Positions 1 to 64,000 of a DNA stretch of 64,000 nucleotides are shown here, piece after piece. Each line of letters begins with the position of its first letter. Within the stretch, counting starts at the first letter, position 1. The notes beneath the pieces were generated by a model. That model was not told where the DNA came from. It searched no databases and saw only the letters and a list, made by a program, of their open reading frames with translations. Origin of the DNA: Gallaecimonas kandeliae (GTDB lineage: Bacteria > Pseudomonadota > Gammaproteobacteria > Enterobacterales > Gallaecimonadaceae); NCBI RefSeq assembly GCF_030450055.1, contig NZ_CP118480.1:248001-312000 (forward strand), given 5' to 3'. The translations under genes and the position numbers were made by a program.

Positions 1-1314
1 CTGGCCGCACAACAGGAAAAAGGGCGCGCCAGCGCCCTTGTCCCCATGGCCATCATAGGCCTGCTGTTCTTCATCTTCGGCTTCGTCACCTGGCTGAACG
101 GTTCCCTGATCCCCTTCTTGAAGCTGATCTGCGAACTCAACGACGCCGAGGCGCTGCTGGTGGCCTTCGCCTTCTACATCGCCTACACCGTGATGGCGCT
201 GCCCATGGCGGCGCTGTTGGAGCGCCTCGGCTACCGCAGCGGCATGGCCTGGGGCCTGGGCATCATGGCGCTGGGCGCCCTGCTGTTCATACCGGCGGCC
301 CTCACCGCCCAGTACGGCCTCTTCCTGCTGGCCTTGTTCGTGCTGGGCACCGGCCTGACGCTGCTGCAGACCGCCTCCAACCCCTATGTGGTGCTCTTGG
401 GCCCCAGCGACAGCGCCGCCATGCGCATCAGCATCATGGGCATCATCAACAAGACGGCCGGGGTGCTGGTGCCGCTGCTGTTCACCTCACTGGTGCTGGC
501 CGATCTCAGCCACGTCAGCCAGGCCAGCCTCAGCCTGTTGCCGGATGCAGAGCGGGCCCGGCAGCTGGGGGCCATCGCCCAGCGCCTGGTGCTGCCCTAC
601 CTCTACATGGCCGGGGCCCTGCTGGCGCTCATCGCCCTGGTGCGCTTCTCGCCGTTGCCGGACATCCACCCCAGGGACGAGCGCGGCCAGGGCGGCCGGC
701 TGGCTGAATTGCTGCGCTATCCCCAGCTGATCCTGGGCGCCCTGACCCTCTTCGCCTACGTGGGCCTGGAGGTGATCGCCGCCGACACCATAGGCCTCTT
801 CGGCGAGAGGTTGGGGGTGGCCCGCTACGCCTCCCTGACCAGCTACACCATGGTGTTCATGGTGCTGGGCTACAGCCTGGGGGTGTTGCTTATCCCCCGT
901 TGGCTGAGCCAGGGCAGGGCCTTGCTGCTGTCCGGCCTCGCCGGCCTGGCCTGCGTGCTGGCGGCGCTTTTCAGCAATCCAGGCAGCAGCGCCGTCTCGG
1001 CCTGGCTCTTCGGCTGGAGCGGCATACCGACGGTGCCGGATCCGGTGCTCTTCGTGGCCATGATGGGCCTGGCCCACGCCCTGGTGTGGCCTGCCGTCTG
1101 GCCACTGGCCCTGGACGGCCTCGGCCGCCACACGGCCCAGGGCTCGGCGCTGCTGATCATGGGCATAGCGGGGGGCGCCCTGCTGCCTTTGGCCTTCGGC
1201 CACCTGGCCCAATACCTCGGCAACATGCAGCTGGCCTACGCCCTGGCGCTGCCCTGCTACCTGATGATCGCCTTCTACGCCCTCAAGGGGCACAAGATGC
1301 GCAGCTGGGGTTGA
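1..1314 (+). CDS. MFS sugar transporter, GluP/FucP type (5' end outside window)
   Basis: A 12-helix major facilitator protein that probably imports a hexose with protons or sodium across the inner membrane. The N-terminus carries the family pattern FGFVTWLNGSLIPFLK, where LNxxLIPxLK is typical of glucose/galactose and fucose permeases, followed by helices throughout. An ATG at 46 would open a 422-residue protein. However, the reading frame stays open to base 1 (LAAQQEKGRASALVP before the ATG) and that segment resembles the usual family N-terminus, so the real start is probably upstream of the window. I therefore mark the gene as partial. A hairpin terminator follows. Substrate is inferred from family resemblance only; fucose, glucose or N-acetylglucosamine are all possible. 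Confidence 0.8.
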   Translation: MAAQQEKGRASALVPMAIIGLLFFIFGFVTWLNGSLIPFLKLICELNDAEALLVAFAFYIAYTVMALPMAALLERLGYRSGMAWGLGIMALGALLFIPAALTAQYGLFLLALFVLGTGLTLLQTASNPYVVLLGPSDSAAMRISIMGIINKTAGVLVPLLFTSLVLADLSHVSQASLSLLPDAERARQLGAIAQRLVLPYLYMAGALLALIALVRFSPLPDIHPRDERGQGGRLAELLRYPQLILGALTLFAYVGLEVIAADTIGLFGERLGVARYASLTSYTMVFMVLGYSLGVLLIPRWLSQGRALLLSGLAGLACVLAALFSNPGSSAVSAWLFGWSGIPTVPDPVLFVAMMGLAHALVWPAVWPLALDGLGRHTAQGSALLIMGIAGGALLPLAFGHLAQYLGNMQLAYALALPCYLMIAFYALKGHKMRSWG

Positions 1315-1326
1315 GCTGGAACAAGG

Positions 1327-1349
1327 AAGGCGCCGCAGGCGCCTTTTTT
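1327..1349 (+). terminator. Rho-independent terminator after the MFS gene
   Basis: Arms AAGGCGCC and GGCGCCTT with a 3-nt loop GCA, followed by a run of T. It lies 12 bases after the stop codon of the transporter. Confidence 0.8.
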
Positions 1350-1423
1350 CATGGAGGCTGACTTGCCAGTACCGGATTGCCTTTCTACAGTTTGCATACC
1401 CATGGGGGTATTAGGAGGGGCGG

Positions 1424-2713
1424 ATGAAACACATAGTGGTAGTGGGGGCCGGCCTGGGCGGCATGTCGGTTGCCCTGGAACTGCGCCAGCGGATGCCGGC
1501 GTCCTACCAGGTAACAGTGGTGGGGGAAGGGCCCGACTTCCAGTTCGTGCCCTCCAATCCCTGGGTGGCCATGGGAGAGCGGCGCCGCGACCAGATCTGC
1601 CTGCCGGTGGCCGAGCAGCTGGAGCCGCGCCAGATCCGCTTCTCCCCCGAAGGGGTCAAGGCCATAGACGCCGAGCAGCGCCAGCTGACGTTGGGGGACG
1701 ACGGCAAGCTCGACTACGACTACCTGGTGCTCTGCACAGGCCCCAGGCTGGATTTCGCCGCCGTGCCCGGGGCTGGGCCTGAAGGTTTCACCCAGTCCAT
1801 CTGCACTGTGGACCACGCCGAGCAGGCCTACCTTGCCTACCAGGCATTGCTGGAAAACCCCGGCCCCGTGCTGGTGGGCGCCCTGCAGGGGGCCAGCTGC
1901 TTCGGGCCCGCCTACGAATACGTGCTGACCCTGGAGGCGGCGCTGCGCAAGAAGAAGCTCAAGGAAAAGGTGCCCATCACCTTCGTGACCTCTGAACCTT
2001 ACCTTGGCCACCTGGGCCTGGGCGGCGTGGGGGACTCCAAGGGGCTGATGGAGCACGAGTTCCGGGAGCGGGGCATACAGTGGATCTGCAACGCCAGGGT
2101 CAAGGCATTCGAGGACGGCAAGGCCAATATCGAGGAGCTGAACCGCAAGGGCGAGGTGGAGTTCAGCCATGAACGGCCCTTCAAACTGGCCATGTTCCTG
2201 CCCCCCTTCAAGGGCACTGAGGCGGTGGCGGCCGTGCCCGGGCTCTGCAATCCCAAGGGCTTCGTGATCACCGACGACTGCCAGCGCTCCCCCCGCTACC
2301 CCGAGATCTTCGCCGCCGGGGTCTGCGTGGCCATAGCGCCGCCGGAGGCGACGCCTGTGCCGACCGGGGTGCCCAAGACCGGTTTCATGATCGAGTCCAT
2401 GACCACCGCCATAGTGGAGAACCTGCTGCAGCTGGAGCGAGGGGAGGAACCCCATGCCCATCCCACCCTCAACGCCGTCTGCCTGGCGGACATGGGGGAC
2501 ACCGGGGCCGCCTTCGTGGCCTTGCCCCAGAACCCGCCCCGCAACACCAACTGGACCAGCAAGGGTAAATGGGTGCAGCTGGCCAAGGTGGCCTTCGAGA
2601 AGTACTTCCTCTATAAGGTGCGCCACGGCACCTCTGAGCCCGTCTACGAGAAGTACGTGATGTCGGCCCTGGGGATCCACAGGCTCAAGGAAGAAGAGAA
2701 GGAGAAGGAATAG
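1424..2713 (+). CDS. Sulfide:quinone oxidoreductase-like FAD protein
   Basis: A 429-residue flavoprotein of the disulfide reductase fold, likely oxidising sulfide (or a related sulfur species) and passing electrons to membrane quinone. The N-terminal dinucleotide fold is VVVGAGLGGMSVALEL (residues 5-20). The segment ALQGASCFGPAYEY places a cysteine at 159, and GVCVAIAPPEATPVPTGVPKTG places another at 301 next to the typical SQR TPVPTGVPKTG motif; these are plausible redox cysteines. No membrane-spanning helix or signal peptide is seen, as expected for a monotopic enzyme. A strong ribosome site AGGAGGGG lies just before the ATG. The gene is flanked by hairpins, so it is probably monocistronic. 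Type II NADH dehydrogenase is the main alternative but fits less well. Confidence 0.78.
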   Translation: MKHIVVVGAGLGGMSVALELRQRMPASYQVTVVGEGPDFQFVPSNPWVAMGERRRDQICLPVAEQLEPRQIRFSPEGVKAIDAEQRQLTLGDDGKLDYDYLVLCTGPRLDFAAVPGAGPEGFTQSICTVDHAEQAYLAYQALLENPGPVLVGALQGASCFGPAYEYVLTLEAALRKKKLKEKVPITFVTSEPYLGHLGLGGVGDSKGLMEHEFRERGIQWICNARVKAFEDGKANIEELNRKGEVEFSHERPFKLAMFLPPFKGTEAVAAVPGLCNPKGFVITDDCQRSPRYPEIFAAGVCVAIAPPEATPVPTGVPKTGFMIESMTTAIVENLLQLERGEEPHAHPTLNAVCLADMGDTGAAFVALPQNPPRNTNWTSKGKWVQLAKVAFEKYFLYKVRHGTSEPVYEKYVMSALGIHRLKEEEKEKE

Positions 2714-2742
2714 GCTTGATCGGCAAGGCCTCCTGAGGCTAC

Positions 2743-2776
2743 AAAGCCCTGGTTAACCACCGGGGCTTTCGCTTTT
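2743..2776 (+). terminator. Hairpin between the SQR-like gene and greB
   Basis: Arms AAAGCCC and GGGCTTT around a 13-nt loop, then CGCTTTTC. The T-rich end runs into the greB start codon at 2778, so the structure could also influence greB translation. Confidence 0.5.
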
Positions 2777-2777
2777 C

Positions 2778-3263
2778 ATGAGAACCGACCTTATTACCCG
2801 CGAGGGCTACAACGCCCTCAAAGAAGAGCTGGATTTCCTCTGGCGTACCGAGCGCCCCGAGGTCACCAAGAAGGTGGCCTGGGCGGCCAGCCTGGGGGAT
2901 CGCAGCGAAAACGCCGACTACCAGTACAACAAGAAGCGCCTGCGGGAGATCGACAGGCGGGTGCGCTTCCTGCGCAAGCGCCTGGAGGTGCTGAAGGTGG
3001 TGGACTATAGCCCCCAGCAGGACGGTAAGGTCTTCTTCGGTGCCTGGGTGGAGGTGGAGAACGAAGCGGGGGATATCAAGCGTTTCCGTATCGTCGGCCC
3101 CGACGAGATCTACGGCCGCAAGGACTACATTTCCATAGACGCCCCCATGGCCAGGGCCCTCTTGAAGAAGGAAGTGGACGACGAGGTGTCGGTACCCACT
3201 CCCGAAGGCCGCAAGCTCTGGTACGTGATCAGCATCCAGTACGGGCCGGGAAACGAATTGTAA
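2778..3263 (+). CDS. greB: Transcription elongation factor GreB
   Basis: Cleaves the 3' end of backtracked RNA inside RNA polymerase so that elongation can resume. The 161-residue length fits GreB. The N-terminal coiled coil contains GDRSENADYQYNKKRLREID (about residues 38-57), whose acidic tip is the GreA/GreB catalytic feature, and the C-terminal FKBP-like domain includes GDIKRFRIVGPDE. The long basic stretch NKKRLREIDRRVRFLRKRLE favours GreB over GreA. The ribosome site is weak (GGGG inside the preceding hairpin). It lies 65 bases before ompR on the same strand, the same order as in E. coli relatives, although E. coli has greB divergent from ompR. Confidence 0.92.
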   Translation: MRTDLITREGYNALKEELDFLWRTERPEVTKKVAWAASLGDRSENADYQYNKKRLREIDRRVRFLRKRLEVLKVVDYSPQQDGKVFFGAWVEVENEAGDIKRFRIVGPDEIYGRKDYISIDAPMARALLKKEVDDEVSVPTPEGRKLWYVISIQYGPGNEL

Positions 3264-3328
3264 CAAAGGGAAGAGGCAGGGCGCCGCCTAACTTTTTATA
3301 GTGTCGTCAGCCAGTTGGAGAGAAGAAT

Positions 3329-4054
3329 ATGGGACAGGAAAGCACCAAGATCCTGGTGGTGGACGACGACATGCGGTTGCGTTCCCTGCTGGAACGCTAC
3401 CTTATCGAGCAGAATTTCCAGGTGCGGGCCGTGCCCAACGGCGAGCAGATGGACCGGCTGCTGGAACGTGAGAACTTCCACCTGATGGTGCTGGACCTGA
3501 TGCTGCCCGGCGAAGACGGCCTGGCCATCTGCAAGCGGCTGCGGGCCAGGGGCGAGCAGCTGCCCATCATCATGCTCACCGCCAAGGGCGACGAGGTGGA
3601 CCGCATCATAGGCCTGGAGCTGGGGGCCGACGACTACCTGGCCAAACCCTTCAACCCCCGCGAACTGCTGGCGCGGATCCGCGCCGTGCTGCGCCGCCGC
3701 ACCAGTGAGCTGCCCGGCGCCCCGGCCACGGCGGAACAGGAAGTGGCCTTCGGCCAGTTCCGCCTCAACCTGGCCACGAGGGAGATGTTCAGGGGCGAGG
3801 AAGCCATGCCCCTGACCTCCGGCGAGTTCGCCGTGCTCAAGGCCCTGGTCAGCCATCCCCGCGAGCCCCTGTCCCGCGACAAGCTGATGAACCTGGCTCG
3901 CGGCCGCGACTACTCGGCCCTGGAGCGCAGCATAGACGTGCAGGTGTCGCGCCTGCGCCGCATGATAGAGCCGGACCCTTCCCATCCTCGCTATATCCAG
4001 ACCGTCTGGGGCCTGGGCTACGTCTTCGTGCCCGACGGTAGCGCCGGGGCATGA
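3329..4054 (+). CDS. ompR: Osmolarity response regulator OmpR
   Basis: Cytoplasmic two-component response regulator that binds porin and other envelope promoters when phosphorylated by EnvZ. The receiver domain covers about residues 1-120, with the acidic pocket VVDDD, the phospho-acceptor aspartate in [12 protein letters not shown] (D56), and the conserved lysine in DDYLAKPF (K106). The C-terminal winged helix ends with the trans-reg-C signature [20 protein letters not shown]. Length of 241 matches OmpR. The ribosome site GGAGAGAA precedes the ATG. The gene overlaps envZ by four bases, so the two are translationally coupled. Confidence 0.95.
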
Positions 4055-5379
4055 AGCTGCTGCCCCGCAGCGCCTTCGGCCAGACGGTGATGCTGCTGGC
4101 CAGCCTGCTGCTGATCAACCAGCTGGTCAGCTACCTGATGGTCACCCTCTATGTGCTCAAGCCCAGCTACGACCAGATCAACGACCTGCTGGCCAAGCAG
4201 GTCAAGGTGGTCTTCATCGACGAACCCCTGGGGGGCCGCAAGCGCCTCGAGCTGCCCGACGAGATGCGCAAGCGCTTCTTCGAGGCCACCGGCATCGAGA
4301 TCTACACCGAAAAGGCGGCCATGAAGGCCGGCCTGGGCGACGCCATCTATTACAACTACTTCTCGGAAGAGCTGGGCAAGGAACTGGGCGGCCCCACCGA
4401 AGTGCGCATCAACGAGGGCAAGGACTTCGACATTTGGATCAAGCCGCCCATGGCGCCCCAGTACTGGCTGAAGGTGCCCCTCACCGGTTTCGAGGGTGCC
4501 CGCTTCTCGCCATTGCCCATCTACCTGGCCGTGATCGGCATCCTCTCGGTGCTGGGGGGCTGGCTCTTCGCCCGGCGCCTCAACAGGCCGCTCAAGGGCC
4601 TGCAACTGGCGGCCCGCAAGGTGGGCCTGGGGGAACACCCGGAACGGCTGCCCGAAGACGTGGGCTCGAGCGAGGTGCAGGCGGTGACCAGCGCCTTCAA
4701 CCAGATGGCCAAGGGCGTGGCCCAGCTGGAGGAAGACAGGGCGCTGCTGATGGCGGGCATTTCCCATGACCTGCGCACGCCTTTGACGCGGATCCGCCTG
4801 GCCACCGAGATGATGAAGAGCGACGAAAACTATCTCAAGGAAGGGATAGTGGACGACATCGAAGACATGAACGCCATCATCGACCAGTTCATCGCCTATG
4901 TGCGCCAGGACAGGGAGGACCAGGCCGAGGCCACGGACGTCAGCGCCCTCCTGGAAGACGCCGTCAGCGCCTTTGCCGACAGGCCCCTCAAGACCAGCTT
5001 GCTCTACGACAACATCCCCGAGCTTTGGCTGCGGCCCCTGTCCATCAAGCGGCTCATCTACAACCTGCTGGAAAATGCCGAGCGCTACGGCCGTGGCGAG
5101 GCCAGGGTCGAGGGCCGGATGTCGGCCGACGGCCAGTACCTGGTGTTGCGGGTGGGGGACAACGGCCCAGGCATACCTGAAGCCGAGCGGGTCAGGCTCT
5201 TCCAGCCCTTCGAACGGGGCGAGCGGGCCCGCAGTACCCAGGGCTCAGGGCTGGGCCTGGCCATCATCAAGAAGATCGTCGATTCCTACCACGGCCAGGT
5301 GCTGCTGGGGGATTCGACCCTCGGCGGCCTGCAGGTGGAAATGCGCCTGCCCCTGTCGTCCCTGCAGAAGATGGGCTGA
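4051..5379 (+). CDS. envZ: Osmosensor histidine kinase EnvZ
   Basis: Inner-membrane sensor kinase that phosphorylates and dephosphorylates OmpR. Two membrane helices are visible (about 14-36 and 155-175) enclosing a periplasmic segment, followed by HAMP, then the H-box [20 protein letters not shown] with the phospho-accepting His at 239. The ATPase region holds the N-box [13 protein letters not shown] and the G-boxes VGDNGPGIP and GSGLGLAI. The 442-residue length fits EnvZ. It starts at ATG 4051 inside the last codons of ompR (ATGA overlap). A strong bidirectional hairpin follows the stop codon. Confidence 0.94.
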
Positions 5380-5390
5380 GCCCAAAAAGT

Positions 5391-5416
5391 AAAACCGCAG
5401 CCGAGGCTGCGGTTTT
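5391..5416. terminator. Bidirectional terminator between envZ and the convergent NAD(P)-binding gene
   Basis: Twelve-base arms AAAACCGCAGCC and GGCTGCGGTTTT separated by only GA; A- and T-tracts on both sides let it act for both convergent genes. Confidence 0.85.
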
Positions 5417-5420
5417 GTTA

Positions 5421-6062
5421 TCAGGCGTAGGCCAGGGTGAAGCGGCCGTTGGGGTGCTTGGCCTCTTCCAACTCGTCGATCATGGCCTTGGCGTAGTCCT
5501 GCACCGAGATCTGGCTCTTACCTTCACCGTCTTTGAGCAGCTGGTCGGTGCCCAGGCGGTACTGGCCGGTGCGCTCGCCCGGGAAGATGTAGGCCGCCGG
5601 CGACAGCATGGTCCAGTTGACTTCGCCTTGGCCGCGCAGCTTGTTGAGGGCATAGCGGGCACCCTCGGCGCTGGCCTTGTACTGGGCAGGGAAGTCGGGG
5701 GTGTCGATCAGCAGCTGGCCCGGGGCCACTTCCAGGGAGCCGGCGCCACCAACCACCAGCAACCTTTTGACCTGGGCGGCCCTGGCGGCGGCGAGGATGC
5801 TGTCGAAACCCTTGGCGTAGTAGCCGGCCACATCCGCCTGGGCGTGGCCGGAGAAGGCGCTCAGCACGGCATCGAAACCCTGCAGCTTGGTGGCGAGGGC
5901 CTCGCTGTCCTGCACGTCCACCTGCTGGATGCTAAGGCCTGGGGTGTCGGCCAAGCGGCCGGGGTTGCTGACCAGGGCGGTGACACTGTGGCCACGGCTC
6001 AGGGCTTCTTCACGCAATGCGGAACCGATAAAACCGCTGGCACCGATAAGGGCGATCTTCAT
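5421..6062 (-). CDS. NAD(P)H-binding (NmrA/YwnB-like) protein
   Basis: A 213-residue Rossmann-fold protein of the atypical short-chain dehydrogenase type. The N-terminal dinucleotide motif is IGASGFIGSALREEALSRGH, a GxxGxxG arrangement expected for NADP(H), and the body resembles small NmrA-like or flavin-reductase-like proteins (for example VDVQDSEALATKLQGFDAVL). A classical catalytic YxxxK is not obvious, so it may be a sensor or a reductase with unknown substrate. It is transcribed divergently from a LysR-family regulator with about 108 bases between the starts, the usual arrangement for a LysR target gene. The substrate cannot be told from sequence. Confidence 0.8.
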   Translation of the reverse strand: MKIALIGASGFIGSALREEALSRGHSVTALVSNPGRLADTPGLSIQQVDVQDSEALATKLQGFDAVLSAFSGHAQADVAGYYAKGFDSILAAARAAQVKRLLVVGGAGSLEVAPGQLLIDTPDFPAQYKASAEGARYALNKLRGQGEVNWTMLSPAAYIFPGERTGQYRLGTDQLLKDGEGKSQISVQDYAKAMIDELEEAKHPNGRFTLAYA

Positions 6063-6170
6063 GCTGTTTTCCTCTGTGGAATGGGTTGACGGGGGCCATT
6101 CTGCGTCGCCTTATTGATTCGAAAAACAGCGCATTCAATAATTCATTGTTATCAATTCAACGACAAAGTC
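6063..6170. promoter_or_regulatory. Divergent regulatory region of the LysR gene and its neighbour
   Basis: AT-rich gap between the two divergent starts. It holds the small inverted repeat ATTG-TTAT-CAAT at 6145-6156, a plausible but unproven LysR-type site. No clear -35/-10 pair was picked. Confidence 0.35.
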
Positions 6171-7058
6171 ATGAAAGAGCTGGATCTCAACAGCCTGCCG
6201 CTGTTCCTTGCCGTGGTGGAGGCGGGCAGCTTCACGGCCGCCGCCGACCGCTTCGGCTGCACCAAGACCAAGGTCAGCCTGGCCATCAAGGCCCTGGAGC
6301 AGAACCTCGGCTTGGCCCTTTTCACCCGCACGACCCGCCAGGTGACCCTGACCGAGGCCGGCCAACAGCTCTACCAGGGCTGCCAGCCGCTGCTGGCGAG
6401 GCTCGGCGAGACATTGGGGGAAGCGGGGGCCAGCGCCCAGGCCCTGAGCGGCACCTTGCGCATCACGGCCCCGGCCGACCACATGGCCTTGAGCCTGGCC
6501 CCGGCGGCGGCCGCCTTCGCCAAGCGCCATCCCGATCTCAACCTGGAGCTGCGCAGCGGCGACAAGGTGGCGGACATGGTGCGCGAAGGCATTGATCTGG
6601 CGATACGCATGGGCTGGCTCAAGGACTCCAGCCTGCGGGCCCAGAAGCTGGGGGAGTTCGAGCAGGTGCTGCTGGCTTCAAAGGGCTACCTGAAGGAAAT
6701 GGGGGAGCCCAGGCACCCGTCCGAACTCGGCCGCCACCGCTGGCTGGAGTTCAGCCCCCTGCCCAGTTCCCTGACCTGGACCTTCGAGAAGGGCGACGAA
6801 AAGCTGCAGGTGCAGATGCACAGCCGCATCAAGGTGGACGGCACCGGCGCCCTGCGCAGCCTGCTGCTGGCCGGCGCCGGCCTCTCTGTGATGGCCCGCT
6901 TCGGCGCCCAGGGGGAGGGCGAGCTGGTGCGGCTACTGCCCGACTGGCGCCTGCCCAGTGGCGGCGTCTACGCCGTCTTTCCCCCCGGCGCCTTCGTGCC
7001 TGCCAAGGTCCGCGCCTTTGTGGATTTCTACCGGGACTGGTTGGCCAAGGCACCATAA
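6171..7058 (+). CDS. LysR-family transcriptional regulator
   Basis: A 295-residue regulator with an N-terminal winged helix-turn-helix (about residues 5-62, AGSFTAAADRFGCTKTKVSL then ALEQNLGLALFTRTTR) and a C-terminal LysR substrate-binding domain. The sequence is of the AaeR/DsdC-like small group typical of regulators beside NAD(P)-binding or quinone reductase genes. I use ATG 6171, which gives the normal LysR start MKELDLNSLPLF; an upstream TTG at 6114 would add 19 unrelated residues. It is divergent from the NAD(P)H-binding protein and probably controls it and itself. The effector is unknown. Confidence 0.85.
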   Translation: MKELDLNSLPLFLAVVEAGSFTAAADRFGCTKTKVSLAIKALEQNLGLALFTRTTRQVTLTEAGQQLYQGCQPLLARLGETLGEAGASAQALSGTLRITAPADHMALSLAPAAAAFAKRHPDLNLELRSGDKVADMVREGIDLAIRMGWLKDSSLRAQKLGEFEQVLLASKGYLKEMGEPRHPSELGRHRWLEFSPLPSSLTWTFEKGDEKLQVQMHSRIKVDGTGALRSLLLAGAGLSVMARFGAQGEGELVRLLPDWRLPSGGVYAVFPPGAFVPAKVRAFVDFYRDWLAKAP

Positions 7059-7106
7059 GGCCAGGCCGCTCGCTCCGCTCCCCGCCCCAAGCGCGCTTTT
7101 TTATGC

Positions 7107-7134
7107 GCGTTTTCGCGCCTAGGCGCGAAAACGC
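7107..7134. promoter_or_regulatory. Perfect 28-bp palindrome, candidate upstream activator site
   Basis: Arms GCGTTTTCGCGCC and GGCGCGAAAACGC around a central TA, with no mismatch. There is no T-run after it on either strand, which argues against a simple terminator. Its centre is about 97 bases upstream of the start site predicted from the sigma-54 promoter at 7191-7207, the distance at which NtrC-family activators usually bind. The likely ligand is the response regulator encoded at 11624-12961. Role is inferred. Confidence 0.55.
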
Positions 7135-7190
7135 CCCTGCTTTCGGTCAGTAATTTTCAATTAATTTCAGTAAAAACATAGAGATATTTT

Positions 7191-7207
7191 TTGGCATCGC
7201 TTTTGCC
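7191..7207 (+). promoter_or_regulatory. Sigma-54 (RpoN) promoter of the efflux operon
   Basis: TTGGCATCGCTTTTGCC fits the -24/-12 consensus TGGCAC-N5-TTGC with exactly ten bases between the invariant GG (7193-7194) and GC (7205-7206). The predicted start is near 7218, leaving a leader of about 23 bases before ATG 7241. The operon it would drive contains an NtrC-family activator. Confidence 0.75.
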
Positions 7208-7240
7208 ATTGTCACTCTACGAAGTAGAAGAGGGTTGGCA

Positions 7241-8485
7241 ATGGACATTGCAAAACAAGCGAAGAAAGGCTGGAACAAGAAGTGGCTGCTGCTGCCGGCA
7301 TTGGTGGCCGTGCTGGGCCTGGGTTGGGGCCTGCAAGGGCCGTCGGCCAAGCGCCGGGTGGCCAGGGCCGACGTCGATATCGCCACCGTGCAGAAAGGCG
7401 ACTTCCAGGTGCTGGTGCAGGGTTTCGGTACCCTGGCCTCGGCCAGGCAGCGGGTGGTCACGGCCCAGGTCAAAGGGGTGGTGGAGCAGATTGCCGTGCG
7501 CCCCGGCGCCCAGGTCAAGGCCGACACCCTGCTGCTGACCTTGAGCGACCCCGAGCTGGAGCAACAATACCAGGACGCCAAGCTGGCCCTGGAAAAGGAA
7601 GAGTCCGCCCTGGCGGCCTTGAAGCTGGAGCAGGGGGTCGACCTGTCCCGCCAGCGCCAGGAAGTGCTGAGGCTCAAGGGCGAGATGGAACTGGCGGCCC
7701 TGGAGTTCAAGGCCAAAGACGACCTGGCCAAGAAGGGCGTGGTTTCCAAGCTGGAGCAGGCCAAGGCCAAGTTGCACCACGAGCAGCTTCAGCGCCAATG
7801 GCGCTTCGAAAAGCAGCGCCTCGAGGAGCTGGCCGACTTGCTGAAACAGCGTCGCCAGATCCAGGCCAACCAGGTGGAACGCCTCAACCGCCAACTGGCC
7901 CTGGTGAGCGATCGCAAGGCGGCCCTCAAGGTAAGGGCCGGCCTGGACGGCGTCCTGCAGTCCCTGCCGGTGGAAGTGGGCCAGAGCCTGCAGCTTGGCG
8001 AGCGCCTGGCCCAGGTCGGCGCCCAGGACGAAATGCTGGCCAAGGTGGACATTCCCCAAGGCCAGGCCGGGGCCCTGGCCCTCGGTGACGCCGTCGACAT
8101 CGACATCAGGGGCACCAAGGTCAAGGGCAGCGTCAGCCGCATCGAGCCCCTGGTCAAGGGCGGCACCATCAGGGTGGAAGTGGCCCTGGACGACAAGCTC
8201 CCTGCTGACGCCAGGCCCCAGATGCACATCCAGGCCAGCATCCACACCGCCACCCTCCATCACAGCCTCTATGTCAGCCGTCCCACCAACGCCTATGAAG
8301 GCCAGCGCGGCCGCCTCTATCGCCTCGGCAAGGACGGTAAGGCCCAACTGGTACCGGTGCGTTTCGGCGCCGGCAGCGACGAGCAGATCCAGATCCTCGA
8401 CGGCCTCAAAGCCGGCGACAGGATCATCGCCTCCGACAGCAGCCGTTGGTTGCAACAGCAACTTGATTGGTTACTAATACAATGA
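7241..8485 (+). CDS. HlyD/MacA-family periplasmic adaptor of an ABC efflux system
   Basis: Membrane-anchored adaptor that links an inner-membrane ABC transporter to an outer-membrane channel. One N-terminal helix (WLLLPALVAVLGLGWGL) is followed by a lipoyl/barrel-sandwich half (GFGTLASARQRVVTAQVKGV), a long coiled coil (about residues 100-220, rich in LEKEE, LKLEQ, RQRQEV), the second barrel half and a beta-barrel domain. The start ATG 7241 has AGAGGG six bases upstream; a TTG at 7235 is less likely. It is the first gene after the sigma-54 promoter and is followed by an ATPase, a permease, a response regulator and a kinase, all probably one operon. No outer-membrane channel gene is nearby, so TolC is probably recruited. 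Confidence 0.85.
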   Translation: MDIAKQAKKGWNKKWLLLPALVAVLGLGWGLQGPSAKRRVARADVDIATVQKGDFQVLVQGFGTLASARQRVVTAQVKGVVEQIAVRPGAQVKADTLLLTLSDPELEQQYQDAKLALEKEESALAALKLEQGVDLSRQRQEVLRLKGEMELAALEFKAKDDLAKKGVVSKLEQAKAKLHHEQLQRQWRFEKQRLEELADLLKQRRQIQANQVERLNRQLALVSDRKAALKVRAGLDGVLQSLPVEVGQSLQLGERLAQVGAQDEMLAKVDIPQGQAGALALGDAVDIDIRGTKVKGSVSRIEPLVKGGTIRVEVALDDKLPADARPQMHIQASIHTATLHHSLYVSRPTNAYEGQRGRLYRLGKDGKAQLVPVRFGAGSDEQIQILDGLKAGDRIIASDSSRWLQQQLDWLLIQ

Positions 8486-8502
8486 TGAAAAAGGAGTTTT
8501 CC

Positions 8503-9189
8503 ATGATCACCCTGACCGACATCCACAAGTCCTACCATACCGACACCTTGGAGACCCTGGCCTTGAGGGGCGTCAGCCTGACCATAGCCCAGGGCGACTA
8601 TGTGTCCATCAACGGTCCTTCCGGCTGCGGCAAGTCCACCTTGTTGTCGGTGCTGGGGCTGATGGACGACCCCAGCGAGGGCAGCTACCGCCTCGGCGAG
8701 GTGGAGATCAGCGCCCTGAGCCGGGCCGACAAGACAAGGGTCCGCCGCGACCGCATCGGCTTCGTGTTCCAGTCCTTCAACCTCATCGACGAGCTGAGCG
8801 TCTTCGACAACGTGGCTCTGCCGCTGCGTTACCAGGGCCTGGCCATGGACAAGATCCAGGCCAGGGTCCAGGAGTGCCTGGAGGCGGTGCAGCTGGGCCA
8901 CAGGGCAGGCCACAAGCCGGCCCAGCTCTCCGGCGGCCAGCAGCAGAGGGTGGCCATAGCCAGGGCCATAGTCACCCAGCCCGACCTGCTGCTGGTGGAC
9001 GAACCCACGGGTAACCTGGACAGCCAGAACGGCGAGGCGATCATGGCGCTGCTGGACCAACTCAACGCCCAGGGCTGCACCATCGTCATGGTCACCCACG
9101 ACAACAGCTTCGCCCGCCGCGCCAGGCGCCAGCTGCACCTCTTGGACGGCAAGCTGATCGCCAGCGAAGCCCTGCGCCAAGCCGTCTAA
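8503..9189 (+). CDS. ABC transporter ATP-binding protein (MacB/LolD type)
   Basis: ATPase subunit of the efflux pump. The 228-residue length is typical for stand-alone LolD/MacB-type nucleotide-binding proteins. Walker A is NGPSGCGKSTLLSVLGL, the signature is LSGGQQQRVAIARA, Walker B is LLLVDEPTGNLDS, and the switch histidine is in MVTHD. The start ATG 8503 has AAGGAG six bases upstream; the in-frame TTG at 8467 overlaps the preceding gene and is unlikely. It lies between the adaptor and the permease with short gaps. Confidence 0.9.
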   Translation: MITLTDIHKSYHTDTLETLALRGVSLTIAQGDYVSINGPSGCGKSTLLSVLGLMDDPSEGSYRLGEVEISALSRADKTRVRRDRIGFVFQSFNLIDELSVFDNVALPLRYQGLAMDKIQARVQECLEAVQLGHRAGHKPAQLSGGQQQRVAIARAIVTQPDLLLVDEPTGNLDSQNGEAIMALLDQLNAQGCTIVMVTHDNSFARRARRQLHLLDGKLIASEALRQAV

Positions 9190-9198
9190 GGAGAGACC

Positions 9199-11616
9199 AT
9201 GAAGCATTATTTCTATTGGCTGCGCCAGGAACTGGCCGGCTTCTTCAACAGGCCCCTGCTGCTGCTGACCCTGGTGGTGAGCTTCGGCCTGACCCTGGCC
9301 CTGGTCGCTACGGTGGCCGCCGTCAGCCAGCCGCTGCTGAACCGAGGCGACCTGCTGGCCAAGCGGGACAACCTCTATGTGCTGGATCTCCAGGCCGACA
9401 TGGGCGGCATGAAGGTGCCCTTCTCCGTCACCAATTTCTACGAACCCTTCAGCAAGCACCTGGGCCGCGACGCCCTGGCCGTGCAGAAGAGGGAGACGCT
9501 GATGGAAGGCAAGGACGGCGACAGCCATCCGGCCCTGGCGGTGTCCGCCAACTACTTCAAAATGCTTGAGGTGGTGCCTGTGCTGGGCCGGGGCTTCGGC
9601 CCAGACAGCGCCGCCGCCGGCGAGCTGATCCTCAGCCACGACTTCTGGGAAAAGCGCTGGCATGGCGACCCGGCCGTGCTGGGCAAGAGCCTGACCCTGG
9701 GCGGCAAGGCCTACCGCATCATAGGGGTGGCGCCGGCCGAACTGGTCTATCCCAAGGGCCTGGCACCCAAGGCCCCGGAGCTGTTCCTCAGCCTGCCGGC
9801 CAAGGCTCTGGAGCTGAGTGAAAGTATCAGCACCGACGACAGCACCCTCTTCCTGGCCAAGCTGGCGGTAGGTAGCCCCTTGGACGAGCTGACTACCACC
9901 ATGCTGAAGGATTTGGGTGAGGTCTTCCTGAGCAAAGGAGTAGACATCAGCAACCAGTTCAACCTGCACATGAAGCTGGCACCCATAAGCGATCGCCTGG
10001 TCAGCGCCGACGACAAGCTGGCGGTGGCGGTGCTGGCCATCTCCGTGGCCATACTGCTGATGATCAGCCTGTCCAACCTTGGCCACCTGCTGCTGATCCA
10101 CCAGGGCAAGCGCCACAAGGACGAAGCCCTGCACCAGCTGCTGGGCGGCCACTGGTGGCAGCGGCTGCTGGTCTTCGCCGGCTGCTACCTGGTGCTGTTT
10201 GGCCTGAGCACCCTGATGGGCCTCTGGCTGGGCCAGTTGCTGCTGGGCGGAGCCCAGTCCCTGTTCGGTGGCGCCATGCAGGTGCTGAAGGAGGCCAGGC
10301 TCAATGCCCCGGCCATGGCCATGACGGCGGCCATCGCCCTGGCGGCGGCGCTGCTGCTGGCGCTGCTGTCCGGCCTGCAGGGCTGGAAACTGTCCCTGGC
10401 CGCCAGCCTGCAGCAGAGCGGCAAGGGCGGTGGTGGCCGCTTGAGCGGCCGCCGCCAGCAGTGGATGAACCTGCTGCAGGTGGCCATGAGCTGCCTGCTG
10501 CTGGTGGGCCTCTGGACCAACCTCAGCGCCAACCTGGATTTGCTGTGGCGCAAGCCGGCTATGGCCTATGAGCACCGCTACCTGCTCAACCTCCAGCTCG
10601 ACGAGGCCCTGGCCAAAGAGGGCGGAAAGGATCAATCGATGAAGCCGCTGCTGGCGGCCATCGAGCAGGTGGTCGGCACCCAGCCCGGCATAGAGGCCAG
10701 CCAGCTTGGCCAGGTGGCGCCCTACAGCACCAGCATACAGGGGCTGGACATCACCACCCAGGACGGCGAATCCCTTAAGTCTGTGGCCGCCTCTTGGACA
10801 GGCCCTGGCTTCGTGGACTTCTACGACATCGAGCTGCTGGCGGGCAGGGCGCCCAAGCCGGCGGACTACCAGGGTGACCTGCAGCCACTGGTGGTCACCA
10901 AGGGGCTGGCCGACAAGCTGGCCAGGACCGGTAATGGCCAGGTGCTGGGTCGCCGCCTGAGCTGGACCCTGGGCAAAGACAAGCTGCCTCAGCAGGGCCA
11001 GGTGCTGGCTGTCATCAACTCGCCCTTGGCTGAGATGGGCATCAACAACTGGATGCTGATCCCCCCCATGCCTATGGGCATGGACAGCAGCCTGTACCTG
11101 GCCATCAAGAGCCAAGGCCAGCCGGATCTGAAGCAACTTGAGCAGCGCCTCAAGGACGCCCTGCCGGTGGTCCATGTAGAGACCGAATCCCTGGCCGAGG
11201 TACAGAAGAAACGCCTGGAGCCCCTCTACCTCAAGGCCGGCCTGGCACTCTTTACCAGCGCCCTGACCCTGATGGTGATGGCCCTGAGCCTGTTTGGCAA
11301 CACCAGCTTCTCGGTACAGCAGCGCAGCCATGACCTCGGCATCCGCCAGGCCCTGGGCGCCAGCGACGGCCAGTTGCTGCGCCACTACAGCGGCCAGGGG
11401 CTCTGGTCCATCTTCTGGGGCGCCTTGGCCGGGCTGGGTTTGGGGGTGGCTGGCTACCAGTGGGCCAGGCAGCAGTTGGAAGGCCTGCCCGAGCCCAGCT
11501 GGCCTGGCCTGGTGGCCCTGGCCCTGATACTGTTGCTCATCGCCACCACGGCGTTGCTGGTGCCGGTACGGCAATTGCTGAAGAAGAGACCCATGACACT
11601 GCTCAGGGAGTTGTGA
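9199..11616 (+). CDS. ABC transporter permease, MacB/FtsX type with two FtsX domains
   Basis: An 805-residue inner-membrane permease. It has an N-terminal helix (about 17-38), a MacB-like periplasmic core (about 50-260, with GVAPAELVYPKG-type motifs), a first FtsX membrane domain (about 270-400), then a second helix, periplasmic segment and FtsX domain (about 670-805) ending in SHDLGIRQALGASDGQLLRH, the usual FtsX helix-loop. The duplicated organisation makes it longer than single-FtsX MacB permeases. Together with the adaptor and ATPase it forms a mechanotransmission-type exporter for an unknown peptide, lipid or drug. The ribosome site AAGGAGAG precedes the ATG. Confidence 0.87.
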   Translation: MKHYFYWLRQELAGFFNRPLLLLTLVVSFGLTLALVATVAAVSQPLLNRGDLLAKRDNLYVLDLQADMGGMKVPFSVTNFYEPFSKHLGRDALAVQKRETLMEGKDGDSHPALAVSANYFKMLEVVPVLGRGFGPDSAAAGELILSHDFWEKRWHGDPAVLGKSLTLGGKAYRIIGVAPAELVYPKGLAPKAPELFLSLPAKALELSESISTDDSTLFLAKLAVGSPLDELTTTMLKDLGEVFLSKGVDISNQFNLHMKLAPISDRLVSADDKLAVAVLAISVAILLMISLSNLGHLLLIHQGKRHKDEALHQLLGGHWWQRLLVFAGCYLVLFGLSTLMGLWLGQLLLGGAQSLFGGAMQVLKEARLNAPAMAMTAAIALAAALLLALLSGLQGWKLSLAASLQQSGKGGGGRLSGRRQQWMNLLQVAMSCLLLVGLWTNLSANLDLLWRKPAMAYEHRYLLNLQLDEALAKEGGKDQSMKPLLAAIEQVVGTQPGIEASQLGQVAPYSTSIQGLDITTQDGESLKSVAASWTGPGFVDFYDIELLAGRAPKPADYQGDLQPLVVTKGLADKLARTGNGQVLGRRLSWTLGKDKLPQQGQVLAVINSPLAEMGINNWMLIPPMPMGMDSSLYLAIKSQGQPDLKQLEQRLKDALPVVHVETESLAEVQKKRLEPLYLKAGLALFTSALTLMVMALSLFGNTSFSVQQRSHDLGIRQALGASDGQLLRHYSGQGLWSIFWGALAGLGLGVAGYQWARQQLEGLPEPSWPGLVALALILLLIATTALLVPVRQLLKKRPMTLLREL

Positions 11617-11623
11617 GCACAGG

Positions 11624-12961
11624 ATGAGCCTACGTATTTTGGTGGTCGAAGACGACCAGGACATCGCCGAGGCGGCCCGTTTCCTGCTGGGCCGCCAGGG
11701 CCACGCCCTGGTTCTCTGTCACGACCTGGAAACGGCCAGGGGGCAACTGGCCAAGGGCGGCTTCGACCTGCTGCTGCTGGACATGAACCTGAGCCGGGAC
11801 ACCACTTCCGGCCAGGAAGGCCTGGATTTCCTCCAGGCCACCCAGGAACTGCGGCCTGCCACCATCGCCATGACGGCCTGGGCCAATGTGGCCCTGGCCG
11901 TGCAGGCCATGCAGGCCGGGGCCGCGGATTTCATCGAGAAGCCCTGGAACAACGCCAGGCTGCTGGAGCTGGTGGACAAGCACGGCCGCGCCCGGCGGCT
12001 GGAGGCGGAAAACCGCCAGCTCAAGCAGCTGGACAGCCCCGACCAGCCCCTGGGCCAGAGCAAGGCCATGACAGAGCTGCTGGCCATGGCCAGGCAGGTG
12101 GCCCCGACCAAGGCCAATGTGCTGATCACCGGCGAGAACGGGACCGGCAAGTCGTTGCTGGCCCAGTACCTGCACGGCCATTCCGACAGGGCCGACCAGG
12201 CTTTTGTCTCCGTCAACATGGGCGCCATTCCCGAGACCCTCTTCGAGAGCGAGCTGTTCGGCCACCGCAAGGGCGCCTTCACCGACGCCAAGGCCGAACG
12301 CCTGGGCCGCTTCGCCATGGCCGAGGGCGGCACCCTTTTCCTGGACGAGGTAGCGACACTGCCACCGGTCCAGCAGGTCAAGCTGCTGCGGGTGCTGGAA
12401 AGCGGCGACTACGAGGTGCTTGGCGACAGCCATACCCAGAAGGCGGACGTGCGCCTTATCGCCGCCACCAATGCCGAGCTGGCCCAGGCCATGGCAGAAG
12501 GAGACTTTCGCCGCGACCTCTACTTCCGGCTCAATACGGTGGAGCTGCGGCTGCCGCTCCTCAGGGAAAGGCCTGAAGACATACCGCTGCTGGCAGAGCA
12601 CTTCCTGGCCAAACACGGCCGCCGCTACGGCAGGGAAAGCCTGCGCCTGGAGTCCGAGGCGCTGCGGGCCCTGGCCGCCTATGCCTGGCCCGGCAATGTG
12701 CGTGAACTCAGCCATGTGATGGAGAGGGCGGTGCTGATGGCAAGGGGCGACAGCCTGGGGGCCGTCGATCTCGCCCTTACCGCCAGCGCCCCTGTACCCC
12801 AGGGGGAGCTGGCCCTGGCGCCCTTGGCCCAGGTGGAGAAGCAACTGATCCTCCAGGCCCTGGCCCAGACCGGCAACAGCATAGGCCTGGCCGCCGATCG
12901 CCTCGGCCTGTCCCGCCACGCCCTGTCCAGGCGTTTGGAGAAACATGACATCGAGCTTTGA
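11624..12961 (+). CDS. Sigma-54-dependent response regulator (NtrC family)
   Basis: A 445-residue activator. The receiver domain has the acidic pair EDD and the phospho-acceptor in LLLLDMNLS (D53). The AAA+ domain has Walker A GENGTGKSLLAQYL, Walker B GGTLFLDEV, and the RNA-polymerase contact loop reads GAFTDA instead of the usual GAFTGA. A C-terminal Fis-type helix-turn-helix (GNSIGLAADRLGLSRHALSR) ends the protein. It sits in the same operon as the exporter it presumably controls, and the operon has a sigma-54 promoter, so positive autoregulation is likely. It overlaps the kinase gene by 17 bases. Confidence 0.9.
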   Translation: MSLRILVVEDDQDIAEAARFLLGRQGHALVLCHDLETARGQLAKGGFDLLLLDMNLSRDTTSGQEGLDFLQATQELRPATIAMTAWANVALAVQAMQAGAADFIEKPWNNARLLELVDKHGRARRLEAENRQLKQLDSPDQPLGQSKAMTELLAMARQVAPTKANVLITGENGTGKSLLAQYLHGHSDRADQAFVSVNMGAIPETLFESELFGHRKGAFTDAKAERLGRFAMAEGGTLFLDEVATLPPVQQVKLLRVLESGDYEVLGDSHTQKADVRLIAATNAELAQAMAEGDFRRDLYFRLNTVELRLPLLRERPEDIPLLAEHFLAKHGRRYGRESLRLESEALRALAAYAWPGNVRELSHVMERAVLMARGDSLGAVDLALTASAPVPQGELALAPLAQVEKQLILQALAQTGNSIGLAADRLGLSRHALSRRLEKHDIEL

Positions 12962-14186
12962 GCGCCGCCTGGGCAGGCTGCTGCTGGTCCTCTGCCTGCC
13001 GGCATGGGGCCTCTTTGCCGTGCTGGGCTGGCAGATGGGCTGGAGCCTGCTGGCCTGGCTCAACGGCATCGTCTTCCTGGGCCTGGGCCAGTTCTGGCTG
13101 GCCAGGCGCCTCTACCAGGCCAGCGTCGAGCCCTGGCCCGGTCTGCAGACCCTGGTGGAAGGCATCAACCAAGGGGACGCCAGCTACCGGCTCAATTGGC
13201 CTTACCGCCAGGGCCACTTGGCCCAGGTGGCAAGAGCGCTGGAGCAGCTGAGCAACAGGGAATTGGACCAGGGCCAGCGCCGGGCCCAGCAGCACCTGCT
13301 GTTCGATGAGCTGTTCCGGCGCAGCCGCCAGCCGCTGCTGTGGCTGGACGGCGACGACAGCGTATTGGCCTGCAATGATGCCGCCCTGCTGCTAGGCGGC
13401 CTGGGCCAGTGGCGACCCGGGCTGGGGCTAGCGGACTTCAAGCTGAGCCGGAGCCCACAGGGCCTTGTCAGCGGCGACACCGGCACCCAGGTGCAATGCC
13501 TCAAGGTCCACCAGCAGGGTCAGCTGCTGATGCTGTTCCCGGTGTCCCAGCAGCTGGCCCGGCAGGAGGTCCAGGCCTGGCAGCGGCTGATCCGGGTGTT
13601 CAGCCATGAGGTGCGCAACTCCATGACCCCCATCCAGAGCTACTGCGAGGCGCTGCTGGAAGGGCCGCCGGGTTCCCCTGAGGAACTCAGGGGCATACTG
13701 GCCATCATCGACAGGCGGGCCAGGGGGCTGCTGAGCTTCGTTGAAGGTTACGCCCGCCTGGCCAAGCTGCCGCCGCCCCAATGGGGGACCCTGGCGGCCA
13801 GGGACTGGCTGCAGGGGATCTGCGCCCTGCTGCCGGATCTGGAGTGCCGGCTGCTGCTCGACGCAGAAGAACTGCTGGGGGACGGCAAACAGCTGGAACA
13901 GCTGCTGCTGAACCTGTTGCACAACGCCCAGGAAGCGGCGCTGGGCAAGCCGGTGACCATTCACTATCGCCATCAGGAAGAGATGCAGTGCCTGCTGGTG
14001 GAAGATCAGGGGCCCGGCTTTGCCAACCTGGACAACCTGATGGTGCCGCTCTACAGCACCAAGCCGAAGGGCTCCGGCATTGGCCTGGCCCTGTGCCGGC
14101 AGATCCTGATGAACCACGGCGGCCGTATGGAGCTGGGCAACCACCAGGGTGGTGCCCAGGTGCGGTGCTACTGGCCGCTGCCTTAG
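12945..14186 (+). CDS. Sensor histidine kinase of the efflux operon
   Basis: A 413-residue kinase, partner of the preceding sigma-54 response regulator. Two close N-terminal helices (about residues 10-28 and 32-52) leave almost no periplasmic loop, so the signal is probably sensed within the membrane or cytoplasm. A PAS-like central part (LFDELFRRSRQPLLWLDGDD) precedes the H-box FSHEVRNSMTPIQSYCEALL with His 221. The ATPase core carries LLNLLHNAQEAAL, VEDQGPGF and GSGIGLALCRQI, in the NtrY/NtrB style. Start ATG 12945 lies inside the end of the regulator gene. A bidirectional terminator follows. Confidence 0.88.
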   Translation: MTSSFERRLGRLLLVLCLPAWGLFAVLGWQMGWSLLAWLNGIVFLGLGQFWLARRLYQASVEPWPGLQTLVEGINQGDASYRLNWPYRQGHLAQVARALEQLSNRELDQGQRRAQQHLLFDELFRRSRQPLLWLDGDDSVLACNDAALLLGGLGQWRPGLGLADFKLSRSPQGLVSGDTGTQVQCLKVHQQGQLLMLFPVSQQLARQEVQAWQRLIRVFSHEVRNSMTPIQSYCEALLEGPPGSPEELRGILAIIDRRARGLLSFVEGYARLAKLPPPQWGTLAARDWLQGICALLPDLECRLLLDAEELLGDGKQLEQLLLNLLHNAQEAALGKPVTIHYRHQEEMQCLLVEDQGPGFANLDNLMVPLYSTKPKGSGIGLALCRQILMNHGGRMELGNHQGGAQVRCYWPLP

Positions 14187-14221
14187 TCACCTCACGGGAC
14201 TTTGTGCCGCTCGAGGCAATA

Positions 14222-14247
14222 AAAAACCCCACCTTGGCGGGGTTTTT
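14222..14247. terminator. Bidirectional terminator between the kinase gene and pckA
   Basis: Arms AAAAACCCC and GGGGTTTTT around ACCTTGGC; serves the two convergent genes. Confidence 0.85.
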
Positions 14248-14263
14248 CATGAACGGCGTCAGC

Positions 14264-15865
14264 TTAGAGCTTGGGGCCGGCGGCTACCAGGGCCTTGCCT
14301 TCTTCGTTGTCGGTGAACTTCTCGAAGTTGTCCACGAAACGCTTGGCCAGATCCAGGGCTTTTTCTTCCCAGTGGGCGTGCTCGGCGTAGGTGTTGCGGG
14401 GATCCAGGATGCTGTGGTCCTCGACACCGGGCAGGGCGTGGGGCACGGCCAGGTTGAAGTAGGGCAGGGTGTGGAACTCGGTGTTCTCGATGCTGCCGTC
14501 GAGGATGGCGTCGATGATGGCGCGGGTGGCCTTGATGGAGATCCGCTTGCCGGTGCCGTTCCAGCCGGTGTTGACCAGGTAGGCCTCGGCGCCTGCCGCT
14601 TCCATGCGCTTGACCAGCACTTCGGCGTACTTGGTGGGGTGCAGGCTCAGGAAGGCCGCGCCGAAGCAGCTGGAGAAGGTGGGGGTCGGCTCTGTGATGC
14701 CGCGCTCGGTGCCGGCCAGCTTGGCGGTGAAGCCGGACAGGAAGTAGTACTCGGCCTGGGCCTTGGTCAGCTTGGAGACCGGGGGCAGCACGCCGAAGGC
14801 GTCGGCGGTCAGGAAGATCACCTTCTTGGCGTGGCCTGCCTTGGACACCGGCTTGACGATATTGTCGATGTGGTGGATGGGGTAGGAGACGCGGGTGTTC
14901 TCGGTCTTGGAGCCGTCGTTGAAGTCGATCTCGCCGCTTGCCAGCACTGTCACGTTTTCCAGCAGGGCGTCGCGGCGGATGGCGTTGTAGATGTCCGGCT
15001 CGGCTTCCTTGGACAGGTTGATGGTCTTGGCGTAGCAGCCGCCTTCGAAGTTGAAGACGCCGTCGTCGTCCCAACCGTGCTCGTCGTCGCCGATCAGCTG
15101 GCGCTTGGGATCGGTGGAGAGGGTGGTCTTGCCGGTGCCGGAGAGGCCGAAGAAGACGGCCACGTCGCCGTCTTCACCGACGTTGGCGGAGCAGTGCATG
15201 GAGGCGATGCCTTTCAGCGGCAGCAGGTAGTTCATCATGGAGAACATGCCTTTCTTCATCTCGCCGCCGTACCAGGTGCCGCCGATCAGCTGCATGCGCT
15301 CGGTAAGGTTGAAGGCGACGAAGTTTTCGCTGTTCAGGCCATGCTGCTCGAAGTCGGGGTTGGTGGTCTTGGCACCGTTCATGACGATGAAGTCGGGCTC
15401 GAAATCGGCCAGCTCTTCTTCGGTCGGGCGGATGAACATGTTCTTGACGAAGTGGGCCTGCCAGGCCACTTCGGTGATGAAGCGCACCTTCAGGCGGGTG
15501 TCGGCGTTGGCACCGCAATAGGTGTCGACCACGAACAGGCGCTTGCCGGACAGCTGCTGGGTGACCAGGCCCTTGAGGTGGTTCCAGGTCTCGGTGCTGA
15601 TCGGCTTGTTGTCGTTCTTGCCCTGATCGCTCCACCAGACGGTGTCACGGGTGGTGTCGTCACGGACTATGTACTTATCCTTGGGGGAGCGGCCGGTGAA
15701 GATGCCGGTGTCCACGGCGACGGCGCCCAACTGGGTGACGGCCCCTTTCTCGTAGCCTTCGAGATCCTCGCGGGTTTCTTCGATGAAAAGCTGTTCGTAA
15801 GAGGGGTTGTAGATGACTTCACGGACATCGTTGATGCCGTACTGGCCCAGGTCGAGCTTGCTCAT
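14264..15865 (-). CDS. pckA: Phosphoenolpyruvate carboxykinase (ATP)
   Basis: Converts oxaloacetate and ATP to phosphoenolpyruvate, CO2 and ADP, the first committed step of gluconeogenesis. The protein of 533 residues from [13 protein letters not shown] has [13 protein letters not shown] near the N-terminus, the PEPCK-specific phosphate loop [16 protein letters not shown], the metal/substrate segments [14 protein letters not shown] and [20 protein letters not shown]. The ORF could extend upstream, but ATG 15865 gives the conserved start and is preceded by AGGAG. In E. coli pckA lies between envZ and hslO, so this is the ancestral neighbourhood with insertions on both sides. Confidence 0.96.
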
Positions 15866-16168
15866 GGGTAACTGGCTCCTGAGGATTTGGGTACTGTAGG
15901 GATATCTAGCTTTTATTGGCGCGCATTGTAGCGTAAGGAGGCCTCTGAAAGAACGCTTAGCAGTCACGAAAATGAAAGACTTTCAGGATGGGTTACATAA
16001 ATGGCGGTTGGAGATGAGCTGCGGGGAAATGTGATCATTAGGGGTGTTTTTTGGTCTTTTGTTGCTGTGGGTTTTGGTTGGTGTTAATAATCTACGCCTC
16101 CCTCTCTCTTGAACGGACGTCGTGAGCGGACGAAGAGCCGCCACCTTTTCACTAGAAGGAATGAAACC
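15866..16168. promoter_or_regulatory. Divergent intergenic region between pckA and the S8 protease
   Basis: About 300 bases without a gene. On the minus strand TACAAT (plus 15925-15930) is a good -10 for pckA, with no convincing -35. On the plus strand TTGCTG (16062-16067), 17 bases, then TAATAA (16085-16090) is a plausible sigma-70 promoter for the protease. Both are weak by eye. Base composition drops here compared with the pckA side. Confidence 0.4.
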
Positions 16169-19100
16169 TTGAAAACCCAATCCCTGTTCAAGTTGAGCCC
16201 GTTGATGCTTGTACTGGCGTCGGTCTCTTCGTCTGCCACCTTGGTGGTCAGCGAGAAACAAGGCGTCTTTGACAATCCTAAGCTAGCAGGCACTAAAGCG
16301 GATAAGTCCCATTTAGGCCCCCTCCACCGGGTTGTTCCTGATCGCTATATCATAGAGTTCAAGGGTAGGCCCTTGGCTGCATATGGTGCCGTCAAAGGAG
16401 TCAAAACCGCGGCTCATAATACAAAAGGCAAGATCGATTTCGGTGCCAGTGCTACCAAAGCTGTCTGGAACCAGTTGGCTGCTGAACGTAACGAGGCCGT
16501 CAACGCTCTGCATAGCCGGTTTCCTTCAGCCAAGGTCACCCACGACTATAACGTGGTCTTCAATGGTGTAGCTGTTGAAGGCAACGGTCTGGATATCGAG
16601 GCCCTCAAAAAACTGCCCAACGTGAGCAGGGTCTTTAGGGATGAACTTATCCAGATAAAGATGGACGTATCCCTGCCAATCATCCAGGCTCCCGCTGCTT
16701 GGACGGCCTTGGGGGGGCAAGCTACGGCGGGGAAAGGAATCAGGGTCGCGGTAGTGGATTCTGGCATCAGACCAGAGAATCCGATGTTTGATGATGCAGG
16801 CATGACCGCGCCCGACAACTTGCCCAATGACGACTATTGCCATAAGGCAGATCCCAGCTTTTGTAATAACAAACTGATTGTGGCCCGTTATTATGATGCC
16901 CCGTCTGACACCATTAAGGACGAACACACCGACAGTCCACTTGGCTACGATGGTCATGGTACGCACGTGGCTGGTACTGCAGTGGGTGTGCCGATCACCG
17001 CCACTTACCAAGGCAGTGACTATAAAATCTCCGGGGTGGCGCCAGGCGCATATTTGATGGCCTACAAGGCCCTCTATGAGAATGACACTACGGCTTCCGG
17101 CCTAGGGTCCAGTCTGATCGCCGCCGTTGATGACGCGGTAAAAGACGGGGCCGACGTTATCAACAACTCCTGGGGCGGCGGGCCGGGAGGCGATCCCAAC
17201 GAAAGCGCTTACAAGACAGTCTTCGAAAATGCCGAGGCTGCCGGTGTAGTTGTGGTCAGCGCCGCAGGCAACGATGGTAATGATCCTCAAAGCATTGGCT
17301 GTCCCGGCTGTGTTGAGTCCGGTATTACGGTAGCCAATACCCAAACCGGCAGAAGCTTCGTCAATATGATCGACGTTCAGGACGTGGGCAACTTGTTTGC
17401 TGTGGAAGGCTCCTCGTCCGTACAGCTTTCGAGTTTGGATGCAGCCAGCCTCAAGAGCCAGCTGATAGCTGGTAGTACTGTGGATGCTGCCAATGTCGAA
17501 GGCTGTAATGCCTTTGCCAAGGACAGTTTCAAGGACAGCTATGCCCTGATCTCTCGTGGGAGCTGCACTTTCACGGTCAAGGCTGCCAACGTAGAGGCTG
17601 CAGGTGCCAAGGGTATCGTCGTCTACAACAACCAAGTCGGTGCTCCTTTCCCAATGGCAATGGACACCGCCAAAATCCCAGGGGTTATGGTCAGCAATAC
17701 TGACGGTGCCAAGCTTGAGAAGGCCTTGGCGGCTGGCCCACTGGCATTGACTTTGGATCCCGCTCTTAAATCCTTTGTGGATGACAGCCTGGTCGACGTG
17801 ATGAACAGTTCCTCATCTCGCGGCCCCAATGGCGATAACAGCTTCATCAAGCCAGATCTGGCTGCGCCAGGGACTAATATCCTGTCTGCCTTCTCGCCGG
17901 ATGAAGCAGGTGATCCCAGTGTCCAGTTTGCTGTCCTGACCGGTACCTCCATGGCCAGCCCTCATGTGGCCGGTGCTGCTGCCTTGGTATTGGCGGCTCA
18001 TCCCGGCTGGAGCCCTGCGCAGGTTAAAGCGGCCCTCACCACCACAAGTAACACCAACGTCAAAGATGATGACGGTGTGACGCCTGCAGGTCCCTTCGCC
18101 ATGGGGGCCGGTCGTTTGGATGTGGCCAATGCCATCAATGCCGGCTTGGCAGTGGCCCCGGTTTCCGTTTCAGGTCCCAACTGCGTCAGCCGTTGCAGCT
18201 TCGAGGTGGCGGCAAGTAGTTTGGCTGCTGGCGACGCGACTTGGAAAGGCAGTGTCACCTTTGACGACAGCGGCATCGACGCCACTCTTTCCACTAATGA
18301 ATTGTCCCTGGCCAAAGGGGCTTCTGGCAGCTTTACACTGAATGTGGACGCACGTAATGCCGCCAAGGAAGAGTGGCATTTCGGCCAAGTAACCTGGACG
18401 GATAGCTCAGGTAAAATGCCAAGTGCCCATATGCCTGTCGCCATCTACTCAGGCAACAGTACCGACGCCAGGTTGTTGACTTCTACAGGCGGTACTCTGG
18501 TCGCGGGTGACAGCTTGAAAGCCCAAACACGCTTGACCAACACTGACATCGATGGTCTGGCTACTGTTAAGGTTAAGTTCCCTGTCGGCTTGCACTTGGC
18601 TGCGGATCCCGTGGCCGTTGTGACTGATGGCAGCCAGAGCAGTATGAGTTTTGATGCTGGCACCAATACTGCTACTTGGGCCGGTACCCTGAGCAAGCCT
18701 TATGGCCGCTTAGGGGCAGGCTCTACCTGGATCGATTCCTTGCCGTCCCTTACAGACGGATACAGCCCCAGTGTGGTGAGTTGTGGTAGCGATTGCGATG
18801 AGGGTTCTGTGACCTTGGACGTATCTACCTATAACCTCCATTTCATGGGGAAAGCGATCAGCAGTCTAACCCTGAATACCAACGGTTTTATCACCTTTGA
18901 TGGCGCTACTGTTGCCGCGTCCTACTACAACGATGACATGCCTACCAGTAAGGCCAACGGTGCTGTATTGGCACCTTTCTGGACCGATCTGGACATGACG
19001 AAAACGGGGCAGTGGTACTACAGCATCTTGAACGATGGCACCGCCGACTACTTGGTATTTGAGTGGAAAGATGTCTCTGTCTATGGCGACAATAGCGGGA

Positions 19101-19795
19101 ACGTCTACACCTTCCAGACCCTCTTCAAGCTGGGTTCGGATGAGGTCTATGTGCATTACGTGAACATGGCGCCTATGCCCCAATATGTCACAGCTGGCGT
19201 TCAAGATGCCCAAGGCGTCAAGGGGAGTGTTCTCTATTTAGATGGCACCGGCACTGCTCCAGCCTCAGGGACTTCTTACCAGGTTGAATACCAAAACGCT
19301 GGCACTCTGACGTTGAGCTACGACTTAAACTCCACGGCTATAAAGGCGGAAAATGTCGCGGTAAGTACGCAAGAGCGTTCTGCCGTGACCCTGAACTTGT
19401 TGCCTAAGCTAAGTGGCTCTAGTCAGCTGATCGATTCGACCGTCAGCTCCGATACCCGTGACGCCGAGGCGTTATCTCTGGTGCAGGTTGAACCTAAAGG
19501 GGAGGCTGTCGGCGACGGCGTTGTTATCACCAAAGATGCTGCCAACGGTGTCGTCATAGTCAACAAGACAGGCCTCGTGACCTATACAGCGAACGAAGGT
19601 TTCACTGGCACCGACAGCTTCAGCTACGTGCTGACCGATGAGGGTGGTACTCAGAGTTCTGAGGGAACTGTCACCGTGACCGTCAACGCTAAGCCAGCCC
19701 CTGCGGCAGCTAGCCACGGTGGTGGTGGCGCCTTCGGCTTGTTTGGCTTGTTGCTGGCCGCCCCCTTGGCCTGGCAGCGCCGTCGTAAGCGCTGA
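16169..19795 (+). CDS. Secreted S8 (subtilisin) protease with PA domain and GlyGly-CTERM tail
   Basis: A 1208-residue exported serine protease. I choose TTG 16169, eight bases after AGAAGGA, because it gives a clean signal peptide (KTQSLFKLSPLMLVLASVSS); an upstream TTG at 16109 adds a charged, non-signal stretch. An I9-type propeptide (RYIIEFKGRPLAAY) is followed by the catalytic domain: Asp 197 in VAVVDSG, His 263 in GHGTHVAGT, Ser 594 in GTSMASPHVAG. A PA insert (ALISRGSCTFTVKAANVEAA) lies between His and Ser, as in vibriolysin-like and lactocepin-type S8A proteases. After it come beta-sandwich domains, a cadherin-like module near the C-terminus, and the tail HGGGGAFGLFGLLLAAPLAW followed by RRRKR, a GlyGly-CTERM signal. 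It is therefore a likely T2SS substrate anchored by rhombosortase. Codon use is less GC-rich than flanking housekeeping genes. Confidence 0.9.
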   Translation: MKTQSLFKLSPLMLVLASVSSSATLVVSEKQGVFDNPKLAGTKADKSHLGPLHRVVPDRYIIEFKGRPLAAYGAVKGVKTAAHNTKGKIDFGASATKAVWNQLAAERNEAVNALHSRFPSAKVTHDYNVVFNGVAVEGNGLDIEALKKLPNVSRVFRDELIQIKMDVSLPIIQAPAAWTALGGQATAGKGIRVAVVDSGIRPENPMFDDAGMTAPDNLPNDDYCHKADPSFCNNKLIVARYYDAPSDTIKDEHTDSPLGYDGHGTHVAGTAVGVPITATYQGSDYKISGVAPGAYLMAYKALYENDTTASGLGSSLIAAVDDAVKDGADVINNSWGGGPGGDPNESAYKTVFENAEAAGVVVVSAAGNDGNDPQSIGCPGCVESGITVANTQTGRSFVNMIDVQDVGNLFAVEGSSSVQLSSLDAASLKSQLIAGSTVDAANVEGCNAFAKDSFKDSYALISRGSCTFTVKAANVEAAGAKGIVVYNNQVGAPFPMAMDTAKIPGVMVSNTDGAKLEKALAAGPLALTLDPALKSFVDDSLVDVMNSSSSRGPNGDNSFIKPDLAAPGTNILSAFSPDEAGDPSVQFAVLTGTSMASPHVAGAAALVLAAHPGWSPAQVKAALTTTSNTNVKDDDGVTPAGPFAMGAGRLDVANAINAGLAVAPVSVSGPNCVSRCSFEVAASSLAAGDATWKGSVTFDDSGIDATLSTNELSLAKGASGSFTLNVDARNAAKEEWHFGQVTWTDSSGKMPSAHMPVAIYSGNSTDARLLTSTGGTLVAGDSLKAQTRLTNTDIDGLATVKVKFPVGLHLAADPVAVVTDGSQSSMSFDAGTNTATWAGTLSKPYGRLGAGSTWIDSLPSLTDGYSPSVVSCGSDCDEGSVTLDVSTYNLHFMGKAISSLTLNTNGFITFDGATVAASYYNDDMPTSKANGAVLAPFWTDLDMTKTGQWYYSILNDGTADYLVFEWKDVSVYGDNSGNVYTFQTLFKLGSDEVYVHYVNMAPMPQYVTAGVQDAQGVKGSVLYLDGTGTAPASGTSYQVEYQNAGTLTLSYDLNSTAIKAENVAVSTQERSAVTLNLLPKLSGSSQLIDSTVSSDTRDAEALSLVQVEPKGEAVGDGVVITKDAANGVVIVNKTGLVTYTANEGFTGTDSFSYVLTDEGGTQSSEGTVTVTVNAKPAPAAASHGGGGAFGLFGLLLAAPLAWQRRRKR

Positions 19796-19812
19796 CAGCT
19801 AAACTGGCAACT

Positions 19813-19842
19813 AAAAGAGGCCCTTTGAGGCCTCTTTTCTTT
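19813..19842 (+). terminator. Terminator after the S8 protease
   Basis: Arms AAAAGAGGCC and GGCCTCTTTT around CTTTGA, then CTTTT. Confidence 0.85.
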
Positions 19843-19867
19843 TGCTTTCTGAGAAAGGCTAGATATT

Positions 19868-19904
19868 AAGAAGCGCCGCTATTTGAGCTGGCGCTTCTTT
19901 TTTT
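19868..19904. terminator. Second hairpin between the protease and the convergent precursor gene
   Basis: Arms AAGAAGCGCC and GGCGCTTCTT around a 12-base loop, followed by TTTTT on the plus strand; the minus-strand tail is only TTAATA, so it works mainly on the plus strand and perhaps weakly for the precursor gene that ends at 19955. Confidence 0.7.
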
Positions 19905-19954
19905 GCGAGGTTTACTGCTTTTGTTAGCAACTAACCTGCTTCAAGCAGCAGATA

Positions 19955-20146
19955 TCAGTTGGTGATGCCATCAAGCAAATTAGGAAAAGGGAGAATCATA
20001 CCACCCTCTTCCCCAGTGCTCATGGTGGTGTAAATACCAGTCTCTACGTCATACCCGGTGATTTTAAAGTCGCCTAGTTTTGTCACGCTACCGCCGGTGA
20101 CTTGGTCCTGATCTTGAGTTGCGATTTCCTTGAAAGGGTGTTTCAT
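19955..20146 (-). CDS. Double-glycine leader precursor peptide 1, graspetide-like core
   Basis: A 63-residue precursor. The leader MKHPFKEIATQDQDQVTGG ends in the Gly-Gly processing site of C39-peptidase exporters. The 44-residue core contains YTTMSTGEEGGM, where TTMSTGEE matches the TTxxxxEE pattern of plesiocin-type (group 2) graspetides, in which Thr and Glu side chains are joined as esters by an ATP-grasp enzyme. The paralogue at 20410-20613 has the same leader and a related core. SD ATAAGGAGCG precedes the ATG. A terminator-like hairpin separates it from its paralogue, so it may rely on read-through or a promoter of its own. No cysteine is present. Function as a modified antimicrobial or signal peptide is inferred. 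Confidence 0.75.
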   Translation of the reverse strand: MKHPFKEIATQDQDQVTGGSVTKLGDFKITGYDVETGIYTTMSTGEEGGMILPFPNLLDGITN

Positions 20147-20160
20147 TTCACGCTCCTTAT
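20087..20160 (-). repeat. 74-bp direct repeat, copy 1 (ribosome site plus leader of precursor 1)
   Basis: Covers the ribosome site and leader codons of the first precursor. By eye about 66 of 74 bases match the copy at 20554-20627; the similarity stops just after the Gly-Gly codons, so the leader is conserved and the core has diverged. Confidence 0.8.
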
Positions 20161-20273
20161 GGTAATTTTCTACTTACGATTACTGATTTTGCGCTAGATT
20201 GTTACAGCCGTTTGAATAGGGAATGTTGATTCATCATTCAACATATTCACGCACGTAACACCAACTTAGTCAT

Positions 20274-20318
20274 TTTCAAAAAATACAGTTCTTCCCTCTT
20301 GGAGGGAAGAACTGTATT
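20274..20318 (-). terminator. Strong hairpin terminator between the two graspetide-like precursors
   Basis: Seventeen-base perfect arms (AATACAGTTCTTCCCTC at 20282-20298 and its complement at 20302-20318) with a 3-nt loop. On the minus strand the stem is followed by a TTTTTT run, on the plus strand it is not, so it terminates transcripts that leave precursor 2. Confidence 0.85.
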
Positions 20319-20409
20319 GCGAGTAAAGAAAGATGTTTGCTCTAAAAGGTACTTTCAGAGGAGCATTTCTTTGACTATCGTGACAAAGTGCTTATTGCTA
20401 AACTGGTGT

Positions 20410-20613
20410 TCAGCCAATAGTTGCACCATTTTCGAAGGTGTAAACGGGCATGCCGCCTTCTTCCTCGGTGTTCATAGATGTGACATAGCCGTCTTCATTT
20501 TTAAAGGTGGTGATGGGCTTTACATCGCCGCCACCAATAATCATATCGATCAGGCTACCGCCGGTGACTTGGGTTTGTTCCTGAGCTTCGATTTCCTTGA
20601 ATGGGTGTTTCAT
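20410..20613 (-). CDS. Double-glycine leader precursor peptide 2, graspetide-like core
   Basis: A 67-residue precursor with leader MKHPFKEIEAQEQTQVTGG, almost the same as precursor 1, and a 48-residue core containing VTSMNTEEEGGM. The octet TSMNTEEE aligns with TTMSTGEE of precursor 1 and with the TTxxxxEE graspetide motif, with Ser in place of the second Thr. Ser can also be esterified in some graspetides. The gene lies 36 bases after the stop of the ATP-grasp gene and has the ribosome site ATAAGGAGCG, so it is probably co-transcribed with the exporter and enzyme. No cysteine or known bacteriocin box. The leader predicts cleavage and export by the C39 transporter at 21563-23656. Confidence 0.77.
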   Translation of the reverse strand: MKHPFKEIEAQEQTQVTGGSLIDMIIGGGDVKPITTFKNEDGYVTSMNTEEEGGMPVYTFENGATIG

Positions 20614-20627
20614 TTCACGCTCCTTAT
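20554..20627 (-). repeat. 74-bp direct repeat, copy 2 (ribosome site plus leader of precursor 2)
   Basis: Counterpart of the repeat at 20087-20160, including the shared sequence ATAAGGAGCGTGAAATG. It indicates a tandem gene duplication. Confidence 0.8.
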
Positions 20628-20649
20628 GCGTATTTGTCCTTGCTGCTAT

Positions 20650-21552
20650 TTAGTCCTTTCCAGGGTTTTGCAGCAGTTCGGACAGGGCTAGACTGACCGG
20701 ATGGCCAGTCAATTTTTCAAAGTGATAAAACATGGGACTGGGGTTGGCTTCCAGGTAAAAATAGCGACCCTGTTCGTCACGGCGCCAGTCGATGGCAGTC
20801 CAAGCCAGGCCCAACACCTTCCTGATGGTCTGGGCTTGTTGCTGTATCTCGGTTGGTGGTGTCATGGGGATCAGCCTGGCATTGGTATCTTCCCTGAAAT
20901 CCAGGCTATCACTGGCGATTTCAGCGGAAAATTGCCTGTCACCAATGACGTAAGTCCGGATGTTGGTTCCATCTATACACTGCTGAACAGTGACGGGAGC
21001 TTGTCCGAGAGCCTTGGTCAGGTGCTCTTCTTCCAAATGTTTCTCGGTAACGAACCCCGTATGGTCACCACCAACCACCGGCTTGAATATGCATCGTCCG
21101 GTCTTGGCGACAAAATTCCTGAGTCCATCTTTGTCGTTACCTACCCAAGTTGAGGGAATGGTGACGCCGGCTTGGAACACTGCCTCCAATTGTCTTGGTT
21201 TTTCCTGGTGGAATTCGATGGCATCCCACGAGTTGATGGCCTTTCTGCCAAGCTTTTTTAGGAATGACTTTAACAAGCTTTGGCTGTCACGGGTGGCAAT
21301 CCAGTTAGATGGGTTTTGTTTCACCGGGGCGACCTGAAAATTCCTCCAATAGAGCCCTTTCACGTCATCAGTGACGAAGACTTTTTCACCTAAGCGCAAC
21401 TGCATAGCCTGGTTAGCAGGCTTGTAGCTCAGTTGGATCTCCAGCGGGAACTGCCTCGAATCAAGGATCTTGAAATTGATGTTCTTATTCGATAGTTGCT
21501 TTGCTACCAAGCCAATTTGTAAATCTTCCTTTTCACCCATCAATATAATCAT
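20650..21552 (-). CDS. ATP-grasp peptide ligase, graspetide synthetase-like (MvdC/MvdD type)
   Basis: A 300-residue enzyme of the RimK-like ATP-grasp fold. The N-terminus MIILMGEKEDLQIGLVAKQL resembles the start of microviridin ligases, the ATP-binding middle includes FKPVVGGDHTGFVTEKHLEE and VTVQQCIDGTNIRTYVIGD, and the metal/ATP site is WTAIDWRRDEQGRYFYLEAN followed by PSPMFYHFE. It is expected to activate Glu/Asp carboxylates as acyl phosphates and join them to Thr/Ser hydroxyls of the neighbouring precursors. It begins 10 bases after the exporter stop codon and is followed by precursor 2, in the same operon. Alternatives are a glutathione synthase-like or amino-acid ligase, but the small-precursor context favours a RiPP maturase. 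Confidence 0.8.
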   Translation of the reverse strand: MIILMGEKEDLQIGLVAKQLSNKNINFKILDSRQFPLEIQLSYKPANQAMQLRLGEKVFVTDDVKGLYWRNFQVAPVKQNPSNWIATRDSQSLLKSFLKKLGRKAINSWDAIEFHQEKPRQLEAVFQAGVTIPSTWVGNDKDGLRNFVAKTGRCIFKPVVGGDHTGFVTEKHLEEEHLTKALGQAPVTVQQCIDGTNIRTYVIGDRQFSAEIASDSLDFREDTNARLIPMTPPTEIQQQAQTIRKVLGLAWTAIDWRRDEQGRYFYLEANPSPMFYHFEKLTGHPVSLALSELLQNPGKD

Positions 21553-21562
21553 CTTCTACTTC

Positions 21563-23656
21563 CTACTGGTTGGCCGCTTTTTGAAGACCTTTCACCTGTT
21601 CTGTAATGTCGGTCATCTTTCCTTGAAACAACTGCACTACCCTGTCGGCGCTTTGGATGGTTTCCGGCCGATGGGCAATGATGATACGGGTCATATTTAA
21701 TTGACCTATCGCTGTGTTGACATGATGCTCAAGCTGGACATCCAGGTGGCTGGTTGCTTCGTCAAGGAACAGGACCTTAGGTTGCCTGTAAAGCGCCCTG
21801 GCCAGCAGTACACGTTGCTTCTGGCCGCCTGAAAGCGAACTGCCCATATCGCCAATCAGGGCGTTATACCCCATAGGCATGGCGGCAATGTCCTGGTGGA
21901 TGCCAGCTAGCTGCGCACAATGGATCACCAGTTCCATATTGGTAGGGCTGTCGAAGAAGGCGATGTTCTCGGCAATGGAGCCCGACATTAATTGGTCATC
22001 CTGCATTACTGCCGCCACCTGCTGGCGGTATTGACGCAAGCCCATATGGCGTATATCAACCCCATCCGCCAACACCTTGCCACTCTCCGCAGGGAGTAGC
22101 CCTAACATCAATTTCATCAGGGTGGTCTTGCCCACGCCAGAGGGGCCGACGATGGCTACGCTTTCCCCTGGCCTGAATTCGAAGTTCAAGTGATCGAAGA
22201 GGAGGGGATCTGTGTTGGAGTAGCGGTACCGGATGCCGTCCAGCTTCAGGTGCCCTTTTAGGGATACGGCATGGGCGTCGTGTCCCTCATCTTCCTGCTC
22301 GGTCAAGGCAATATCGGCGAGGCGGCTGAGGTGCAGCTTGGTCATTTTGAGCTGGACCAGCTTGTCGATGAGGGCAGCGGTGCGATCGGTAAACTGCCCT
22401 TTGTAGGACATGAAGGCGAACAACATACCGACGCTGATAGCACCATCCATGACGGCGAGGGCTGCCAGATAGACCACTACGATGTTTTCTATGCCGAACA
22501 CCAGCTGGTTGATGGTCTGGTAGGAGACATTCCACTTGCCCAAGCGGAATTCTTCGCTGATGGCCTCGGCCATGCGGTTTTGCCATAGGTTCAGGCGCTG
22601 GCTCTGTTGCCCGAAGAGCTTGATGCTCTGGATACCGCGGACCGTTTCCATGAAATTGGATTGCTCTTTGGCCTTGGCCACTATGCTGGCTTCGGTGCGC
22701 TCCCGTAACGGCTTGAACAGCGCCAGGCGCAGCAGGCTATAGACCAAGACGGCAAGGGTGACGACGAGGGCCAGCTTGGGGCTGTAGAGCAGCATCATGA
22801 CCATGACGGTAATGGCCATGATGCCGTCGATAAGGCCCTCCACCAGGCTGGTGGTAAGGAGTTCCCGAATCTGGGTGAGGGAGCCGAAGCGGGAAACGAT
22901 ATCGCCCATATGGCGCTTCTCGAAATAACCCAAGGGGAGGTGCAGCAGGTGGCGGAACAGGTTGGTCGCCATCTGCAGGTTCATCATGGACCCCAGATGC
23001 AAGATAACCCAACCGCGCAACGCCTGGGTCAGGGTCCTTACCGCCATCAAGAGGCCGAAGCCCAAGGCCAGTACCACCAACAAGGGCTTGTCCTGGCTGA
23101 CGATCACTTCGTCCACCACCAACTGCATATAGTAGGGGGCGGCCAGCAGGAAGAGTTGCAGCAGCAGCGACAGGGTGAAGATCTTCACCAGCGAACTGCC
23201 AAGCCCCTGGATGCGGCTCCAGAAGGCGGTCAGCCCCAGTTGGACGCGTTCATCTAGCTTCTTGAACTCCTTGGTGGGGGTCAGCTCCAGGGCTACGCCT
23301 GTGAAGGACTTGGACACCTCGGCCATGGCCACACGGCGCTCACCCAGAGCCGGGTCCAGGATCACAATGTGGTTTTTGCCGACCTTCTTCAGCACCACAA
23401 AGTGGTTCATGTTCCAATGCAGTATGCAGGGCAGCCGCAGCTTGGCCATGTCTTCCAGCTCAAGGCGCAAGGCGCGGCCGGCCAGGCCCAATTGATTACC
23501 GAGCTGTATCAGCTGCTGGAGGTTGGCGCCTTTCAGGGAAATGGAATAGCGGTGGCGCAGGGTCTGGAGATCCAGCTTATGACCATGATGGTTGGCGACC
23601 ATGGCCAGGCAAGCCAGGCCACATTCAGCGGCTTCGGATTGTAATATCAACTGCAT
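21563..23656 (-). CDS. Peptidase-containing ABC exporter (C39 peptidase, bacteriocin type)
   Basis: A 697-residue exporter that cuts double-glycine leaders and pumps the mature peptide out. The N-terminal C39 domain (about residues 1-130) has Gln 6, catalytic Cys 12 in AAECGLACLAMVANHHG, His 85 in WNMNHFVVLKKV and Asp 101 in VILDPALG, so the protease is intact. The six-helix membrane domain covers about 165-440, and the ATPase has Walker A GPSGVGKTT, signature LSGGQKQRVLLARAL and Walker B VLFLDEATSHLD. The operon contains four small precursors whose leaders end in GG or GA, and a HlyD adaptor, so this one transporter probably serves all of them. Gap to the ATP-grasp gene is 10 bases. Confidence 0.93.
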   Translation of the reverse strand: MQLILQSEAAECGLACLAMVANHHGHKLDLQTLRHRYSISLKGANLQQLIQLGNQLGLAGRALRLELEDMAKLRLPCILHWNMNHFVVLKKVGKNHIVILDPALGERRVAMAEVSKSFTGVALELTPTKEFKKLDERVQLGLTAFWSRIQGLGSSLVKIFTLSLLLQLFLLAAPYYMQLVVDEVIVSQDKPLLVVLALGFGLLMAVRTLTQALRGWVILHLGSMMNLQMATNLFRHLLHLPLGYFEKRHMGDIVSRFGSLTQIRELLTTSLVEGLIDGIMAITVMVMMLLYSPKLALVVTLAVLVYSLLRLALFKPLRERTEASIVAKAKEQSNFMETVRGIQSIKLFGQQSQRLNLWQNRMAEAISEEFRLGKWNVSYQTINQLVFGIENIVVVYLAALAVMDGAISVGMLFAFMSYKGQFTDRTAALIDKLVQLKMTKLHLSRLADIALTEQEDEGHDAHAVSLKGHLKLDGIRYRYSNTDPLLFDHLNFEFRPGESVAIVGPSGVGKTTLMKLMLGLLPAESGKVLADGVDIRHMGLRQYRQQVAAVMQDDQLMSGSIAENIAFFDSPTNMELVIHCAQLAGIHQDIAAMPMGYNALIGDMGSSLSGGQKQRVLLARALYRQPKVLFLDEATSHLDVQLEHHVNTAIGQLNMTRIIIAHRPETIQSADRVVQLFQGKMTDITEQVKGLQKAANQ

Positions 23657-23720
23657 ACCACATAAATCACGTTATTAATTATTAAGACAAGACTATATTT
23701 TGAAATTGATTATTTGAGAT

Positions 23721-23945
23721 TTACTCCTTACTCTTATGTTTTCTAGAAAATATAAGGATCAATAAAATAGATGCTGTCAGTATCGTGCTAGACATGGCTC
23801 CAAGATATTCATGGAAAATTGATGTGGCGATGATACTAATCATTAGTGAAACTATAAAATTTGTTTGTTTTTCTTTAAAACGTCTATCTGTAATAGCTAA
23901 AATCAAAATTAAAAAGAGCATGATGATATTAATTATGGGGAGCAT
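23721..23945 (-). CDS. Small three-helix membrane protein, possible immunity protein
   Basis: A 74-residue hydrophobic protein from ATG 23945 (SD AGAGGT). About three membrane segments can be seen (IINIIMLFLILILAI, NFIVSLMISIIATSIF, STILTASILLILIF) and a basic tail SRKHKSKE. A longer in-frame start at 23993 would lie inside the hairpin at 23962-23997 and is less likely. I do not recognise the family. Its position right after the two bacteriocin-like genes and before the exporter, its size and membrane nature fit a class II bacteriocin immunity protein. The DNA is strikingly AT-rich. Function is inference only. Confidence 0.55.
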   Translation of the reverse strand: MLPIINIIMLFLILILAITDRRFKEKQTNFIVSLMISIIATSIFHEYLGAMSSTILTASILLILIFSRKHKSKE

Positions 23946-23961
23946 AATTATGACCTCTTGT

Positions 23962-23997
23962 AGTAGTGCATTACTTGGTGAAAAGTAATGCACTACT
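23962..23997 (-). other. Intra-operon 15-bp stem hairpin between bacteriocin 2 and the small membrane gene
   Basis: Perfect arms AGTAGTGCATTACTT (23962-23976) and AAGTAATGCACTACT (23983-23997) around a 6-base loop. On the minus strand no T-run follows, so it is not a standard terminator; it may stabilise the upstream precursor mRNA or lower expression of downstream genes. Confidence 0.7.
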
Positions 23998-24006
23998 GGT
24001 TATGTA

Positions 24007-24201
24007 TTATTTGCTACAAACCATGTCACCAGCCCAGGCGCCGATTTGTTCGCCAATCCCGACCCCGGTGGCGGCAGCAAATCCTCCGGAAAAATATCCT
24101 CCAATCGCCCCTCCGATCAATGCTCCAGCAAGGCGTGTTGTACCCTCACAAAAGCTGCCACCTTGAATATCTTGAAGTTTTTCAAGCTTAATTTCTTGCA
24201 T
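24007..24201 (-). CDS. Class II bacteriocin-like precursor with double-glycine leader (peptide B)
   Basis: A 64-residue precursor from ATG 24201 (SD GAGGA). The leader MQEIKLEKLQDIQGG is a textbook double-glycine leader. The mature 49-residue peptide is rich in Gly/Ala with small-xxx-small motifs (LAGALIGGAIGGYFSGGFAA) and has a Cys near its start (SFCEG) and one in the C-terminal CSK. These features fit a helix-forming pore peptide; glycine zippers are typical of two-peptide class IIb bacteriocins. The preceding gene encodes a similar peptide also ending in CSK. The usual longer start in this frame at 24282 overlaps that gene and is rejected. Target range is unknown. Confidence 0.82.
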   Translation of the reverse strand: MQEIKLEKLQDIQGGSFCEGTTRLAGALIGGAIGGYFSGGFAAATGVGIGEQIGAWAGDMVCSK

Positions 24202-24211
24202 CACATAGTCC

Positions 24212-24403
24212 TCACTTACTGCAAACGTAGCTTGCCAAAATGTCACCTGCAGCGAATCCGACAGTGGCACCGGCGCCCGCACCAGCCGGCCCCAGAATGG
24301 CTCCTAATGCTCCCCCCATAAATGAATAGCTCATCTGAAATGCTGTTGTACAGGCGCTAGCACCATTTACTTCTTGTGCTTGTTCAAAAGACAGTTCTTG
24401 CAT
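24212..24403 (-). CDS. Class II bacteriocin-like precursor with GA-type leader (peptide A)
   Basis: A 63-residue precursor. The leader MQELSFEQAQEVNGA ends in Gly-Ala, an accepted variant of the double-glycine site. The mature 48-residue peptide has Cys near the start (SACTTAF), a glycine-zipper core (MGGALGAILGPAGAGAGATV) and the tail SYVCSK. The strong ribosome site AAGGAG precedes the ATG. The stop codon is 10 bases before the ATG of peptide B, whose ribosome site overlaps the end of this gene, so equal synthesis is likely; this fits a two-peptide bacteriocin. Both have two Cys at the ends, suggesting a disulfide joining the termini. Confidence 0.82.
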   Translation of the reverse strand: MQELSFEQAQEVNGASACTTAFQMSYSFMGGALGAILGPAGAGAGATVGFAAGDILASYVCSK

Positions 24404-24468
24404 TTTATACTCCTTGGTTAAATTAGCCTTCCTTGAAGGCTTCCGTGCAGCAGGTAAATACCAGCTTT

Positions 24469-25719
24469 TTACAATTGCCCTTTCAGGCTTAGTATTGGCT
24501 CGAGCAGCCAGGCCATCAGGCTGCGCTTCTCGAGTACGATATCGGCGCTTAGGAGCATCCCTGCCTTGAGCGGCATCTGGGCTCCATAAGCATTGACCTC
24601 TTGCTTGTCCAGCTTGACATCCACCCTGTACATGGGTTCTCGGAAGGCCACGGGTGAACTGACTTCCCCAGGCAGCATCACCGCCTTGCCGGCCTTTGCT
24701 ACCCGGCCTGAATAAAGGCCAAAGCGCTGGTAGGGAAAGGCGTCGAAGCGGATGCGGGTGCTTTGCCCTGCCTTGATAAAACCATAGGCCCTGGTCGGTA
24801 CCAGCAGTACCGCATAGAGTTTGCTGTGGTCCGGCAGTATGGTCATCAGGTGGTCCCTGGTGGTGACCGTATTGCCGGCATCGGTAACCAGGTTGGTGAC
24901 GCGGCCTGATATGGGCGCCGTGATAAGCACAGTTCCCCTGGCTTGCAGCTCGGTTTTCTGCTGCTCCAAACGCGACCTTTCGCCGTCCAGCTGGGCTATC
25001 TGTTGGGCCTTTTCCATCGGCAGCCGTTTCAGCTGGCCTTCGGCTTGCGAGTGCTGAGATAGGTTCAGGCTGTAAGTGGCTTGGAGTTCGGCCAGCTGCT
25101 GTTCCTGGCCAAGCACCAGCTCTTGCTGTTTGTCCATTTCCAGTTTGGAAATGTGCCCCTTGGCATTGAGCCTTTTGTACGTTTCCAGCCGCTTCTTGTT
25201 CAATACAAGGCGCTCATTCGCCAACTTGAGCTGGGTATCGGTATCGGACAGCTGTTTACCCAATGCAGAAAGGCGGTCGGTCAGCTCTTGTTTCTGCTGG
25301 GCGAATTGTTCTTTCAACTCTTTTTTTCTTGCGTCCAGTAAATCGAATTGTGCCTTAAGCGCCTGGAGCAGAGAGTGGGAAACACTTTTCCCCTCGCTGA
25401 GGTAGTCGGGTACTGTAATCAAAGCCAGCTTGTCGCCCGCTTTTACCAGTTGCCCCTCTTCCACATAAACATTGGAAATAATGCCTTCGCGTGGCGAGAC
25501 GATTTTGGCCAGGCCTGAATCTGGCTTAAGGTAGCCCTGTACTGTTTCTTTTCGAGTGAAAGAGGAGAGGCAAAGGAAAGTGATTAAGGACGCGGCCAGT
25601 ATCAACAGCAGTAATATCAGCAGAGAAGCGCTGACGGGCTGTGCAACCAATACCTCACCGTCGAGACGATTAGATTGGTTTTTGACGGCTTCTTGTCTGA
25701 ACAATCCTTGCTCTGACAT
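24469..25719 (-). CDS. HlyD-family secretion adaptor of the bacteriocin/graspetide exporter
   Basis: A 416-residue membrane-fusion protein that connects the C39 ABC exporter to an outer-membrane channel such as TolC. One helix lies near the N-terminus (SASLLILLLLILAASLITFL, about 30-49), followed by a lipoyl half (IVSPREGIISNVYVEEGQLV), a long coiled coil (about 110-240), the second lipoyl half (VLITAPISGRVTNLV) and a C-terminal beta-barrel. It belongs to the CvaA/LcnD-like bacteriocin group. It is the first gene of the minus-strand operon, with a good promoter 50-80 bases upstream. ATG 25719 follows a weak ribosome site (ACAGGGATGTTGT). Confidence 0.88.
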   Translation of the reverse strand: MSEQGLFRQEAVKNQSNRLDGEVLVAQPVSASLLILLLLILAASLITFLCLSSFTRKETVQGYLKPDSGLAKIVSPREGIISNVYVEEGQLVKAGDKLALITVPDYLSEGKSVSHSLLQALKAQFDLLDARKKELKEQFAQQKQELTDRLSALGKQLSDTDTQLKLANERLVLNKKRLETYKRLNAKGHISKLEMDKQQELVLGQEQQLAELQATYSLNLSQHSQAEGQLKRLPMEKAQQIAQLDGERSRLEQQKTELQARGTVLITAPISGRVTNLVTDAGNTVTTRDHLMTILPDHSKLYAVLLVPTRAYGFIKAGQSTRIRFDAFPYQRFGLYSGRVAKAGKAVMLPGEVSSPVAFREPMYRVDVKLDKQEVNAYGAQMPLKAGMLLSADIVLEKRSLMAWLLEPILSLKGQL

Positions 25720-25769
25720 ACAACATCCCTGTCACTAAAAATTAAACACGAAAGCGGTGTGTTTTTGTT

Positions 25770-25798
25770 TTTTTAACGTCAAGAAGGCGTAGTGTCAA
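25770..25798 (-). promoter_or_regulatory. Candidate sigma-70 promoter of the bacteriocin/graspetide operon
   Basis: On the minus strand TTGACA (plus 25793-25798), a 17-base spacer, then TAAAAA (plus 25770-25775). The -35 is a perfect consensus; the -10 matches four of six. The start site would be about 40 bases before the HlyD ATG. Confidence 0.6.
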
Positions 25799-25905
25799 CA
25801 ATGAACCTTTCAAATGCCTATTATTTGATCAAGTGTGCGGTGGTAAGGGGGGATGAAACTCGCGCTGAGGCGGCATGGCGGCTCAGTTCCCTGTCTTTGA
25901 GGGGC

Positions 25906-25950
25906 GGCATATAAAAAAAGGCGGCCTAAGGCCGCCTTTTTTTATATGCC
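25906..25950. terminator. Long palindromic bidirectional terminator downstream of hslO
   Basis: Core arms GGCGGCC and GGCCGCC around TAA, extended by A7/T7 and by GGCATAT/ATATGCC, giving a perfect 45-base palindrome apart from the loop. It terminates hslO and closes off the accessory segment. Confidence 0.9.
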
Positions 25951-25954
25951 AGTC

Positions 25955-26815
25955 TTATTGGGTGCTGCCTGGACCCTGGCTGGCGCCGGCAAAGAGGGCG
26001 GCCACGTCTACGGCGTCGAAGAGGTAGCGCTTGCGGCAGTATTCGCAATCCATCTCGAGTTTGCCACCGCTCTCCTCCAGCAGACCGGTCACTTCCACCT
26101 GGCCCAGAGACAATAGGCCCCCTTCACAGCGTTCGCGGGAGCAGGTGCAGCTGAAGCTGACGCCCTGGGGCTCGAAGAGCCTGACCTGCTCCTGGTGGTA
26201 GAGGCGGTGCAGCACTTCTTCGGCTTCAAGGCCGAACAGTTCCTCGGCCTTGATGGTGTCGGTGAGGGTGGACAGGTGCTCGAAATCCGCTTCCTTGTCG
26301 CCGCCGGGCAGTACCTGCAGCAGCATGCCGGCCGCCTTTTGGCCCTCGGCGAAGAGCCAGAGGCGGGTGGGCAGCTGTTCGGAGTTGGCGAAGTAGTTCT
26401 CCAGTACCTGGGTCAGGTTGCCCCCTTCGAGGCTGACCACACCCTGGTAACGCTCACCGCCGTTGGGGGTGATGGTGATCACCAGGTAACCCTTGCCCAC
26501 CAGTTCATGAAGGCCGCCGTCCGGCAGCTCGCCCTGGTAGCGGGCCACGCCGCGCAGTACCTGGTTGTTGTTGCCGTTGATCACCATCAGGTTCAGGGGG
26601 CCGTCGCCCTGCACCTGCACTGTGATGTCCCCTTCGAACTTGAGGGTGGCGGTGAGCAGGCTGGTGGCGGCCATCAGCTCGCCCAGCAGGCGCTGGACCT
26701 GGGGCGGATAGTCGTGGTTCTCCACTATGGCCTGGAAGCTCTGGTCCAACTGGACCAGCTCGCCCCTGACCTGGGCGTCTTCGAAGATAAAGCGATGCAG
26801 CTTGTCCTGGGCCAT
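25955..26815 (-). CDS. hslO: Redox-regulated chaperone Hsp33
   Basis: Cytoplasmic holdase activated by oxidation. At 286 residues it has the usual length. The C-terminal zinc centre has the CxC...CxxC pattern: Cys 223 and 225 in [12 protein letters not shown] and Cys 257 and 260 in DCEYCRKRY. An extra Cys sits in RERCEGG, as in other Hsp33 proteins. The N-terminal part contains [12 protein letters not shown]-like and VRGVARY-like family motifs ([20 protein letters not shown]). It begins four bases after hslR and so is translated from the same transcript, as in E. coli. Confidence 0.95.
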
Positions 26816-26818
26816 GGC

Positions 26819-27217
26819 TTACTCCTGGTGCTTGAAATCTCTCAGTTGCCGGCGCTGTTTCTTGTCCGGCTTGCTGTCGGGGTGCGGATTGTACAAGGCA
26901 TTGAGGCGCCTTGCCTCGGCATTTTTGGCTCTTTTTTCGGCGCTTTCGGCCGTCTCTTCATAGAGCAGCTGGGCCTTGGCGGCCGGGCCCCGCTGCTCGG
27001 AGAGGGCCAGCACTACCACTTCTTTCTCGTCGCTGCCGGCCCAGAGCCGGATCTGGGCGCCCAGCTCCACTACCTTGGCCGCCTTGACCCTGTTGCCGTT
27101 GTAATGGACCTTACCCCCTTCCACCTGGGCCCTGGCCAGGGAGCGGGTCTTGAAGAAGCGTGCCGCCCAGAGCCATTTGTCCAGGCGAACTTTTTGCTCT
27201 TCTTGCTTGTCTCTCAT
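26819..27217 (-). CDS. hslR: Heat-shock protein 15 (ribosome recycling factor-like S4 protein)
   Basis: A 132-residue RNA-binding protein that frees stalled 50S subunits carrying nascent chains. The N-terminal S4 domain is RLDKWLWAARFFKTRSLARA followed by VEGGKVHYNGNRVKAAKVV, and the C-terminal basic tail is SKPDKKQRRQLRDFKHQE, both typical of Hsp15. Start ATG 27217 follows GGAGGT; an upstream in-frame start at 27286 adds 23 unrelated residues. It is followed directly by hslO. Confidence 0.94.
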   Translation of the reverse strand: MRDKQEEQKVRLDKWLWAARFFKTRSLARAQVEGGKVHYNGNRVKAAKVVELGAQIRLWAGSDEKEVVVLALSEQRGPAAKAQLLYEETAESAEKRAKNAEARRLNALYNPHPDSKPDKKQRRQLRDFKHQE

Positions 27218-27509
27218 AAGCACCTCCACGCGGCGCCCATTATGGCCGAGGGGCCCGAGGGATGCGACATTGCTACAAAAGTGCACAAAAAGGCACTTTG
27301 CCTCCAGAGTGCAACTTAGGCTTCATTAGGAGACCTAAGTCCTACCTGGCTGATACTGCCGTTGCATTTACATCTGCCTTGGTTTTAACTAGCTGCGTTA
27401 AATGAAAGATCGACATTGAAACAGATTTTGCACATTAGCTGTGCCTTACATTATTAAAGGGGTAGCAGCCCTCACCAGGGACAGGTGCTTTTAAGGGGCT
27501 GTCATTAGA

Positions 27510-28418
27510 ATGAATCCAGAATTATTCCTCGAGCGCGCCGGCGACATGGCCCGGCGCCTTCCCGAGCCTTTGATCAGAAAGGTCCTGACCCTGGCCCTGG
27601 CGGTGCCCGCCATTTGGCTGCTGGCCGGCCTGTGCTGGCAATTGGCCACCCCGGTGGAGCCGGTCAAGCCCTGGACCCCGACGGCGGCAGGCAATGGCCA
27701 GGCGCAGCTTGACCTGAACGGCCTCAAGGCCCACCCCCTGTTCGGCTCGGCCCCCAATGAAGCCCCTGCCCCTGTGCAGACCGAGGTGGTGGACGCCCCC
27801 GAGACCCGCCTCCAGCTCAAACTGAGCGGCCTGGTGGCCGAGAGCAATACCGGTTCCGGGGTCGCCATCATCGAAAGCCAGGGCAGCCAGGCGGCCTACC
27901 GGGTCGGTGACGACATCAAGGGCACCTCCGCCAAGGTCGAGCGCATCCTGGCCGACCGGGTGCTGCTGAAAAACCGCAACCAGACCGAAGCCCTGATGCT
28001 GGAGGGCAAGGACTACCAGCCCCTCAAGGTGCAGGGCCCTCAACCGCGGACTCGTCCGGGCTTTGGCAGTGCCAGGCCTGGCTTGGCCAGGAGCAAGGTC
28101 TCCTCGAGGGAGGTCCAGGACACCCTGGCCAAGGCCAAGGCCGATCCCGACAGCATCAATGACCTGGTGCACCTGACGCCGCTGCGCGGCAAGGACGGCA
28201 TTACCGGCTACCTGGTGACGCCCGGCAACAAGCCGCAACTCTTCAAGACCCTGGGATTGCAGAACGGCGACCTGGTCAAGGCCATCAACGGCTATGACCT
28301 CACCGACCCGGCCCAGGCCCTGGATATCCTCAGTCAGCTCGGCACCCTCGACAGCCTGACCCTCGATCTGGAGCGGAACGGCCAGGCCATGAGCCTCAAC
28401 ATAGGTGTGGAGCAATGA
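27510..28418 (+). CDS. gspC: Type II secretion protein C
   Basis: Inner-membrane T2SS component that links the inner platform to the secretin. A cytoplasmic N-terminal stretch is followed by one helix (about 26-44, LTLALAVPAIWLLAGLCWQL), the HR domain (LNGLKAHPLFGSA to about 190), and a C-terminal PDZ domain (about 215-302, GLQNGDLVKAINGYDLTDPA). Length of 302 fits. It starts the gspC-N operon; the region upstream (27218-27509) has no gene and contains a hairpin ACTTAGG/CCTAAGT near 27314-27340. The stop codon overlaps the first possible gspD ATG. Confidence 0.93.
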   Translation: MNPELFLERAGDMARRLPEPLIRKVLTLALAVPAIWLLAGLCWQLATPVEPVKPWTPTAAGNGQAQLDLNGLKAHPLFGSAPNEAPAPVQTEVVDAPETRLQLKLSGLVAESNTGSGVAIIESQGSQAAYRVGDDIKGTSAKVERILADRVLLKNRNQTEALMLEGKDYQPLKVQGPQPRTRPGFGSARPGLARSKVSSREVQDTLAKAKADPDSINDLVHLTPLRGKDGITGYLVTPGNKPQLFKTLGLQNGDLVKAINGYDLTDPAQALDILSQLGTLDSLTLDLERNGQAMSLNIGVEQ

Positions 28419-28444
28419 CCGCCATGCAGAACAAAGGAAAAGAT

Positions 28445-30526
28445 ATGGCCATCACCAAAGGCGCCAAGCCGACCCTGGCTGCCGCCCTGCTGGCAGCGTT
28501 GCTGGCCGGCTCCCCCTTGCTGCCTACGCAGGCGGCCGAGCAGCCCGCCACCTATTCCGCCCAGTTCAAGGACACCGACATCAACGAGTTCATCTCCACT
28601 GTGTCGGCCGTGCTGAAGAAGACCATCATCGTCGACCCCTCGGTGCGCGGTAAGATCGATGTCCGCTCCTACGAGCAGATGACCCCCGAGGAGTACTACG
28701 GCTTCTTCCAGAACGTGCTGGACGTCTACGGTTTCGCCGTGGTGGAAATGCCCAACGGCGTGCTCAAGGTGGTCAAGGCCAAGGACGCCAAGACCGGCGC
28801 CATCCCCGTGGTCGAGGACAAGCTCAAGAAGGAAGGCGGCGACGAGATGATCACCCGCGTCATCCAGGTGCATAACGTGCCTGTGCGGGAACTCTCGCCC
28901 CTGCTGCGCCAGCTGGTGGACAACGCCGGTGCCGGCAACGTGGTCCATTACGACGACTCCAACGTGCTGATCGTCACAGGCCGCAGCGCCGTGGTGGACC
29001 GCATCGACCAGATAGTGCGTCGCGCCGACAAGGCCGGTGACCAGGAAGTGCAGGTCATCAAGCTCAAGTACGCCTCCGCCACCCAGGTGGTGAGCATCAT
29101 CAACGACCTTAACAAGGGCTCAGGCACCAACCAGGGCAACAACCCCCTGGCGGTGAAGGTGGTGGCGGACGAGCGCACCAACTCTGTGGTGCTGTCCGGC
29201 GAGGCCAAGGCCCGCGACCGCATCGCCAAGACCATTTCCGAGCTGGATACCGACCAGCAGACCACCGGCAACACCCGCGTCATCTACCTCCAGTACGCCA
29301 AGGCCAAAGATCTGGTGGACGTGCTGCAGGGCGTGTCCGACTCCATCCAGGCCGAGGACCAGCAGGCCCAGGGCCAGGCCAAGGGTGCCGCCCGAGGCGG
29401 CCGCCAGCAGGTGTCCATCAAGGCCCATGAGGAGACCAACGCCCTGGTCATCACCGGCCAGCCGGACCTCATCAACAACCTGGCCAATGTGGTGGCCAAG
29501 CTCGATATCCGCCGCGCCCAGGTGCATGTGGAAGCCATGATCGTCGAGATCTACGACGGCGACGGCACCGACCTCGGTGTCCAGTGGGTGTCCAGTAAGT
29601 ACGGCATGCAGCAGTTCTCCAACGGCAGCTTCCCCAGCCTGACCCAGATCGGCGCCGCCGCCATCAGCGCCCAGGGCCAGAAGGGCACCAGTACTACCGT
29701 TGTGTCAGCTGACGGTTCCAAGACCACCAGTTCCACCCCCGACACCAAGGGCGACTACAGCCTGCTGGCCCAGGTGCTGGGCAGCGTCAACGGCGCCATG
29801 TGGGGCGTGATCAAGAACAACTGGGGCGCCGTGGTCCAGGCCGTGAGTTCCAACACCAAGGCCAACATCCTCTCGACCCCCTCCGTCACCACCCTGGACA
29901 ACAAGGAAGCCTCCTTCGTGGCCGGTGAGGACGTGCCGCTGCTGACAGGTTCCACCCCCAGCTCCGGCAACAACAACCCCTTCCAGACCATCCAGCGTGA
30001 ACAGCTGGGTGTGAAGCTGAACGTCACTCCCCAGATCAACAAGGGCGATGCCGTGCAGTTGGCCATCAAGCAGGAAGTGTCCAGCCGCGCCGGTAACACG
30101 GCGGTGGACATCACCCTCAACAAGCGCGAAGTGAACACCACAGTGCTGGTGCAGGACGGCGACACCATAGTGCTGGGCGGCCTCATCGACGAGGACGTGC
30201 AGGAGTCCGTCTCCAAGGTGCCGATCCTGGGCGACATCCCCGTCATAGGCCACCTGTTCAGCTCCACTTCCACCTCCAAGCGCAAGCGTAAGTTGATGGT
30301 GTTCATCCATCCCACCATAGTGCGGGACCCGGACACCATGCGTGAGATCAGCCACACCAAGTACAACCTGATGTACGACGCCGAGGAGAAGCGCCGCCAG
30401 GACGGTATCAGCCTGATGCCCTTCATGGATCCGCCGCAGATGCCGGCCTGGGACGACAACCTGGCTCGCCCGCCCGGCCTGGTGGAGACCATCGTCAAGA
30501 AAGAACGAGAGCAGAAGGATGACTGA
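28445..30526 (+). CDS. gspD: Type II secretion secretin GspD
   Basis: Forms the outer-membrane channel of the T2SS. A signal peptide ([20 protein letters not shown]) precedes the N0 domain ([20 protein letters not shown]), N1-N3 repeats (about 110-340) and the secretin core (for example [20 protein letters not shown] and [20 protein letters not shown]). I use ATG 28445, which has AAGGA six bases upstream; ATG 28415 overlaps the gspC stop and would add 10 residues. No S-domain motif is obvious beyond the short C-terminal tail. Next gene overlaps by eight bases. Confidence 0.94.
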
Positions 30527-32054
30527 CGAGAGCCTCAAGGGCCTCGAAACCGAGGCCCAGGAAGAGCTCGAGGCCGAGCTGAGCCCCGAGCAGGAGCTGG
30601 CCGAGGGCCGGCTGCCCTTCGCCTTCGCCAAGCGCCACGGCGTGCTCTTTACCGAGGGCCGCCTCTACCTGCGTGAAGGGGCCGCCCCTGCGGCGCTGTT
30701 GGAAGCCTGGCGCGCCTTGGGTGAGGCGGTGGCGCCGTCGCCCCTCAACCAGCACGACTTCGAAGAGCAGCTGGTGGCCGCCTACCAGCGCGACTCCAGC
30801 GCCGCCCGCCAGCTGATGGAAGACATCGGCGCCGATCTCGATCTCAACGCCCTGGCCGAGGAGCTGCCCCAGACCGAGGACCTCCTCGACTCGGACGACG
30901 ACGCCCCTGTCATCCGCCTGATCAACGCCCTGCTCTCGGAAGCCATCAAGGAAGGGGCCTCGGATATCCATATCGAAACCTTCGAGCAGGCCCTGGTGGT
31001 GCGTTTTCGCATCGACGGCGTGCTCAAGGAGATCCTCAAGCCCAGCCGCAAGCTGGCCAACCTGCTGGTGTCCCGGATCAAGGTCATGTCCAAGATGGAC
31101 ATCGCCGAGAAGCGGGTGCCCCAGGACGGCCGTATCAGCCTGCGCATCGCCGGCCGGGCCGTGGACGTGCGGGTCTCGACCATGCCGTCCAACCACGGCG
31201 AGCGGGTGGTGTTGCGTCTGCTGGACAAGAACGCCGTGCGCCTGGATCTCGAAGACCTGGGCATGATCAAATCGGTGCGCGACCAGTTCGAGGCCCTCAT
31301 CCGCAAGCCCCATGGCATCATACTGGTGACGGGCCCCACCGGCTCGGGCAAGTCCACCACCCTCTACGCCGGCCTCTCGGAGATCAACTCCAAGGACCGC
31401 AACATACTGACGGTGGAAGACCCCATCGAATACGACCTGGAAGGCATAGGCCAGACCCAGGTCAACCCCAAGGTGGACATGACCTTCGCCCGCGGCCTGC
31501 GCGCCATACTCCGCCAGGACCCCGACGTGGTGATGGTGGGGGAAATACGGGACCTCGAAACGGCCCAGATCGCGGTGCAGGCCTCATTGACCGGCCACCT
31601 GGTGCTGTCCACCCTGCACACCAACACCGCCGCCGGCGCCATCACCCGCCTCGAGGACATGGGCGTCGAGCCTTTCCTCATCTCCAGCTCCCTGCTGGGG
31701 GTGCTGGCCCAGCGCCTGGTGCGCCGCCTCTGCCCCCATTGCCGCCAGCCTTACCAGGCCAGCAAGGGCGAGATGGAGCTGATGGGCATGGAAGGCGAGA
31801 AGAAGCTGACCCTCTTCCATCCCCAGGGCTGCCCGGAATGCAACATGACCGGCTATCGCGGCCGGACCGGCATCCACGAATTCATCATCATCGACGAGAA
31901 GCTGCGGGACATCATCCACAACGGCCGCGGCGAGCAGGCTGTCATCAAGCAGGTGCGCAAGTCCGTGCCCAGCATCCGTGACGACGGCTTTGCCAAGGTG
32001 CGCGACGGCGTTACCTCACTGGAAGAAGTGCTGCGCGTGACCCGGGAGGATTGA
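30519..32054 (+). CDS. gspE: Type II secretion ATPase GspE
   Basis: Cytoplasmic hexameric ATPase that powers pseudopilus assembly. The 511-residue protein has an N1E domain for GspL binding, Walker [16 protein letters not shown] (near residue 270), Walker B region [19 protein letters not shown], the His box [12 protein letters not shown] and the tetracysteine zinc motif ([11 protein letters not shown] then [14 protein letters not shown], about 402-445). It begins within the end of gspD (eight-base overlap), so the two are coupled. Confidence 0.96.
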
Positions 32055-32056
32055 CG

Positions 32057-32134
32057 ATGATGGCCTGTGAATACGTCGCCGTGGCCGGAAGCCAGCGCCA
32101 AGGGCAGATCCTGGCTGGGGCTGGGGAGGATTAA
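32057..32134 (+). CDS. 25-residue mini-ORF, apparent duplicate of the gspF 5' end
   Basis: Between gspE and gspF is a short frame, ATG 32057 to TAA 32134, whose product begins MMACEYVAVAGSQRQGQILA. This resembles the real GspF start MAAFEYVALDAKGKQKKGIL. It has its own ribosome site (GGGAGGATTGACG) that copies the gspF site (GGGGAGGATTA), and its stop overlaps the gspF ATG (TAATG). It looks like a decayed duplication of the ribosome site and first codons of gspF, possibly retained for translational coupling. A coding role is not proven. Confidence 0.5.
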   Translation: MMACEYVAVAGSQRQGQILAGAGED

Positions 32135-33354
32135 TGGCCGCCTTTGAATACGTCGCCCTCGACGCCAAGGGCAAGCAGAAGAAAGGCATACTGGAAGCCG
32201 ACAGCCCCCGCGCCGCCCGCAACGCCCTGCGCGAGCAGGGGCTGATGCCGGTGACCCTCGAAGCCAGCGTCCAGAAGGAAAAGGCCCAGGGCAAAAGCCG
32301 GGGCTTCGGCAGCAGCCGGCGCATCTCGGTGCCGGATCTTGCCCTTATCACCCGCCAGCTCTCCACCCTGGTGCAATCGGCGTTGCCGCTGGAAGAATGC
32401 CTCAAGGCGGTGGCCGAGCAGACCGAGAAGCCGCGTCTCAAGCGCATCCTGATGGCGGTGCGGTCCAAGGTGGTGGAAGGCTATACCCTGGCCGACTCCA
32501 TGGGCGAGTTCCCCCACGTCTTCGACGAGCTGTTCTGCGCCATGGTCAGCGCCGGTGAAAAGTCCGGCCACCTGGACACGGTACTGAACCGCCTGGCCGA
32601 CTACACGGAGCAGCGCCAGGTGGTGAAGCAACAGGTGCAGCAGGCCATGATCTACCCCATCATCCTGACCTTGGTGGCCATAGGCGTCATCACCATGCTG
32701 CTCACCACTGTGGTGCCGCAGGTGGTGGGCCAGTTCGAACACATGAAGGCCACGCTGCCGGCCACCACCCGCTTCTTGATCGCCGCCTCCGACTTCATCC
32801 GCCACTGGGGGCTGCTGATCCTGGCCGGCTTCATAGTGGCGCTGGTGGGCTTCAACCGCGCCATGCAGGGCGCCGCCTTTCGCAAGAAGGTGCACGGCGT
32901 CTGGATGCGGATGCCGGTGCTGGGCAAGGTGGTGCGGGGCATCAACACCGCCCGTTTCGCCCGCACCCTCTCTATCTGCTCGGCGTCCGCCGTGCCGTTG
33001 CTGGAAGGGATGCGCATCAGCGGCGAGGTGCTGACCAACAACGTGATGCAGGAGGCGGTGGCGGAAGCCACCACCAGGGTGCGGGAGGGGGCCAGCCTGC
33101 GTCAGGCCCTGACCCAGACCAAGCTGTTCCCTCCCATGATGCTGCACATGATAGCCTCGGGGGAAAAGTCCGGTGAGCTGACCCAGATGCTGGAGCGGGC
33201 CGCCGACAACCAGGACAGGGAATTCTCCAACCTGGTCACGGTGGCCCTGGGGATCCTGACCCCGACCATGGTGGTGGCCATGGCGGGTATCGTCTTCTTT
33301 ATCGTTATCTCTATCCTGCAACCCATTCTGGAAATGAACAACATGGTGGCCTGA
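32134..33354 (+). CDS. gspF: Type II secretion inner-membrane platform protein GspF
   Basis: A 406-residue polytopic protein with two repeated GspF domains: cytoplasmic part one (about 65-190), helices near 165-195 and 220-245, the second cytoplasmic part, and a last helix near 375-400 (VVAMAGIVFFIVISILQPIL). Typical motifs are LALITRQLSTLVQSALPLEE and GEKSGHLDTVLNRLADY in the first half and the repeated GEKSGELTQMLERAADN in the second. It shares four bases with the preceding mini-ORF stop. Confidence 0.95.
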   Translation: MAAFEYVALDAKGKQKKGILEADSPRAARNALREQGLMPVTLEASVQKEKAQGKSRGFGSSRRISVPDLALITRQLSTLVQSALPLEECLKAVAEQTEKPRLKRILMAVRSKVVEGYTLADSMGEFPHVFDELFCAMVSAGEKSGHLDTVLNRLADYTEQRQVVKQQVQQAMIYPIILTLVAIGVITMLLTTVVPQVVGQFEHMKATLPATTRFLIAASDFIRHWGLLILAGFIVALVGFNRAMQGAAFRKKVHGVWMRMPVLGKVVRGINTARFARTLSICSASAVPLLEGMRISGEVLTNNVMQEAVAEATTRVREGASLRQALTQTKLFPPMMLHMIASGEKSGELTQMLERAADNQDREFSNLVTVALGILTPTMVVAMAGIVFFIVISILQPILEMNNMVA

Positions 33355-33371
33355 ACCGCCAAGGAGCAGTC

Positions 33372-33806
33372 ATGAAACAAAGGCAACAGGGTTTTACCCT
33401 TATCGAAATCATGGTGGTGGTGGTGATCCTCGGCATGTTGATCGCCATAGTCGCGCCCAACGTGCTGGGCAACAAGGACAAGGCCATGGTGCAGAAGGCC
33501 GTGGCCGACATCAGCGGCCTGGAGTCCGCCCTGGAGATGTACTACCTGGACAACAGCACCCTGCCCACCACCGAACAGGGCCTCAACGCCCTGGTGGAAG
33601 AGCCGGTGCCGGCGCCCCGCAACTGGCGTGAGGGCGGTTACATCAAGCGCCTGCCCAAGGATCCCTGGGGTAACGACTATCTCTACATAGCCCCCGGCGA
33701 GCACGGCAAATACGACCTCTTCACCCTGGGCGCCGACGGCCAGGAAGGCGGTGAAGAGCTGAACGCCGACATCGGCAACTGGAACCTCAAGGACTTCCAG
33801 AAGTAA
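33372..33806 (+). CDS. gspG: Major pseudopilin GspG
   Basis: A 144-residue pseudopilin that forms the T2SS pseudopilus. The prepilin peptidase site is MKQRQQG|FTLIEIMVVVVIL, with Glu at position 5 of the mature chain. The C-terminal part has the usual calcium-loop segment LPKDPWGNDYLYIAPGEHG and ends DLFTLGADGQEGG. The ribosome site AAGGAG precedes the ATG. Confidence 0.96.
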   Translation: MKQRQQGFTLIEIMVVVVILGMLIAIVAPNVLGNKDKAMVQKAVADISGLESALEMYYLDNSTLPTTEQGLNALVEEPVPAPRNWREGGYIKRLPKDPWGNDYLYIAPGEHGKYDLFTLGADGQEGGEELNADIGNWNLKDFQK

Positions 33807-33808
33807 CC

Positions 33809-34495
33809 ATGAAGCGCCGTGCCCTGGGCTTTACCCTGCTCGAAATACTGGTGGTCCTGTTCATCGTCGGCATGATGGTGGCCATGGTCAGCCTGTCTTT
33901 CGGCGGGCCCAGCGACGGCAGCCGCTTGGAAAACGAAGCCCAGAAATGGCAGGCCAGGTTCGCCTTGATGCATGACGAAGCCATAATGCGCGGCGAAGAG
34001 CTGGGCCTGAAGTTCAAGGAGGACGGCGGCGTCGAGGTGATGCGCTTCGACCCCGACGCCCCGGCCCCCGGCGCCGAAGACGACCCGGACGGCCCCAAGG
34101 GCGCCTGGGTGGCCCTGGACGACGACGGCGTGCTGAAGAACTGGCAGGGGGCCCAGGGCATCCACGGCACCCTGCGCCTGGAAGGCCTATCCCTGGGCCA
34201 GAGCCTCATTCCCGAAGACGCCTTCAAGGCCGAGGATGAAACCAAGGACAACAAGAAGCGGCTGACCCCGCACCTCTTCTTCCTCTCCTCCGGGGAATTC
34301 CTGCCCTTCGAGCTTTGCCTCTACAAGGTCAAGAGCTCCGCCCTGGATACCCTGGGCGGCGACGACACCCGGGTGCTGGCCGGCAACAACCCCGACCTGG
34401 TGCTGGAGACCTGCATCCAGGGCCACGCCAACGGCAGCCTGGACAGGGCCGAAAATCCCGATCTGGCCTGGCGCCAAGGGGAGCTGCGCTGGTGA
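33809..34495 (+). CDS. gspH: Minor pseudopilin GspH
   Basis: A 228-residue minor pseudopilin with the cleavage site MKRRALG|FTLLEILVVLFIV. At 228 residues it is longer than many GspH proteins (about 170-200); the extra length is an acidic middle (DPDAPAPGAEDDPDGPKG) and a lysine-rich loop (EDETKDNKKR). It starts two bases after gspG and overlaps gspI by four bases. Confidence 0.9.
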   Translation: MKRRALGFTLLEILVVLFIVGMMVAMVSLSFGGPSDGSRLENEAQKWQARFALMHDEAIMRGEELGLKFKEDGGVEVMRFDPDAPAPGAEDDPDGPKGAWVALDDDGVLKNWQGAQGIHGTLRLEGLSLGQSLIPEDAFKAEDETKDNKKRLTPHLFFLSSGEFLPFELCLYKVKSSALDTLGGDDTRVLAGNNPDLVLETCIQGHANGSLDRAENPDLAWRQGELRW

Positions 34496-34848
34496 GAAGT
34501 CGCGGTTTCACCCTTATCGAAGTGCTGGTGGCCATGGCGATCTTCGCCCTGGCCGCCATCGCCGTCATCAACGCCACCACCTCCAACATCCACAGCCTGT
34601 CGATATTGGAGCAGAAGACATTGGCCGACTGGGTGGCCGCCAACAAGCTCAACGACGCCCAGTACCAGGACCTCAAAGACGGCGCCCAGGGCACCGAGAC
34701 CCAGGCCGGCGTCGAATGGTATTGGCGCATCAAGAAACTCAAGACGGAAGACAAGGACTTCTCCGCCCTGGAGGTGACGGTGTCGCGCAGCAGCGACTTC
34801 AGCCACCCCGAGGCGGTGCTGCGCAGCTATTTCGAGGTGCAGTCATGA
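34492..34848 (+). CDS. gspI: Minor pseudopilin GspI
   Basis: A 118-residue minor pseudopilin that, with J and K, caps the pseudopilus. I choose GTG 34492, overlapping the gspH stop (GTGA), because it gives the canonical MRSRG|FTLIEVLVAMAIFALA. Longer frames in this register upstream are not pilin-like. The rest contains NKLNDAQYQDL and the C-terminal YFEVQS. Confidence 0.93.
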   Translation: MRSRGFTLIEVLVAMAIFALAAIAVINATTSNIHSLSILEQKTLADWVAANKLNDAQYQDLKDGAQGTETQAGVEWYWRIKKLKTEDKDFSALEVTVSRSSDFSHPEAVLRSYFEVQS

Positions 34849-35579
34849 GCCTGTTCACGCTGGGGCGGCGCAGCAACAGCAAGGGCTTTACGTTGCTGGA
34901 AGTGCTGGTGGCCATGGCCATCTTCGCCATGATCGCCCTCTACGCCTACCGGGTGCTGAACCAGGTGATGCAGGCCGACAAAGTCAGCCAGGGCAAGTCG
35001 GCCCGGCTGGCCGAGTTGCAGCAGGCCATGTTGACCATAGAGCGGGACATGCTGCAGCTGACCAACCGCCAGGTGCGTTTCCCCGCCGGTGAGAAGCAGG
35101 CGAGCGTGCTCAAGGGCCAGCATTTCTTCCTGGACTCCGAAGACGACGGCCTGCTCTTTACGAGACGCGGCTGGCAGAACCCGGCAGCCATGCTGCCCCG
35201 TTCCGAGGTGCAGCTGGCGGCCTACCGCCTGGCAGAAGGCAAGCTGATCAAGGATTACCACTTCTACCCCGACCCCGAGGTGGGCGCAGAGCCCCAGAGC
35301 CTGGTGCTGCTGACCAAGGTCGAGGCCTTCAAGGTCCGTTACTTCGACGGCGACAGCTGGCAGGAAAGCTGGGACGCCAGCGAGCTGCCGCGGGCCATAG
35401 AGCTCAGGCTCAAGCTCAAGGACTACGGCGAGATCACCCGGCGCTTCGCCATCCCCGGCCCCGACAAGGACGAGGCCAAGGGTGGCAGCAAGTCAGATGG
35501 CCAGTCCGGCAACCCCGGCATAGGCCTGCCAGGCCAGCCCCATGACCCCGGCAAGGGCAGCGGCAGGAGCAAGACATGA
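34845..35579 (+). CDS. gspJ: Minor pseudopilin GspJ
   Basis: A 244-residue minor pseudopilin starting at ATG 34845, which overlaps the gspI stop (ATGA). The peptidase site follows a 14-residue leader, RRSNSKG|FTLLEVLVAMAIFA. The globular domain contains LTNRQVRFPAGEKQ and RRGWQNPAAMLPRSEVQLA, typical of GspJ, and the protein ends in a low-complexity Gly/Pro/Lys tail (GKGSGRSKT). Confidence 0.93.
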   Translation: MSLFTLGRRSNSKGFTLLEVLVAMAIFAMIALYAYRVLNQVMQADKVSQGKSARLAELQQAMLTIERDMLQLTNRQVRFPAGEKQASVLKGQHFFLDSEDDGLLFTRRGWQNPAAMLPRSEVQLAAYRLAEGKLIKDYHFYPDPEVGAEPQSLVLLTKVEAFKVRYFDGDSWQESWDASELPRAIELRLKLKDYGEITRRFAIPGPDKDEAKGGSKSDGQSGNPGIGLPGQPHDPGKGSGRSKT

Positions 35580-36538
35580 GGCGGCAGAGGGGCGTGGCCC
35601 TGATCACGGTCTTGCTGATCCTGGCCATAGTGGTGGTGCTGGCGGCCAACATGAGCGGCCGCCTCGGCATCAACATCCGCCGCACCGGCAACCAGCTCGG
35701 CCAGCACCAGGCCTATTTCTATGCCCTGTCCGGTGAGGCCTTCGCCAAGCTGGCGTTGCACAAGCTGCTCAAGGACAAGGACGGCAAGATCAATCTCAGC
35801 CAAGACTGGGCCAAAGAGCAGAAATTCCCGGTGGAAGGGGGCGGTATCCGTGGCAAGATCAGCGACGGCCGCGCCTGCTTCAACCTCAATGCCCTGCGGG
35901 CCGACAAGCCCCAGGACGCCAAGACCAGCCGCACCCAGTTCCAGGCGCTGCTGGAGATGCTGGACGTGGACAGCCTGGCGGCGGAAACCATAGCCTATTC
36001 CCTGTCGGACTGGCTGGACGACAACAGCGAGATGAGCGGCAGCTTCGGCGCCGAAGATCCCGAATACCAAAGCCGGGAGATCCCCTACCTGGCGGCCAAC
36101 GGCCTGATGGTGGACAAGTCCGAGCTGCGGCTGGTGAACGGCGTCACCGCCGACATCTACAACAAGGTGGCGCCCTATGTGTGCACCCTGGATGACGCCA
36201 GCCTCAAACTGAACATCAACACCTTGCCCCAAGACAAGGCCGTGGTGCTGGCGGCGGTGCTGACCCCCATGACCAAGTCCGACGCCGAGTCGGTCCTGGG
36301 CGGTCGCCCCAAGGACGGTTACGACAGTATCGACGATGCCTGGCAGGACCCAAGCCTGTCCGGCCTCCAGAACCTACAGCCCGGCGCCAAGGAAGAACTG
36401 GTCATCCAATCGGACCGCTTCTTCGTGGCCTTGGAAGGGCGTTTCCAAGACAGGCCCATGTACATGGAGAGCCTCTTGAAATCAGACGAGAACTACAAGC
36501 TGACGACGCTCTGGCGCCGTCTGGGAGGACGCTTGTGA
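35576..36538 (+). CDS. gspK: Minor pseudopilin GspK
   Basis: A 320-residue tip pseudopilin. The processing site is MRRQRG|VALITVLLILAIV; the mature chain has Thr at position 5 where the other pseudopilins have Glu, as is usual for GspK. The large globular part includes YSLSDWLDDNSEMSGSFGAE and LNINTLPQDKAVVLAAVL, family hallmarks. It overlaps gspJ and gspL by four bases each. Confidence 0.94.
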   Translation: MRRQRGVALITVLLILAIVVVLAANMSGRLGINIRRTGNQLGQHQAYFYALSGEAFAKLALHKLLKDKDGKINLSQDWAKEQKFPVEGGGIRGKISDGRACFNLNALRADKPQDAKTSRTQFQALLEMLDVDSLAAETIAYSLSDWLDDNSEMSGSFGAEDPEYQSREIPYLAANGLMVDKSELRLVNGVTADIYNKVAPYVCTLDDASLKLNINTLPQDKAVVLAAVLTPMTKSDAESVLGGRPKDGYDSIDDAWQDPSLSGLQNLQPGAKEELVIQSDRFFVALEGRFQDRPMYMESLLKSDENYKLTTLWRRLGGRL

Positions 36539-37719
36539 GCAACACTTTGGTGATCCGGCTGCCCCAGGGCGCCGAGGGCGCCATCCCCTGGCTGCACTGG
36601 TCCGACAGCGACCAGGTGGTGCTGGCCAGCGGTACCCTAAAGGGCGCCGATGAACTGGCCCAGCTGGCCGGCCTCGACGGCCGCCTGCTGGCGCTGGTGC
36701 CGGGCAGCTGCTGCTACAACGGCGCCGTCAAACAGAGCGGCAAGGGCCGCCAGTTCCTGCGCGCCGTGCCTTTCATGCTCGAAGAAGAGCTGGCCGATGA
36801 CGTGGACAACCTGCACTTCCTGCTCCAGCCCCAGGGCGAGCAGGTGGCGGTGCTGGCGGTGAACCACCGCCTGATGCAGGACTGGTTGTCCTGGCTGGCG
36901 GACGCCGGCCTCGAACCCTGGAAGATGCAGCCCGATTTCCTGGCCCTGCCCTGGCGCCAGGAGAGTTGGTCGGCCCTGGAGCTGGACGGCGAGCTGCTGC
37001 TGCGCACCGGTGAGGTCGCCGGCCTGGCGGCTGACGCGGCCCTGGCCGAGTGGGTCGTGGGCCCCCTGGTGGCCGACAAGGTCCAGCCGGTGGAGGCCTA
37101 CGGCGAGGTCCGACTGCCGGACAATTGCACCCTGACCCATCTGGGCACAGACCTGCCCCTGGCCGTGTTGGCCAAGGGCGGCGCCGCCAATACCCTCAAC
37201 CTGCTGCAAGGTCCCTACAAGCAGAAGAAGAAAGGTTCCGGCGCCTTGCGACGCTGGCTGCCGGTGGCGGTGGCCGCCAGCGCCTTGCTGCTGGTGACCC
37301 TCGTCTCCAAGGGCCTGGCCATCCACCAACTGTCTGCCAGGGCAGGGGGGCTGGAGCAGCAGATCAAGGCCGATTACGGGCGCCTCTTCCCGGGCGAGCA
37401 CCTGGTCAGCGCCGGCTCCCTCAAGAGCCAGCTGCGCGGCAAGCTCAAGACCCTGGGCAGCGCCGGCAGCAACGCCAGCCTGCTGACCATGCTCAACGAC
37501 CTTTCCCTGACTTTCGCCAAGGTGGGCAGCATCAAGCCCGACAACCTGCGCTTCGACGCCGACCGCGGCGAGCTGCGGATACTGACCCTGGCCCCCGACT
37601 ATGCCGCCTTCGAGAAGCTCAAACAGGAGCTGGGCAGCCGCTACCAGGTGGAAACCGGCGGCCAGAGCCAGGTGGACGGTGGCGTGTCCGGCACCCTGGT
37701 GCTGAGGAGTAAAGGATGA
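36535..37719 (+). CDS. gspL: Type II secretion protein L
   Basis: A 394-residue inner-membrane protein that recruits GspE. A cytoplasmic actin-like domain (about 1-230, with LLALVPGSCCYNGAV and AVPFMLEEELADDVDNLHF) precedes one helix (about 240-262, WLPVAVAASALLLVTLVSKG) and a periplasmic ferredoxin-like domain. The start is GTG 36535 in a GTGA overlap with gspK. Confidence 0.93.
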   Translation: MSNTLVIRLPQGAEGAIPWLHWSDSDQVVLASGTLKGADELAQLAGLDGRLLALVPGSCCYNGAVKQSGKGRQFLRAVPFMLEEELADDVDNLHFLLQPQGEQVAVLAVNHRLMQDWLSWLADAGLEPWKMQPDFLALPWRQESWSALELDGELLLRTGEVAGLAADAALAEWVVGPLVADKVQPVEAYGEVRLPDNCTLTHLGTDLPLAVLAKGGAANTLNLLQGPYKQKKKGSGALRRWLPVAVAASALLLVTLVSKGLAIHQLSARAGGLEQQIKADYGRLFPGEHLVSAGSLKSQLRGKLKTLGSAGSNASLLTMLNDLSLTFAKVGSIKPDNLRFDADRGELRILTLAPDYAAFEKLKQELGSRYQVETGGQSQVDGGVSGTLVLRSKG

Positions 37720-38186
37720 TCAAGGATTACTGGAACAACCTGGCCCCTCGCGATCGCCAGGTGCTGACCTGGGCGGCGCCCTTCATGGCCCTGGGGCTCT
37801 TCTATTTCGCCCTCTGGCAGCCGCTCAGCCATGCCGAGGAAGCGGCCCGCCAGCGCCTGCACAGCCGCCAGGCGGATCTCGCCTACCTCCACAAGCAGGG
37901 CAGCGCCATACTGGCGGCCAAGGGCGGCAAGCTGGCCTCGGGCTCAGGCAGCCTCACCGACCGCGTGACCCGCAGCGCCAACCAGCTCAGCATCCGCATC
38001 TCCCGGCTCCAGCCCGGCAGCGGCAACATCAATGTCTGGGTGGACGAAGTGCCCTTCGAGAAACTGAGCCTGTGGCTGACCCAGCTCCAGCTCAAGGAAG
38101 GCCTGACGGTGGGCCAGGCGGACTTTGCCAGCACCGGCACCCCCGGCATGGTCAAGGTGCGCCGCCTCGAACTGAGGGGAGCCTGA
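37716..38186 (+). CDS. gspM: Type II secretion protein M
   Basis: A 156-residue bitopic protein that pairs with GspL. It has a short cytoplasmic head (MIKDYWNNLAPRDRQVL), one helix (WAAPFMALGLFYFALW, about 20-36) and a small periplasmic domain (RISRLQPGSGNINVWVDEVP to the end). It overlaps gspL by four bases and shares one base with gspN (TGATG). Confidence 0.92.
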   Translation: MIKDYWNNLAPRDRQVLTWAAPFMALGLFYFALWQPLSHAEEAARQRLHSRQADLAYLHKQGSAILAAKGGKLASGSGSLTDRVTRSANQLSIRISRLQPGSGNINVWVDEVPFEKLSLWLTQLQLKEGLTVGQADFASTGTPGMVKVRRLELRGA

Positions 38187-38938
38187 TGAAGGTCGTGAGG
38201 TGGACATTGCTGGGGCTGCTGTTGTTCCTGGTGGCCCTGATCTGGCAAGTGCCGGCCTCGGCCGTGCTGGCCCGGGTGCAGTTGCCGCCCCAGGTGCAGC
38301 TGAGCGGGGTGGAGGGCAGCCTCTGGCAGGGCAGCGTGGCCAAGTTGCAGTTGGGCGACATCGCCTTTGACCAGCTGCAATGGCAGGCCCATCCCTGGCA
38401 GCTGCTGACCGGCAAGCTCGGCGTCAGCCTGCATTCGAGGCCCGGCGCCACCCGCCTTGCCGCCAGCCTGACCCTGGGTCTTGGCGGCAAGCTGGCGGTG
38501 GAGAATCTGGTGATGAAGGCGCCTGTGGCGCCGCTGGTGGCCAATGTGCGGCTGCCGGTACCGAGCCAGGTCAGCGGCGAGCTGTCGTTAGCCATTCCCG
38601 AGTTCCGCCTCGGCAAGCCCTGGTGTGAGGCCCTGGCCGGCAAGGCCCAGTGGCTGGATGCCGGCGTCACCAACCGTTTCGGCGATTTCGATCTCGGGCG
38701 TATCGACGCCGATCTCGGCTGCGACAAGGGCGCCCTCACGGCCGTGGTCAGGGACACGCCGCCGCGCCTGGGCCTGGAGCTGGAAGCCAGGGTCGACGCC
38801 AGCCATTACCAGGTGCGCGGCTTCGCCAAGCCCGCCGCCGACCAGCCCAAATCCCTGCAGGACGCCTTCGCCTTCTTCGGCAAGGCCGGCAGCGACGGCC
38901 GCTACCCGGTGCAGTTCAAGGGGCCCATCCCCCGCTGA
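38186..38938 (+). CDS. gspN: Type II secretion protein N
   Basis: A 250-residue protein with one N-terminal helix (WTLLGLLLFLVALIWQVPAS) and a periplasmic body (VQLSGVEGSLWQGSVAKLQL, typical for GspN). Not all T2SS have it. The start ATG 38186 overlaps the gspM stop. It is the last gene of the operon; a strong terminator follows immediately. GspO (prepilin peptidase) and GspA/B are not in the window. Confidence 0.9.
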   Translation: MKVVRWTLLGLLLFLVALIWQVPASAVLARVQLPPQVQLSGVEGSLWQGSVAKLQLGDIAFDQLQWQAHPWQLLTGKLGVSLHSRPGATRLAASLTLGLGGKLAVENLVMKAPVAPLVANVRLPVPSQVSGELSLAIPEFRLGKPWCEALAGKAQWLDAGVTNRFGDFDLGRIDADLGCDKGALTAVVRDTPPRLGLELEARVDASHYQVRGFAKPAADQPKSLQDAFAFFGKAGSDGRYPVQFKGPIPR

Positions 38939-38940
38939 AG

Positions 38941-38965
38941 AAAGCCCTCGCAAGAGGGCTTTTTT
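38941..38965. terminator. Terminator after gspN
   Basis: Arms AAAGCCCTC and GAGGGCTTT around GCAA, then TTT; lies between gspN and the convergent yrfG. Confidence 0.88.
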
Positions 38966-38966
38966 G

Positions 38967-39650
38967 TCAGCGCGGCTGGCGGATGGCGGCCAGCAGGGTG
39001 CGGTAGTCCTTGGTGGAGGCAAAGCCGTCGAAGGCCTTGTGGGGGCGTTTGGAGTCGGGGTTTTCCACCCCCAGCAGGTAGCGGATCCCAAAGCGCCTGG
39101 CCGCCTCCAGGATCGGCTGGGAGTCGTCCACGAAGAGGGTGCGGGCCGGGTCGAAACCCAAGTCCTGCCGCACTTGCTGCCACAGCTGCTGTGATTCCTT
39201 GGAAACCCGGTAACTGTGGGTGGAGATCAGCTGGTCCAGGTGCTGGTCCAGGGCGGTGCGCTCCACCTTCAGCGACAGGCTCTTGGGGTGGGCGTTGGTC
39301 AGCAGCACCACCTGGCGGCCGCTTTGGCGCAGGGCGTCCAGGAAGGGCAGGGTGTCTTCCCTAAGGCTGATCAGGTGCTGGATCTCGCGGCTGGCGACGT
39401 CGATGTCGAGCCCCAGGCGCTCTGTCCAGTAGTCGTAGCAGTACCAGCTCAAGGTGCCGAACACGGCCTGGTACTCGGCGTCTATGCGCTTCCTCGCTTC
39501 ATCCAGGCTGATGCCGTCTTTTTCGGCCAGCAGCAACGGCACCCTGTCCAACCAGAAATGGTTGTCGAAATGGAGATCCAGCAGGGTGCCGTCCATGTCC
39601 AGCAGCACGGTATCAATAGCGGCCCAATTAAGGCCCTGGTCATCAAGCAT
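38967..39650 (-). CDS. yrfG: GMP/IMP nucleotidase YrfG (HAD family)
   Basis: A 227-residue cytoplasmic HAD hydrolase that removes phosphate from purine nucleoside monophosphates. HAD motif I is LLDMDGTLLDLHFDNHFW, motif II is VVLLTNAHP, motif III Lys lies in YRVSKESQQLW and motif IV is FVDDSQPILEAARRFG. The DNHFW segment is characteristic of YrfG. In E. coli it lies beside hslR; here the T2SS operon separates them. It is divergent from nudE. Confidence 0.9.
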   Translation of the reverse strand: MLDDQGLNWAAIDTVLLDMDGTLLDLHFDNHFWLDRVPLLLAEKDGISLDEARKRIDAEYQAVFGTLSWYCYDYWTERLGLDIDVASREIQHLISLREDTLPFLDALRQSGRQVVLLTNAHPKSLSLKVERTALDQHLDQLISTHSYRVSKESQQLWQQVRQDLGFDPARTLFVDDSQPILEAARRFGIRYLLGVENPDSKRPHKAFDGFASTKDYRTLLAAIRQPR

Positions 39651-39711
39651 CTGGCATCTGTCCCTGTGATTGGGTGTAATGGAGGGGCCATTCTAAGCCA
39701 GCGGTACCGCC

Positions 39712-40275
39712 ATGACGAAATCCACCAAGCTGCCGGAAGTGATCGATGCCCGCATCGTCGCCGAAAGCCGGCTGTTCAGGGTCGAACAGCTGCACCTGCG
39801 CTTCACCAACGGCGCCGAGCGCCACTACGAGCGGATGAAGGGCTCGGGCCGTGGCTCTGTGATGGTGGTGCCCATCCTGGGTGACGACACCCTGCTCTTG
39901 GCCCGGGAATATGCCGCCGGCCTGCATGCCTACGAGCTGGGCTTCCCCAAGGGCCTCATCGACCCCGGTGAGGACGCCATAGAGGCGGCCAATCGCGAGT
40001 TGCAGGAGGAGATAGGCTACGGCGCCCGCGACTGGACTGTGCTGCGCGAGGTGTCCATGGCGCCGGGATATTTCAGCGCCAAGATGACGCTGCTGATCGC
40101 CCGGGATCTCTATCCCTCCCGCCTGGAAGGGGACGAGCCAGAGCCCATCGAAGTGGTGCCCTGGCCGCTTAAGGAACTCAATGCGCTACGCTATCAGAAG
40201 GATTTTTCCGAGGCCCGTAGCCTGACCGCCCTCCTGTTGGCGCGTGACTGGCTGGAGGAACAGGCGCTGCTATGA
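39712..40275 (+). CDS. nudE: ADP compounds hydrolase NudE
   Basis: A 187-residue Nudix hydrolase acting on ADP-ribose, NADH and Ap3A. The Nudix box is GFPKGLIDPGEDAIEAANRE followed by LQEEIGY, with the preceding AREYAAGLHAYELGFPKG typical of NudE. It overlaps cysQ by four bases (ATGA), so both are probably translated together, which links removal of ADP compounds to PAP turnover. Confidence 0.93.
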   Translation: MTKSTKLPEVIDARIVAESRLFRVEQLHLRFTNGAERHYERMKGSGRGSVMVVPILGDDTLLLAREYAAGLHAYELGFPKGLIDPGEDAIEAANRELQEEIGYGARDWTVLREVSMAPGYFSAKMTLLIARDLYPSRLEGDEPEPIEVVPWPLKELNALRYQKDFSEARSLTALLLARDWLEEQALL

Positions 40276-41045
40276 ATCCTGAACCCTTGCTCGACGATGT
40301 CATAGCCCTGGCCCAGCTGGCCGGTGAGGCCATCATGCCTTGGTTCCGCTCCGAGGAGTTGATCACCGAGCAGAAGGCCGACGACAGCCCCGTCACCAAC
40401 GCCGACATCGCCGCCAACAAGGTGATCCTCAAGGGCCTCAAGGCCCTGACCCCGGACATTCCCATCCTTTCCGAAGAATCCGGCCACAGGCCCTTTGCCG
40501 AGCGCAGGCTCTGGCAGGCCTATTGGCTGGTGGACCCCCTGGACGGTACCCGCGAATTTGTCGGTGGCTCCCCGGATTTCGCCGTCAATATCGCCCTGGT
40601 GGTGGCCAACGAGCCGGTGCTGGGGGTGATCCATGCCCCCGTTTCCGGCGATTGCTACTGGGCAATCAAGGGCAGGGGCGTCTTCAAGAACGGCCAGCCC
40701 ATTCATAGCCGCCCGGCCCCGGCGGTGCCGCTGCTGGCCGTGTCCAGGCACCAGGCCAGGGAAACCCTCCAGGCCCACCTCAAGCCGGAGCTGGATTTCC
40801 AGGCCATGCCCTTCGGCTCGGCCAGCCTCAAGTCCTGCCTGGTGGCCGAAGGGGTAGCCGACGCCTATGTGCGTATAGGCCCCACCGGCGAATGGGACAC
40901 GGCGGCCAGCTGGGCCATAGTGGTGGAGGCCGGCGGCGCCCTGGTGGATCTCAAGGGCCAGCCCCTGACCTTCAACCAGGGCGAGAGCCTGGAGAACCCG
41001 AACTATGCGGTATTGGGCCAGCTGAAACCTGAGCAGCTCTTTTAG
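40272..41045 (+). CDS. cysQ: 3'(2'),5'-bisphosphate nucleotidase CysQ
   Basis: Hydrolyses PAP, the by-product of sulfate activation, to AMP. The 257-residue inositol monophosphatase-fold protein has the metal sites ADDSPVTNADIAAN, LSEESGHRPFAERR, VDPLDGTREFVGGSPDFAVN and GEWDTAASWAIVVEAGG, in the family order. It is coupled to nudE. Confidence 0.94.
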   Translation: MNPEPLLDDVIALAQLAGEAIMPWFRSEELITEQKADDSPVTNADIAANKVILKGLKALTPDIPILSEESGHRPFAERRLWQAYWLVDPLDGTREFVGGSPDFAVNIALVVANEPVLGVIHAPVSGDCYWAIKGRGVFKNGQPIHSRPAPAVPLLAVSRHQARETLQAHLKPELDFQAMPFGSASLKSCLVAEGVADAYVRIGPTGEWDTAASWAIVVEAGGALVDLKGQPLTFNQGESLENPNYAVLGQLKPEQLF

Positions 41046-41124
41046 GACCCTCTCTCGACACCGCAGCTCACCATCCTTTCATGGCCGAGGCTATGCTGAA
41101 GCCAAACCCTTTTGGAGGTAAGCC

Positions 41125-41451
41125 ATGATCCGCATTCTGATGGTACTGCTGGTGGTGGCCGTGCTCGCCCTGGTGGTGCGCACTGTGCTGCTCAACCCCG
41201 ACCAGGCCCAGAGCCAGGCCACCCTGGCCAACCAGCAGGGGCCTGCCGGTACCCTCACCAAGACGAAGAAAAACCTGGACGCCAACATGCTGCGCACCTA
41301 TTGCCTCAATGCCATCCAGGCTCGCTACGGCACTACCGAAGGCTTCCGGGTCAAGGAGTTAGGACCTGGGCGCTACCAGCTGACCCTGGGTCAGCAACAG
41401 GAGGAACTGCACTGCAGCCTGGATGAAAAAGGGCAGGTGGAGTTGAAGTGA
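41125..41451 (+). CDS. Hypothetical protein with one N-terminal membrane helix
   Basis: A 108-residue protein with an N-terminal hydrophobic segment (MIRILMVLLVVAVLALVV) that is either a signal anchor or an uncleaved signal. The rest is soluble and contains two Cys (TYCLNAIQARYGT and ELHCSLDEKG) that might form a disulfide. Strong ribosome site GGAGGT. Possibly an envelope protein; I do not recognise the family and no operon partner is clear (nearest is cysQ, 80 bases upstream). Confidence 0.7.
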   Translation: MIRILMVLLVVAVLALVVRTVLLNPDQAQSQATLANQQGPAGTLTKTKKNLDANMLRTYCLNAIQARYGTTEGFRVKELGPGRYQLTLGQQQEELHCSLDEKGQVELK

Positions 41452-41636
41452 ATATCGAAATGCCTTGTGATGGCGATCACATAGTGAACAAAGTGCTCAC
41501 TATTGATACATTTGTGAATGATGTTGTTTTTCAATAGGTTACCTTTTGTTCCTCAGTGGTACTACCAGCCCCCCCTCTATCGGTAAGTCGAAAGCTGAAC
41601 TAGGCTAGTCACGTCTTAGTAGTACCAGGATTGGTC

Positions 41637-41960
41637 ATGGAACTATCACAGGGATGCCTCTCCGCTACCGGGCTTCAGCCCCATCTTCACAGCTATTTCC
41701 ATCTCCTTCATGACGATACCCCTGTCCAGGCCCTGCGCCTGGTCGATGTGACCCAGCACAGCGCACCGCAAGACCCTCTGGACGACTTTTCGATGGACCT
41801 GGAGGGCGATCCCGGCGCCGCCCTGGCCCAGGGCACTTATTCCTTTTCCCACGACCAGCTTGGGGACTTCCTCTTCTTCATGACCACCCATGCCGCTGGC
41901 CGTTACCGCATTCGTATTCAGCAGGCCAGGGCTCAAGGCGCCCAGGCCATGGGAAGGTAA
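41637..41960 (+). CDS. DUF6916-like protein of the tail-collar cassette
   Basis: A 107-residue soluble protein starting at ATG 41637 (AGGA six bases upstream; TTG 41631 is an alternative). It has the pattern LQPHLHSYFHLLHD, then QALRLVDVTQH, then GTYSFSHDQLGDFLFFM, and ends RIRIQQARA. This fits the DUF6916 group, small proteins often found beside tail-collar (MdpB) genes; the call rests on that context and weak pattern memory. Its 3' end overlaps the opposite-strand acetyltransferase gene by 28 bases. Confidence 0.6.
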   Translation: MELSQGCLSATGLQPHLHSYFHLLHDDTPVQALRLVDVTQHSAPQDPLDDFSMDLEGDPGAALAQGTYSFSHDQLGDFLFFMTTHAAGRYRIRIQQARAQGAQAMGR

Positions 41961-42418
41961 AGGCCGTTCCCCTCGCCTTGGGGTTCGAAACCGAGGCGAT
42001 CGTAGAGGGCCCTGGCCCTGCTGTGGCTTTCAACCTGCAGCTGTATGGTTTTTTGTTTTTGGCGGGCTTCGGCCTGCAGGGCCCTGAGCAGGGCGCTGCC
42101 GATGCCAAGGCCCTGGTGGCGGGGCAAGAGGGCTATGTCCACCAGCCGGAAATGCTGAGGGGTCTCTGTGGGCAACCAGCGGCCTATGGGCTCGCCGCCC
42201 AGCTCCACAAGGCAATAGCGGCTGCTGTCGTACTGGCCGAAGTACTGCCGGTACTGGGCCTCGAACTGGCTTTGCAGGAACAGCGCTTTTTGTTGTTCGT
42301 CGAAGGGAAAAGCCGCCAGTTCGGCCTGGCGGCCGGCGCCATAGAGGGCCGCCATGAAGGCCCTGTCGTCGTCCCTGATGGGGCGCAGGGTGGCCCCAGC
42401 GGGCAATGGGTGTTGCAT
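41933..42418 (-). CDS. GNAT-family N-acetyltransferase
   Basis: A 161-residue acetyltransferase. The acetyl-CoA site is LPRHQGLGIGSALLRALQAE (motif A, Q/RxxGxG/A), followed by the conserved C-terminal YDRLGFEPQGEGNGLYLPM. Start ATG 42418 follows AGGAG; a longer in-frame start at 42442 is less likely. It points away from the tail-collar genes but lies inside the same cassette. Substrate unknown. Confidence 0.82.
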   Translation of the reverse strand: MQHPLPAGATLRPIRDDDRAFMAALYGAGRQAELAAFPFDEQQKALFLQSQFEAQYRQYFGQYDSSRYCLVELGGEPIGRWLPTETPQHFRLVDIALLPRHQGLGIGSALLRALQAEARQKQKTIQLQVESHSRARALYDRLGFEPQGEGNGLYLPMAWAP

Positions 42419-42482
42419 GAGTCTGACTCCTGTCCTTGGCATGGGGATGACATATCAATAACGGAAGAGGAAAGGAAACGCC

Positions 42483-42995
42483 ATGGAACCTTACATCGGA
42501 GAGATCCGGATCTTCGGCGGCAATTTTGCCCCGGCGGGCTGGGCCTTTTGTAACGGCCAAATAATGGCCATCAGCCAGTACGAATCACTCTTTGCCCTGA
42601 TCGGCACCACCTACGGCGGCAACGGCCAGACCACCTTTGGCCTGCCCGACCTGCGTGGCCGCCTGCCGCTGCACATGGGCAGCTCCACCACTGGCAGCCA
42701 CTATGTATTGGGCGAGCAGGCCGGCGCCGAGGAGGTCACCCTGCTCTCGACCCAACTGCCCCAGCACAGCCACCAGGCCCTGGCGGCCGCCAGCGGCGGT
42801 GTAGAGAGCCCCACCAACGCCTTCTGGGCAGGTTTTGGTGACGCTTTGGGTTACTCCAAGGCGACCCCCAGCACCACCATGGCGCCCCAGGCCCTGTCCC
42901 TGGCCGGCGGCAACCAGCCCCATGAGAACATGATGCCGACCCAGGCGTTGAGCTTCATCATCGCCCTTTTCGGCATCTACCCGACACCCAGTTAA
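42483..42995 (+). CDS. Tail-collar (MdpB-like) protein, copy 1
   Basis: A 170-residue phage tail collar-type protein. It starts MEPYIGEIRIFGGNFAPAGW, then AFCNGQIMAISQYESLFALI, then GTTYGGNGQTTFGLPDLRGR, the hallmark of the tail collar family (also called microcystin-dependent protein MdpB). No signal peptide. It is the first of three tandem paralogues, separated by 12 bases from the next. Function unknown; the family is found at phage tail tips and in bacterial surface loci. Confidence 0.86.
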   Translation: MEPYIGEIRIFGGNFAPAGWAFCNGQIMAISQYESLFALIGTTYGGNGQTTFGLPDLRGRLPLHMGSSTTGSHYVLGEQAGAEEVTLLSTQLPQHSHQALAAASGGVESPTNAFWAGFGDALGYSKATPSTTMAPQALSLAGGNQPHENMMPTQALSFIIALFGIYPTPS

Positions 42996-43007
42996 GGAGG
43001 ATCTGTC

Positions 43008-43508
43008 ATGGCTGAACCCTTTATCGGCGAAGTACGTGTCTTCGCCTCCAATGTGGTCCCCAAAGGCTGGGCGGCCTGCAACGGCCAGTTGCTGCCCCTG
43101 AACCAGAACCAGGCCCTTTATGCCATCCTCGGCACCACCTACGGCGGCAACGGCACCACCAACTTCGCCCTGCCCAACCTCCAAGGGCGGGCACCTGTGC
43201 ATGTCGGCAATGGCGTCTCCCTGGGAGAAAGCGCCGGCGAGGAAACCCATACCCTGACGGTCCCGGAGATGCCTGCCCACAACCACCAGGTGGTGGCGGA
43301 CTCGGCCAATGCCACCAGCGCCTCCCCGGACGACGGCTACTGGGCGGCCAGCACCGAGGCCAGCCCCTATGCGGCCCAGGCCACTACCACCCTGGCGGCC
43401 AATGCCATCGCCGGCGCCGGCGGCAGCCAGCCCCACAACAACATGCAGCCCTTCCTGGTGGCCAATTTCTGTATCGCCGTCCAGGGCATTTTCCCGAGTC
43501 GCAACTGA
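43008..43508 (+). CDS. Tail-collar (MdpB-like) protein, copy 2
   Basis: A 166-residue paralogue of the preceding gene with the same plan: PFIGEVRVFASNVVPKGWAA, CNGQLLPLNQNQALYAILGT and NGTTNFALPNLQGRAPVHVG. The His-rich end of the shared core reads LTVPEMPAHNHQVVADSAN. Strong ribosome site AAGGAGG just before the ATG. Confidence 0.86.
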   Translation: MAEPFIGEVRVFASNVVPKGWAACNGQLLPLNQNQALYAILGTTYGGNGTTNFALPNLQGRAPVHVGNGVSLGESAGEETHTLTVPEMPAHNHQVVADSANATSASPDDGYWAASTEASPYAAQATTTLAANAIAGAGGSQPHNNMQPFLVANFCIAVQGIFPSRN

Positions 43509-43519
43509 GGAGCGCACAA

Positions 43520-44056
43520 ATGGATTCCTATATCGGTGAGATCCGCATCTTCGCGGGTAACTTCGCTCCCAGGGACTGGGCCTTCTGTGATGGCCAGTTG
43601 CTGCCCATTTCGCAAAACACGGCGCTCTTTTCCCTGCTCGGCACCACCTACGGCGGTAACGGCACCAGCAACTTCGCCCTGCCGGATCTGCGCGGCCAGG
43701 CGCCTATGCACTGGGGCAATGGGCCCGGCCTGACCCCAAGGGTGCTGGGGGAGAGGGCCGGCACCGAAACCGTTACCCTTATTCAATCCGAGATGCCCGG
43801 CCACAACCACCTGGCCAACGCTGTGGCGACCCTAGGGCAGTCCGGCCAAGGGCCGGAGGGGGCCTACTGGGCAAAGAGCGGTGCCGCCGGTGGGCGTAAA
43901 AGCCTTTCGGCCTACGGCAGTGGCACCGACAAGACGACCATGTCGCCCCTGGCCCTGGGTGTGACGGGTGGCACCCAGCCCCACAACAATATGCAGCCCT
44001 ACCTGGGGTTGAATTTCATCATCAGCCTCTATGGCGAATATCCGCCGCGCCCCTGA
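43520..44056 (+). CDS. Tail-collar (MdpB-like) protein, copy 3
   Basis: A 178-residue third paralogue: SYIGEIRIFAGNFAPRDWAF, CDGQLLPISQNTALFSLLGT, NGTSNFALPDLRGQAPMHWG and SEMPGHNHLANAVATL. All three genes share one orientation and short gaps, consistent with one transcript. It precedes a hairpin and the 3265-residue surface protein. Confidence 0.86.
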   Translation: MDSYIGEIRIFAGNFAPRDWAFCDGQLLPISQNTALFSLLGTTYGGNGTSNFALPDLRGQAPMHWGNGPGLTPRVLGERAGTETVTLIQSEMPGHNHLANAVATLGQSGQGPEGAYWAKSGAAGGRKSLSAYGSGTDKTTMSPLALGVTGGTQPHNNMQPYLGLNFIISLYGEYPPRP

Positions 44057-44089
44057 GCTGGCGTCGCCCGAGCTTGGCCAAGGCTGCCC

Positions 44090-44112
44090 CTTTAAGGGGG
44101 CGGCCTTTCGCC
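44090..44112 (+). terminator. Weak hairpin after the third tail-collar gene
   Basis: AAGGCTGCCCC pairs with GGGGCGGCCTT with one G-U; followed by TCGCCTTT. A modest terminator or attenuator upstream of the giant gene. Confidence 0.45.
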
Positions 44113-44164
44113 TTTGTGTTATCCAAAGGGCCCCTGGGGCCTGCGTTGAATTGAGGATGTTGCC

Positions 44165-47100
44165 ATGAGTCGAGCCTGGCTGTGGTTGGGATTACTGGTT
44201 GCCTTTGCGGGCAGCGCCAAGGAACTGGTGCTGGTGGATGCCGAACTTGCGCCACAGCTTAAAGCCGAACCTGGCGCCGAGGTCAGGGCCATCCGCAGCC
44301 TGGGCCAACTGCCAGGGGCCCTGGCCGGCGGCCAGTGGGACAGGGTCAGCCTGGTCAGCCACGGCCGGCCCGGCGCCCTGCTGCTTGGCGGCCAGCGCCT
44401 CGACCAGGCTTTTCTTGCCCAACATCCCGGCTTCCTGGACGCCTGGCGAAATCAACTGACGGCGGGCGCCCAGCTTGAGCTCTGGGGCTGTGATCTGGCA
44501 AAAGGCCAGGGCCATAACCTGGTGGACAGCCTTTCGGCGGCCCTGGGCCGGCCGGTGCTGGCCTCCATCGACGCCACTGGCCCTGCCAGCCTCGGCGGCA
44601 ACCTGCGCCTGGAATACGGCCAGGGCCGGGTGCCGGACAGCGCGCCTCTTGCCTTGTTGCACCAGCTGTTGCTGAGCAGTTCGGACAGTCAGGACTTTGA
44701 AAGCTTCGCTGCTTCATCTTCGTCGCCAAACTATCCGGGCAATAGCCACGACTTTGGCGCCTTTACCATCTCTTCCAATGCCGCGAGCACCCCTGGCCTT
44801 TGGGTCTTGGCTAGCAGTAATACCAATAGTGGTACCAAGGAGCTTTACGTTACTGGCTATAACGGTGATGTAACAACGGTTACCGTTAAAAGCACTGACG
44901 GCAGCGAGTTCAAGCTCAACTCCCTTTATATCGATGTCGGTCTCGGCGGTTTGGCCCAAAAGCTAACCATCACCGCTTACCGCAATGGCGCCTCGCAAGG
45001 CAGCACCAACGTCGATTACTCCAGCACCCAGTTTGGTACTAGCAGTTTCAGTGGGATCAGTGCCTTCGATAACATCGACGAAATCAGGATCACCTCAAAC
45101 GACGGTCAACCTGTCGATATCAGCATCGACAATATCAACGTGTCGGCCCCCGTGCTGCCCTATAACAGCGACGGCAACCTCACCGCAGGCGGCGGCAGCG
45201 AACCCGGCAGCATCGCCACCAACGCAGGCGCTACAGCGGCCCTGGACTTCACCCTGAGCGACGGTGGCACCAGTGACGGCGTGGCCATGACGGTGTCCCA
45301 GGTGCAGGTTCATGTCTCAGGTACCAGCACAGCCACCGAGCGTGGCAACGCCGTCTGGACCCTGACCGGGCCCGACATCAGCGGCTCTGTCACCGGCAGC
45401 TACAGCGGCGGCGTCGTCACCTTCTCCGGCCTCTCCATCAGCGTTGCCGACGGTGGCAGCGAGACCTATACGGTCAACGCCGACCTGGGCCACAGCGGCA
45501 TGACCGAGGGTCACACCTTTATTCTCAGCCTGGACGGCGATACCGACCTGACGATAGGCGGCTCCGGTACCCAGATGGGCACCACCACGGCGGTGACCAA
45601 CGGGTCGGGATTTGCCACCAGCGTCACTGCCACCAAGCTGGCCTTCACCACCCAGCCGGCCGGCTCCGTCTCCGGCAGCGCCCTCATCACCCAGCCCGTG
45701 GTCACGGCCCAAGATGCCTTTGGCAATACCGATACCGGCTTCACCAGCAACGTCAGCCTGAGCGAGGCCAGCGCCGGTGCCTTGAGCGGCACCACCACAG
45801 TCGCGGCCAGCAGCGGCGTGGTCACCTTCAGCAACCTGGTTTACACGGCATCGGCCGATCAGGAAGCCTTCACCCTGACCGCCGCCGCCACCGGCCTGAC
45901 CGACGGCACCGCCAGCCCCGTCACCTCCGACGTGGTGGCCACCAAGCTGATCTTCACCACCCAGCCGGCCCCCACCAGCATCAGCAGCGGGTCGGCCACC
46001 AGCTTCAGCACTGTGCCCGTGGTCAAGGCGGTGGACGCCAACAACACCCTCGATACCGGCTACAGCACCGACCTGGTGTTGTCGGTGACCAACACCTCCG
46101 GCGGCCTGCCGGCCGGTACCGTCAACAGCCTGAGCGGCACCGGGGACACCGACGGCAATGGCATCACCGTCACCCTGACCCCAAGCAGCGGCAGCGCCAC
46201 CTTCAGTGGCCTGCAACTGCAATACACCAATAGCGCCAGCACCGACAGTATTGCCCTGCACGCGGCATCGGGAGGCCTGAGCACCGCCAACAGCACCACC
46301 ATCATTTCCGCCGCCGTGCCTGTCGTTACCGACGGCAATATCTCCATCAGCGGCGCCACCGGCACAGGGGGCGCCTACATCATCGGTGATACTGTCACCG
46401 CCACCTGGAACAACACCGCCGGCGGTGACAACAACAGCGGCATTACCGGCGTCACCGTCGATTTCAGCCAGTTCGGCGGCGGCTCAAGCGTGACCGCCAG
46501 CAACAGCGCCGGTACCTGGACTGCGACCTACACCATCAACGCCGGCAGTATCGACGCCACCAACCGCAACGTCAGCGTCTCTGCCACCAACGCCAACGGC
46601 ACCAAAACCACGGCCGATACCACCAACGCCACCGTCGACAGCATCGCCCCTACCGTCACCGACGCTAATGTCTCGATCTCCGGCGCCAGCGGCACCGGCG
46701 GCGCCTATGTCATTGGCGATACTGTCACTGCCACTTGGAACAATACCGGCAGCGGTGACAACAACAGTGACACCATCGCCGGCGTCACCGTGAACTTCTC
46801 CGCCTTCGGCGGCGGCAGCAGCGTTGCCGCCAGCAACAGCGCCGGCACCTGGACCGCCACTTACACCATCACCGCCGGGGCCATAGATGCCATCAATCGC
46901 AATGTGTCCGTGACGGCCACCGACAACGCCGGTAACACCCAGACCACGGTGGACAGCAGCAACGCCACTGTCGACAACGTCGCGCCCACAGTCACCGACG
47001 CCCATATTTCTATCTCCGGCGCCAGCGGCACCGGCGGCGCCTACAAGATAGGCGATACCGTCACCGCCACCTGGGACAATACCGGCACAGGGGACAACAA

Positions 47101-50100
47101 CAGCGACACCATCGCTGGCGTCACTGTGAACTTCTCCGCCTTCGGCGGCGGCTCCAGCGTAGCCGCCAGCAACAGCGGCGGCACCTGGACGGCGACCTAC
47201 ACCCTTACCGCCGGCAGCGTCGACGCCACTAACCGCAATATCTCGGTGAGCGCCACCGACAACGCCGGCAACACCAAGACCACCACGGACACCACCAACG
47301 CCACTGTGGATAGCCAGGCGCCCACCGTCACCGACGCCAACATCACTATCTCCGGCGCCAGCGGCACCGGTGGAGCCTTTAAGGTCGGCGACACCGTCAC
47401 CGCCACCTGGAACAACACAGGGGCAGGTGACAACAACAGCGACACCATCACCGGCGTCACCGTCGACTTCAGCCAGTTCGGCGGCGGCTCCAGCGTTGCC
47501 GCCAGCAACAGCAGCGGTACCTGGACCGCTACCTATACCCTGGTGGCCGGCAGCATAGAGGGCAGCAACCTCAATATCTCGGTGACCGCCACCGACGATG
47601 CCGGCAACGTCACTGCGACCAGCGATACTAGCAATGCCACAGTGGACAACCAGGCGCCCACCGTCACCGACGCCAACATGGCTATCTCCGGCGCGAGCGG
47701 CACCGGCGGCGCCTATGTCATTGGCGATACTGTCACTGCCACTTGGAACAACACCGTCGGCGGCGACAACAACGGCGACATCGCCGGCGTCACCGTGAAC
47801 TTCTCCGCCTTCGGCGGCGGCAGCAGCGTTGCCGCCAGCAACAGCGCCGGCACCTGGACCGCCACTTACACCATCACCGCCGGTGCCATAGACGCCATCA
47901 ATCGCAATGTGTCCGTGACGGCCACCGACAACGCCGGCAACACCCAGACCACGGTGGACAGCAGCAACGCCACTGTCGACAACGTCGCGCCCACAGTCAC
48001 CGACGCCCATATTTCTATCTCCGGCGCCAGCGGCACCGGCGGCGCCTACAAGATAGGCGATACCGTCACCGCCACCTGGGACAATACCGGCACAGGTGAC
48101 AACAACAGCGACACCATCGCTGGCGTCACTGTGAACTTCTCCGCCTTCGGCGGCGGCTCCAGCGTAGCCGCCAGCAACAGCGGCGGCACCTGGACGGCGA
48201 CCTACACCCTTACCGCCGGCAGCGTCGACGCCACTAACCGCAATATCTCGGTGAGCGCCACCGACAACGCCGGCAACACCCAGACCACCAGTGACACCAG
48301 CAACGCCACTGTGGATAGCCAGGCGCCCACCGTCACCGACGCCAACATCACTATCTCCGGCGCCAGCGGCACCGGCGGGGCCTTTAAGGTCGGCGACACC
48401 GTCACCGCCACCTGGAACAACACAGGGGCAGGTGACAACAACGGCGACATCGCCGGCGTCACCGTGAACTTCTCCGCCTTCGGCGGCGGCAGCGCTGTTA
48501 CCGCCAGCAACAGCGCCGGCACCTGGACCGCTACCTATACCCTGGTGGCCGGCAGCATAGAGGGCAGCAACCTCAATATCTCGGTGACCGCCACCGACGA
48601 TGCCGGCAACGCCAGCACTACCAGCGACAGCAGCAATGCTACTGTCGATACCGTAGCGCCTGCTGCACCTTCCACCCCCGTGCTCGACGCCGGTTCCGAT
48701 GGCGGCACCCTGGGTGATGGCATCACCAACGACAACACCCCCACCCTGACCGGTACCGGCGAAGCCAGTGCCCAGGTGCTGATCTTCGACGGCGCCAGCC
48801 AGGTCGGCAGCGCCAGCGTCGACGGCAGCGGCAACTGGAGCCTGGCTACCAGTACCCTGGCGGACGGCAGCCACAGCCTGACCGCCAAGCAGCAGGATGG
48901 CGCCGGTAACCTGTCCAGCGCCTCCGGTGCCCTGGCCCTGACCATAGACGCCACTGCGCCGGCCGGTTACGGCCTGGTGGTGGATCAAAGCCCGGTCAAC
49001 GCCGCCAACCAGGGGGCGACCTCCGTCACCCTGTCCGGCGCCGAAGTGGGTACCAGCTACAGCCTGACCGTCTCCAGCAGCGGCGGCGGCAGCCCTGTGG
49101 TGGCCACCGGCAGCATCAGTGCCGCCAACCAGCAGCTCACCGGCATAGATGTCAGCGGTCTTCCCGACGGCACCCTGAGCTACAGCCTGGTGCTGACCGA
49201 CACCGCCGGCAATGCCGGCACTGCCGCCAGCGCCAACGTCACCAAGGACACCACTGCTCCCAGCGGCTATGGCGCCAGCTTTGATGCCAGTTATGTCAAC
49301 ATCGCCAACCAGGCCAGCCAGTCGGTGACTCTGAGCGGCGAAGTGGGAGCCAGCTACCAGCTCACCATCAGCGATGGCAGCGGCACTGTCAGCCGCTCCG
49401 GCACTCTGGCCAGCGCTAGCCAGAGCATCAGCAGCCTGGATCTCAGCGGTCTGGCGGACGGCAGCCTCAGCCTGTCCCTGGTGCTGACAGACAGTGCCGG
49501 CAACGCCGGCACCGCTGCCACAGCCAACATCACCAAGGACACTGTGGCGCCGACCCTGCAAAGCACCAGCCCCAGCAGTGGTGCCACCAAGGTGGCCTTG
49601 AACACCGGCATCAGCCTGCAGTTCAGTGAGGCCATCCAGGCCGGCACCAGCGGCAGCAACCACCTGACCCTGACCGCCTCTGACAGCACTGCTGTGTTCG
49701 ACAGCGCCGCCGACGGCAGCGCTGTGGCCCTCGCCGGCGACACCGCCAGCCTGACGTTGTCCCAGGACCTGGTGCCGACCCTGGTGCACCAGCTGGCCGT
49801 GGGCAGCGACGCCTTTACCGACCTGGCGGGCAACCCCTACGCCGGCGGCAATGTGCTTAGCTTCACCGCCCAGAGCGCCGCGCCCAGCGCCAATGCCGAT
49901 AGCTACAGCCTCACAGAGGACCAGCCGGCCCAGCTGTCGGTGCTGGACAACGACACCCTGGTCAGGGGCAGCTTCAACAAGGCCAGCCTGACCATAGTGA
50001 CCCAGCCCCAGCACGGCAGCCTGTCCCTCAACACCGGCACCGGCGTGCTGACCTACAACCCGGCCGCCGACTATAACGGCGCCGACAGCTTCAGCTACCA

Positions 50101-53100
50101 GGTGCAGGACAGCTACGGCGATCTTTCCAGCCTTGGCACCGTCACCCTGACCCTGGCGGCCGTCAATGATGCCCCCAGGGCCCAGGACGACACCGCCAGC
50201 CTGCAGGCCGGCGCCACCCTGGACCTGGACGTGCTGGCCAACGATGTGGATGTAGACAGCGGCGACAGCCTGAATGTGAACAGCCTGGCCCTGGTGACCA
50301 GCCCCGCCCACGGCACCGCTACCGTGCAGGCCGGCAAGATCCACTACCAGGCCGCCAGCGACTATGTCGGCACCGTCACCCTGAGCTACCAGGTGGCGGA
50401 CACCAGCAACGGCGCCCTCTCCAACGAGGCTAGCGTCACCCTGAGCGTCCAGAACGCCGATGCTCCCGTCGCTAACGCCGACAGTGGCACCCTGGATGAA
50501 GACTCCAGCCTGAGCCTGGATGTGCTGGCCAACGACAGCGGTGCAGGCCTGGATGCCAGCACCTTGCAGGTGGTGGTGCCACCGGCCCACGGCCAGGTGA
50601 CCCTGGCGGCCGGCAAGCTGAACTATGTGCCGGTCGCCGACTATAACGGTGCCGACAGCTTCAGCTACCTGGTGCAGGACGGCACCGGCCAGGGCTCCAA
50701 CGCCGCCGCCGTCAGCCTGACCATCAACCCGGTCAATGACGCACCCGTGGCTAACGCCGACACTGCAGTGCTCACCGGCAGTCAGCCCATCGACATCAAC
50801 GTCAAGGGCAACGATGGTGACGTGGACAACGCCAACAGCACCCTCACCGTCGAGATCCTGACCCAGCCGGCCCAGGGTAGCGCCGCCGTCAACGGCGATC
50901 TGGTGCGCTATACCCCCAGCGGCAGCCTGAGCGGTGACGTCAGCTTCACCTACCGCCTCAAGGATCCGTCCGGCGCCGTCTCGGCGGCGGCTACCGTCAC
51001 CATTACCAACATGGTGCCCAACGAGGCGCCCCTGGCGGTGGACGACAGTGCCCAGACCGACGAGAACCAGCCATTGGCCATCGACGTGCTGGCCAATGAC
51101 AGCGACCATGACGGCAGCTTGGACGTGAACAGCCTGGCGGTGACCAGCCAGCCTGCCCACGGCAGCGTGGTGCTGGAATCCGGGAAGCTGAAATACAGCC
51201 CGGCCACCGACTTCCACGGCAGCGACAGCTTCGCCTACCAGGTGGCGGACAACCAAGGCGCCCTGTCCAACGAGGCCCAGGTCTCGGTGCGGGTGCTGCA
51301 GACCGACCAGGCGCCCGTCATCAGCGGCAGCCCGGCGAGCTCGGTGCAGCAGGACGCCAGCTACAGCTTCGTGCCCAGCGCCTCGGATGCCGACAACGAT
51401 CCCTTAAGCTTCAGCATCCAGAACAAGCCGGCCTGGGCCAGTTTCGATACCAGCACAGGCACCTTGAGCGGCCAGCCCGGCAATGCCGACGTGGGCCTCT
51501 TTGAGAACATCGTCATCAGCGTCAGCGACGGTATCCTCAGCAGCAGCCTGCCTGCCTTCAGCATCGAAGTGGTCAACGTCAACGATGCCCCAGTGGCGGT
51601 GGACGACAGCTATGGCCTGGACGAAGGTGGCCTGCTGGTGGAGAGTGCCGCCCAGGGCGTGCTGGCCAACGACAGCGACCCCGACCAGGACCCCCTGGCG
51701 GTCCAGTTGCTGGTGGGCCCGCTGCATGCCCAGAGCTTCAGCCTCAATGCCGATGGCAGCTTCAGCTACCAGCATGATGGCAGCGAAACCCAGGCCGACA
51801 GCTTCAGCTACAGCGTCAGCGACGGCCAGGGCGGCAGCGCCACCGCTGTCGTCAGCCTGGCCATCACGCCGGTGGACGATGCTCCCGTCTTCACCAGCAC
51901 ACCGCCCTCCAGCCTGGTGGCCGGCAGTAGCCTGAACTACAAGGTGCAGACGGTCGATCCCGACAGCGCCGTCAGCCTGACCTTGGTCCAGGCCCCGGAC
52001 TGGCTGACCTTGAACGATGACATGCTGAGCGGCACAGCGCCCTTGGACGCCAGCGGCAGCGTCACAGTCGAGCTGCTGGCCAGCGACGGCCTGAAGCAGG
52101 CGACCCAGCGCTTCGACCTGCAACTGGCCGCGCCCCAGCAGAGCCTGGTGGCCCTTACCGCCAACTGGCAGGGCCTGCCGGCCAAGGTCGGCAAACCCCT
52201 GAGCCTGGTGCTGAGTGCCCAGCATCAGGGCGGCCCCGCCCTGAGTGGCGCCACCCTGGAACTGAGCCTGCAAGGCGCCACCATGGAGACCATCCCCGGC
52301 TGTAGCCAGCAGAACGGGGTGCAGCAGTGCAGCGTCAACCTGGCGGCCGGTGCCCAGCAGCAGTTCAGCCTGCCGGTCAGCACCCAGAACCAGGGTGACC
52401 AGACGGTGGCGGCCAGGTTGCTGGACAGCCAGGGCCAGGTGCTGGCCGAGCTCACCACAGACGTCACCGTCACCCCGGACAGCCTGTCCCAGGGCGACAG
52501 GGCGGCGGTGATCGCCAAGGCCACGGCCCTGACCTTGCTGCACGACGGTGGCCAACCCCTGTTGGTGGTGGGCACCAGCAGCGGTGAAGGGGTGACCCTC
52601 TACAACTTCACCACCACCAGCCTCAGCGCCCTGGCGACCCTGGACAACCTGGGCGACACCCGTGCCCTGGCGGCCCTGGACTGGAACCAGGACGGCCTGG
52701 AAGACTTGGTAGTGGTGAACGACGAGGGTGACGCCTCCGGTCTCTACCTCAACCAGGGCAACCTCCACTTCAGCGCCCTGCAGAGCCTGCCTTATGGCCG
52801 CAAGGTCAGGGTGGCCGACCTCAACCACGACGGCTACAAGGATCTGCTGATCGGCGGCCAGGGCCTCTACTTCTACCCCGGCAGCAGTGGCGGCAGCGCC
52901 GCTACCTTGCAGGTGGTGCAGGCGCCCTTCGTGACCAGCGAGTTCGAGCTCTGGCCCGACGGCCGCATCCTGGTGACCGACGGCCAGCAGCTGCGCCTCA
53001 TCGATCTGAAGACGGTGGCCGACCAGAGCATCGCCTCCGTCGGTGCCAAGGTCGGCATCATGGCCACAGCCGCCAGCACCGACAGCAGCCTGGCCAGCAT

Positions 53101-53962
53101 CCGCACCTTGCATGTGGCGGATCTGGACGGCGACGGCCACAGCGAGGCCGTGGCCAGTTATGGCCTCGACCAAGACGGCAAGGGCGGTGGCGTGACCATC
53201 ATGGCCCCCGATGCCGGCGGCGACTTCCAGGAGATGGCCCATGTCGGTGAAGCCGGGGTCGGCGACATACTGGTGGCCGACTATGACGGCGACGGCGACT
53301 TGGACCTGCTGGTGCAGCACGACAACGGCAGCTGGCAGCTGCTGGCCAACCAGGGCGGCGCCAGCAACTTCAAAGCCCAGCCCCAGAGCCTCTTCCACCC
53401 TGACAGCCTGGGTCTGGTGGCGGATCTGAACGGCGACGGCATGGCCGACATACTGCTGGCCAACGCCGACGATGGCACTGTCGCCATCTACGACGGTAAG
53501 GCGACCCTGGCGCTGGGGCCCCAGGCGGACCTGGGCTTGAGCGCCAGCCTGGCCAGTACCGAGACTCCCTACCAGAGCCGCTACCAGCTGAAGGTCCATA
53601 ACCAGGGGCCGGACCTTGCCGATGCTGTGACCCTGACCTTGATGCTGCCGGCAGGCAGCGAGGTGCAGGGCCTGCCGGCAGGCTGCGTGCAGCAGAGCGC
53701 CTTCTGGCAGTGTCCCCTGGGCAGCCTGGAAAGTGGCGCCGACAGCAGCCTGACCTTGACCCTGACCGGCACCGCCGCCATGGAAAAGGCAGCGCTCTAT
53801 GCCCGGGTCGACGGCTCCGCCGCCGACAACAACCCGGACAACAACAGCGTCAACAACCAGTTCGGCGAGGCCTGGGTCCACTACCATGTGGAGCACCACG
53901 GCGGTGCCCTGGGCTGGCCCTGGCTGCTGCTGGTCCTGCTGGGCTGGCGGCGTCGCCGCTGA
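44165..53962 (+). CDS. Giant (3265 aa) DUF4347/Ig-cadherin/FG-GAP surface protein with GlyGly-CTERM tail
   Basis: A large exported protein. After an 18-residue signal peptide comes a DUF4347-type domain (about 20-160) with His 66 in SLVSHGRPGALLLG and Cys 109 in LELWGCDLAKGQ. Next is a beta-rich region (about 176-330), filamin/Big-like modules, and seven tandem 110-112-residue Ig-like repeats (about 721-1499). These are followed by further bacterial Ig modules, five cadherin-like modules with SFSYQVQD signatures (near nt 49890-51300), two putative-Ig (He_PIG) modules, four FG-GAP calcium-type repeats (DLNHDGYKDLLIGG, DYDGDGDLDLLVQHD) and a CARDB/DUF11-like domain. The C-terminus VEHHGGALGWPWLLLVLLGW and RRRR fits GlyGly-CTERM. 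It is probably a T2SS-exported, surface-anchored adhesin; the low number of Cys fits that. Confidence 0.88.
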   Translation: MSRAWLWLGLLVAFAGSAKELVLVDAELAPQLKAEPGAEVRAIRSLGQLPGALAGGQWDRVSLVSHGRPGALLLGGQRLDQAFLAQHPGFLDAWRNQLTAGAQLELWGCDLAKGQGHNLVDSLSAALGRPVLASIDATGPASLGGNLRLEYGQGRVPDSAPLALLHQLLLSSSDSQDFESFAASSSSPNYPGNSHDFGAFTISSNAASTPGLWVLASSNTNSGTKELYVTGYNGDVTTVTVKSTDGSEFKLNSLYIDVGLGGLAQKLTITAYRNGASQGSTNVDYSSTQFGTSSFSGISAFDNIDEIRITSNDGQPVDISIDNINVSAPVLPYNSDGNLTAGGGSEPGSIATNAGATAALDFTLSDGGTSDGVAMTVSQVQVHVSGTSTATERGNAVWTLTGPDISGSVTGSYSGGVVTFSGLSISVADGGSETYTVNADLGHSGMTEGHTFILSLDGDTDLTIGGSGTQMGTTTAVTNGSGFATSVTATKLAFTTQPAGSVSGSALITQPVVTAQDAFGNTDTGFTSNVSLSEASAGALSGTTTVAASSGVVTFSNLVYTASADQEAFTLTAAATGLTDGTASPVTSDVVATKLIFTTQPAPTSISSGSATSFSTVPVVKAVDANNTLDTGYSTDLVLSVTNTSGGLPAGTVNSLSGTGDTDGNGITVTLTPSSGSATFSGLQLQYTNSASTDSIALHAASGGLSTANSTTIISAAVPVVTDGNISISGATGTGGAYIIGDTVTATWNNTAGGDNNSGITGVTVDFSQFGGGSSVTASNSAGTWTATYTINAGSIDATNRNVSVSATNANGTKTTADTTNATVDSIAPTVTDANVSISGASGTGGAYVIGDTVTATWNNTGSGDNNSDTIAGVTVNFSAFGGGSSVAASNSAGTWTATYTITAGAIDAINRNVSVTATDNAGNTQTTVDSSNATVDNVAPTVTDAHISISGASGTGGAYKIGDTVTATWDNTGTGDNNSDTIAGVTVNFSAFGGGSSVAASNSGGTWTATYTLTAGSVDATNRNISVSATDNAGNTKTTTDTTNATVDSQAPTVTDANITISGASGTGGAFKVGDTVTATWNNTGAGDNNSDTITGVTVDFSQFGGGSSVAASNSSGTWTATYTLVAGSIEGSNLNISVTATDDAGNVTATSDTSNATVDNQAPTVTDANMAISGASGTGGAYVIGDTVTATWNNTVGGDNNGDIAGVTVNFSAFGGGSSVAASNSAGTWTATYTITAGAIDAINRNVSVTATDNAGNTQTTVDSSNATVDNVAPTVTDAHISISGASGTGGAYKIGDTVTATWDNTGTGDNNSDTIAGVTVNFSAFGGGSSVAASNSGGTWTATYTLTAGSVDATNRNISVSATDNAGNTQTTSDTSNATVDSQAPTVTDANITISGASGTGGAFKVGDTVTATWNNTGAGDNNGDIAGVTVNFSAFGGGSAVTASNSAGTWTATYTLVAGSIEGSNLNISVTATDDAGNASTTSDSSNATVDTVAPAAPSTPVLDAGSDGGTLGDGITNDNTPTLTGTGEASAQVLIFDGASQVGSASVDGSGNWSLATSTLADGSHSLTAKQQDGAGNLSSASGALALTIDATAPAGYGLVVDQSPVNAANQGATSVTLSGAEVGTSYSLTVSSSGGGSPVVATGSISAANQQLTGIDVSGLPDGTLSYSLVLTDTAGNAGTAASANVTKDTTAPSGYGASFDASYVNIANQASQSVTLSGEVGASYQLTISDGSGTVSRSGTLASASQSISSLDLSGLADGSLSLSLVLTDSAGNAGTAATANITKDTVAPTLQSTSPSSGATKVALNTGISLQFSEAIQAGTSGSNHLTLTASDSTAVFDSAADGSAVALAGDTASLTLSQDLVPTLVHQLAVGSDAFTDLAGNPYAGGNVLSFTAQSAAPSANADSYSLTEDQPAQLSVLDNDTLVRGSFNKASLTIVTQPQHGSLSLNTGTGVLTYNPAADYNGADSFSYQVQDSYGDLSSLGTVTLTLAAVNDAPRAQDDTASLQAGATLDLDVLANDVDVDSGDSLNVNSLALVTSPAHGTATVQAGKIHYQAASDYVGTVTLSYQVADTSNGALSNEASVTLSVQNADAPVANADSGTLDEDSSLSLDVLANDSGAGLDASTLQVVVPPAHGQVTLAAGKLNYVPVADYNGADSFSYLVQDGTGQGSNAAAVSLTINPVNDAPVANADTAVLTGSQPIDINVKGNDGDVDNANSTLTVEILTQPAQGSAAVNGDLVRYTPSGSLSGDVSFTYRLKDPSGAVSAAATVTITNMVPNEAPLAVDDSAQTDENQPLAIDVLANDSDHDGSLDVNSLAVTSQPAHGSVVLESGKLKYSPATDFHGSDSFAYQVADNQGALSNEAQVSVRVLQTDQAPVISGSPASSVQQDASYSFVPSASDADNDPLSFSIQNKPAWASFDTSTGTLSGQPGNADVGLFENIVISVSDGILSSSLPAFSIEVVNVNDAPVAVDDSYGLDEGGLLVESAAQGVLANDSDPDQDPLAVQLLVGPLHAQSFSLNADGSFSYQHDGSETQADSFSYSVSDGQGGSATAVVSLAITPVDDAPVFTSTPPSSLVAGSSLNYKVQTVDPDSAVSLTLVQAPDWLTLNDDMLSGTAPLDASGSVTVELLASDGLKQATQRFDLQLAAPQQSLVALTANWQGLPAKVGKPLSLVLSAQHQGGPALSGATLELSLQGATMETIPGCSQQNGVQQCSVNLAAGAQQQFSLPVSTQNQGDQTVAARLLDSQGQVLAELTTDVTVTPDSLSQGDRAAVIAKATALTLLHDGGQPLLVVGTSSGEGVTLYNFTTTSLSALATLDNLGDTRALAALDWNQDGLEDLVVVNDEGDASGLYLNQGNLHFSALQSLPYGRKVRVADLNHDGYKDLLIGGQGLYFYPGSSGGSAATLQVVQAPFVTSEFELWPDGRILVTDGQQLRLIDLKTVADQSIASVGAKVGIMATAASTDSSLASIRTLHVADLDGDGHSEAVASYGLDQDGKGGGVTIMAPDAGGDFQEMAHVGEAGVGDILVADYDGDGDLDLLVQHDNGSWQLLANQGGASNFKAQPQSLFHPDSLGLVADLNGDGMADILLANADDGTVAIYDGKATLALGPQADLGLSASLASTETPYQSRYQLKVHNQGPDLADAVTLTLMLPAGSEVQGLPAGCVQQSAFWQCPLGSLESGADSSLTLTLTGTAAMEKAALYARVDGSAADNNPDNNSVNNQFGEAWVHYHVEHHGGALGWPWLLLVLLGWRRRR
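46325..48661 (+). repeat. Seven tandem Ig-like repeat units inside the giant gene
   Basis: Units begin GTCACC (or GTTACC) near 46325, 46655, 46991, 47327, 47663, 47996 and 48332, with spacings of 330-336 bases (110-112 codons). Units 2-4 are almost copied as units 5-7 at a distance of about 1005 bases, indicating a three-unit block duplication. Confidence 0.88.
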
Positions 53963-53963
53963 C

Positions 53964-53990
53964 AAAAAAGGCGCCCTAGGGCGCCTTTTT
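53964..53990. terminator. Bidirectional terminator between the giant gene and nhaP2
   Basis: Arms AAAAAAGGCGCCC and GGGCGCCTTTTT around TA. Confidence 0.9.
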
Positions 53991-54002
53991 CTTTGGGGCA
54001 AC

Positions 54003-55730
54003 TTAGCCGGTGGCTTCTGCTGCCTCCAGGGCCAGGCCGACCTTCTGGATCTGGCCGGCTTCTTCCGCCACCACTGTCCAGCGCAGACCCTGCCAGTCCA
54101 GCTGGTCTCCCTCTACCGCCTGGCCCCCCAAGGCCTGGGCCAGGAACTGGGCCAGGGTCAGGCCCTGGTGCTCGGGCTCCAGGGCCAGGCCGTAAAGGGG
54201 CGCTATGTCGGCCAGGGGAGCCAGGCCGTCCAGCACGAAGTCGCCGAAGAAACGGTTGTCCAATGCCTGCATGGGCGGCTCGCTGAACAGTTGGCTGAGG
54301 GCATCGAGGTGGCTTTCCTTGCCGACCACGCAGAGGATGTCGCCGGCTTCCAGCCGGGTGCTGCCTGAGGGGTGCAGCAGGCTCTTGCCACGAAAGAGGG
54401 CGGCGATGCGGGTATCTTCTGGCATCCGCAGCTCCTTCAGGGGGGCGCCGATAAACCATTTCTCGGCGCCCAGATGGTAGACGAAGAGTTCCCACTGGCT
54501 GGTGGGGTAGATCTCAAGGCCGGCCCTGGACAGGGGCGCCGGCTTGGCCGGCACCTCCACCTTGGCCAAGCGGGTGGCCAAGGGCAATGTGCTGCCCTGC
54601 AAAAGCAACGACACCAGCACCACGAAGAAGGCCAGGTTGAAGAACAGCTGGGCGTGTTCGAGGCCGGCCATCATCGGGAAGACGGCGAGGATGATGGGCA
54701 CGGCGCCGCGCAGCCCCACCCAGGACATGAACCAGCGCTCCCTGGCCTTGAAGCCGCGGAAGAAGCCCAGGCTGGCCCAGACCGCCACCGGCCTTGCCAC
54801 CAGTATCATCCACAGCGCCAGGGCCAGGCCCGGCAGGGCTATGGGCAGCAGCTGCGAGGGGGTGACCAGCAGCCCCAGCACCAGGAACATGCCGATCTGG
54901 GCCAGCCAGGCCAGGGCGTCCAGCACGTTGAGGATGCCGGTGCGGCTGCGCAGTGGCCTGTTGCCGAGGAAGAGGCCGCAGAGATAGATGGCGAGGATGC
55001 CGCTGCCCCCCAGGGCGTTGGTCAGGGCGAACAGCAGCAGGCCGCCACTCACCACCAGTATGGGGTAGAGGCCGCCGGCCAGTTGGCTGCGGTTCACCAG
55101 TTGCCACAGGCCCCAGCCCCCGGCCAGCCCCAACACTATGCCGAGGCCGAACTGGCGCACCAGGCTCAGCAGCAGGCCGGCGTCGACCTCTTGCCGGCCG
55201 GCGATCAGGGCGATCAAGGTCAGGGTCAGGAACACCGCCATGGGGTCGTTGCTGCCGGACTCTATCTCCAGGCTGGCCCCCACCCGCTGGTTTAGGCTGC
55301 GCCCCCCCAGCAGGCTGAACACGGCGGCGGCGTCGGTGGAGCCCACTATGGCCCCTACCAGCAGGCCCTCCATCCAGTTGAAGTCGAAGAGGTAGGCGGC
55401 GGCGAGCCCGGTCAGGGCCGTGGTGACGGCCACCCCCAGGGTGGCCAGGGACAGCGCCGGCCAGAGCGCCACCCTGAAGGTGGCCACCTTGGTGCGCAGG
55501 CCGCCGTCCAGCAAGATCACCGCCAGGGCCAGGTTGCTGACCAGATAGGCGGCCGGGTAGTTGTCGAAGAGGATACCGCCGGGGCCGTCTTCCCCGGCCA
55601 ACATGCCCACGGCCAGGAAGATCACCAGTATGGGGATGCCGAGGCGGGACGAAAGGGAGCTGACCAGGACGCTGGCGCCCACCAGCAGGGCGCCGATGAT
55701 GTAGAGACTGTTGATGCTGATGGCGTCCAA
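54003..55730 (-). CDS. nhaP2: K+/H+ (cation/proton) antiporter NhaP2-like
   Basis: A 575-residue CPA1 antiporter that exports potassium or sodium against protons. Twelve helices (about 5-385) contain the CPA1 features [18 protein letters not shown] and [12 protein letters not shown]. They are followed by a cytoplasmic TrkA-C domain ([19 protein letters not shown]) and a CorC-like end. I use TTG 55730 (codon for [11 protein letters not shown]), which has AAGGAG five bases upstream and matches NhaP2 N-termini; the ORF start at ATG 55769 would add 13 residues. It lies downstream of, and in the same direction as, the L,D-transpeptidase gene. Confidence 0.88.
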
Positions 55731-55797
55731 GGGCTCTCCTTGCGGCTGGGCGGGGGCTGCTTCTACCATAGCCCGGCTGAATGCCCCCTGGCCAGGC

Positions 55798-56517
55798 TCA
55801 GCCCGGCGGCAGCCCCCATTCCCTGGCGAGCCTGGGGTATTGCGCTTTGGGAACCACCACCAGCAGCGGCATCTTGGCCGGATCCAGCCAGCGCAGCAGC
55901 GCCGCCAAGGGCCCTGGCGCCATGGCGGTGCAGCCCGAGGTGGTCACCTTGGGGCCACCCCAGCGGTGCAGGAAGATGCAGCTGCCGGCGCCGGGGATAT
56001 TGGCGGGGTTGTGCAGCACCTGCAGCGCCAGCTGATAGCGCAGGTCCCCCGGTGTTCTGAGGTCGAGGCGCAGCGGCTCGCTGGAACCGGCCACGGCCTG
56101 CGGGCCCAGCTCGGCGGCGTCCACCAGCTGGTTGTAATAGGGGGAGGCCGGTACGTCCATGCAGTAGCTGCTGGCGGTAGTGGCGAGGTAGGGCAGGGCG
56201 CTGTCCAGCGTCTTGCCGTAACCGAAGGCGCTGCCCAGGGCGAAGACGCCGGCCGGGGTCTTGCCGTCCCCTTCCACCTTGGCGGGGGCCAGGGCATGGG
56301 TGGGGTAGAGGCCCAGGCCCCAGGCCATGCCGCTGCGCCCCAGCACCACAGCGGTACTGACGGGCCCAGGCCGCCACTGGCCGCCGACCTTCTCGAAGCT
56401 TTGCAGCAAGCCCTGGGTCGCTTGCCAGCCGGGGCTGGTCACCAGCACCAGCTGGCGGTGCTCTTGGGCAAAGGCAGGCCAGGCCAGCAGCAGGGCGAGG
56501 ATCAGTATTCTGGGCAT
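55798..56517 (-). CDS. L,D-transpeptidase catalytic-domain protein (COG3786-like)
   Basis: A 239-residue exported protein with a signal peptide ([17 protein letters not shown]). The catalytic region reads [20 protein letters not shown], which fits the YkuD-fold arrangement H...S/TxGCxAM, with the active Cys in SGCTA. It probably modifies peptidoglycan 3-3 cross-links or lipoprotein attachment in the periplasm. Start ATG 56517 has AAGGAG six bases upstream. A longer open frame upstream to 57075 crosses the divergent NhaC gene and is rejected. Followed by nhaP2 after 67 bases. Confidence 0.82.
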
Positions 56518-56650
56518 GCGTGGCTCCTTGGCGCTTGTCCCTGGGCGTCTTGGTCCCGGCCCTGGGCCGGCCCACCGTAATTTGTTTCCAGTGCCTGGGC
56601 TTTTTGTTAACAATGGGCGCAGACCAGCCATAACCATAGCGAGAATAAGA

Positions 56651-58024
56651 GTGCACTGGTATGCCGTTTTGCCGCCCCTGGTGGCCATCCTTTTCGTGTT
56701 GTGGAAAAAGGACGTTATCGCCGCCCTGGTGCTGGCCATAGTGGCCTCGGAAGGGTTGCAGCTCTTCGCCCAAGGGCACTTCAGTCTCTGGAGCACAGGC
56801 GCCGGGGCTGCCGACCGGGTGGTGGCCGTATTCAACTCAGGCGGCAACGCCCAGCTGCTGATGTTCAGCATCCTCATCGGTGCCTTCCTGGCCCTGGTAC
56901 GGGAATCAGGCGGCGTGGCCGCCACAGTGCAGTGGCTGGTGGGCAAGGGCCTGGCCAAGACGGCCAGGCGCGCCCGCCTCATCACCATGCTGACCGGGGT
57001 GGCGGTGTTCGTCGAATCCAACCTCTCGGTGCTGACGGCCGGCATACTGGCCAGGGGCCTGTTCGACAAGTTCAAGATGAGCCGGGCCCAGCTGGCCTAC
57101 CTGCTGGATTCCACCTCGGCCCCCATCTGCATCCTGATCCTGCTCAACGCCTGGGGCGCCTACATCCTCGGCCTGCTCTCCGACTACCAACTGCCCGGAG
57201 GCGCCGTCAAGGTGCTCTGGGGCACGGTGCCGCTCAATTTCTACGCCCTGGTCACTGTCGGCATCGCCTTCTACGTGGCCTGGACCGGCAAGGTGTTCGG
57301 CCCCATGAAGGCCAGCGAGCGGCGCCTGGAACAGGGCCTGGAGGGGCTGCGCACTGTGCCGGCCACCAAGGTGCGTTACATGCTGCTGCCCCTGGTCACC
57401 CTGGTGGGGGGCATGGCCACCTTCATGGTGCTGAGCGGCGGCGGCGACATCACCCAGGGCAACGGCTCCCAGTCCATGCTCTACGCCACCCTCTGCGGCA
57501 TGCTGGTGGCCTACACCCTGATGCTGTTCGAGCCTGGCTTCGACCACAAGCGGCTGGTGGGGCTTTGCTTCGAGGGCATGGGGGAACTGCTGCCCCTGGT
57601 GGCCATTGTGCTGCTGTCCATCGCCCTGGGCGCCAGCCTCAAGGTGCTGGGCACAGGCCATTACATCGCCGGCCTGGTGGGCAGCTACCTGCCGCTGCTG
57701 CTGGTGGCACCTGTGCTCTTCCTGACCGGCTCGGTGATCTCCTTCACCACAGGCACTTCCTGGGGCACCTTCGCCATCCTGATCCCGCTGGGGATGCCTC
57801 TGACCCAGAGCCTGGGCCTGCCACCACAACTGCTGCTGGCGGCCATCCTCGGTGGCGGCATCTTCGGCGACCACTGCTCCCCCATTTCCGACACCACTGC
57901 GGTCTCCTCTATCGCCTCAGGCTGCGACCTCTTGGAGCACGTGCGCACCCAGCTCCCCTACGCCCTGGTCGCGGGGGGCATCAGCCTGGTGCTCTATTTC
58001 GTGGCCGGGCTTTTTATGATTTAA
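56651..58024 (+). CDS. Na+/H+ antiporter NhaC-family protein
   Basis: A 457-residue polytopic membrane protein (about 11-12 helices), likely exchanging sodium for protons or a related organic anion. Characteristic stretches are VFVESNLSVLTAGILARGLF, DSTSAPICILILLNAWGAYI and GDHCSPISDTTAVSSIASGC. I choose GTG 56651 (VHWYAVLPPLVAILF); there is no good ribosome site, so the start is uncertain. It is divergent from the L,D-transpeptidase gene and 15 bases before a small membrane protein gene. Substrate is inferred. Confidence 0.8.
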   Translation: MHWYAVLPPLVAILFVLWKKDVIAALVLAIVASEGLQLFAQGHFSLWSTGAGAADRVVAVFNSGGNAQLLMFSILIGAFLALVRESGGVAATVQWLVGKGLAKTARRARLITMLTGVAVFVESNLSVLTAGILARGLFDKFKMSRAQLAYLLDSTSAPICILILLNAWGAYILGLLSDYQLPGGAVKVLWGTVPLNFYALVTVGIAFYVAWTGKVFGPMKASERRLEQGLEGLRTVPATKVRYMLLPLVTLVGGMATFMVLSGGGDITQGNGSQSMLYATLCGMLVAYTLMLFEPGFDHKRLVGLCFEGMGELLPLVAIVLLSIALGASLKVLGTGHYIAGLVGSYLPLLLVAPVLFLTGSVISFTTGTSWGTFAILIPLGMPLTQSLGLPPQLLLAAILGGGIFGDHCSPISDTTAVSSIASGCDLLEHVRTQLPYALVAGGISLVLYFVAGLFMI

Positions 58025-58039
58025 GGGAGGACAGGCGAG

Positions 58040-58291
58040 ATGAAGGACCTGCAAAGCCTGGATGAAAAACGGAGAAGCCTTTACTACCTGCTGCTGGTGA
58101 CGGCCGTGGCGCCCCTGACGCTGATGACCGTTATCAGGCCCCTCTACTTGATCCCCAGCATCCAACTGGGAGCCTTTGCAGCTATCACCTGGTTGCGGTG
58201 GCGCTGGCTCGACGGCAGCCCTTGGGTCCTTGTCACGGCCTTGGTGGCCTGGGTGGGCGCCTTGCTCACCTGCTGGGCCACCTGGCCCTGA
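58040..58291 (+). CDS. Small three-helix membrane protein
   Basis: An 83-residue hydrophobic protein with a basic N-terminus (DEKRRSLYYLL) and about three helices (LLLVTAVAPLTLMTVI, LGAFAAITWLRW, VLVTALVAWVGALLTCWA). The gap to the antiporter stop is 15 bases with AGGGAGG as ribosome site, so the two are probably co-transcribed. I do not recognise the family. Followed by a terminator. Confidence 0.72.
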   Translation: MKDLQSLDEKRRSLYYLLLVTAVAPLTLMTVIRPLYLIPSIQLGAFAAITWLRWRWLDGSPWVLVTALVAWVGALLTCWATWP

Positions 58292-58298
58292 GGAACAC

Positions 58299-58326
58299 AA
58301 AAAAGGCGGCCTGGTGCCGCCTTTTC
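58299..58326. terminator. Bidirectional terminator
   Basis: Arms AAAAAAGGCGGC and GCCGCCTTTT around CTGGT; between two convergent genes. Confidence 0.88.
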
Positions 58327-59265
58327 TTATCCCCGGAAGCGTTGTCGCCATTCCCTGGGGGCCAGCCCCACCGCCTTCCTGAACTGCTGCCGGAAGGTGA
58401 CGGCCGAGCCGAAGCCGGCCTGCTCCGCCACCTGCTCCATGGGCAGGGCAGTGCCCTCCAGCAGCTGCTGGGCCTGGTTGATGCGCCTCTCCAGCAGCCA
58501 GGCTCCCAGGGGCAGGCCCGTGATGGCCTGGAACTGGCGGGTGAAGTGGCGCCGGCTCATGGCGGCCTTGGAGGCCAGGCTGTCGATGCTGTGGGGCAGG
58601 GCCAGGTTGGCCAGCACCCAGTCCAGCAGTGCCACCAGCCGGTGCTCGCCGCGGTTCTCGGGCACCGGGCTCTGCAGGAACTGTTGCTGGCCGCCGTCCC
58701 TGTGGGGCGGCATCACCAGTCGCCTCGCCACCTGGTTGGCCACAGAGCTGCCGTGGCGCTGGCGCAGCAGGTGCAGGCAGCAGTCCATGGCGGCGGCGGT
58801 GCCGGCCGAGGTCATGACGTCGCCGTGGTCCAGGTAGAGCACGGCCGGGTCCAGCAACACCTGCGGGAAGCGGTTGCTGAAGTCGTCCGCGTAGGCCCAG
58901 TGGGTGGTGGCGTGCCTGCCGTCCAATAGGCCGGCCGCCGCCAGCGCATAGGCCCCCAGGCAAAGCCCCACCACCAGGGCGCCGCGGCCGTGAGCCGCCT
59001 TCAACGTTGCCACCAACGCCTCAGAGGGGGGTCTGTAGGGGCTGTGCCAGCTGGGGATGATGAGGATATCGGCCGATTCGCAGAGGTCGAGGCCCTGCTC
59101 CACCAGCAGCGCCGGCCCCGACTGCACTGCCAGGGTGCCGGGCTGCTCGGCGAAATGCCTGACCTGGTAGAGATCGGAGAGATCCTCCAGCACCACAGAG
59201 GGGATGGCCAGGTGGAAGAGGCTGATGCCGGGCAGGGCCAGCACCGCCACCAGGGGCTTGTCCAT
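58327..59265 (-). CDS. GlxA-family AraC-type transcriptional regulator
   Basis: A 312-residue regulator with an N-terminal DJ-1/PfpI-like domain (PLVAVLALPGISLFHLAIPS and ALVVGLCLGAYALAAAGLLD, where the nucleophile-elbow Cys lies) and a C-terminal AraC helix-turn-helix pair (MSRRHFTRQFQAITG, then EQAGFGSAVTFRQQFRKAVG). Start ATG 59265 follows AAAGGA. It is divergent from a cysteine hydrolase gene, a common pairing in which the GlxA-type regulator controls the hydrolase. The ligand is unknown. Confidence 0.87.
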   Translation of the reverse strand: MDKPLVAVLALPGISLFHLAIPSVVLEDLSDLYQVRHFAEQPGTLAVQSGPALLVEQGLDLCESADILIIPSWHSPYRPPSEALVATLKAAHGRGALVVGLCLGAYALAAAGLLDGRHATTHWAYADDFSNRFPQVLLDPAVLYLDHGDVMTSAGTAAAMDCCLHLLRQRHGSSVANQVARRLVMPPHRDGGQQQFLQSPVPENRGEHRLVALLDWVLANLALPHSIDSLASKAAMSRRHFTRQFQAITGLPLGAWLLERRINQAQQLLEGTALPMEQVAEQAGFGSAVTFRQQFRKAVGLAPREWRQRFRG

Positions 59266-59370
59266 AAGATTCCTTTGGCCCGATTTCATCGTTATCAGTT
59301 AATCAGGCCGCTGTCGCCCTGTCCAGGGGAGGCCGAGAATGGCGCCAACGACAACCCTGGAGATAAGAGC

Positions 59371-59883
59371 ATGACAGCTTCAGCTACCGCCCTGGTGATC
59401 ATCGACGTGCAGAACGACTACTTCGAAGGCGGCAACCTCCCCCTCTGGCAGGCGGAGGAAACCAAGGACAGGATCCTGGCCCTGGGGGCCCGGGTCCAGG
59501 CCGCCGGTGGCCTGGTGATACTGGTGCAGCACTTGGCCAAGGGGCCGGCTCCCTTCTTCAATCCCGGCACCCCTGGCGCCGAGATCCATACCGATGTCCT
59601 GGCCGCCTTCCCTGACGCCCCCCTGGTGGTCAAGCACCATGCTGACAGCTTCGAAGGCACAGAGCTCAAGGCGCTGCTGGCGGAGCTTGGCATCCGCAGG
59701 CTGCTGCTGAGCGGCATGATGACCCAGAACTGCCTGACCCACACGGCCCTGTCCAGGGCCGCTGATGCCTTCGCCATCCAACTGGTGGGGGATTGCTGCA
59801 CCACCCAGACCGAGCTGCTGCACAAGATTGCCCTCAGCGCTCTGTCCAACAGGGATATTTTGGTGAACTCAGGGGAGCTCTGA
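59371..59883 (+). CDS. Cysteine hydrolase (isochorismatase family)
   Basis: A 170-residue isochorismatase-fold hydrolase. The N-terminal Asp lies in ALVIIDVQNDYFEGGNLPLW, the Lys region in FPDAPLVVKHHADSFEGT and the catalytic Cys in LLLSGMMTQNCLTHTALS, matching the Asp-Lys-Cys triad of amidases such as nicotinamidase and related enzymes. ATG 59371 follows a TGGAGATAAG site. The expected substrate is a small amide or hydroxamate; nicotinamidase is possible. Divergent from the GlxA-family regulator. Confidence 0.86.
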   Translation: MTASATALVIIDVQNDYFEGGNLPLWQAEETKDRILALGARVQAAGGLVILVQHLAKGPAPFFNPGTPGAEIHTDVLAAFPDAPLVVKHHADSFEGTELKALLAELGIRRLLLSGMMTQNCLTHTALSRAADAFAIQLVGDCCTTQTELLHKIALSALSNRDILVNSGEL

Positions 59884-59885
59884 GC

Positions 59886-59915
59886 AAGACCCCGCCTTTG
59901 GGCGGGGTCTTTATT
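59886..59915 (+). terminator. Terminator after the cysteine hydrolase
   Basis: Arms AAGACCCCGCC and GGCGGGGTCTT around TTTG, then TATT. Confidence 0.88.
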
Positions 59916-59989
59916 GGTAATTCAAACCGATCTGTGCGATGGTTTCGGTCCATTAACCTGCTGATAACAAAAACAAGTCAAGGAAGATC

Positions 59990-61108
59990 ATGAAACTCAA
60001 GCTCCTCCCCTTGCTCGGCCTGCTGGCCAGCCCCCTGGCCCTGGCCTACGACGGCGCCGATTGCGCCAAGGACATCCAGTCCCTGCCCGGCTTCCTGCTG
60101 GAGAACGACACAGGTGCGCCCGCGCATTGGCAGCAGAAGGGCGAGAAACACTTCAAGGCCGCCATGGCCGAGGCCCTGGCGGCGGCCGCCAAGGTCGAGA
60201 ATGCCGAGCAATGCCAGCCGGTTATCCGCCACTACCTCAAGGCCTGGCGCCATGGCCACCTGTCGGTAGGGCCTGCCTGGCAGTCGGAAAAGAAAGAGGC
60301 AGGCGACAAGGCCAAGGTAAAGGCCGATACAAAGGCCAAGCCCGCCCAGGATCCCGACATCCCCAGCCTGGAGCTGCTGTCCGACAAAACGCTGCTGCTG
60401 ACGCTGCCGAGCTTTGCTCCCCAGTACCGGCAAACGGTGGAAAAGCTGCTCAAGGACAACCATGACCAGCTGGCGGCGAGGCCCAACTGGATAGTCGACG
60501 TGCGCCACAACGGCGGTGGCTCCGACAGCACCTATGGCGCCCTGATGCCCTGGCTGATGGGCGCCGGCTGGCAGGATGTGGGGGCCGAATGGCTGGTGAC
60601 CCCGGACAACATCCAGGGCCAATTGGCGATCTGTGACCGCTACGCCCCGGGCGATGCCGACTGCAAGGCCTGGGTGGACAAGGTAGTGACGGCCATGAAG
60701 AAGGTGCCCAACGGCAGCTATGCCAGGACCCAGCCCAAGGCGGTCAACTACGAGCATGTCGACAAGGTGGAGCCCAAGCGCCCGGCCAAGGTGGCGGTGC
60801 TGGTGGACGGCCAGTGCGGCAGCTCCTGCGAGGAGTTCCTGCTGGCGGTGCGCCAGAGCTACAGCGTCAAGCTGCTGGGCCAGCGCAGTTACGGCAGCCT
60901 GGATTATTCCAACCTGAGGGCCCATGTGCTGCCGTCCGGCCAGTTCGAGATCCACTACGCCACCTCCCGCAGCCTGCGGTTGCCGGCCATGCCGGTTGAC
61001 CTGGCCGGCGTCATCCCGGACATCTACCTGCCAAAGGCAGAGAGCGACGAAGCGGCAAGGGCCCAGGTGAAGCAGGTCCAGGGCTGGCTGGAAGGGGGCG
61101 ACCTCTGA
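59990..61108 (+). CDS. Exported S41-family peptidase-like protein
   Basis: A 372-residue protein with a signal peptide (LLPLLGLLASPLALA|YDG). The S41 fold is shown by NWIVDVRHNGGGSDSTYGAL and VAVLVDGQCGSSCEEFLLAV, where Ser of SSCEE is the likely catalytic Ser. The catalytic Lys (usually GxxTxGK) is not clear; LLGQRSYGSLDYSN stands at that position, so activity is uncertain. A lysine/alanine-rich stretch (EKKEAGDKAKVKADTKAKPA) interrupts the N-terminal part. Monocistronic between two terminators. Substrate unknown. Confidence 0.75.
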   Translation: MKLKLLPLLGLLASPLALAYDGADCAKDIQSLPGFLLENDTGAPAHWQQKGEKHFKAAMAEALAAAAKVENAEQCQPVIRHYLKAWRHGHLSVGPAWQSEKKEAGDKAKVKADTKAKPAQDPDIPSLELLSDKTLLLTLPSFAPQYRQTVEKLLKDNHDQLAARPNWIVDVRHNGGGSDSTYGALMPWLMGAGWQDVGAEWLVTPDNIQGQLAICDRYAPGDADCKAWVDKVVTAMKKVPNGSYARTQPKAVNYEHVDKVEPKRPAKVAVLVDGQCGSSCEEFLLAVRQSYSVKLLGQRSYGSLDYSNLRAHVLPSGQFEIHYATSRSLRLPAMPVDLAGVIPDIYLPKAESDEAARAQVKQVQGWLEGGDL

Positions 61109-61110
61109 CA

Positions 61111-61136
61111 AAAAGCGCGCCCCAGGGCGCGCTTTT
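61111..61136 (+). terminator. Terminator after the S41 gene
   Basis: Arms AAAAGCGCGCCC and GGGCGCGCTTTT around CA. Confidence 0.88.
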
Positions 61137-61193
61137 GCTTGAAGGGCCCGGGCCGCCGACGCTACAAAGGGCGGAACTGAAAGGGGGGCAAGA

Positions 61194-62531
61194 ATGAAAA
61201 AAATAGCGACCTGGCTGACAGCCCTGCTGCTGGCCCTGCCGGCCTGGGGCTGGCAGTCGGACGTGCCGGGGCTGACCGAGGCGCAACTGGCGCCCGGCCA
61301 CTGGCTGACCAAGCTGAAGGCGCCGGATAGGGTGCTGATGTCCCCCAAGGCCATAGCGGCCTTCAACCAGGGGCTCTACCGGCTGCCGGAAATGGTGGAT
61401 CTTGCCAGGCTGCCCAAGTCCCTGGACGGCGCCCTTGTCCGCCGGCAGATAGAAGCCGTCAGCCAGGCCAAAGAGCGCTTTAGGGCCGACGGCAGTTTGC
61501 TTGGCGCCGCCGACTGGGCCCGCTACCGGGCCGCCCTCAACCTGGAGACCCTGCAAGGGCCCCAACCGCTGCGCTACGCCCTGGTGGTGCGGCGCACCGC
61601 CATGCGCACTTTCCCCACTTCTGACAGGGTCTTCAATAAGGGCTTGGATACCGACCTCGACCGCTTCCAGGAAACGGGTCTCTTCCCCGGCCAGGCCCTG
61701 GCGGTGCTGCACCTGAGCCGCGACGGCCGCTGGGCCTTCGCCCAATCGCGGGACTACAGGGCCTGGGTAAAGCTGTCGGACATCGCCCTCGGAACCAAAT
61801 CGGCGGTGCTGGCTTACGGTAAGGTCGAGCCCTTCCTGGTCACCACCGGCAGCCGGGTGCTGACCGCCTTCAACCCACAAGAACCCAGGGTCTCGGAGCT
61901 GAAGCTGGACATGGGCCTGCGGCTGCCGCTGATGGACGCCGGCCATCGCCTCTACGGCCAGAACACGGCCATGGGCTGGGTGGTCAAGCTGCCGGTGCGG
62001 GGGTCCAATGGCCAGCTCGCCTTCAAGGCGGCCCTTATACCCCGCAACCAGGATGTGCATCAGGGCTACTTGCCCTTTACCCAAAGCAACCTGGTCCGCC
62101 AGGCCTTCAAGTTCCTCGGCGAGCGTTACGGCTGGGGCCATGACTACGACGGCCGCGACTGCACCGGTTTCGTCGGCGAGGTCTACCGCAGCTTCGGCAT
62201 CTTGATGCCCCGCAACACAGGCCAGCAGGGCAGGGGGGACTACGGCCGCAACCAGGCTATGCCCAAGGGCCAGGCCCAGCGGGCGGCGTTGCTGGCCAAG
62301 GCCCAGGTGGGGGATCTCCTCTACCTGCCGGGGCACGTGATGCTGGTGCTGGGCTTCGAGGGCGGCAAGCCCTGGGTGATCCACGACGTCACTGCCCTGC
62401 GTTACCTCAAAGGCGGCCGCCTCTACCAGGGAATGCTGAACGGCGTCTCGGTGACGCCGCTGCAGCCGCTGATGCTGGACGCCAAGCGCAGCTATGTCGA
62501 GGCCCTCTACAACCTCAAACGGATCCGCTGA
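61194..62531 (+). CDS. SH3-domain NlpC/P60 family protein (peptidoglycan hydrolase-like)
   Basis: A 445-residue exported protein (signal WLTALLLALPAWG|WQS). SH3-like modules occupy about 120-270 (ALVVRRTAMRTFPTSDRVFN, SRDYRAWVKLSDI). The C-terminal NlpC/P60 domain (about 300-440) has the catalytic Cys in HDYDGRDCTGFVGEVYRSFG and His in YLPGHVMLVLGFEG. It is expected to cut peptidoglycan stem peptides. Monocistronic; ribosome site GGGGGG. The combination of SH3 domains and NlpC/P60 resembles the YkfC-like/DUF SH3_6 group. Confidence 0.85.
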   Translation: MKKIATWLTALLLALPAWGWQSDVPGLTEAQLAPGHWLTKLKAPDRVLMSPKAIAAFNQGLYRLPEMVDLARLPKSLDGALVRRQIEAVSQAKERFRADGSLLGAADWARYRAALNLETLQGPQPLRYALVVRRTAMRTFPTSDRVFNKGLDTDLDRFQETGLFPGQALAVLHLSRDGRWAFAQSRDYRAWVKLSDIALGTKSAVLAYGKVEPFLVTTGSRVLTAFNPQEPRVSELKLDMGLRLPLMDAGHRLYGQNTAMGWVVKLPVRGSNGQLAFKAALIPRNQDVHQGYLPFTQSNLVRQAFKFLGERYGWGHDYDGRDCTGFVGEVYRSFGILMPRNTGQQGRGDYGRNQAMPKGQAQRAALLAKAQVGDLLYLPGHVMLVLGFEGGKPWVIHDVTALRYLKGGRLYQGMLNGVSVTPLQPLMLDAKRSYVEALYNLKRIR

Positions 62532-62534
62532 AAG

Positions 62535-62561
62535 AAAAAAGGCGCCCAAGGGCGCCTTTTT
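62535..62561. terminator. Bidirectional terminator
   Basis: Arms AAAAAAGGCGCCC and GGGCGCCTTTTT around AA; stem identical to the one at 53964-53990. Confidence 0.9.
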
Positions 62562-62563
62562 CA

Positions 62564-64000
62564 TCAGTAGCGGTATTCGGCTTCCAGGTAGTAGTAGCCG
62601 CCGTTGAAGCCGAAGGGCGAGTTGGTCAGCGGGTAGACGAAGATGCCGTTGAAGTTGTTGTCCTCCGGCCGCTTCTCCGGGTAGGTGTCGAAGAGGTTCT
62701 GGGCGCCCAATGTCAGGGCCAGGTGATCGGTGGCGAAGTATTTCACCGCCAGGTCGGCCACCCATCTGTGGTCGTATTTCACCGGGCCACTGCTGTAGCC
62801 AATGCTGTAGGTGCCGAAGTAGTTGACCCTGGCCGTGGTCTGGAAGTCGCCCAGCCTGTGGGTCAGGCCCAGGCTGCCGGTGTTGCGGGGGTTGGCCGCC
62901 GTCATCCGGGTCCGTTCTATGTCGTCGAACAGCCGCCCCTCAAGGCCGCCCAGCAGCTGCGGCAGGTGCACGTCCTCGATGTCCGTCTTGTTGTAACCCC
63001 AGGCCAGGTTGCCCTTGAGGGAACCGTAGCCGCCGAGATCCCAGTCCTGGGTCACCACCAGATCGAGGCCCTGGGTCTTGGTGTCCACGGCGTTGACGAA
63101 GAAGCGGGCCGCCTCGGCGCCTGTGGCACCGATGAGGTCGCGCACGTTTTGCGGCAGGCTGGCGTCCTTGCTGCTCAGGGAGGAGGACAGCACTATGCGG
63201 TCGTCCACCTTGATCTGGTAGGCGTCCAGGGTCACGGCCAGGCCGTCGTCGCCTGTGTAGACCAGGCCCATGCTGTAGGACTTGGATCGCTCCGGCCGCA
63301 GCTTGCCGACGCCCAGGGCCTGGGTGATGGGAGCCAGGTTGTTAAAGGTGCCGGACTCGGTGGGCACCAGGTCGCCGGTGACGGGGTCCGGATTGAACAA
63401 GGTGGAGATGTTGGTGAAGTAGAGCTGCTGCACGCTGGGGGCGCGGAAGCCGGTGTTGGCCGTGGCCCGCACAGCGAACTGGCTGCTCAGCTCATAGCGG
63501 CCGGCCAGCTTCCAGCTGTTGTTGGTGCCGAAGTCGGAGTAGTCCTCGTGGCGCAGCGCCGCCGCCCAGTAGAAGTCATCGGTCAGCTGGTTTTCCAGCT
63601 CCAGGTAGAGCCCCAGGTTGTGGCGGCTTTCCTTGGTGGCGGACTCGGGGGTGAAGCCCATGAAGCCCTGGCTGCCGCTGCCGAAGTAGGAGTCGGGTTC
63701 GCCCGCTTCCACCTGGTACTGGTTCTTGCGCCAGGCGGCGCCCAAGGCCAGCATCAGGTTGGAGTCGTTGAAGAAGGCGATGTCGCGGGAGGCGTCCAGG
63801 TTGAGGTTAGTCTCGCTGGTGGACAGGGCCCCGGCGTAGAAGTCGGTGGGGGTGTCGGCGCCCAGGCTGGTGTTGAGGCTGTCCTTGACCTTGTACTTGA
63901 AGCGGTTCTTGCCGAAGCCGACCGAGCTGTCGAACTGCCAGTCGCCCAGTTCGAACTGGTAGCCGAGGTTCAGGGACTGGTCGCGGATCTCTGGGGCCAG
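62564..64000 (-). CDS. TonB-dependent outer-membrane receptor (5' end outside window)
   Basis: The C-terminal part of a TonB-dependent receptor, at least 478 codons, open to the window edge; the first Met in the frame is at 63754, but the reading frame continues upstream (LNLGYQFELGDWQFDSSVGF), so the gene starts beyond 64000. Alternating hydrophobic beta-strands dominate. The TonB C-terminal box region is GAQNLFDTYPEKRPEDNNFN, and the last residues YYYLEAEYRY end in an aromatic residue, the OmpA/BAM insertion signal. Family motifs RVNYFGTYSIGYSSG and AVRATANTGFRAPSVQQLYF (TonB-dep_Rec) are present. Ligand (siderophore, sugar, vitamin) cannot be told. Confidence 0.85.
   Translation of the reverse strand: MAPEIRDQSLNLGYQFELGDWQFDSSVGFGKNRFKYKVKDSLNTSLGADTPTDFYAGALSTSETNLNLDASRDIAFFNDSNLMLALGAAWRKNQYQVEAGEPDSYFGSGSQGFMGFTPESATKESRHNLGLYLELENQLTDDFYWAAALRHEDYSDFGTNNSWKLAGRYELSSQFAVRATANTGFRAPSVQQLYFTNISTLFNPDPVTGDLVPTESGTFNNLAPITQALGVGKLRPERSKSYSMGLVYTGDDGLAVTLDAYQIKVDDRIVLSSSLSSKDASLPQNVRDLIGATGAEAARFFVNAVDTKTQGLDLVVTQDWDLGGYGSLKGNLAWGYNKTDIEDVHLPQLLGGLEGRLFDDIERTRMTAANPRNTGSLGLTHRLGDFQTTARVNYFGTYSIGYSSGPVKYDHRWVADLAVKYFATDHLALTLGAQNLFDTYPEKRPEDNNFNGIFVYPLTNSPFGFNGGYYYLEAEYRY

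What the first reader, a model, noticed from the sequence alone, without database searches (positions are those of the whole stretch)
19955..25798. Mixed class II bacteriocin and graspetide-like biosynthetic operon sharing one exporter
One minus-strand cluster runs HlyD adaptor, two GG/GA-leader bacteriocin-like peptides, a small membrane protein, a C39 peptidase ABC exporter, an ATP-grasp ligase and two paralogous GG-leader precursors with T(T/S)xxxxEE cores. ATP-grasp plus TTxxxxEE is the signature of graspetides (plesiocin-like), while the other two peptides look like unmodified two-peptide bacteriocins. A locus with both kinds and a single C39 exporter that would have to accept two different leader families (MQE(I/L)... 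and MKHPFKEI...) is not something I know as described. It lies in an AT-richer insertion between pckA and hslO.
Basis: partly seen in the sequence, partly recalled or inferred. Interest (0 to 1): 0.9.

Follow-up and report, generated by a model that had tools for sequence, protein, structure and literature searches.

The report
Graspetide and bacteriocin-like genes share exporter
A bacterium carries one gene cluster that seems to make two quite different kinds of small secreted peptide, ring-closed ones and plain toxin-like ones, and to send both out through one pump; related bacteria have the same arrangement, some with many peptides, so it recurs and is no freak.

Summary
Minus-strand genes run HlyD, two GG/GA-leader glycine-zipper peptides, small membrane protein, C39 peptidase-ABC exporter, ATP-grasp ligase, two paralogous precursors (19955-25719). 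The ligase is of the graspetide kind: its best solved relative is 7drm (recalled as PsnB, plesiocin; profile E 3.3e-46), against 8e-15 for the best RimK-type enzyme. The cluster is absent from this site in all 4 sister genomes held.

The mixed arrangement recurs. Of 17 loci read with a window-type ligase, 15 also show at least two other GG-leader peptides by a pattern scan; of 32 with the sister ligase type, none does. Exporters seen in mixed loci lie among those of GG-peptide loci without the ligase, in three lineages; all 28 exporters of sister-type loci form a separate clade. In one close relative the same exporter scaffold holds a class III lanthipeptide synthetase instead. Likeliest reading: a general GG-peptide exporter to which a graspetide cassette was docked.

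Against: both graspetide leaders carry Gln at -7, where a studied C39 peptidase needs a hydrophobic residue; the bacteriocin identity is weak; nothing was tested at the bench.

The parts
24469..25719 (-). HlyD-type periplasmic adaptor (416 aa)
   Evidence: Pfam HlyD_D23 E 5.5e-18, HlyD_3 E 1e-16; groups with adaptors of loci without the ligase and of mixed loci, 25 of 52 rows, SH-aLRT 100
24212..24403 (-). peptide 1, GA leader, 48-aa Gly/Ala-rich core with Cys at core positions 3 and 46
   Evidence: paralogue of peptide 2 (32% identity, E 4.4e-5)
24007..24201 (-). peptide 2, GG leader, 49-aa Gly/Ala-rich core with Cys at core positions 3 and 47
   Evidence: Pfam Bacteriocin_IIc E 2.4e-4, below cut-off
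23961..23998 (-). hairpin (15 pairs, loop 6) between peptide 2 and the membrane protein gene, no T tract on this strand; role unknown
   Evidence: -21 kcal/mol, z -7.85
23721..23945 (-). small membrane protein (74 aa, two to three hydrophobic stretches), candidate immunity protein
   Evidence: hydropathy and position; no family match above a cut-off
21563..23656 (-). C39 peptidase-ABC exporter (697 aa)
   Evidence: Pfam Peptidase_C39 E 2.5e-36, ABC_membrane E 2.6e-43, ABC_tran E 2.3e-32; 77-78% identical to exporters of mixed loci L084, L088, L173
20650..21552 (-). ATP-grasp graspetide synthetase (300 aa)
   Evidence: NCBIfam TIGR04187 (type subfamily) E 1.1e-37, 129.9 bits, below its 350-bit cut-off; rimK_fam E 6.3e-18; PDB profile 7drm E 3.3e-46
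20410..20613 (-). graspetide precursor A (67 aa), leader MKHPFKEIEAQEQTQVTGG, core with TSMNTEEE
20278..20318 (-). hairpin running into a T run between precursors A and B; terminator-like by eye
   Evidence: 14 pairs in the stretch folded, z -6.54; T run read; NOT listed by the terminator scan
19955..20146 (-). graspetide precursor B (63 aa), leader MKHPFKEIATQDQDQVTGG, core with TTMSTGEE
   Evidence: its ribosome-binding region and leader form an 86-nt repeat with those of A, 86% identical

Best explanation
This is an acquired secretion operon that makes two kinds of peptide. The ATP-grasp enzyme binds the HPF box in the leaders of precursors A and B and closes two nested side-chain esters in each core (Thr1-Glu8 outside, Thr/Ser2-Glu7 inside), giving a plesiocin-like bicyclic hairpin. 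Peptides 1 and 2 are not modified by it; they are a glycine-zipper pair, probably a class IIb-like bacteriocin with a disulphide between the two ends, and the small membrane protein is their immunity factor. The one C39-ABC exporter with HlyD (and a TolC-type channel elsewhere, assumed) cuts all four leaders after GG/GA and exports all four. Shown by sequence: gene content and order, insertion, enzyme family, recurrence of the arrangement, grouping of the exporter. Inferred: ring pattern, lack of modification of peptides 1 and 2, immunity role, shared export, any killing or protease-inhibiting activity.
For: Ligase: TIGR04187 E 1.1e-37; the six best PDB sequences, 7drm (3.3e-46) to 9bou (6.3e-29), are by name or recall graspetide enzymes, RimK only 8e-15. 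Precursors: a T/S-x4-E core behind a GG-type leader sits beside the ligase in most relatives. Ring pattern: position 1 is T/S exactly when position 8 is E in 35 of 36 distinct cores, though this state changes only twice on the ligase tree; L180 holds both core types. Shared exporter: 10 bp separate exporter and ligase genes; exporter, ligase and precursor follow each other on one strand also in L084, L088 and L173, whose exporters are 77-78% identical to the window's; 15 of 17 window-type loci are mixed against 0 of 32 sister-type loci; the 13 exporter rows from mixed loci lie outside the clade of the 28 sister-type exporters. All four leaders share I/L at -12, V/I at -4, G at -2, G/A at -1.
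Against: The leaders of A and B carry Gln at -7; LahT150, a studied C39 peptidase, needs a hydrophobic residue there (PMC6363468, PMC10885120, passages). But 10 of 19 leaders typed from sister-type loci lack it too, with no other substrate in sight. The genome has a second C39 exporter. Peptides 1 and 2 have no trustworthy homologue in the other 294 order genomes searched (peptide 2 as query). On the ligase tree the window's place with L084, L088 and L173 is weak (82/61). The promoter scan is no better than chance (8 against 5.4), so one transcript is assumed.
Confidence: 0.6

Rival explanations
1. Two neighbouring systems: the exporter serves peptides 1 and 2 only, while A and B are modified by the ligase but cut and exported by another route.
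For: Gln at -7 in both graspetide leaders against Leu/Ala in peptides 2 and 1; a second C39 exporter exists in the genome.
Against: Exporter and ligase genes are 10 bp apart; exporter, ligase and precursor follow each other in three other genomes; the second exporter is only 40% identical and sits beside a radical SAM protein.
Confidence: 0.15
2. Shared export holds, but peptides 1 and 2 are secreted signals, decoys or surface peptides and not bacteriocins (compatible with the rest of the best explanation).
For: Weak family match; arrays of very short, repeated GG peptides in relatives do not look like classical bacteriocins.
Against: Glycine-zipper cores with 5 and 7 GxxxG motifs and an end-to-end Cys pair, paired paralogues, adjacent small membrane protein.
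Confidence: 0.2
3. The ligase also modifies peptides 1 and 2, so all four are graspetides.
For: Co-location only.
Against: Peptides 1 and 2 have no HPF box in the leader and no T/S-x4-E-x-G core; the core of peptide 1 has no Glu at all.
Confidence: 0.04
4. The ATP-grasp protein is a non-peptide ligase or dead.
For: Score below the TIGR04187 cut-off (129.9 against 350 bits).
Against: Closest solved relatives are graspetide enzymes; its C-terminal motif LEANPSPMF is kept as in relatives; precursor genes adjoin it. Catalytic residues were not checked one by one.
Confidence: 0.03

Closest known systems
Plesiocin-type (group 2) graspetides; group number and TTxxxxEE motif recalled
   Same: Ligase nearest to 7drm; core fits T(T/S)xxxxEE; nested two-ester hairpin expected; group 2 has high co-occurrence with NHLM-type transporters (PMC13097080, section 7 read)
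   Different: One ring unit per precursor and not four repeats; HPF leader; exporter shared with other GG peptides
Class IIb / Bacteriocin_IIc double-glycine bacteriocins
   Same: GG/GA leader, glycine-zipper paired cores, adjacent small membrane protein, HlyD and C39-ABC
   Different: Family match below cut-off; Cys pair at the two ends; graspetide genes in the same operon
Sister-type graspetide loci of the order with their own exporter clade (32 read here, such as L019, L076)
   Same: C39-ABC in 28 of 32 stretches, ligase, T-x4-E precursor in most
   Different: Usually one precursor, often a small HTH-like protein (by eye, not tested), no second peptide kind; separate exporter clade; HPF box further from the cut
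Arrays served by one tolerant C39 exporter, such as LahT with up to nine precursors (PMC10885120, passages)
   Same: One exporter, many cores
   Different: There the precursors belong to one modification class

Membership tests
Graspetide | ATP-grasp ligase of the peptide macrocyclase kind | tested here: met
   score is below the TIGR04187 cut-off
Graspetide | Adjacent precursor with leader and Ser/Thr(Lys) plus Glu/Asp core | tested here: met
Graspetide | Side-chain ester or amide rings in the product | not testable with these tools
   needs mass spectrometry
Plesiocin group 2 | TTxxxxEE core (recalled) | tested here: met
   B exactly, A with TS in place of TT
Plesiocin group 2 | Ligase inside the group 2 cluster of the published network | not tested
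   the survey and review looked up were not held; only 7drm as nearest solved relative
Plesiocin group 2 | Several repeats of the core, as in plesiocin itself | tested here: not met
   one unit in each of A and B
Class II (IIb) bacteriocin | Curated family match | tested here: not met
   Bacteriocin_IIc 21.5 bits against 27.1 for peptide 2; none for peptide 1
Class II (IIb) bacteriocin | GG-type leader, paired genes, C39 exporter | tested here: met
Class II (IIb) bacteriocin | Killing activity and immunity | not testable with these tools
   bench work
C39 peptidase-containing exporter | C39, membrane and ATPase domains in one chain | tested here: met

The most novel reading that the evidence does not exclude
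The exporter is a shared secretion hub with exchangeable maturation cassettes (graspetide in the window and 14 other mixed loci, class III lanthipeptide in L139), and the cell secretes a cocktail in which the ring-closed graspetide, a protease inhibitor like plesiocin, shields the unmodified toxin peptides from proteases of neighbours.
Probability: 0.15. Interest if true: 0.8.

Novelty: new variant of a known kind. Interest (0 to 1): 0.6.

Why it matters
If the exporter takes both kinds, C39 leader rules are looser than LahT150 suggests, and genome miners who search by one peptide class miss half of such loci. It also makes a question testable: why are ester-ringed peptides, some of which (plesiocin) inhibit proteases, encoded together with unmodified ones? 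The family offers a ready experiment on ring number, because cores with one and with two expected rings occur beside related ligases.

Tried and rejected
Structure of the ligase: AlphaFold2 with a two-row alignment gave mean pLDDT 58.3; discarded, no fold search run. Homologues of peptide 2 in 295 order genomes: besides the window's two peptides only seven weak partial matches (E 0.002-0.01), all inside longer open frames (178-691 aa); treated as noise. Peptide 1 was not searched for by itself. Plasmid collection: no match to peptide 2; 8 records with distant ligase matches, all under 36% identity. Genome-contig scan: one distant relative (L004, 35%). Fisher p-values on the core pairing are not used, since the state changes only twice on the tree; the looser re-extraction (87 of 88) contains strings that are not true cores. 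Promoter scan: nothing above chance; the hairpin between A and B was not listed by the terminator scan. Idea that the S8 peptidase belongs to the system: rejected, it stands at the site in 3 of 4 sisters without the cluster. Direct repeats at the insertion ends: nothing convincing.

Rows dropped and choices: one search is a hand-typed list of 41 cores, of which L092 did not fit the pattern; L024, L025 and L103 gave no core and are not in it. The change count leaves out L004, L024, L025, L092 and L103. The exporter tree leaves out L140 (frame in pieces) and loci without a long exporter hit in the stretch (L022, L025, L099, L105, L177, L179, L182); some rows are cut by the end of the stretch (L178, L181). 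The adaptor tree was made before the last 11 loci were fetched. Of 56 places I read the 37 with E at most 4.9e-86; the 19 weaker ones were not chosen. The leader table uses 19 leaders chosen by hand from the 32 sister-type loci (unclear cut sites and near-copies left out; L092 was entered from an inner start, its longer form also has HPF, with Pro at -24) and 22 GG peptides from five mixed loci, whose -12, -4 and partly -7/-8 residues were required by the scan that found them. The scans use slightly different patterns. In one search the scan mislabels 14 short repeated GG peptides of L181 and L182 as precursors. L175 and L179 reach the mark of two GG peptides only just.
Full report
OBSERVATION. 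Pfam and NCBIfam confirm HlyD, a C39-ABC exporter and an ATP-grasp protein; the four small peptides and the small membrane protein have no match above a curated cut-off. In 19800-25800 a GG-type leader followed by a T/S-x4-E-x-G core occurs twice, against 0.01 per shuffle (200 shuffles, maximum 1); the GG pattern alone occurs 4 times against 0.7 (maximum 4). The cluster is an insertion: in all 4 other genomes held of the genus the stretch around hslR-hslO and pckA has none of the cluster genes (one has a 199-residue ABC-ATPase match elsewhere in the stretch); in 3 of the 4 one to three S8 peptidase genes stand between. None of the 4 has a comparable ligase; their best matches are E 5.8e-8 or weaker.

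THE LIGASE. The best NCBIfam match is TIGR04187, ATP-grasp ribosomal peptide maturase (E 1.1e-37, below its cut-off), ahead of MvdC (4.8e-26), MvdD (5.5e-22) and the RimK family (6.3e-18); TIGR04187 is also the model quoted for the characterised synthetase MirB (PMC13097080, passage). Against the PDB a profile of nine relatives finds 7drm first (3.3e-46), then AMdnB, two ATP-grasp ligases, CdnC and 9bou (down to 6.3e-29), with RimK-type enzymes from 8e-15; the single sequence also puts 7drm first (3.7e-27; RimK entries 1.2e-4). That 7drm is PsnB, the plesiocin macrocyclase, is my recollection; the PDB line says only ATP-grasp domain-containing protein.

THE PRECURSORS. A and B are duplicates: the ribosome-binding region and leader form an 86-nt repeat, 86% identical, while the proteins are 53% identical. 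A hairpin running into a T run lies between them, though the terminator scan did not list it. In relatives the same family of core stands beside the ligase: T at position 2 and E at position 7, then x-G; L024, L025 and L103 gave no such core. In 35 of 36 distinct cores position 1 is T/S exactly when position 8 is E (12 with both, 23 with neither; one exception in L097; L092 did not fit the pattern). That is what nested rings 1-8 and 2-7 would give, with the inner ring always present and the outer one optional. The state changes only twice on the ligase tree, so it is suggestive and not statistically strong; locus L180 has a TT/EE core and a VT/ED core in one locus, one more change.

PEPTIDES 1 AND 2. 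They are paralogues (32% identity, E 4.4e-5). Their cores are 48 and 49 residues, 20 and 21 of them Gly or Ala, with Cys at position 3 and again third from the end, and 5 and 7 GxxxG motifs. Peptide 2 matches Bacteriocin_IIc at E 2.4e-4, below the cut-off. A class IIb-like pair with an end-to-end disulphide and the adjacent membrane protein as immunity is inference.

RECURRENCE. The ligase is rare in the samples drawn: 8 of 295 order genomes at E at most 1e-20, the window's own included, and 2 of 369 class genomes at 1e-30, again with its own. One family of the order is rich in it: 52 of 295 genomes at 1e-30. I read 37 of the 56 places listed there, plus 11 new places from three genera searched with window-type ligases (1 of 22, 2 of 31 and 12 of 108 genomes). 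Of the 17 window-type loci (window, L084, L088, L097, L101, L103, L173-L183), 15 have at least two further GG-leader peptides by the scan; L103 and its near-copy L176 have none. Of the 32 sister-type loci none has two, and seven have a single hit, mostly doubtful. Arrays can be large: 13 hits in L097, 21 in L183. Five genera in two families hold mixed loci, but 10 of the 15 come from one genus, so they are not independent. On the ligase tree a supported split (99/97) separates the 32 sister-type ligases from the 17 and the outgroup, and the mixed label needs two changes; the window's own grouping with L084, L088 and L173 is weak there (82/61).

THE EXPORTER. In the exporter tree (62 rows, quick method) the 28 exporters found in sister-type loci form one clade (SH-aLRT 99). 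The 13 exporter rows from mixed loci (12 of the 15 loci; L183 gives two; three stretches hold none long enough) all lie outside it, among 17 exporters of loci without the ligase, in three lineages: window with L084, L088, L173 and L139; L097, L101, L174, L180, L181 and one of L183 with L148; L175, L178 and the other of L183 with L142, L146, L154, L103 and L176. The adaptor tree, made with the first 52 rows, agrees: adaptors of ligase-free and mixed loci, with L139 and L103, group at 100. Of the 18 ligase-free loci fetched as exporter relatives (L140-L157), 12 show a GG-leader candidate by the scan; some candidates, as in L149 and L152, look like lanthipeptide precursors, so the neutral name is GG-peptide exporter. 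L139 is telling: a locus of the same genus as L088 and L173, with exporter 71% and adaptor 50% identical to the window's, holds a class III lanthipeptide synthetase (RamC_N, kinase, LANC_like). L139, L084, L088 and L173 share the scaffold LuxR-type gene, exporter, cassette, HlyD, glmU. So the maturation cassette has been swapped while the exporter stayed.

CAN ONE PUMP TAKE BOTH? LahT150 recognises hydrophobic residues at -4, -7 and -12 and a small pair at -2/-1 (PMC6363468 and PMC10885120, passages). All four window leaders have I/L at -12, V/I at -4, G at -2, G/A at -1; at -7 peptides 2 and 1 have Leu and Ala, but A and B have Gln. A hydrophobic -7 is missing in 16 of the 30 graspetide leaders tabulated, 10 of them from sister-type loci where no other substrate is in sight, so these exporters probably tolerate it. 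The HPF box lies upstream: its Pro is at -15/-16 in 11 of 11 window-type leaders tabulated, and at -19 to -21 in the 10 of 19 sister-type leaders that show it there (L092, entered short, has it at -24). A compact two-part leader, HPF for the ligase and -12 to -1 for the peptidase, would explain how the two kinds share one pump.

KNOWN AND NEW. C39-ABC and HlyD are among the commonest neighbours of graspetide ligases (PMC8939145; abstract, parts 1-3 of 5 of section 4, and section 7 read), so those parts are ordinary; group 2 loci often have such a transporter (PMC13097080, section 7 read). Plesiocin inhibits serine proteases (PMC13097080, passage). I found no description of graspetide genes together with unmodified GG-leader peptides under one exporter in ten searches of the held library (seen as listings, with passages of eight papers and sections of two of them). 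A genome-mining survey, a review and an early ATP-grasp paper were not held, so it may be in print. PMC13097080 does mention graspetide loci with lanthipeptide dehydratases at low frequency. Verdict: known parts in a recurrent combination for which I saw no description; new variant of a known kind.

Noticed in passing
L138 8115-13152 (window genome, contig 1, about 3,775,100-3,780,150): The genome's second C39 exporter lies near a radical SAM protein; it may be another peptide-modifying locus.
   Followed up: partly
L139 3356-10147: Same exporter scaffold as the window's nearest relatives, but with a class III lanthipeptide synthetase and a GG-leader peptide holding two WSTMSxGC repeats.
   Followed up: partly
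L088 6378-7594: A second ligase with a microviridin-like YPSDSD precursor (Inhibitor_I10 E 0.005, below cut-off) stands in the same locus as the TTxxxxEE-type graspetide genes.
   Followed up: no
L181 15208-16658, L183 13873-15521: Arrays of near-identical 35-37 residue GG-leader peptides (11 copies of one kind in L181).
   Followed up: no
window 23961-23998: Very stable hairpin between peptide 2 and the membrane protein gene without a T run; could set the ratio of upstream to downstream transcript.
   Followed up: partly
L033 3819-15417: Sister genome with three tandem S8 peptidase matches between pckA and hslO where the window has one.
   Followed up: no
window 44165-53962: One open frame of 3265 aa; not examined beyond a 149-residue, 30% match to the S8 peptidase.
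   Followed up: no
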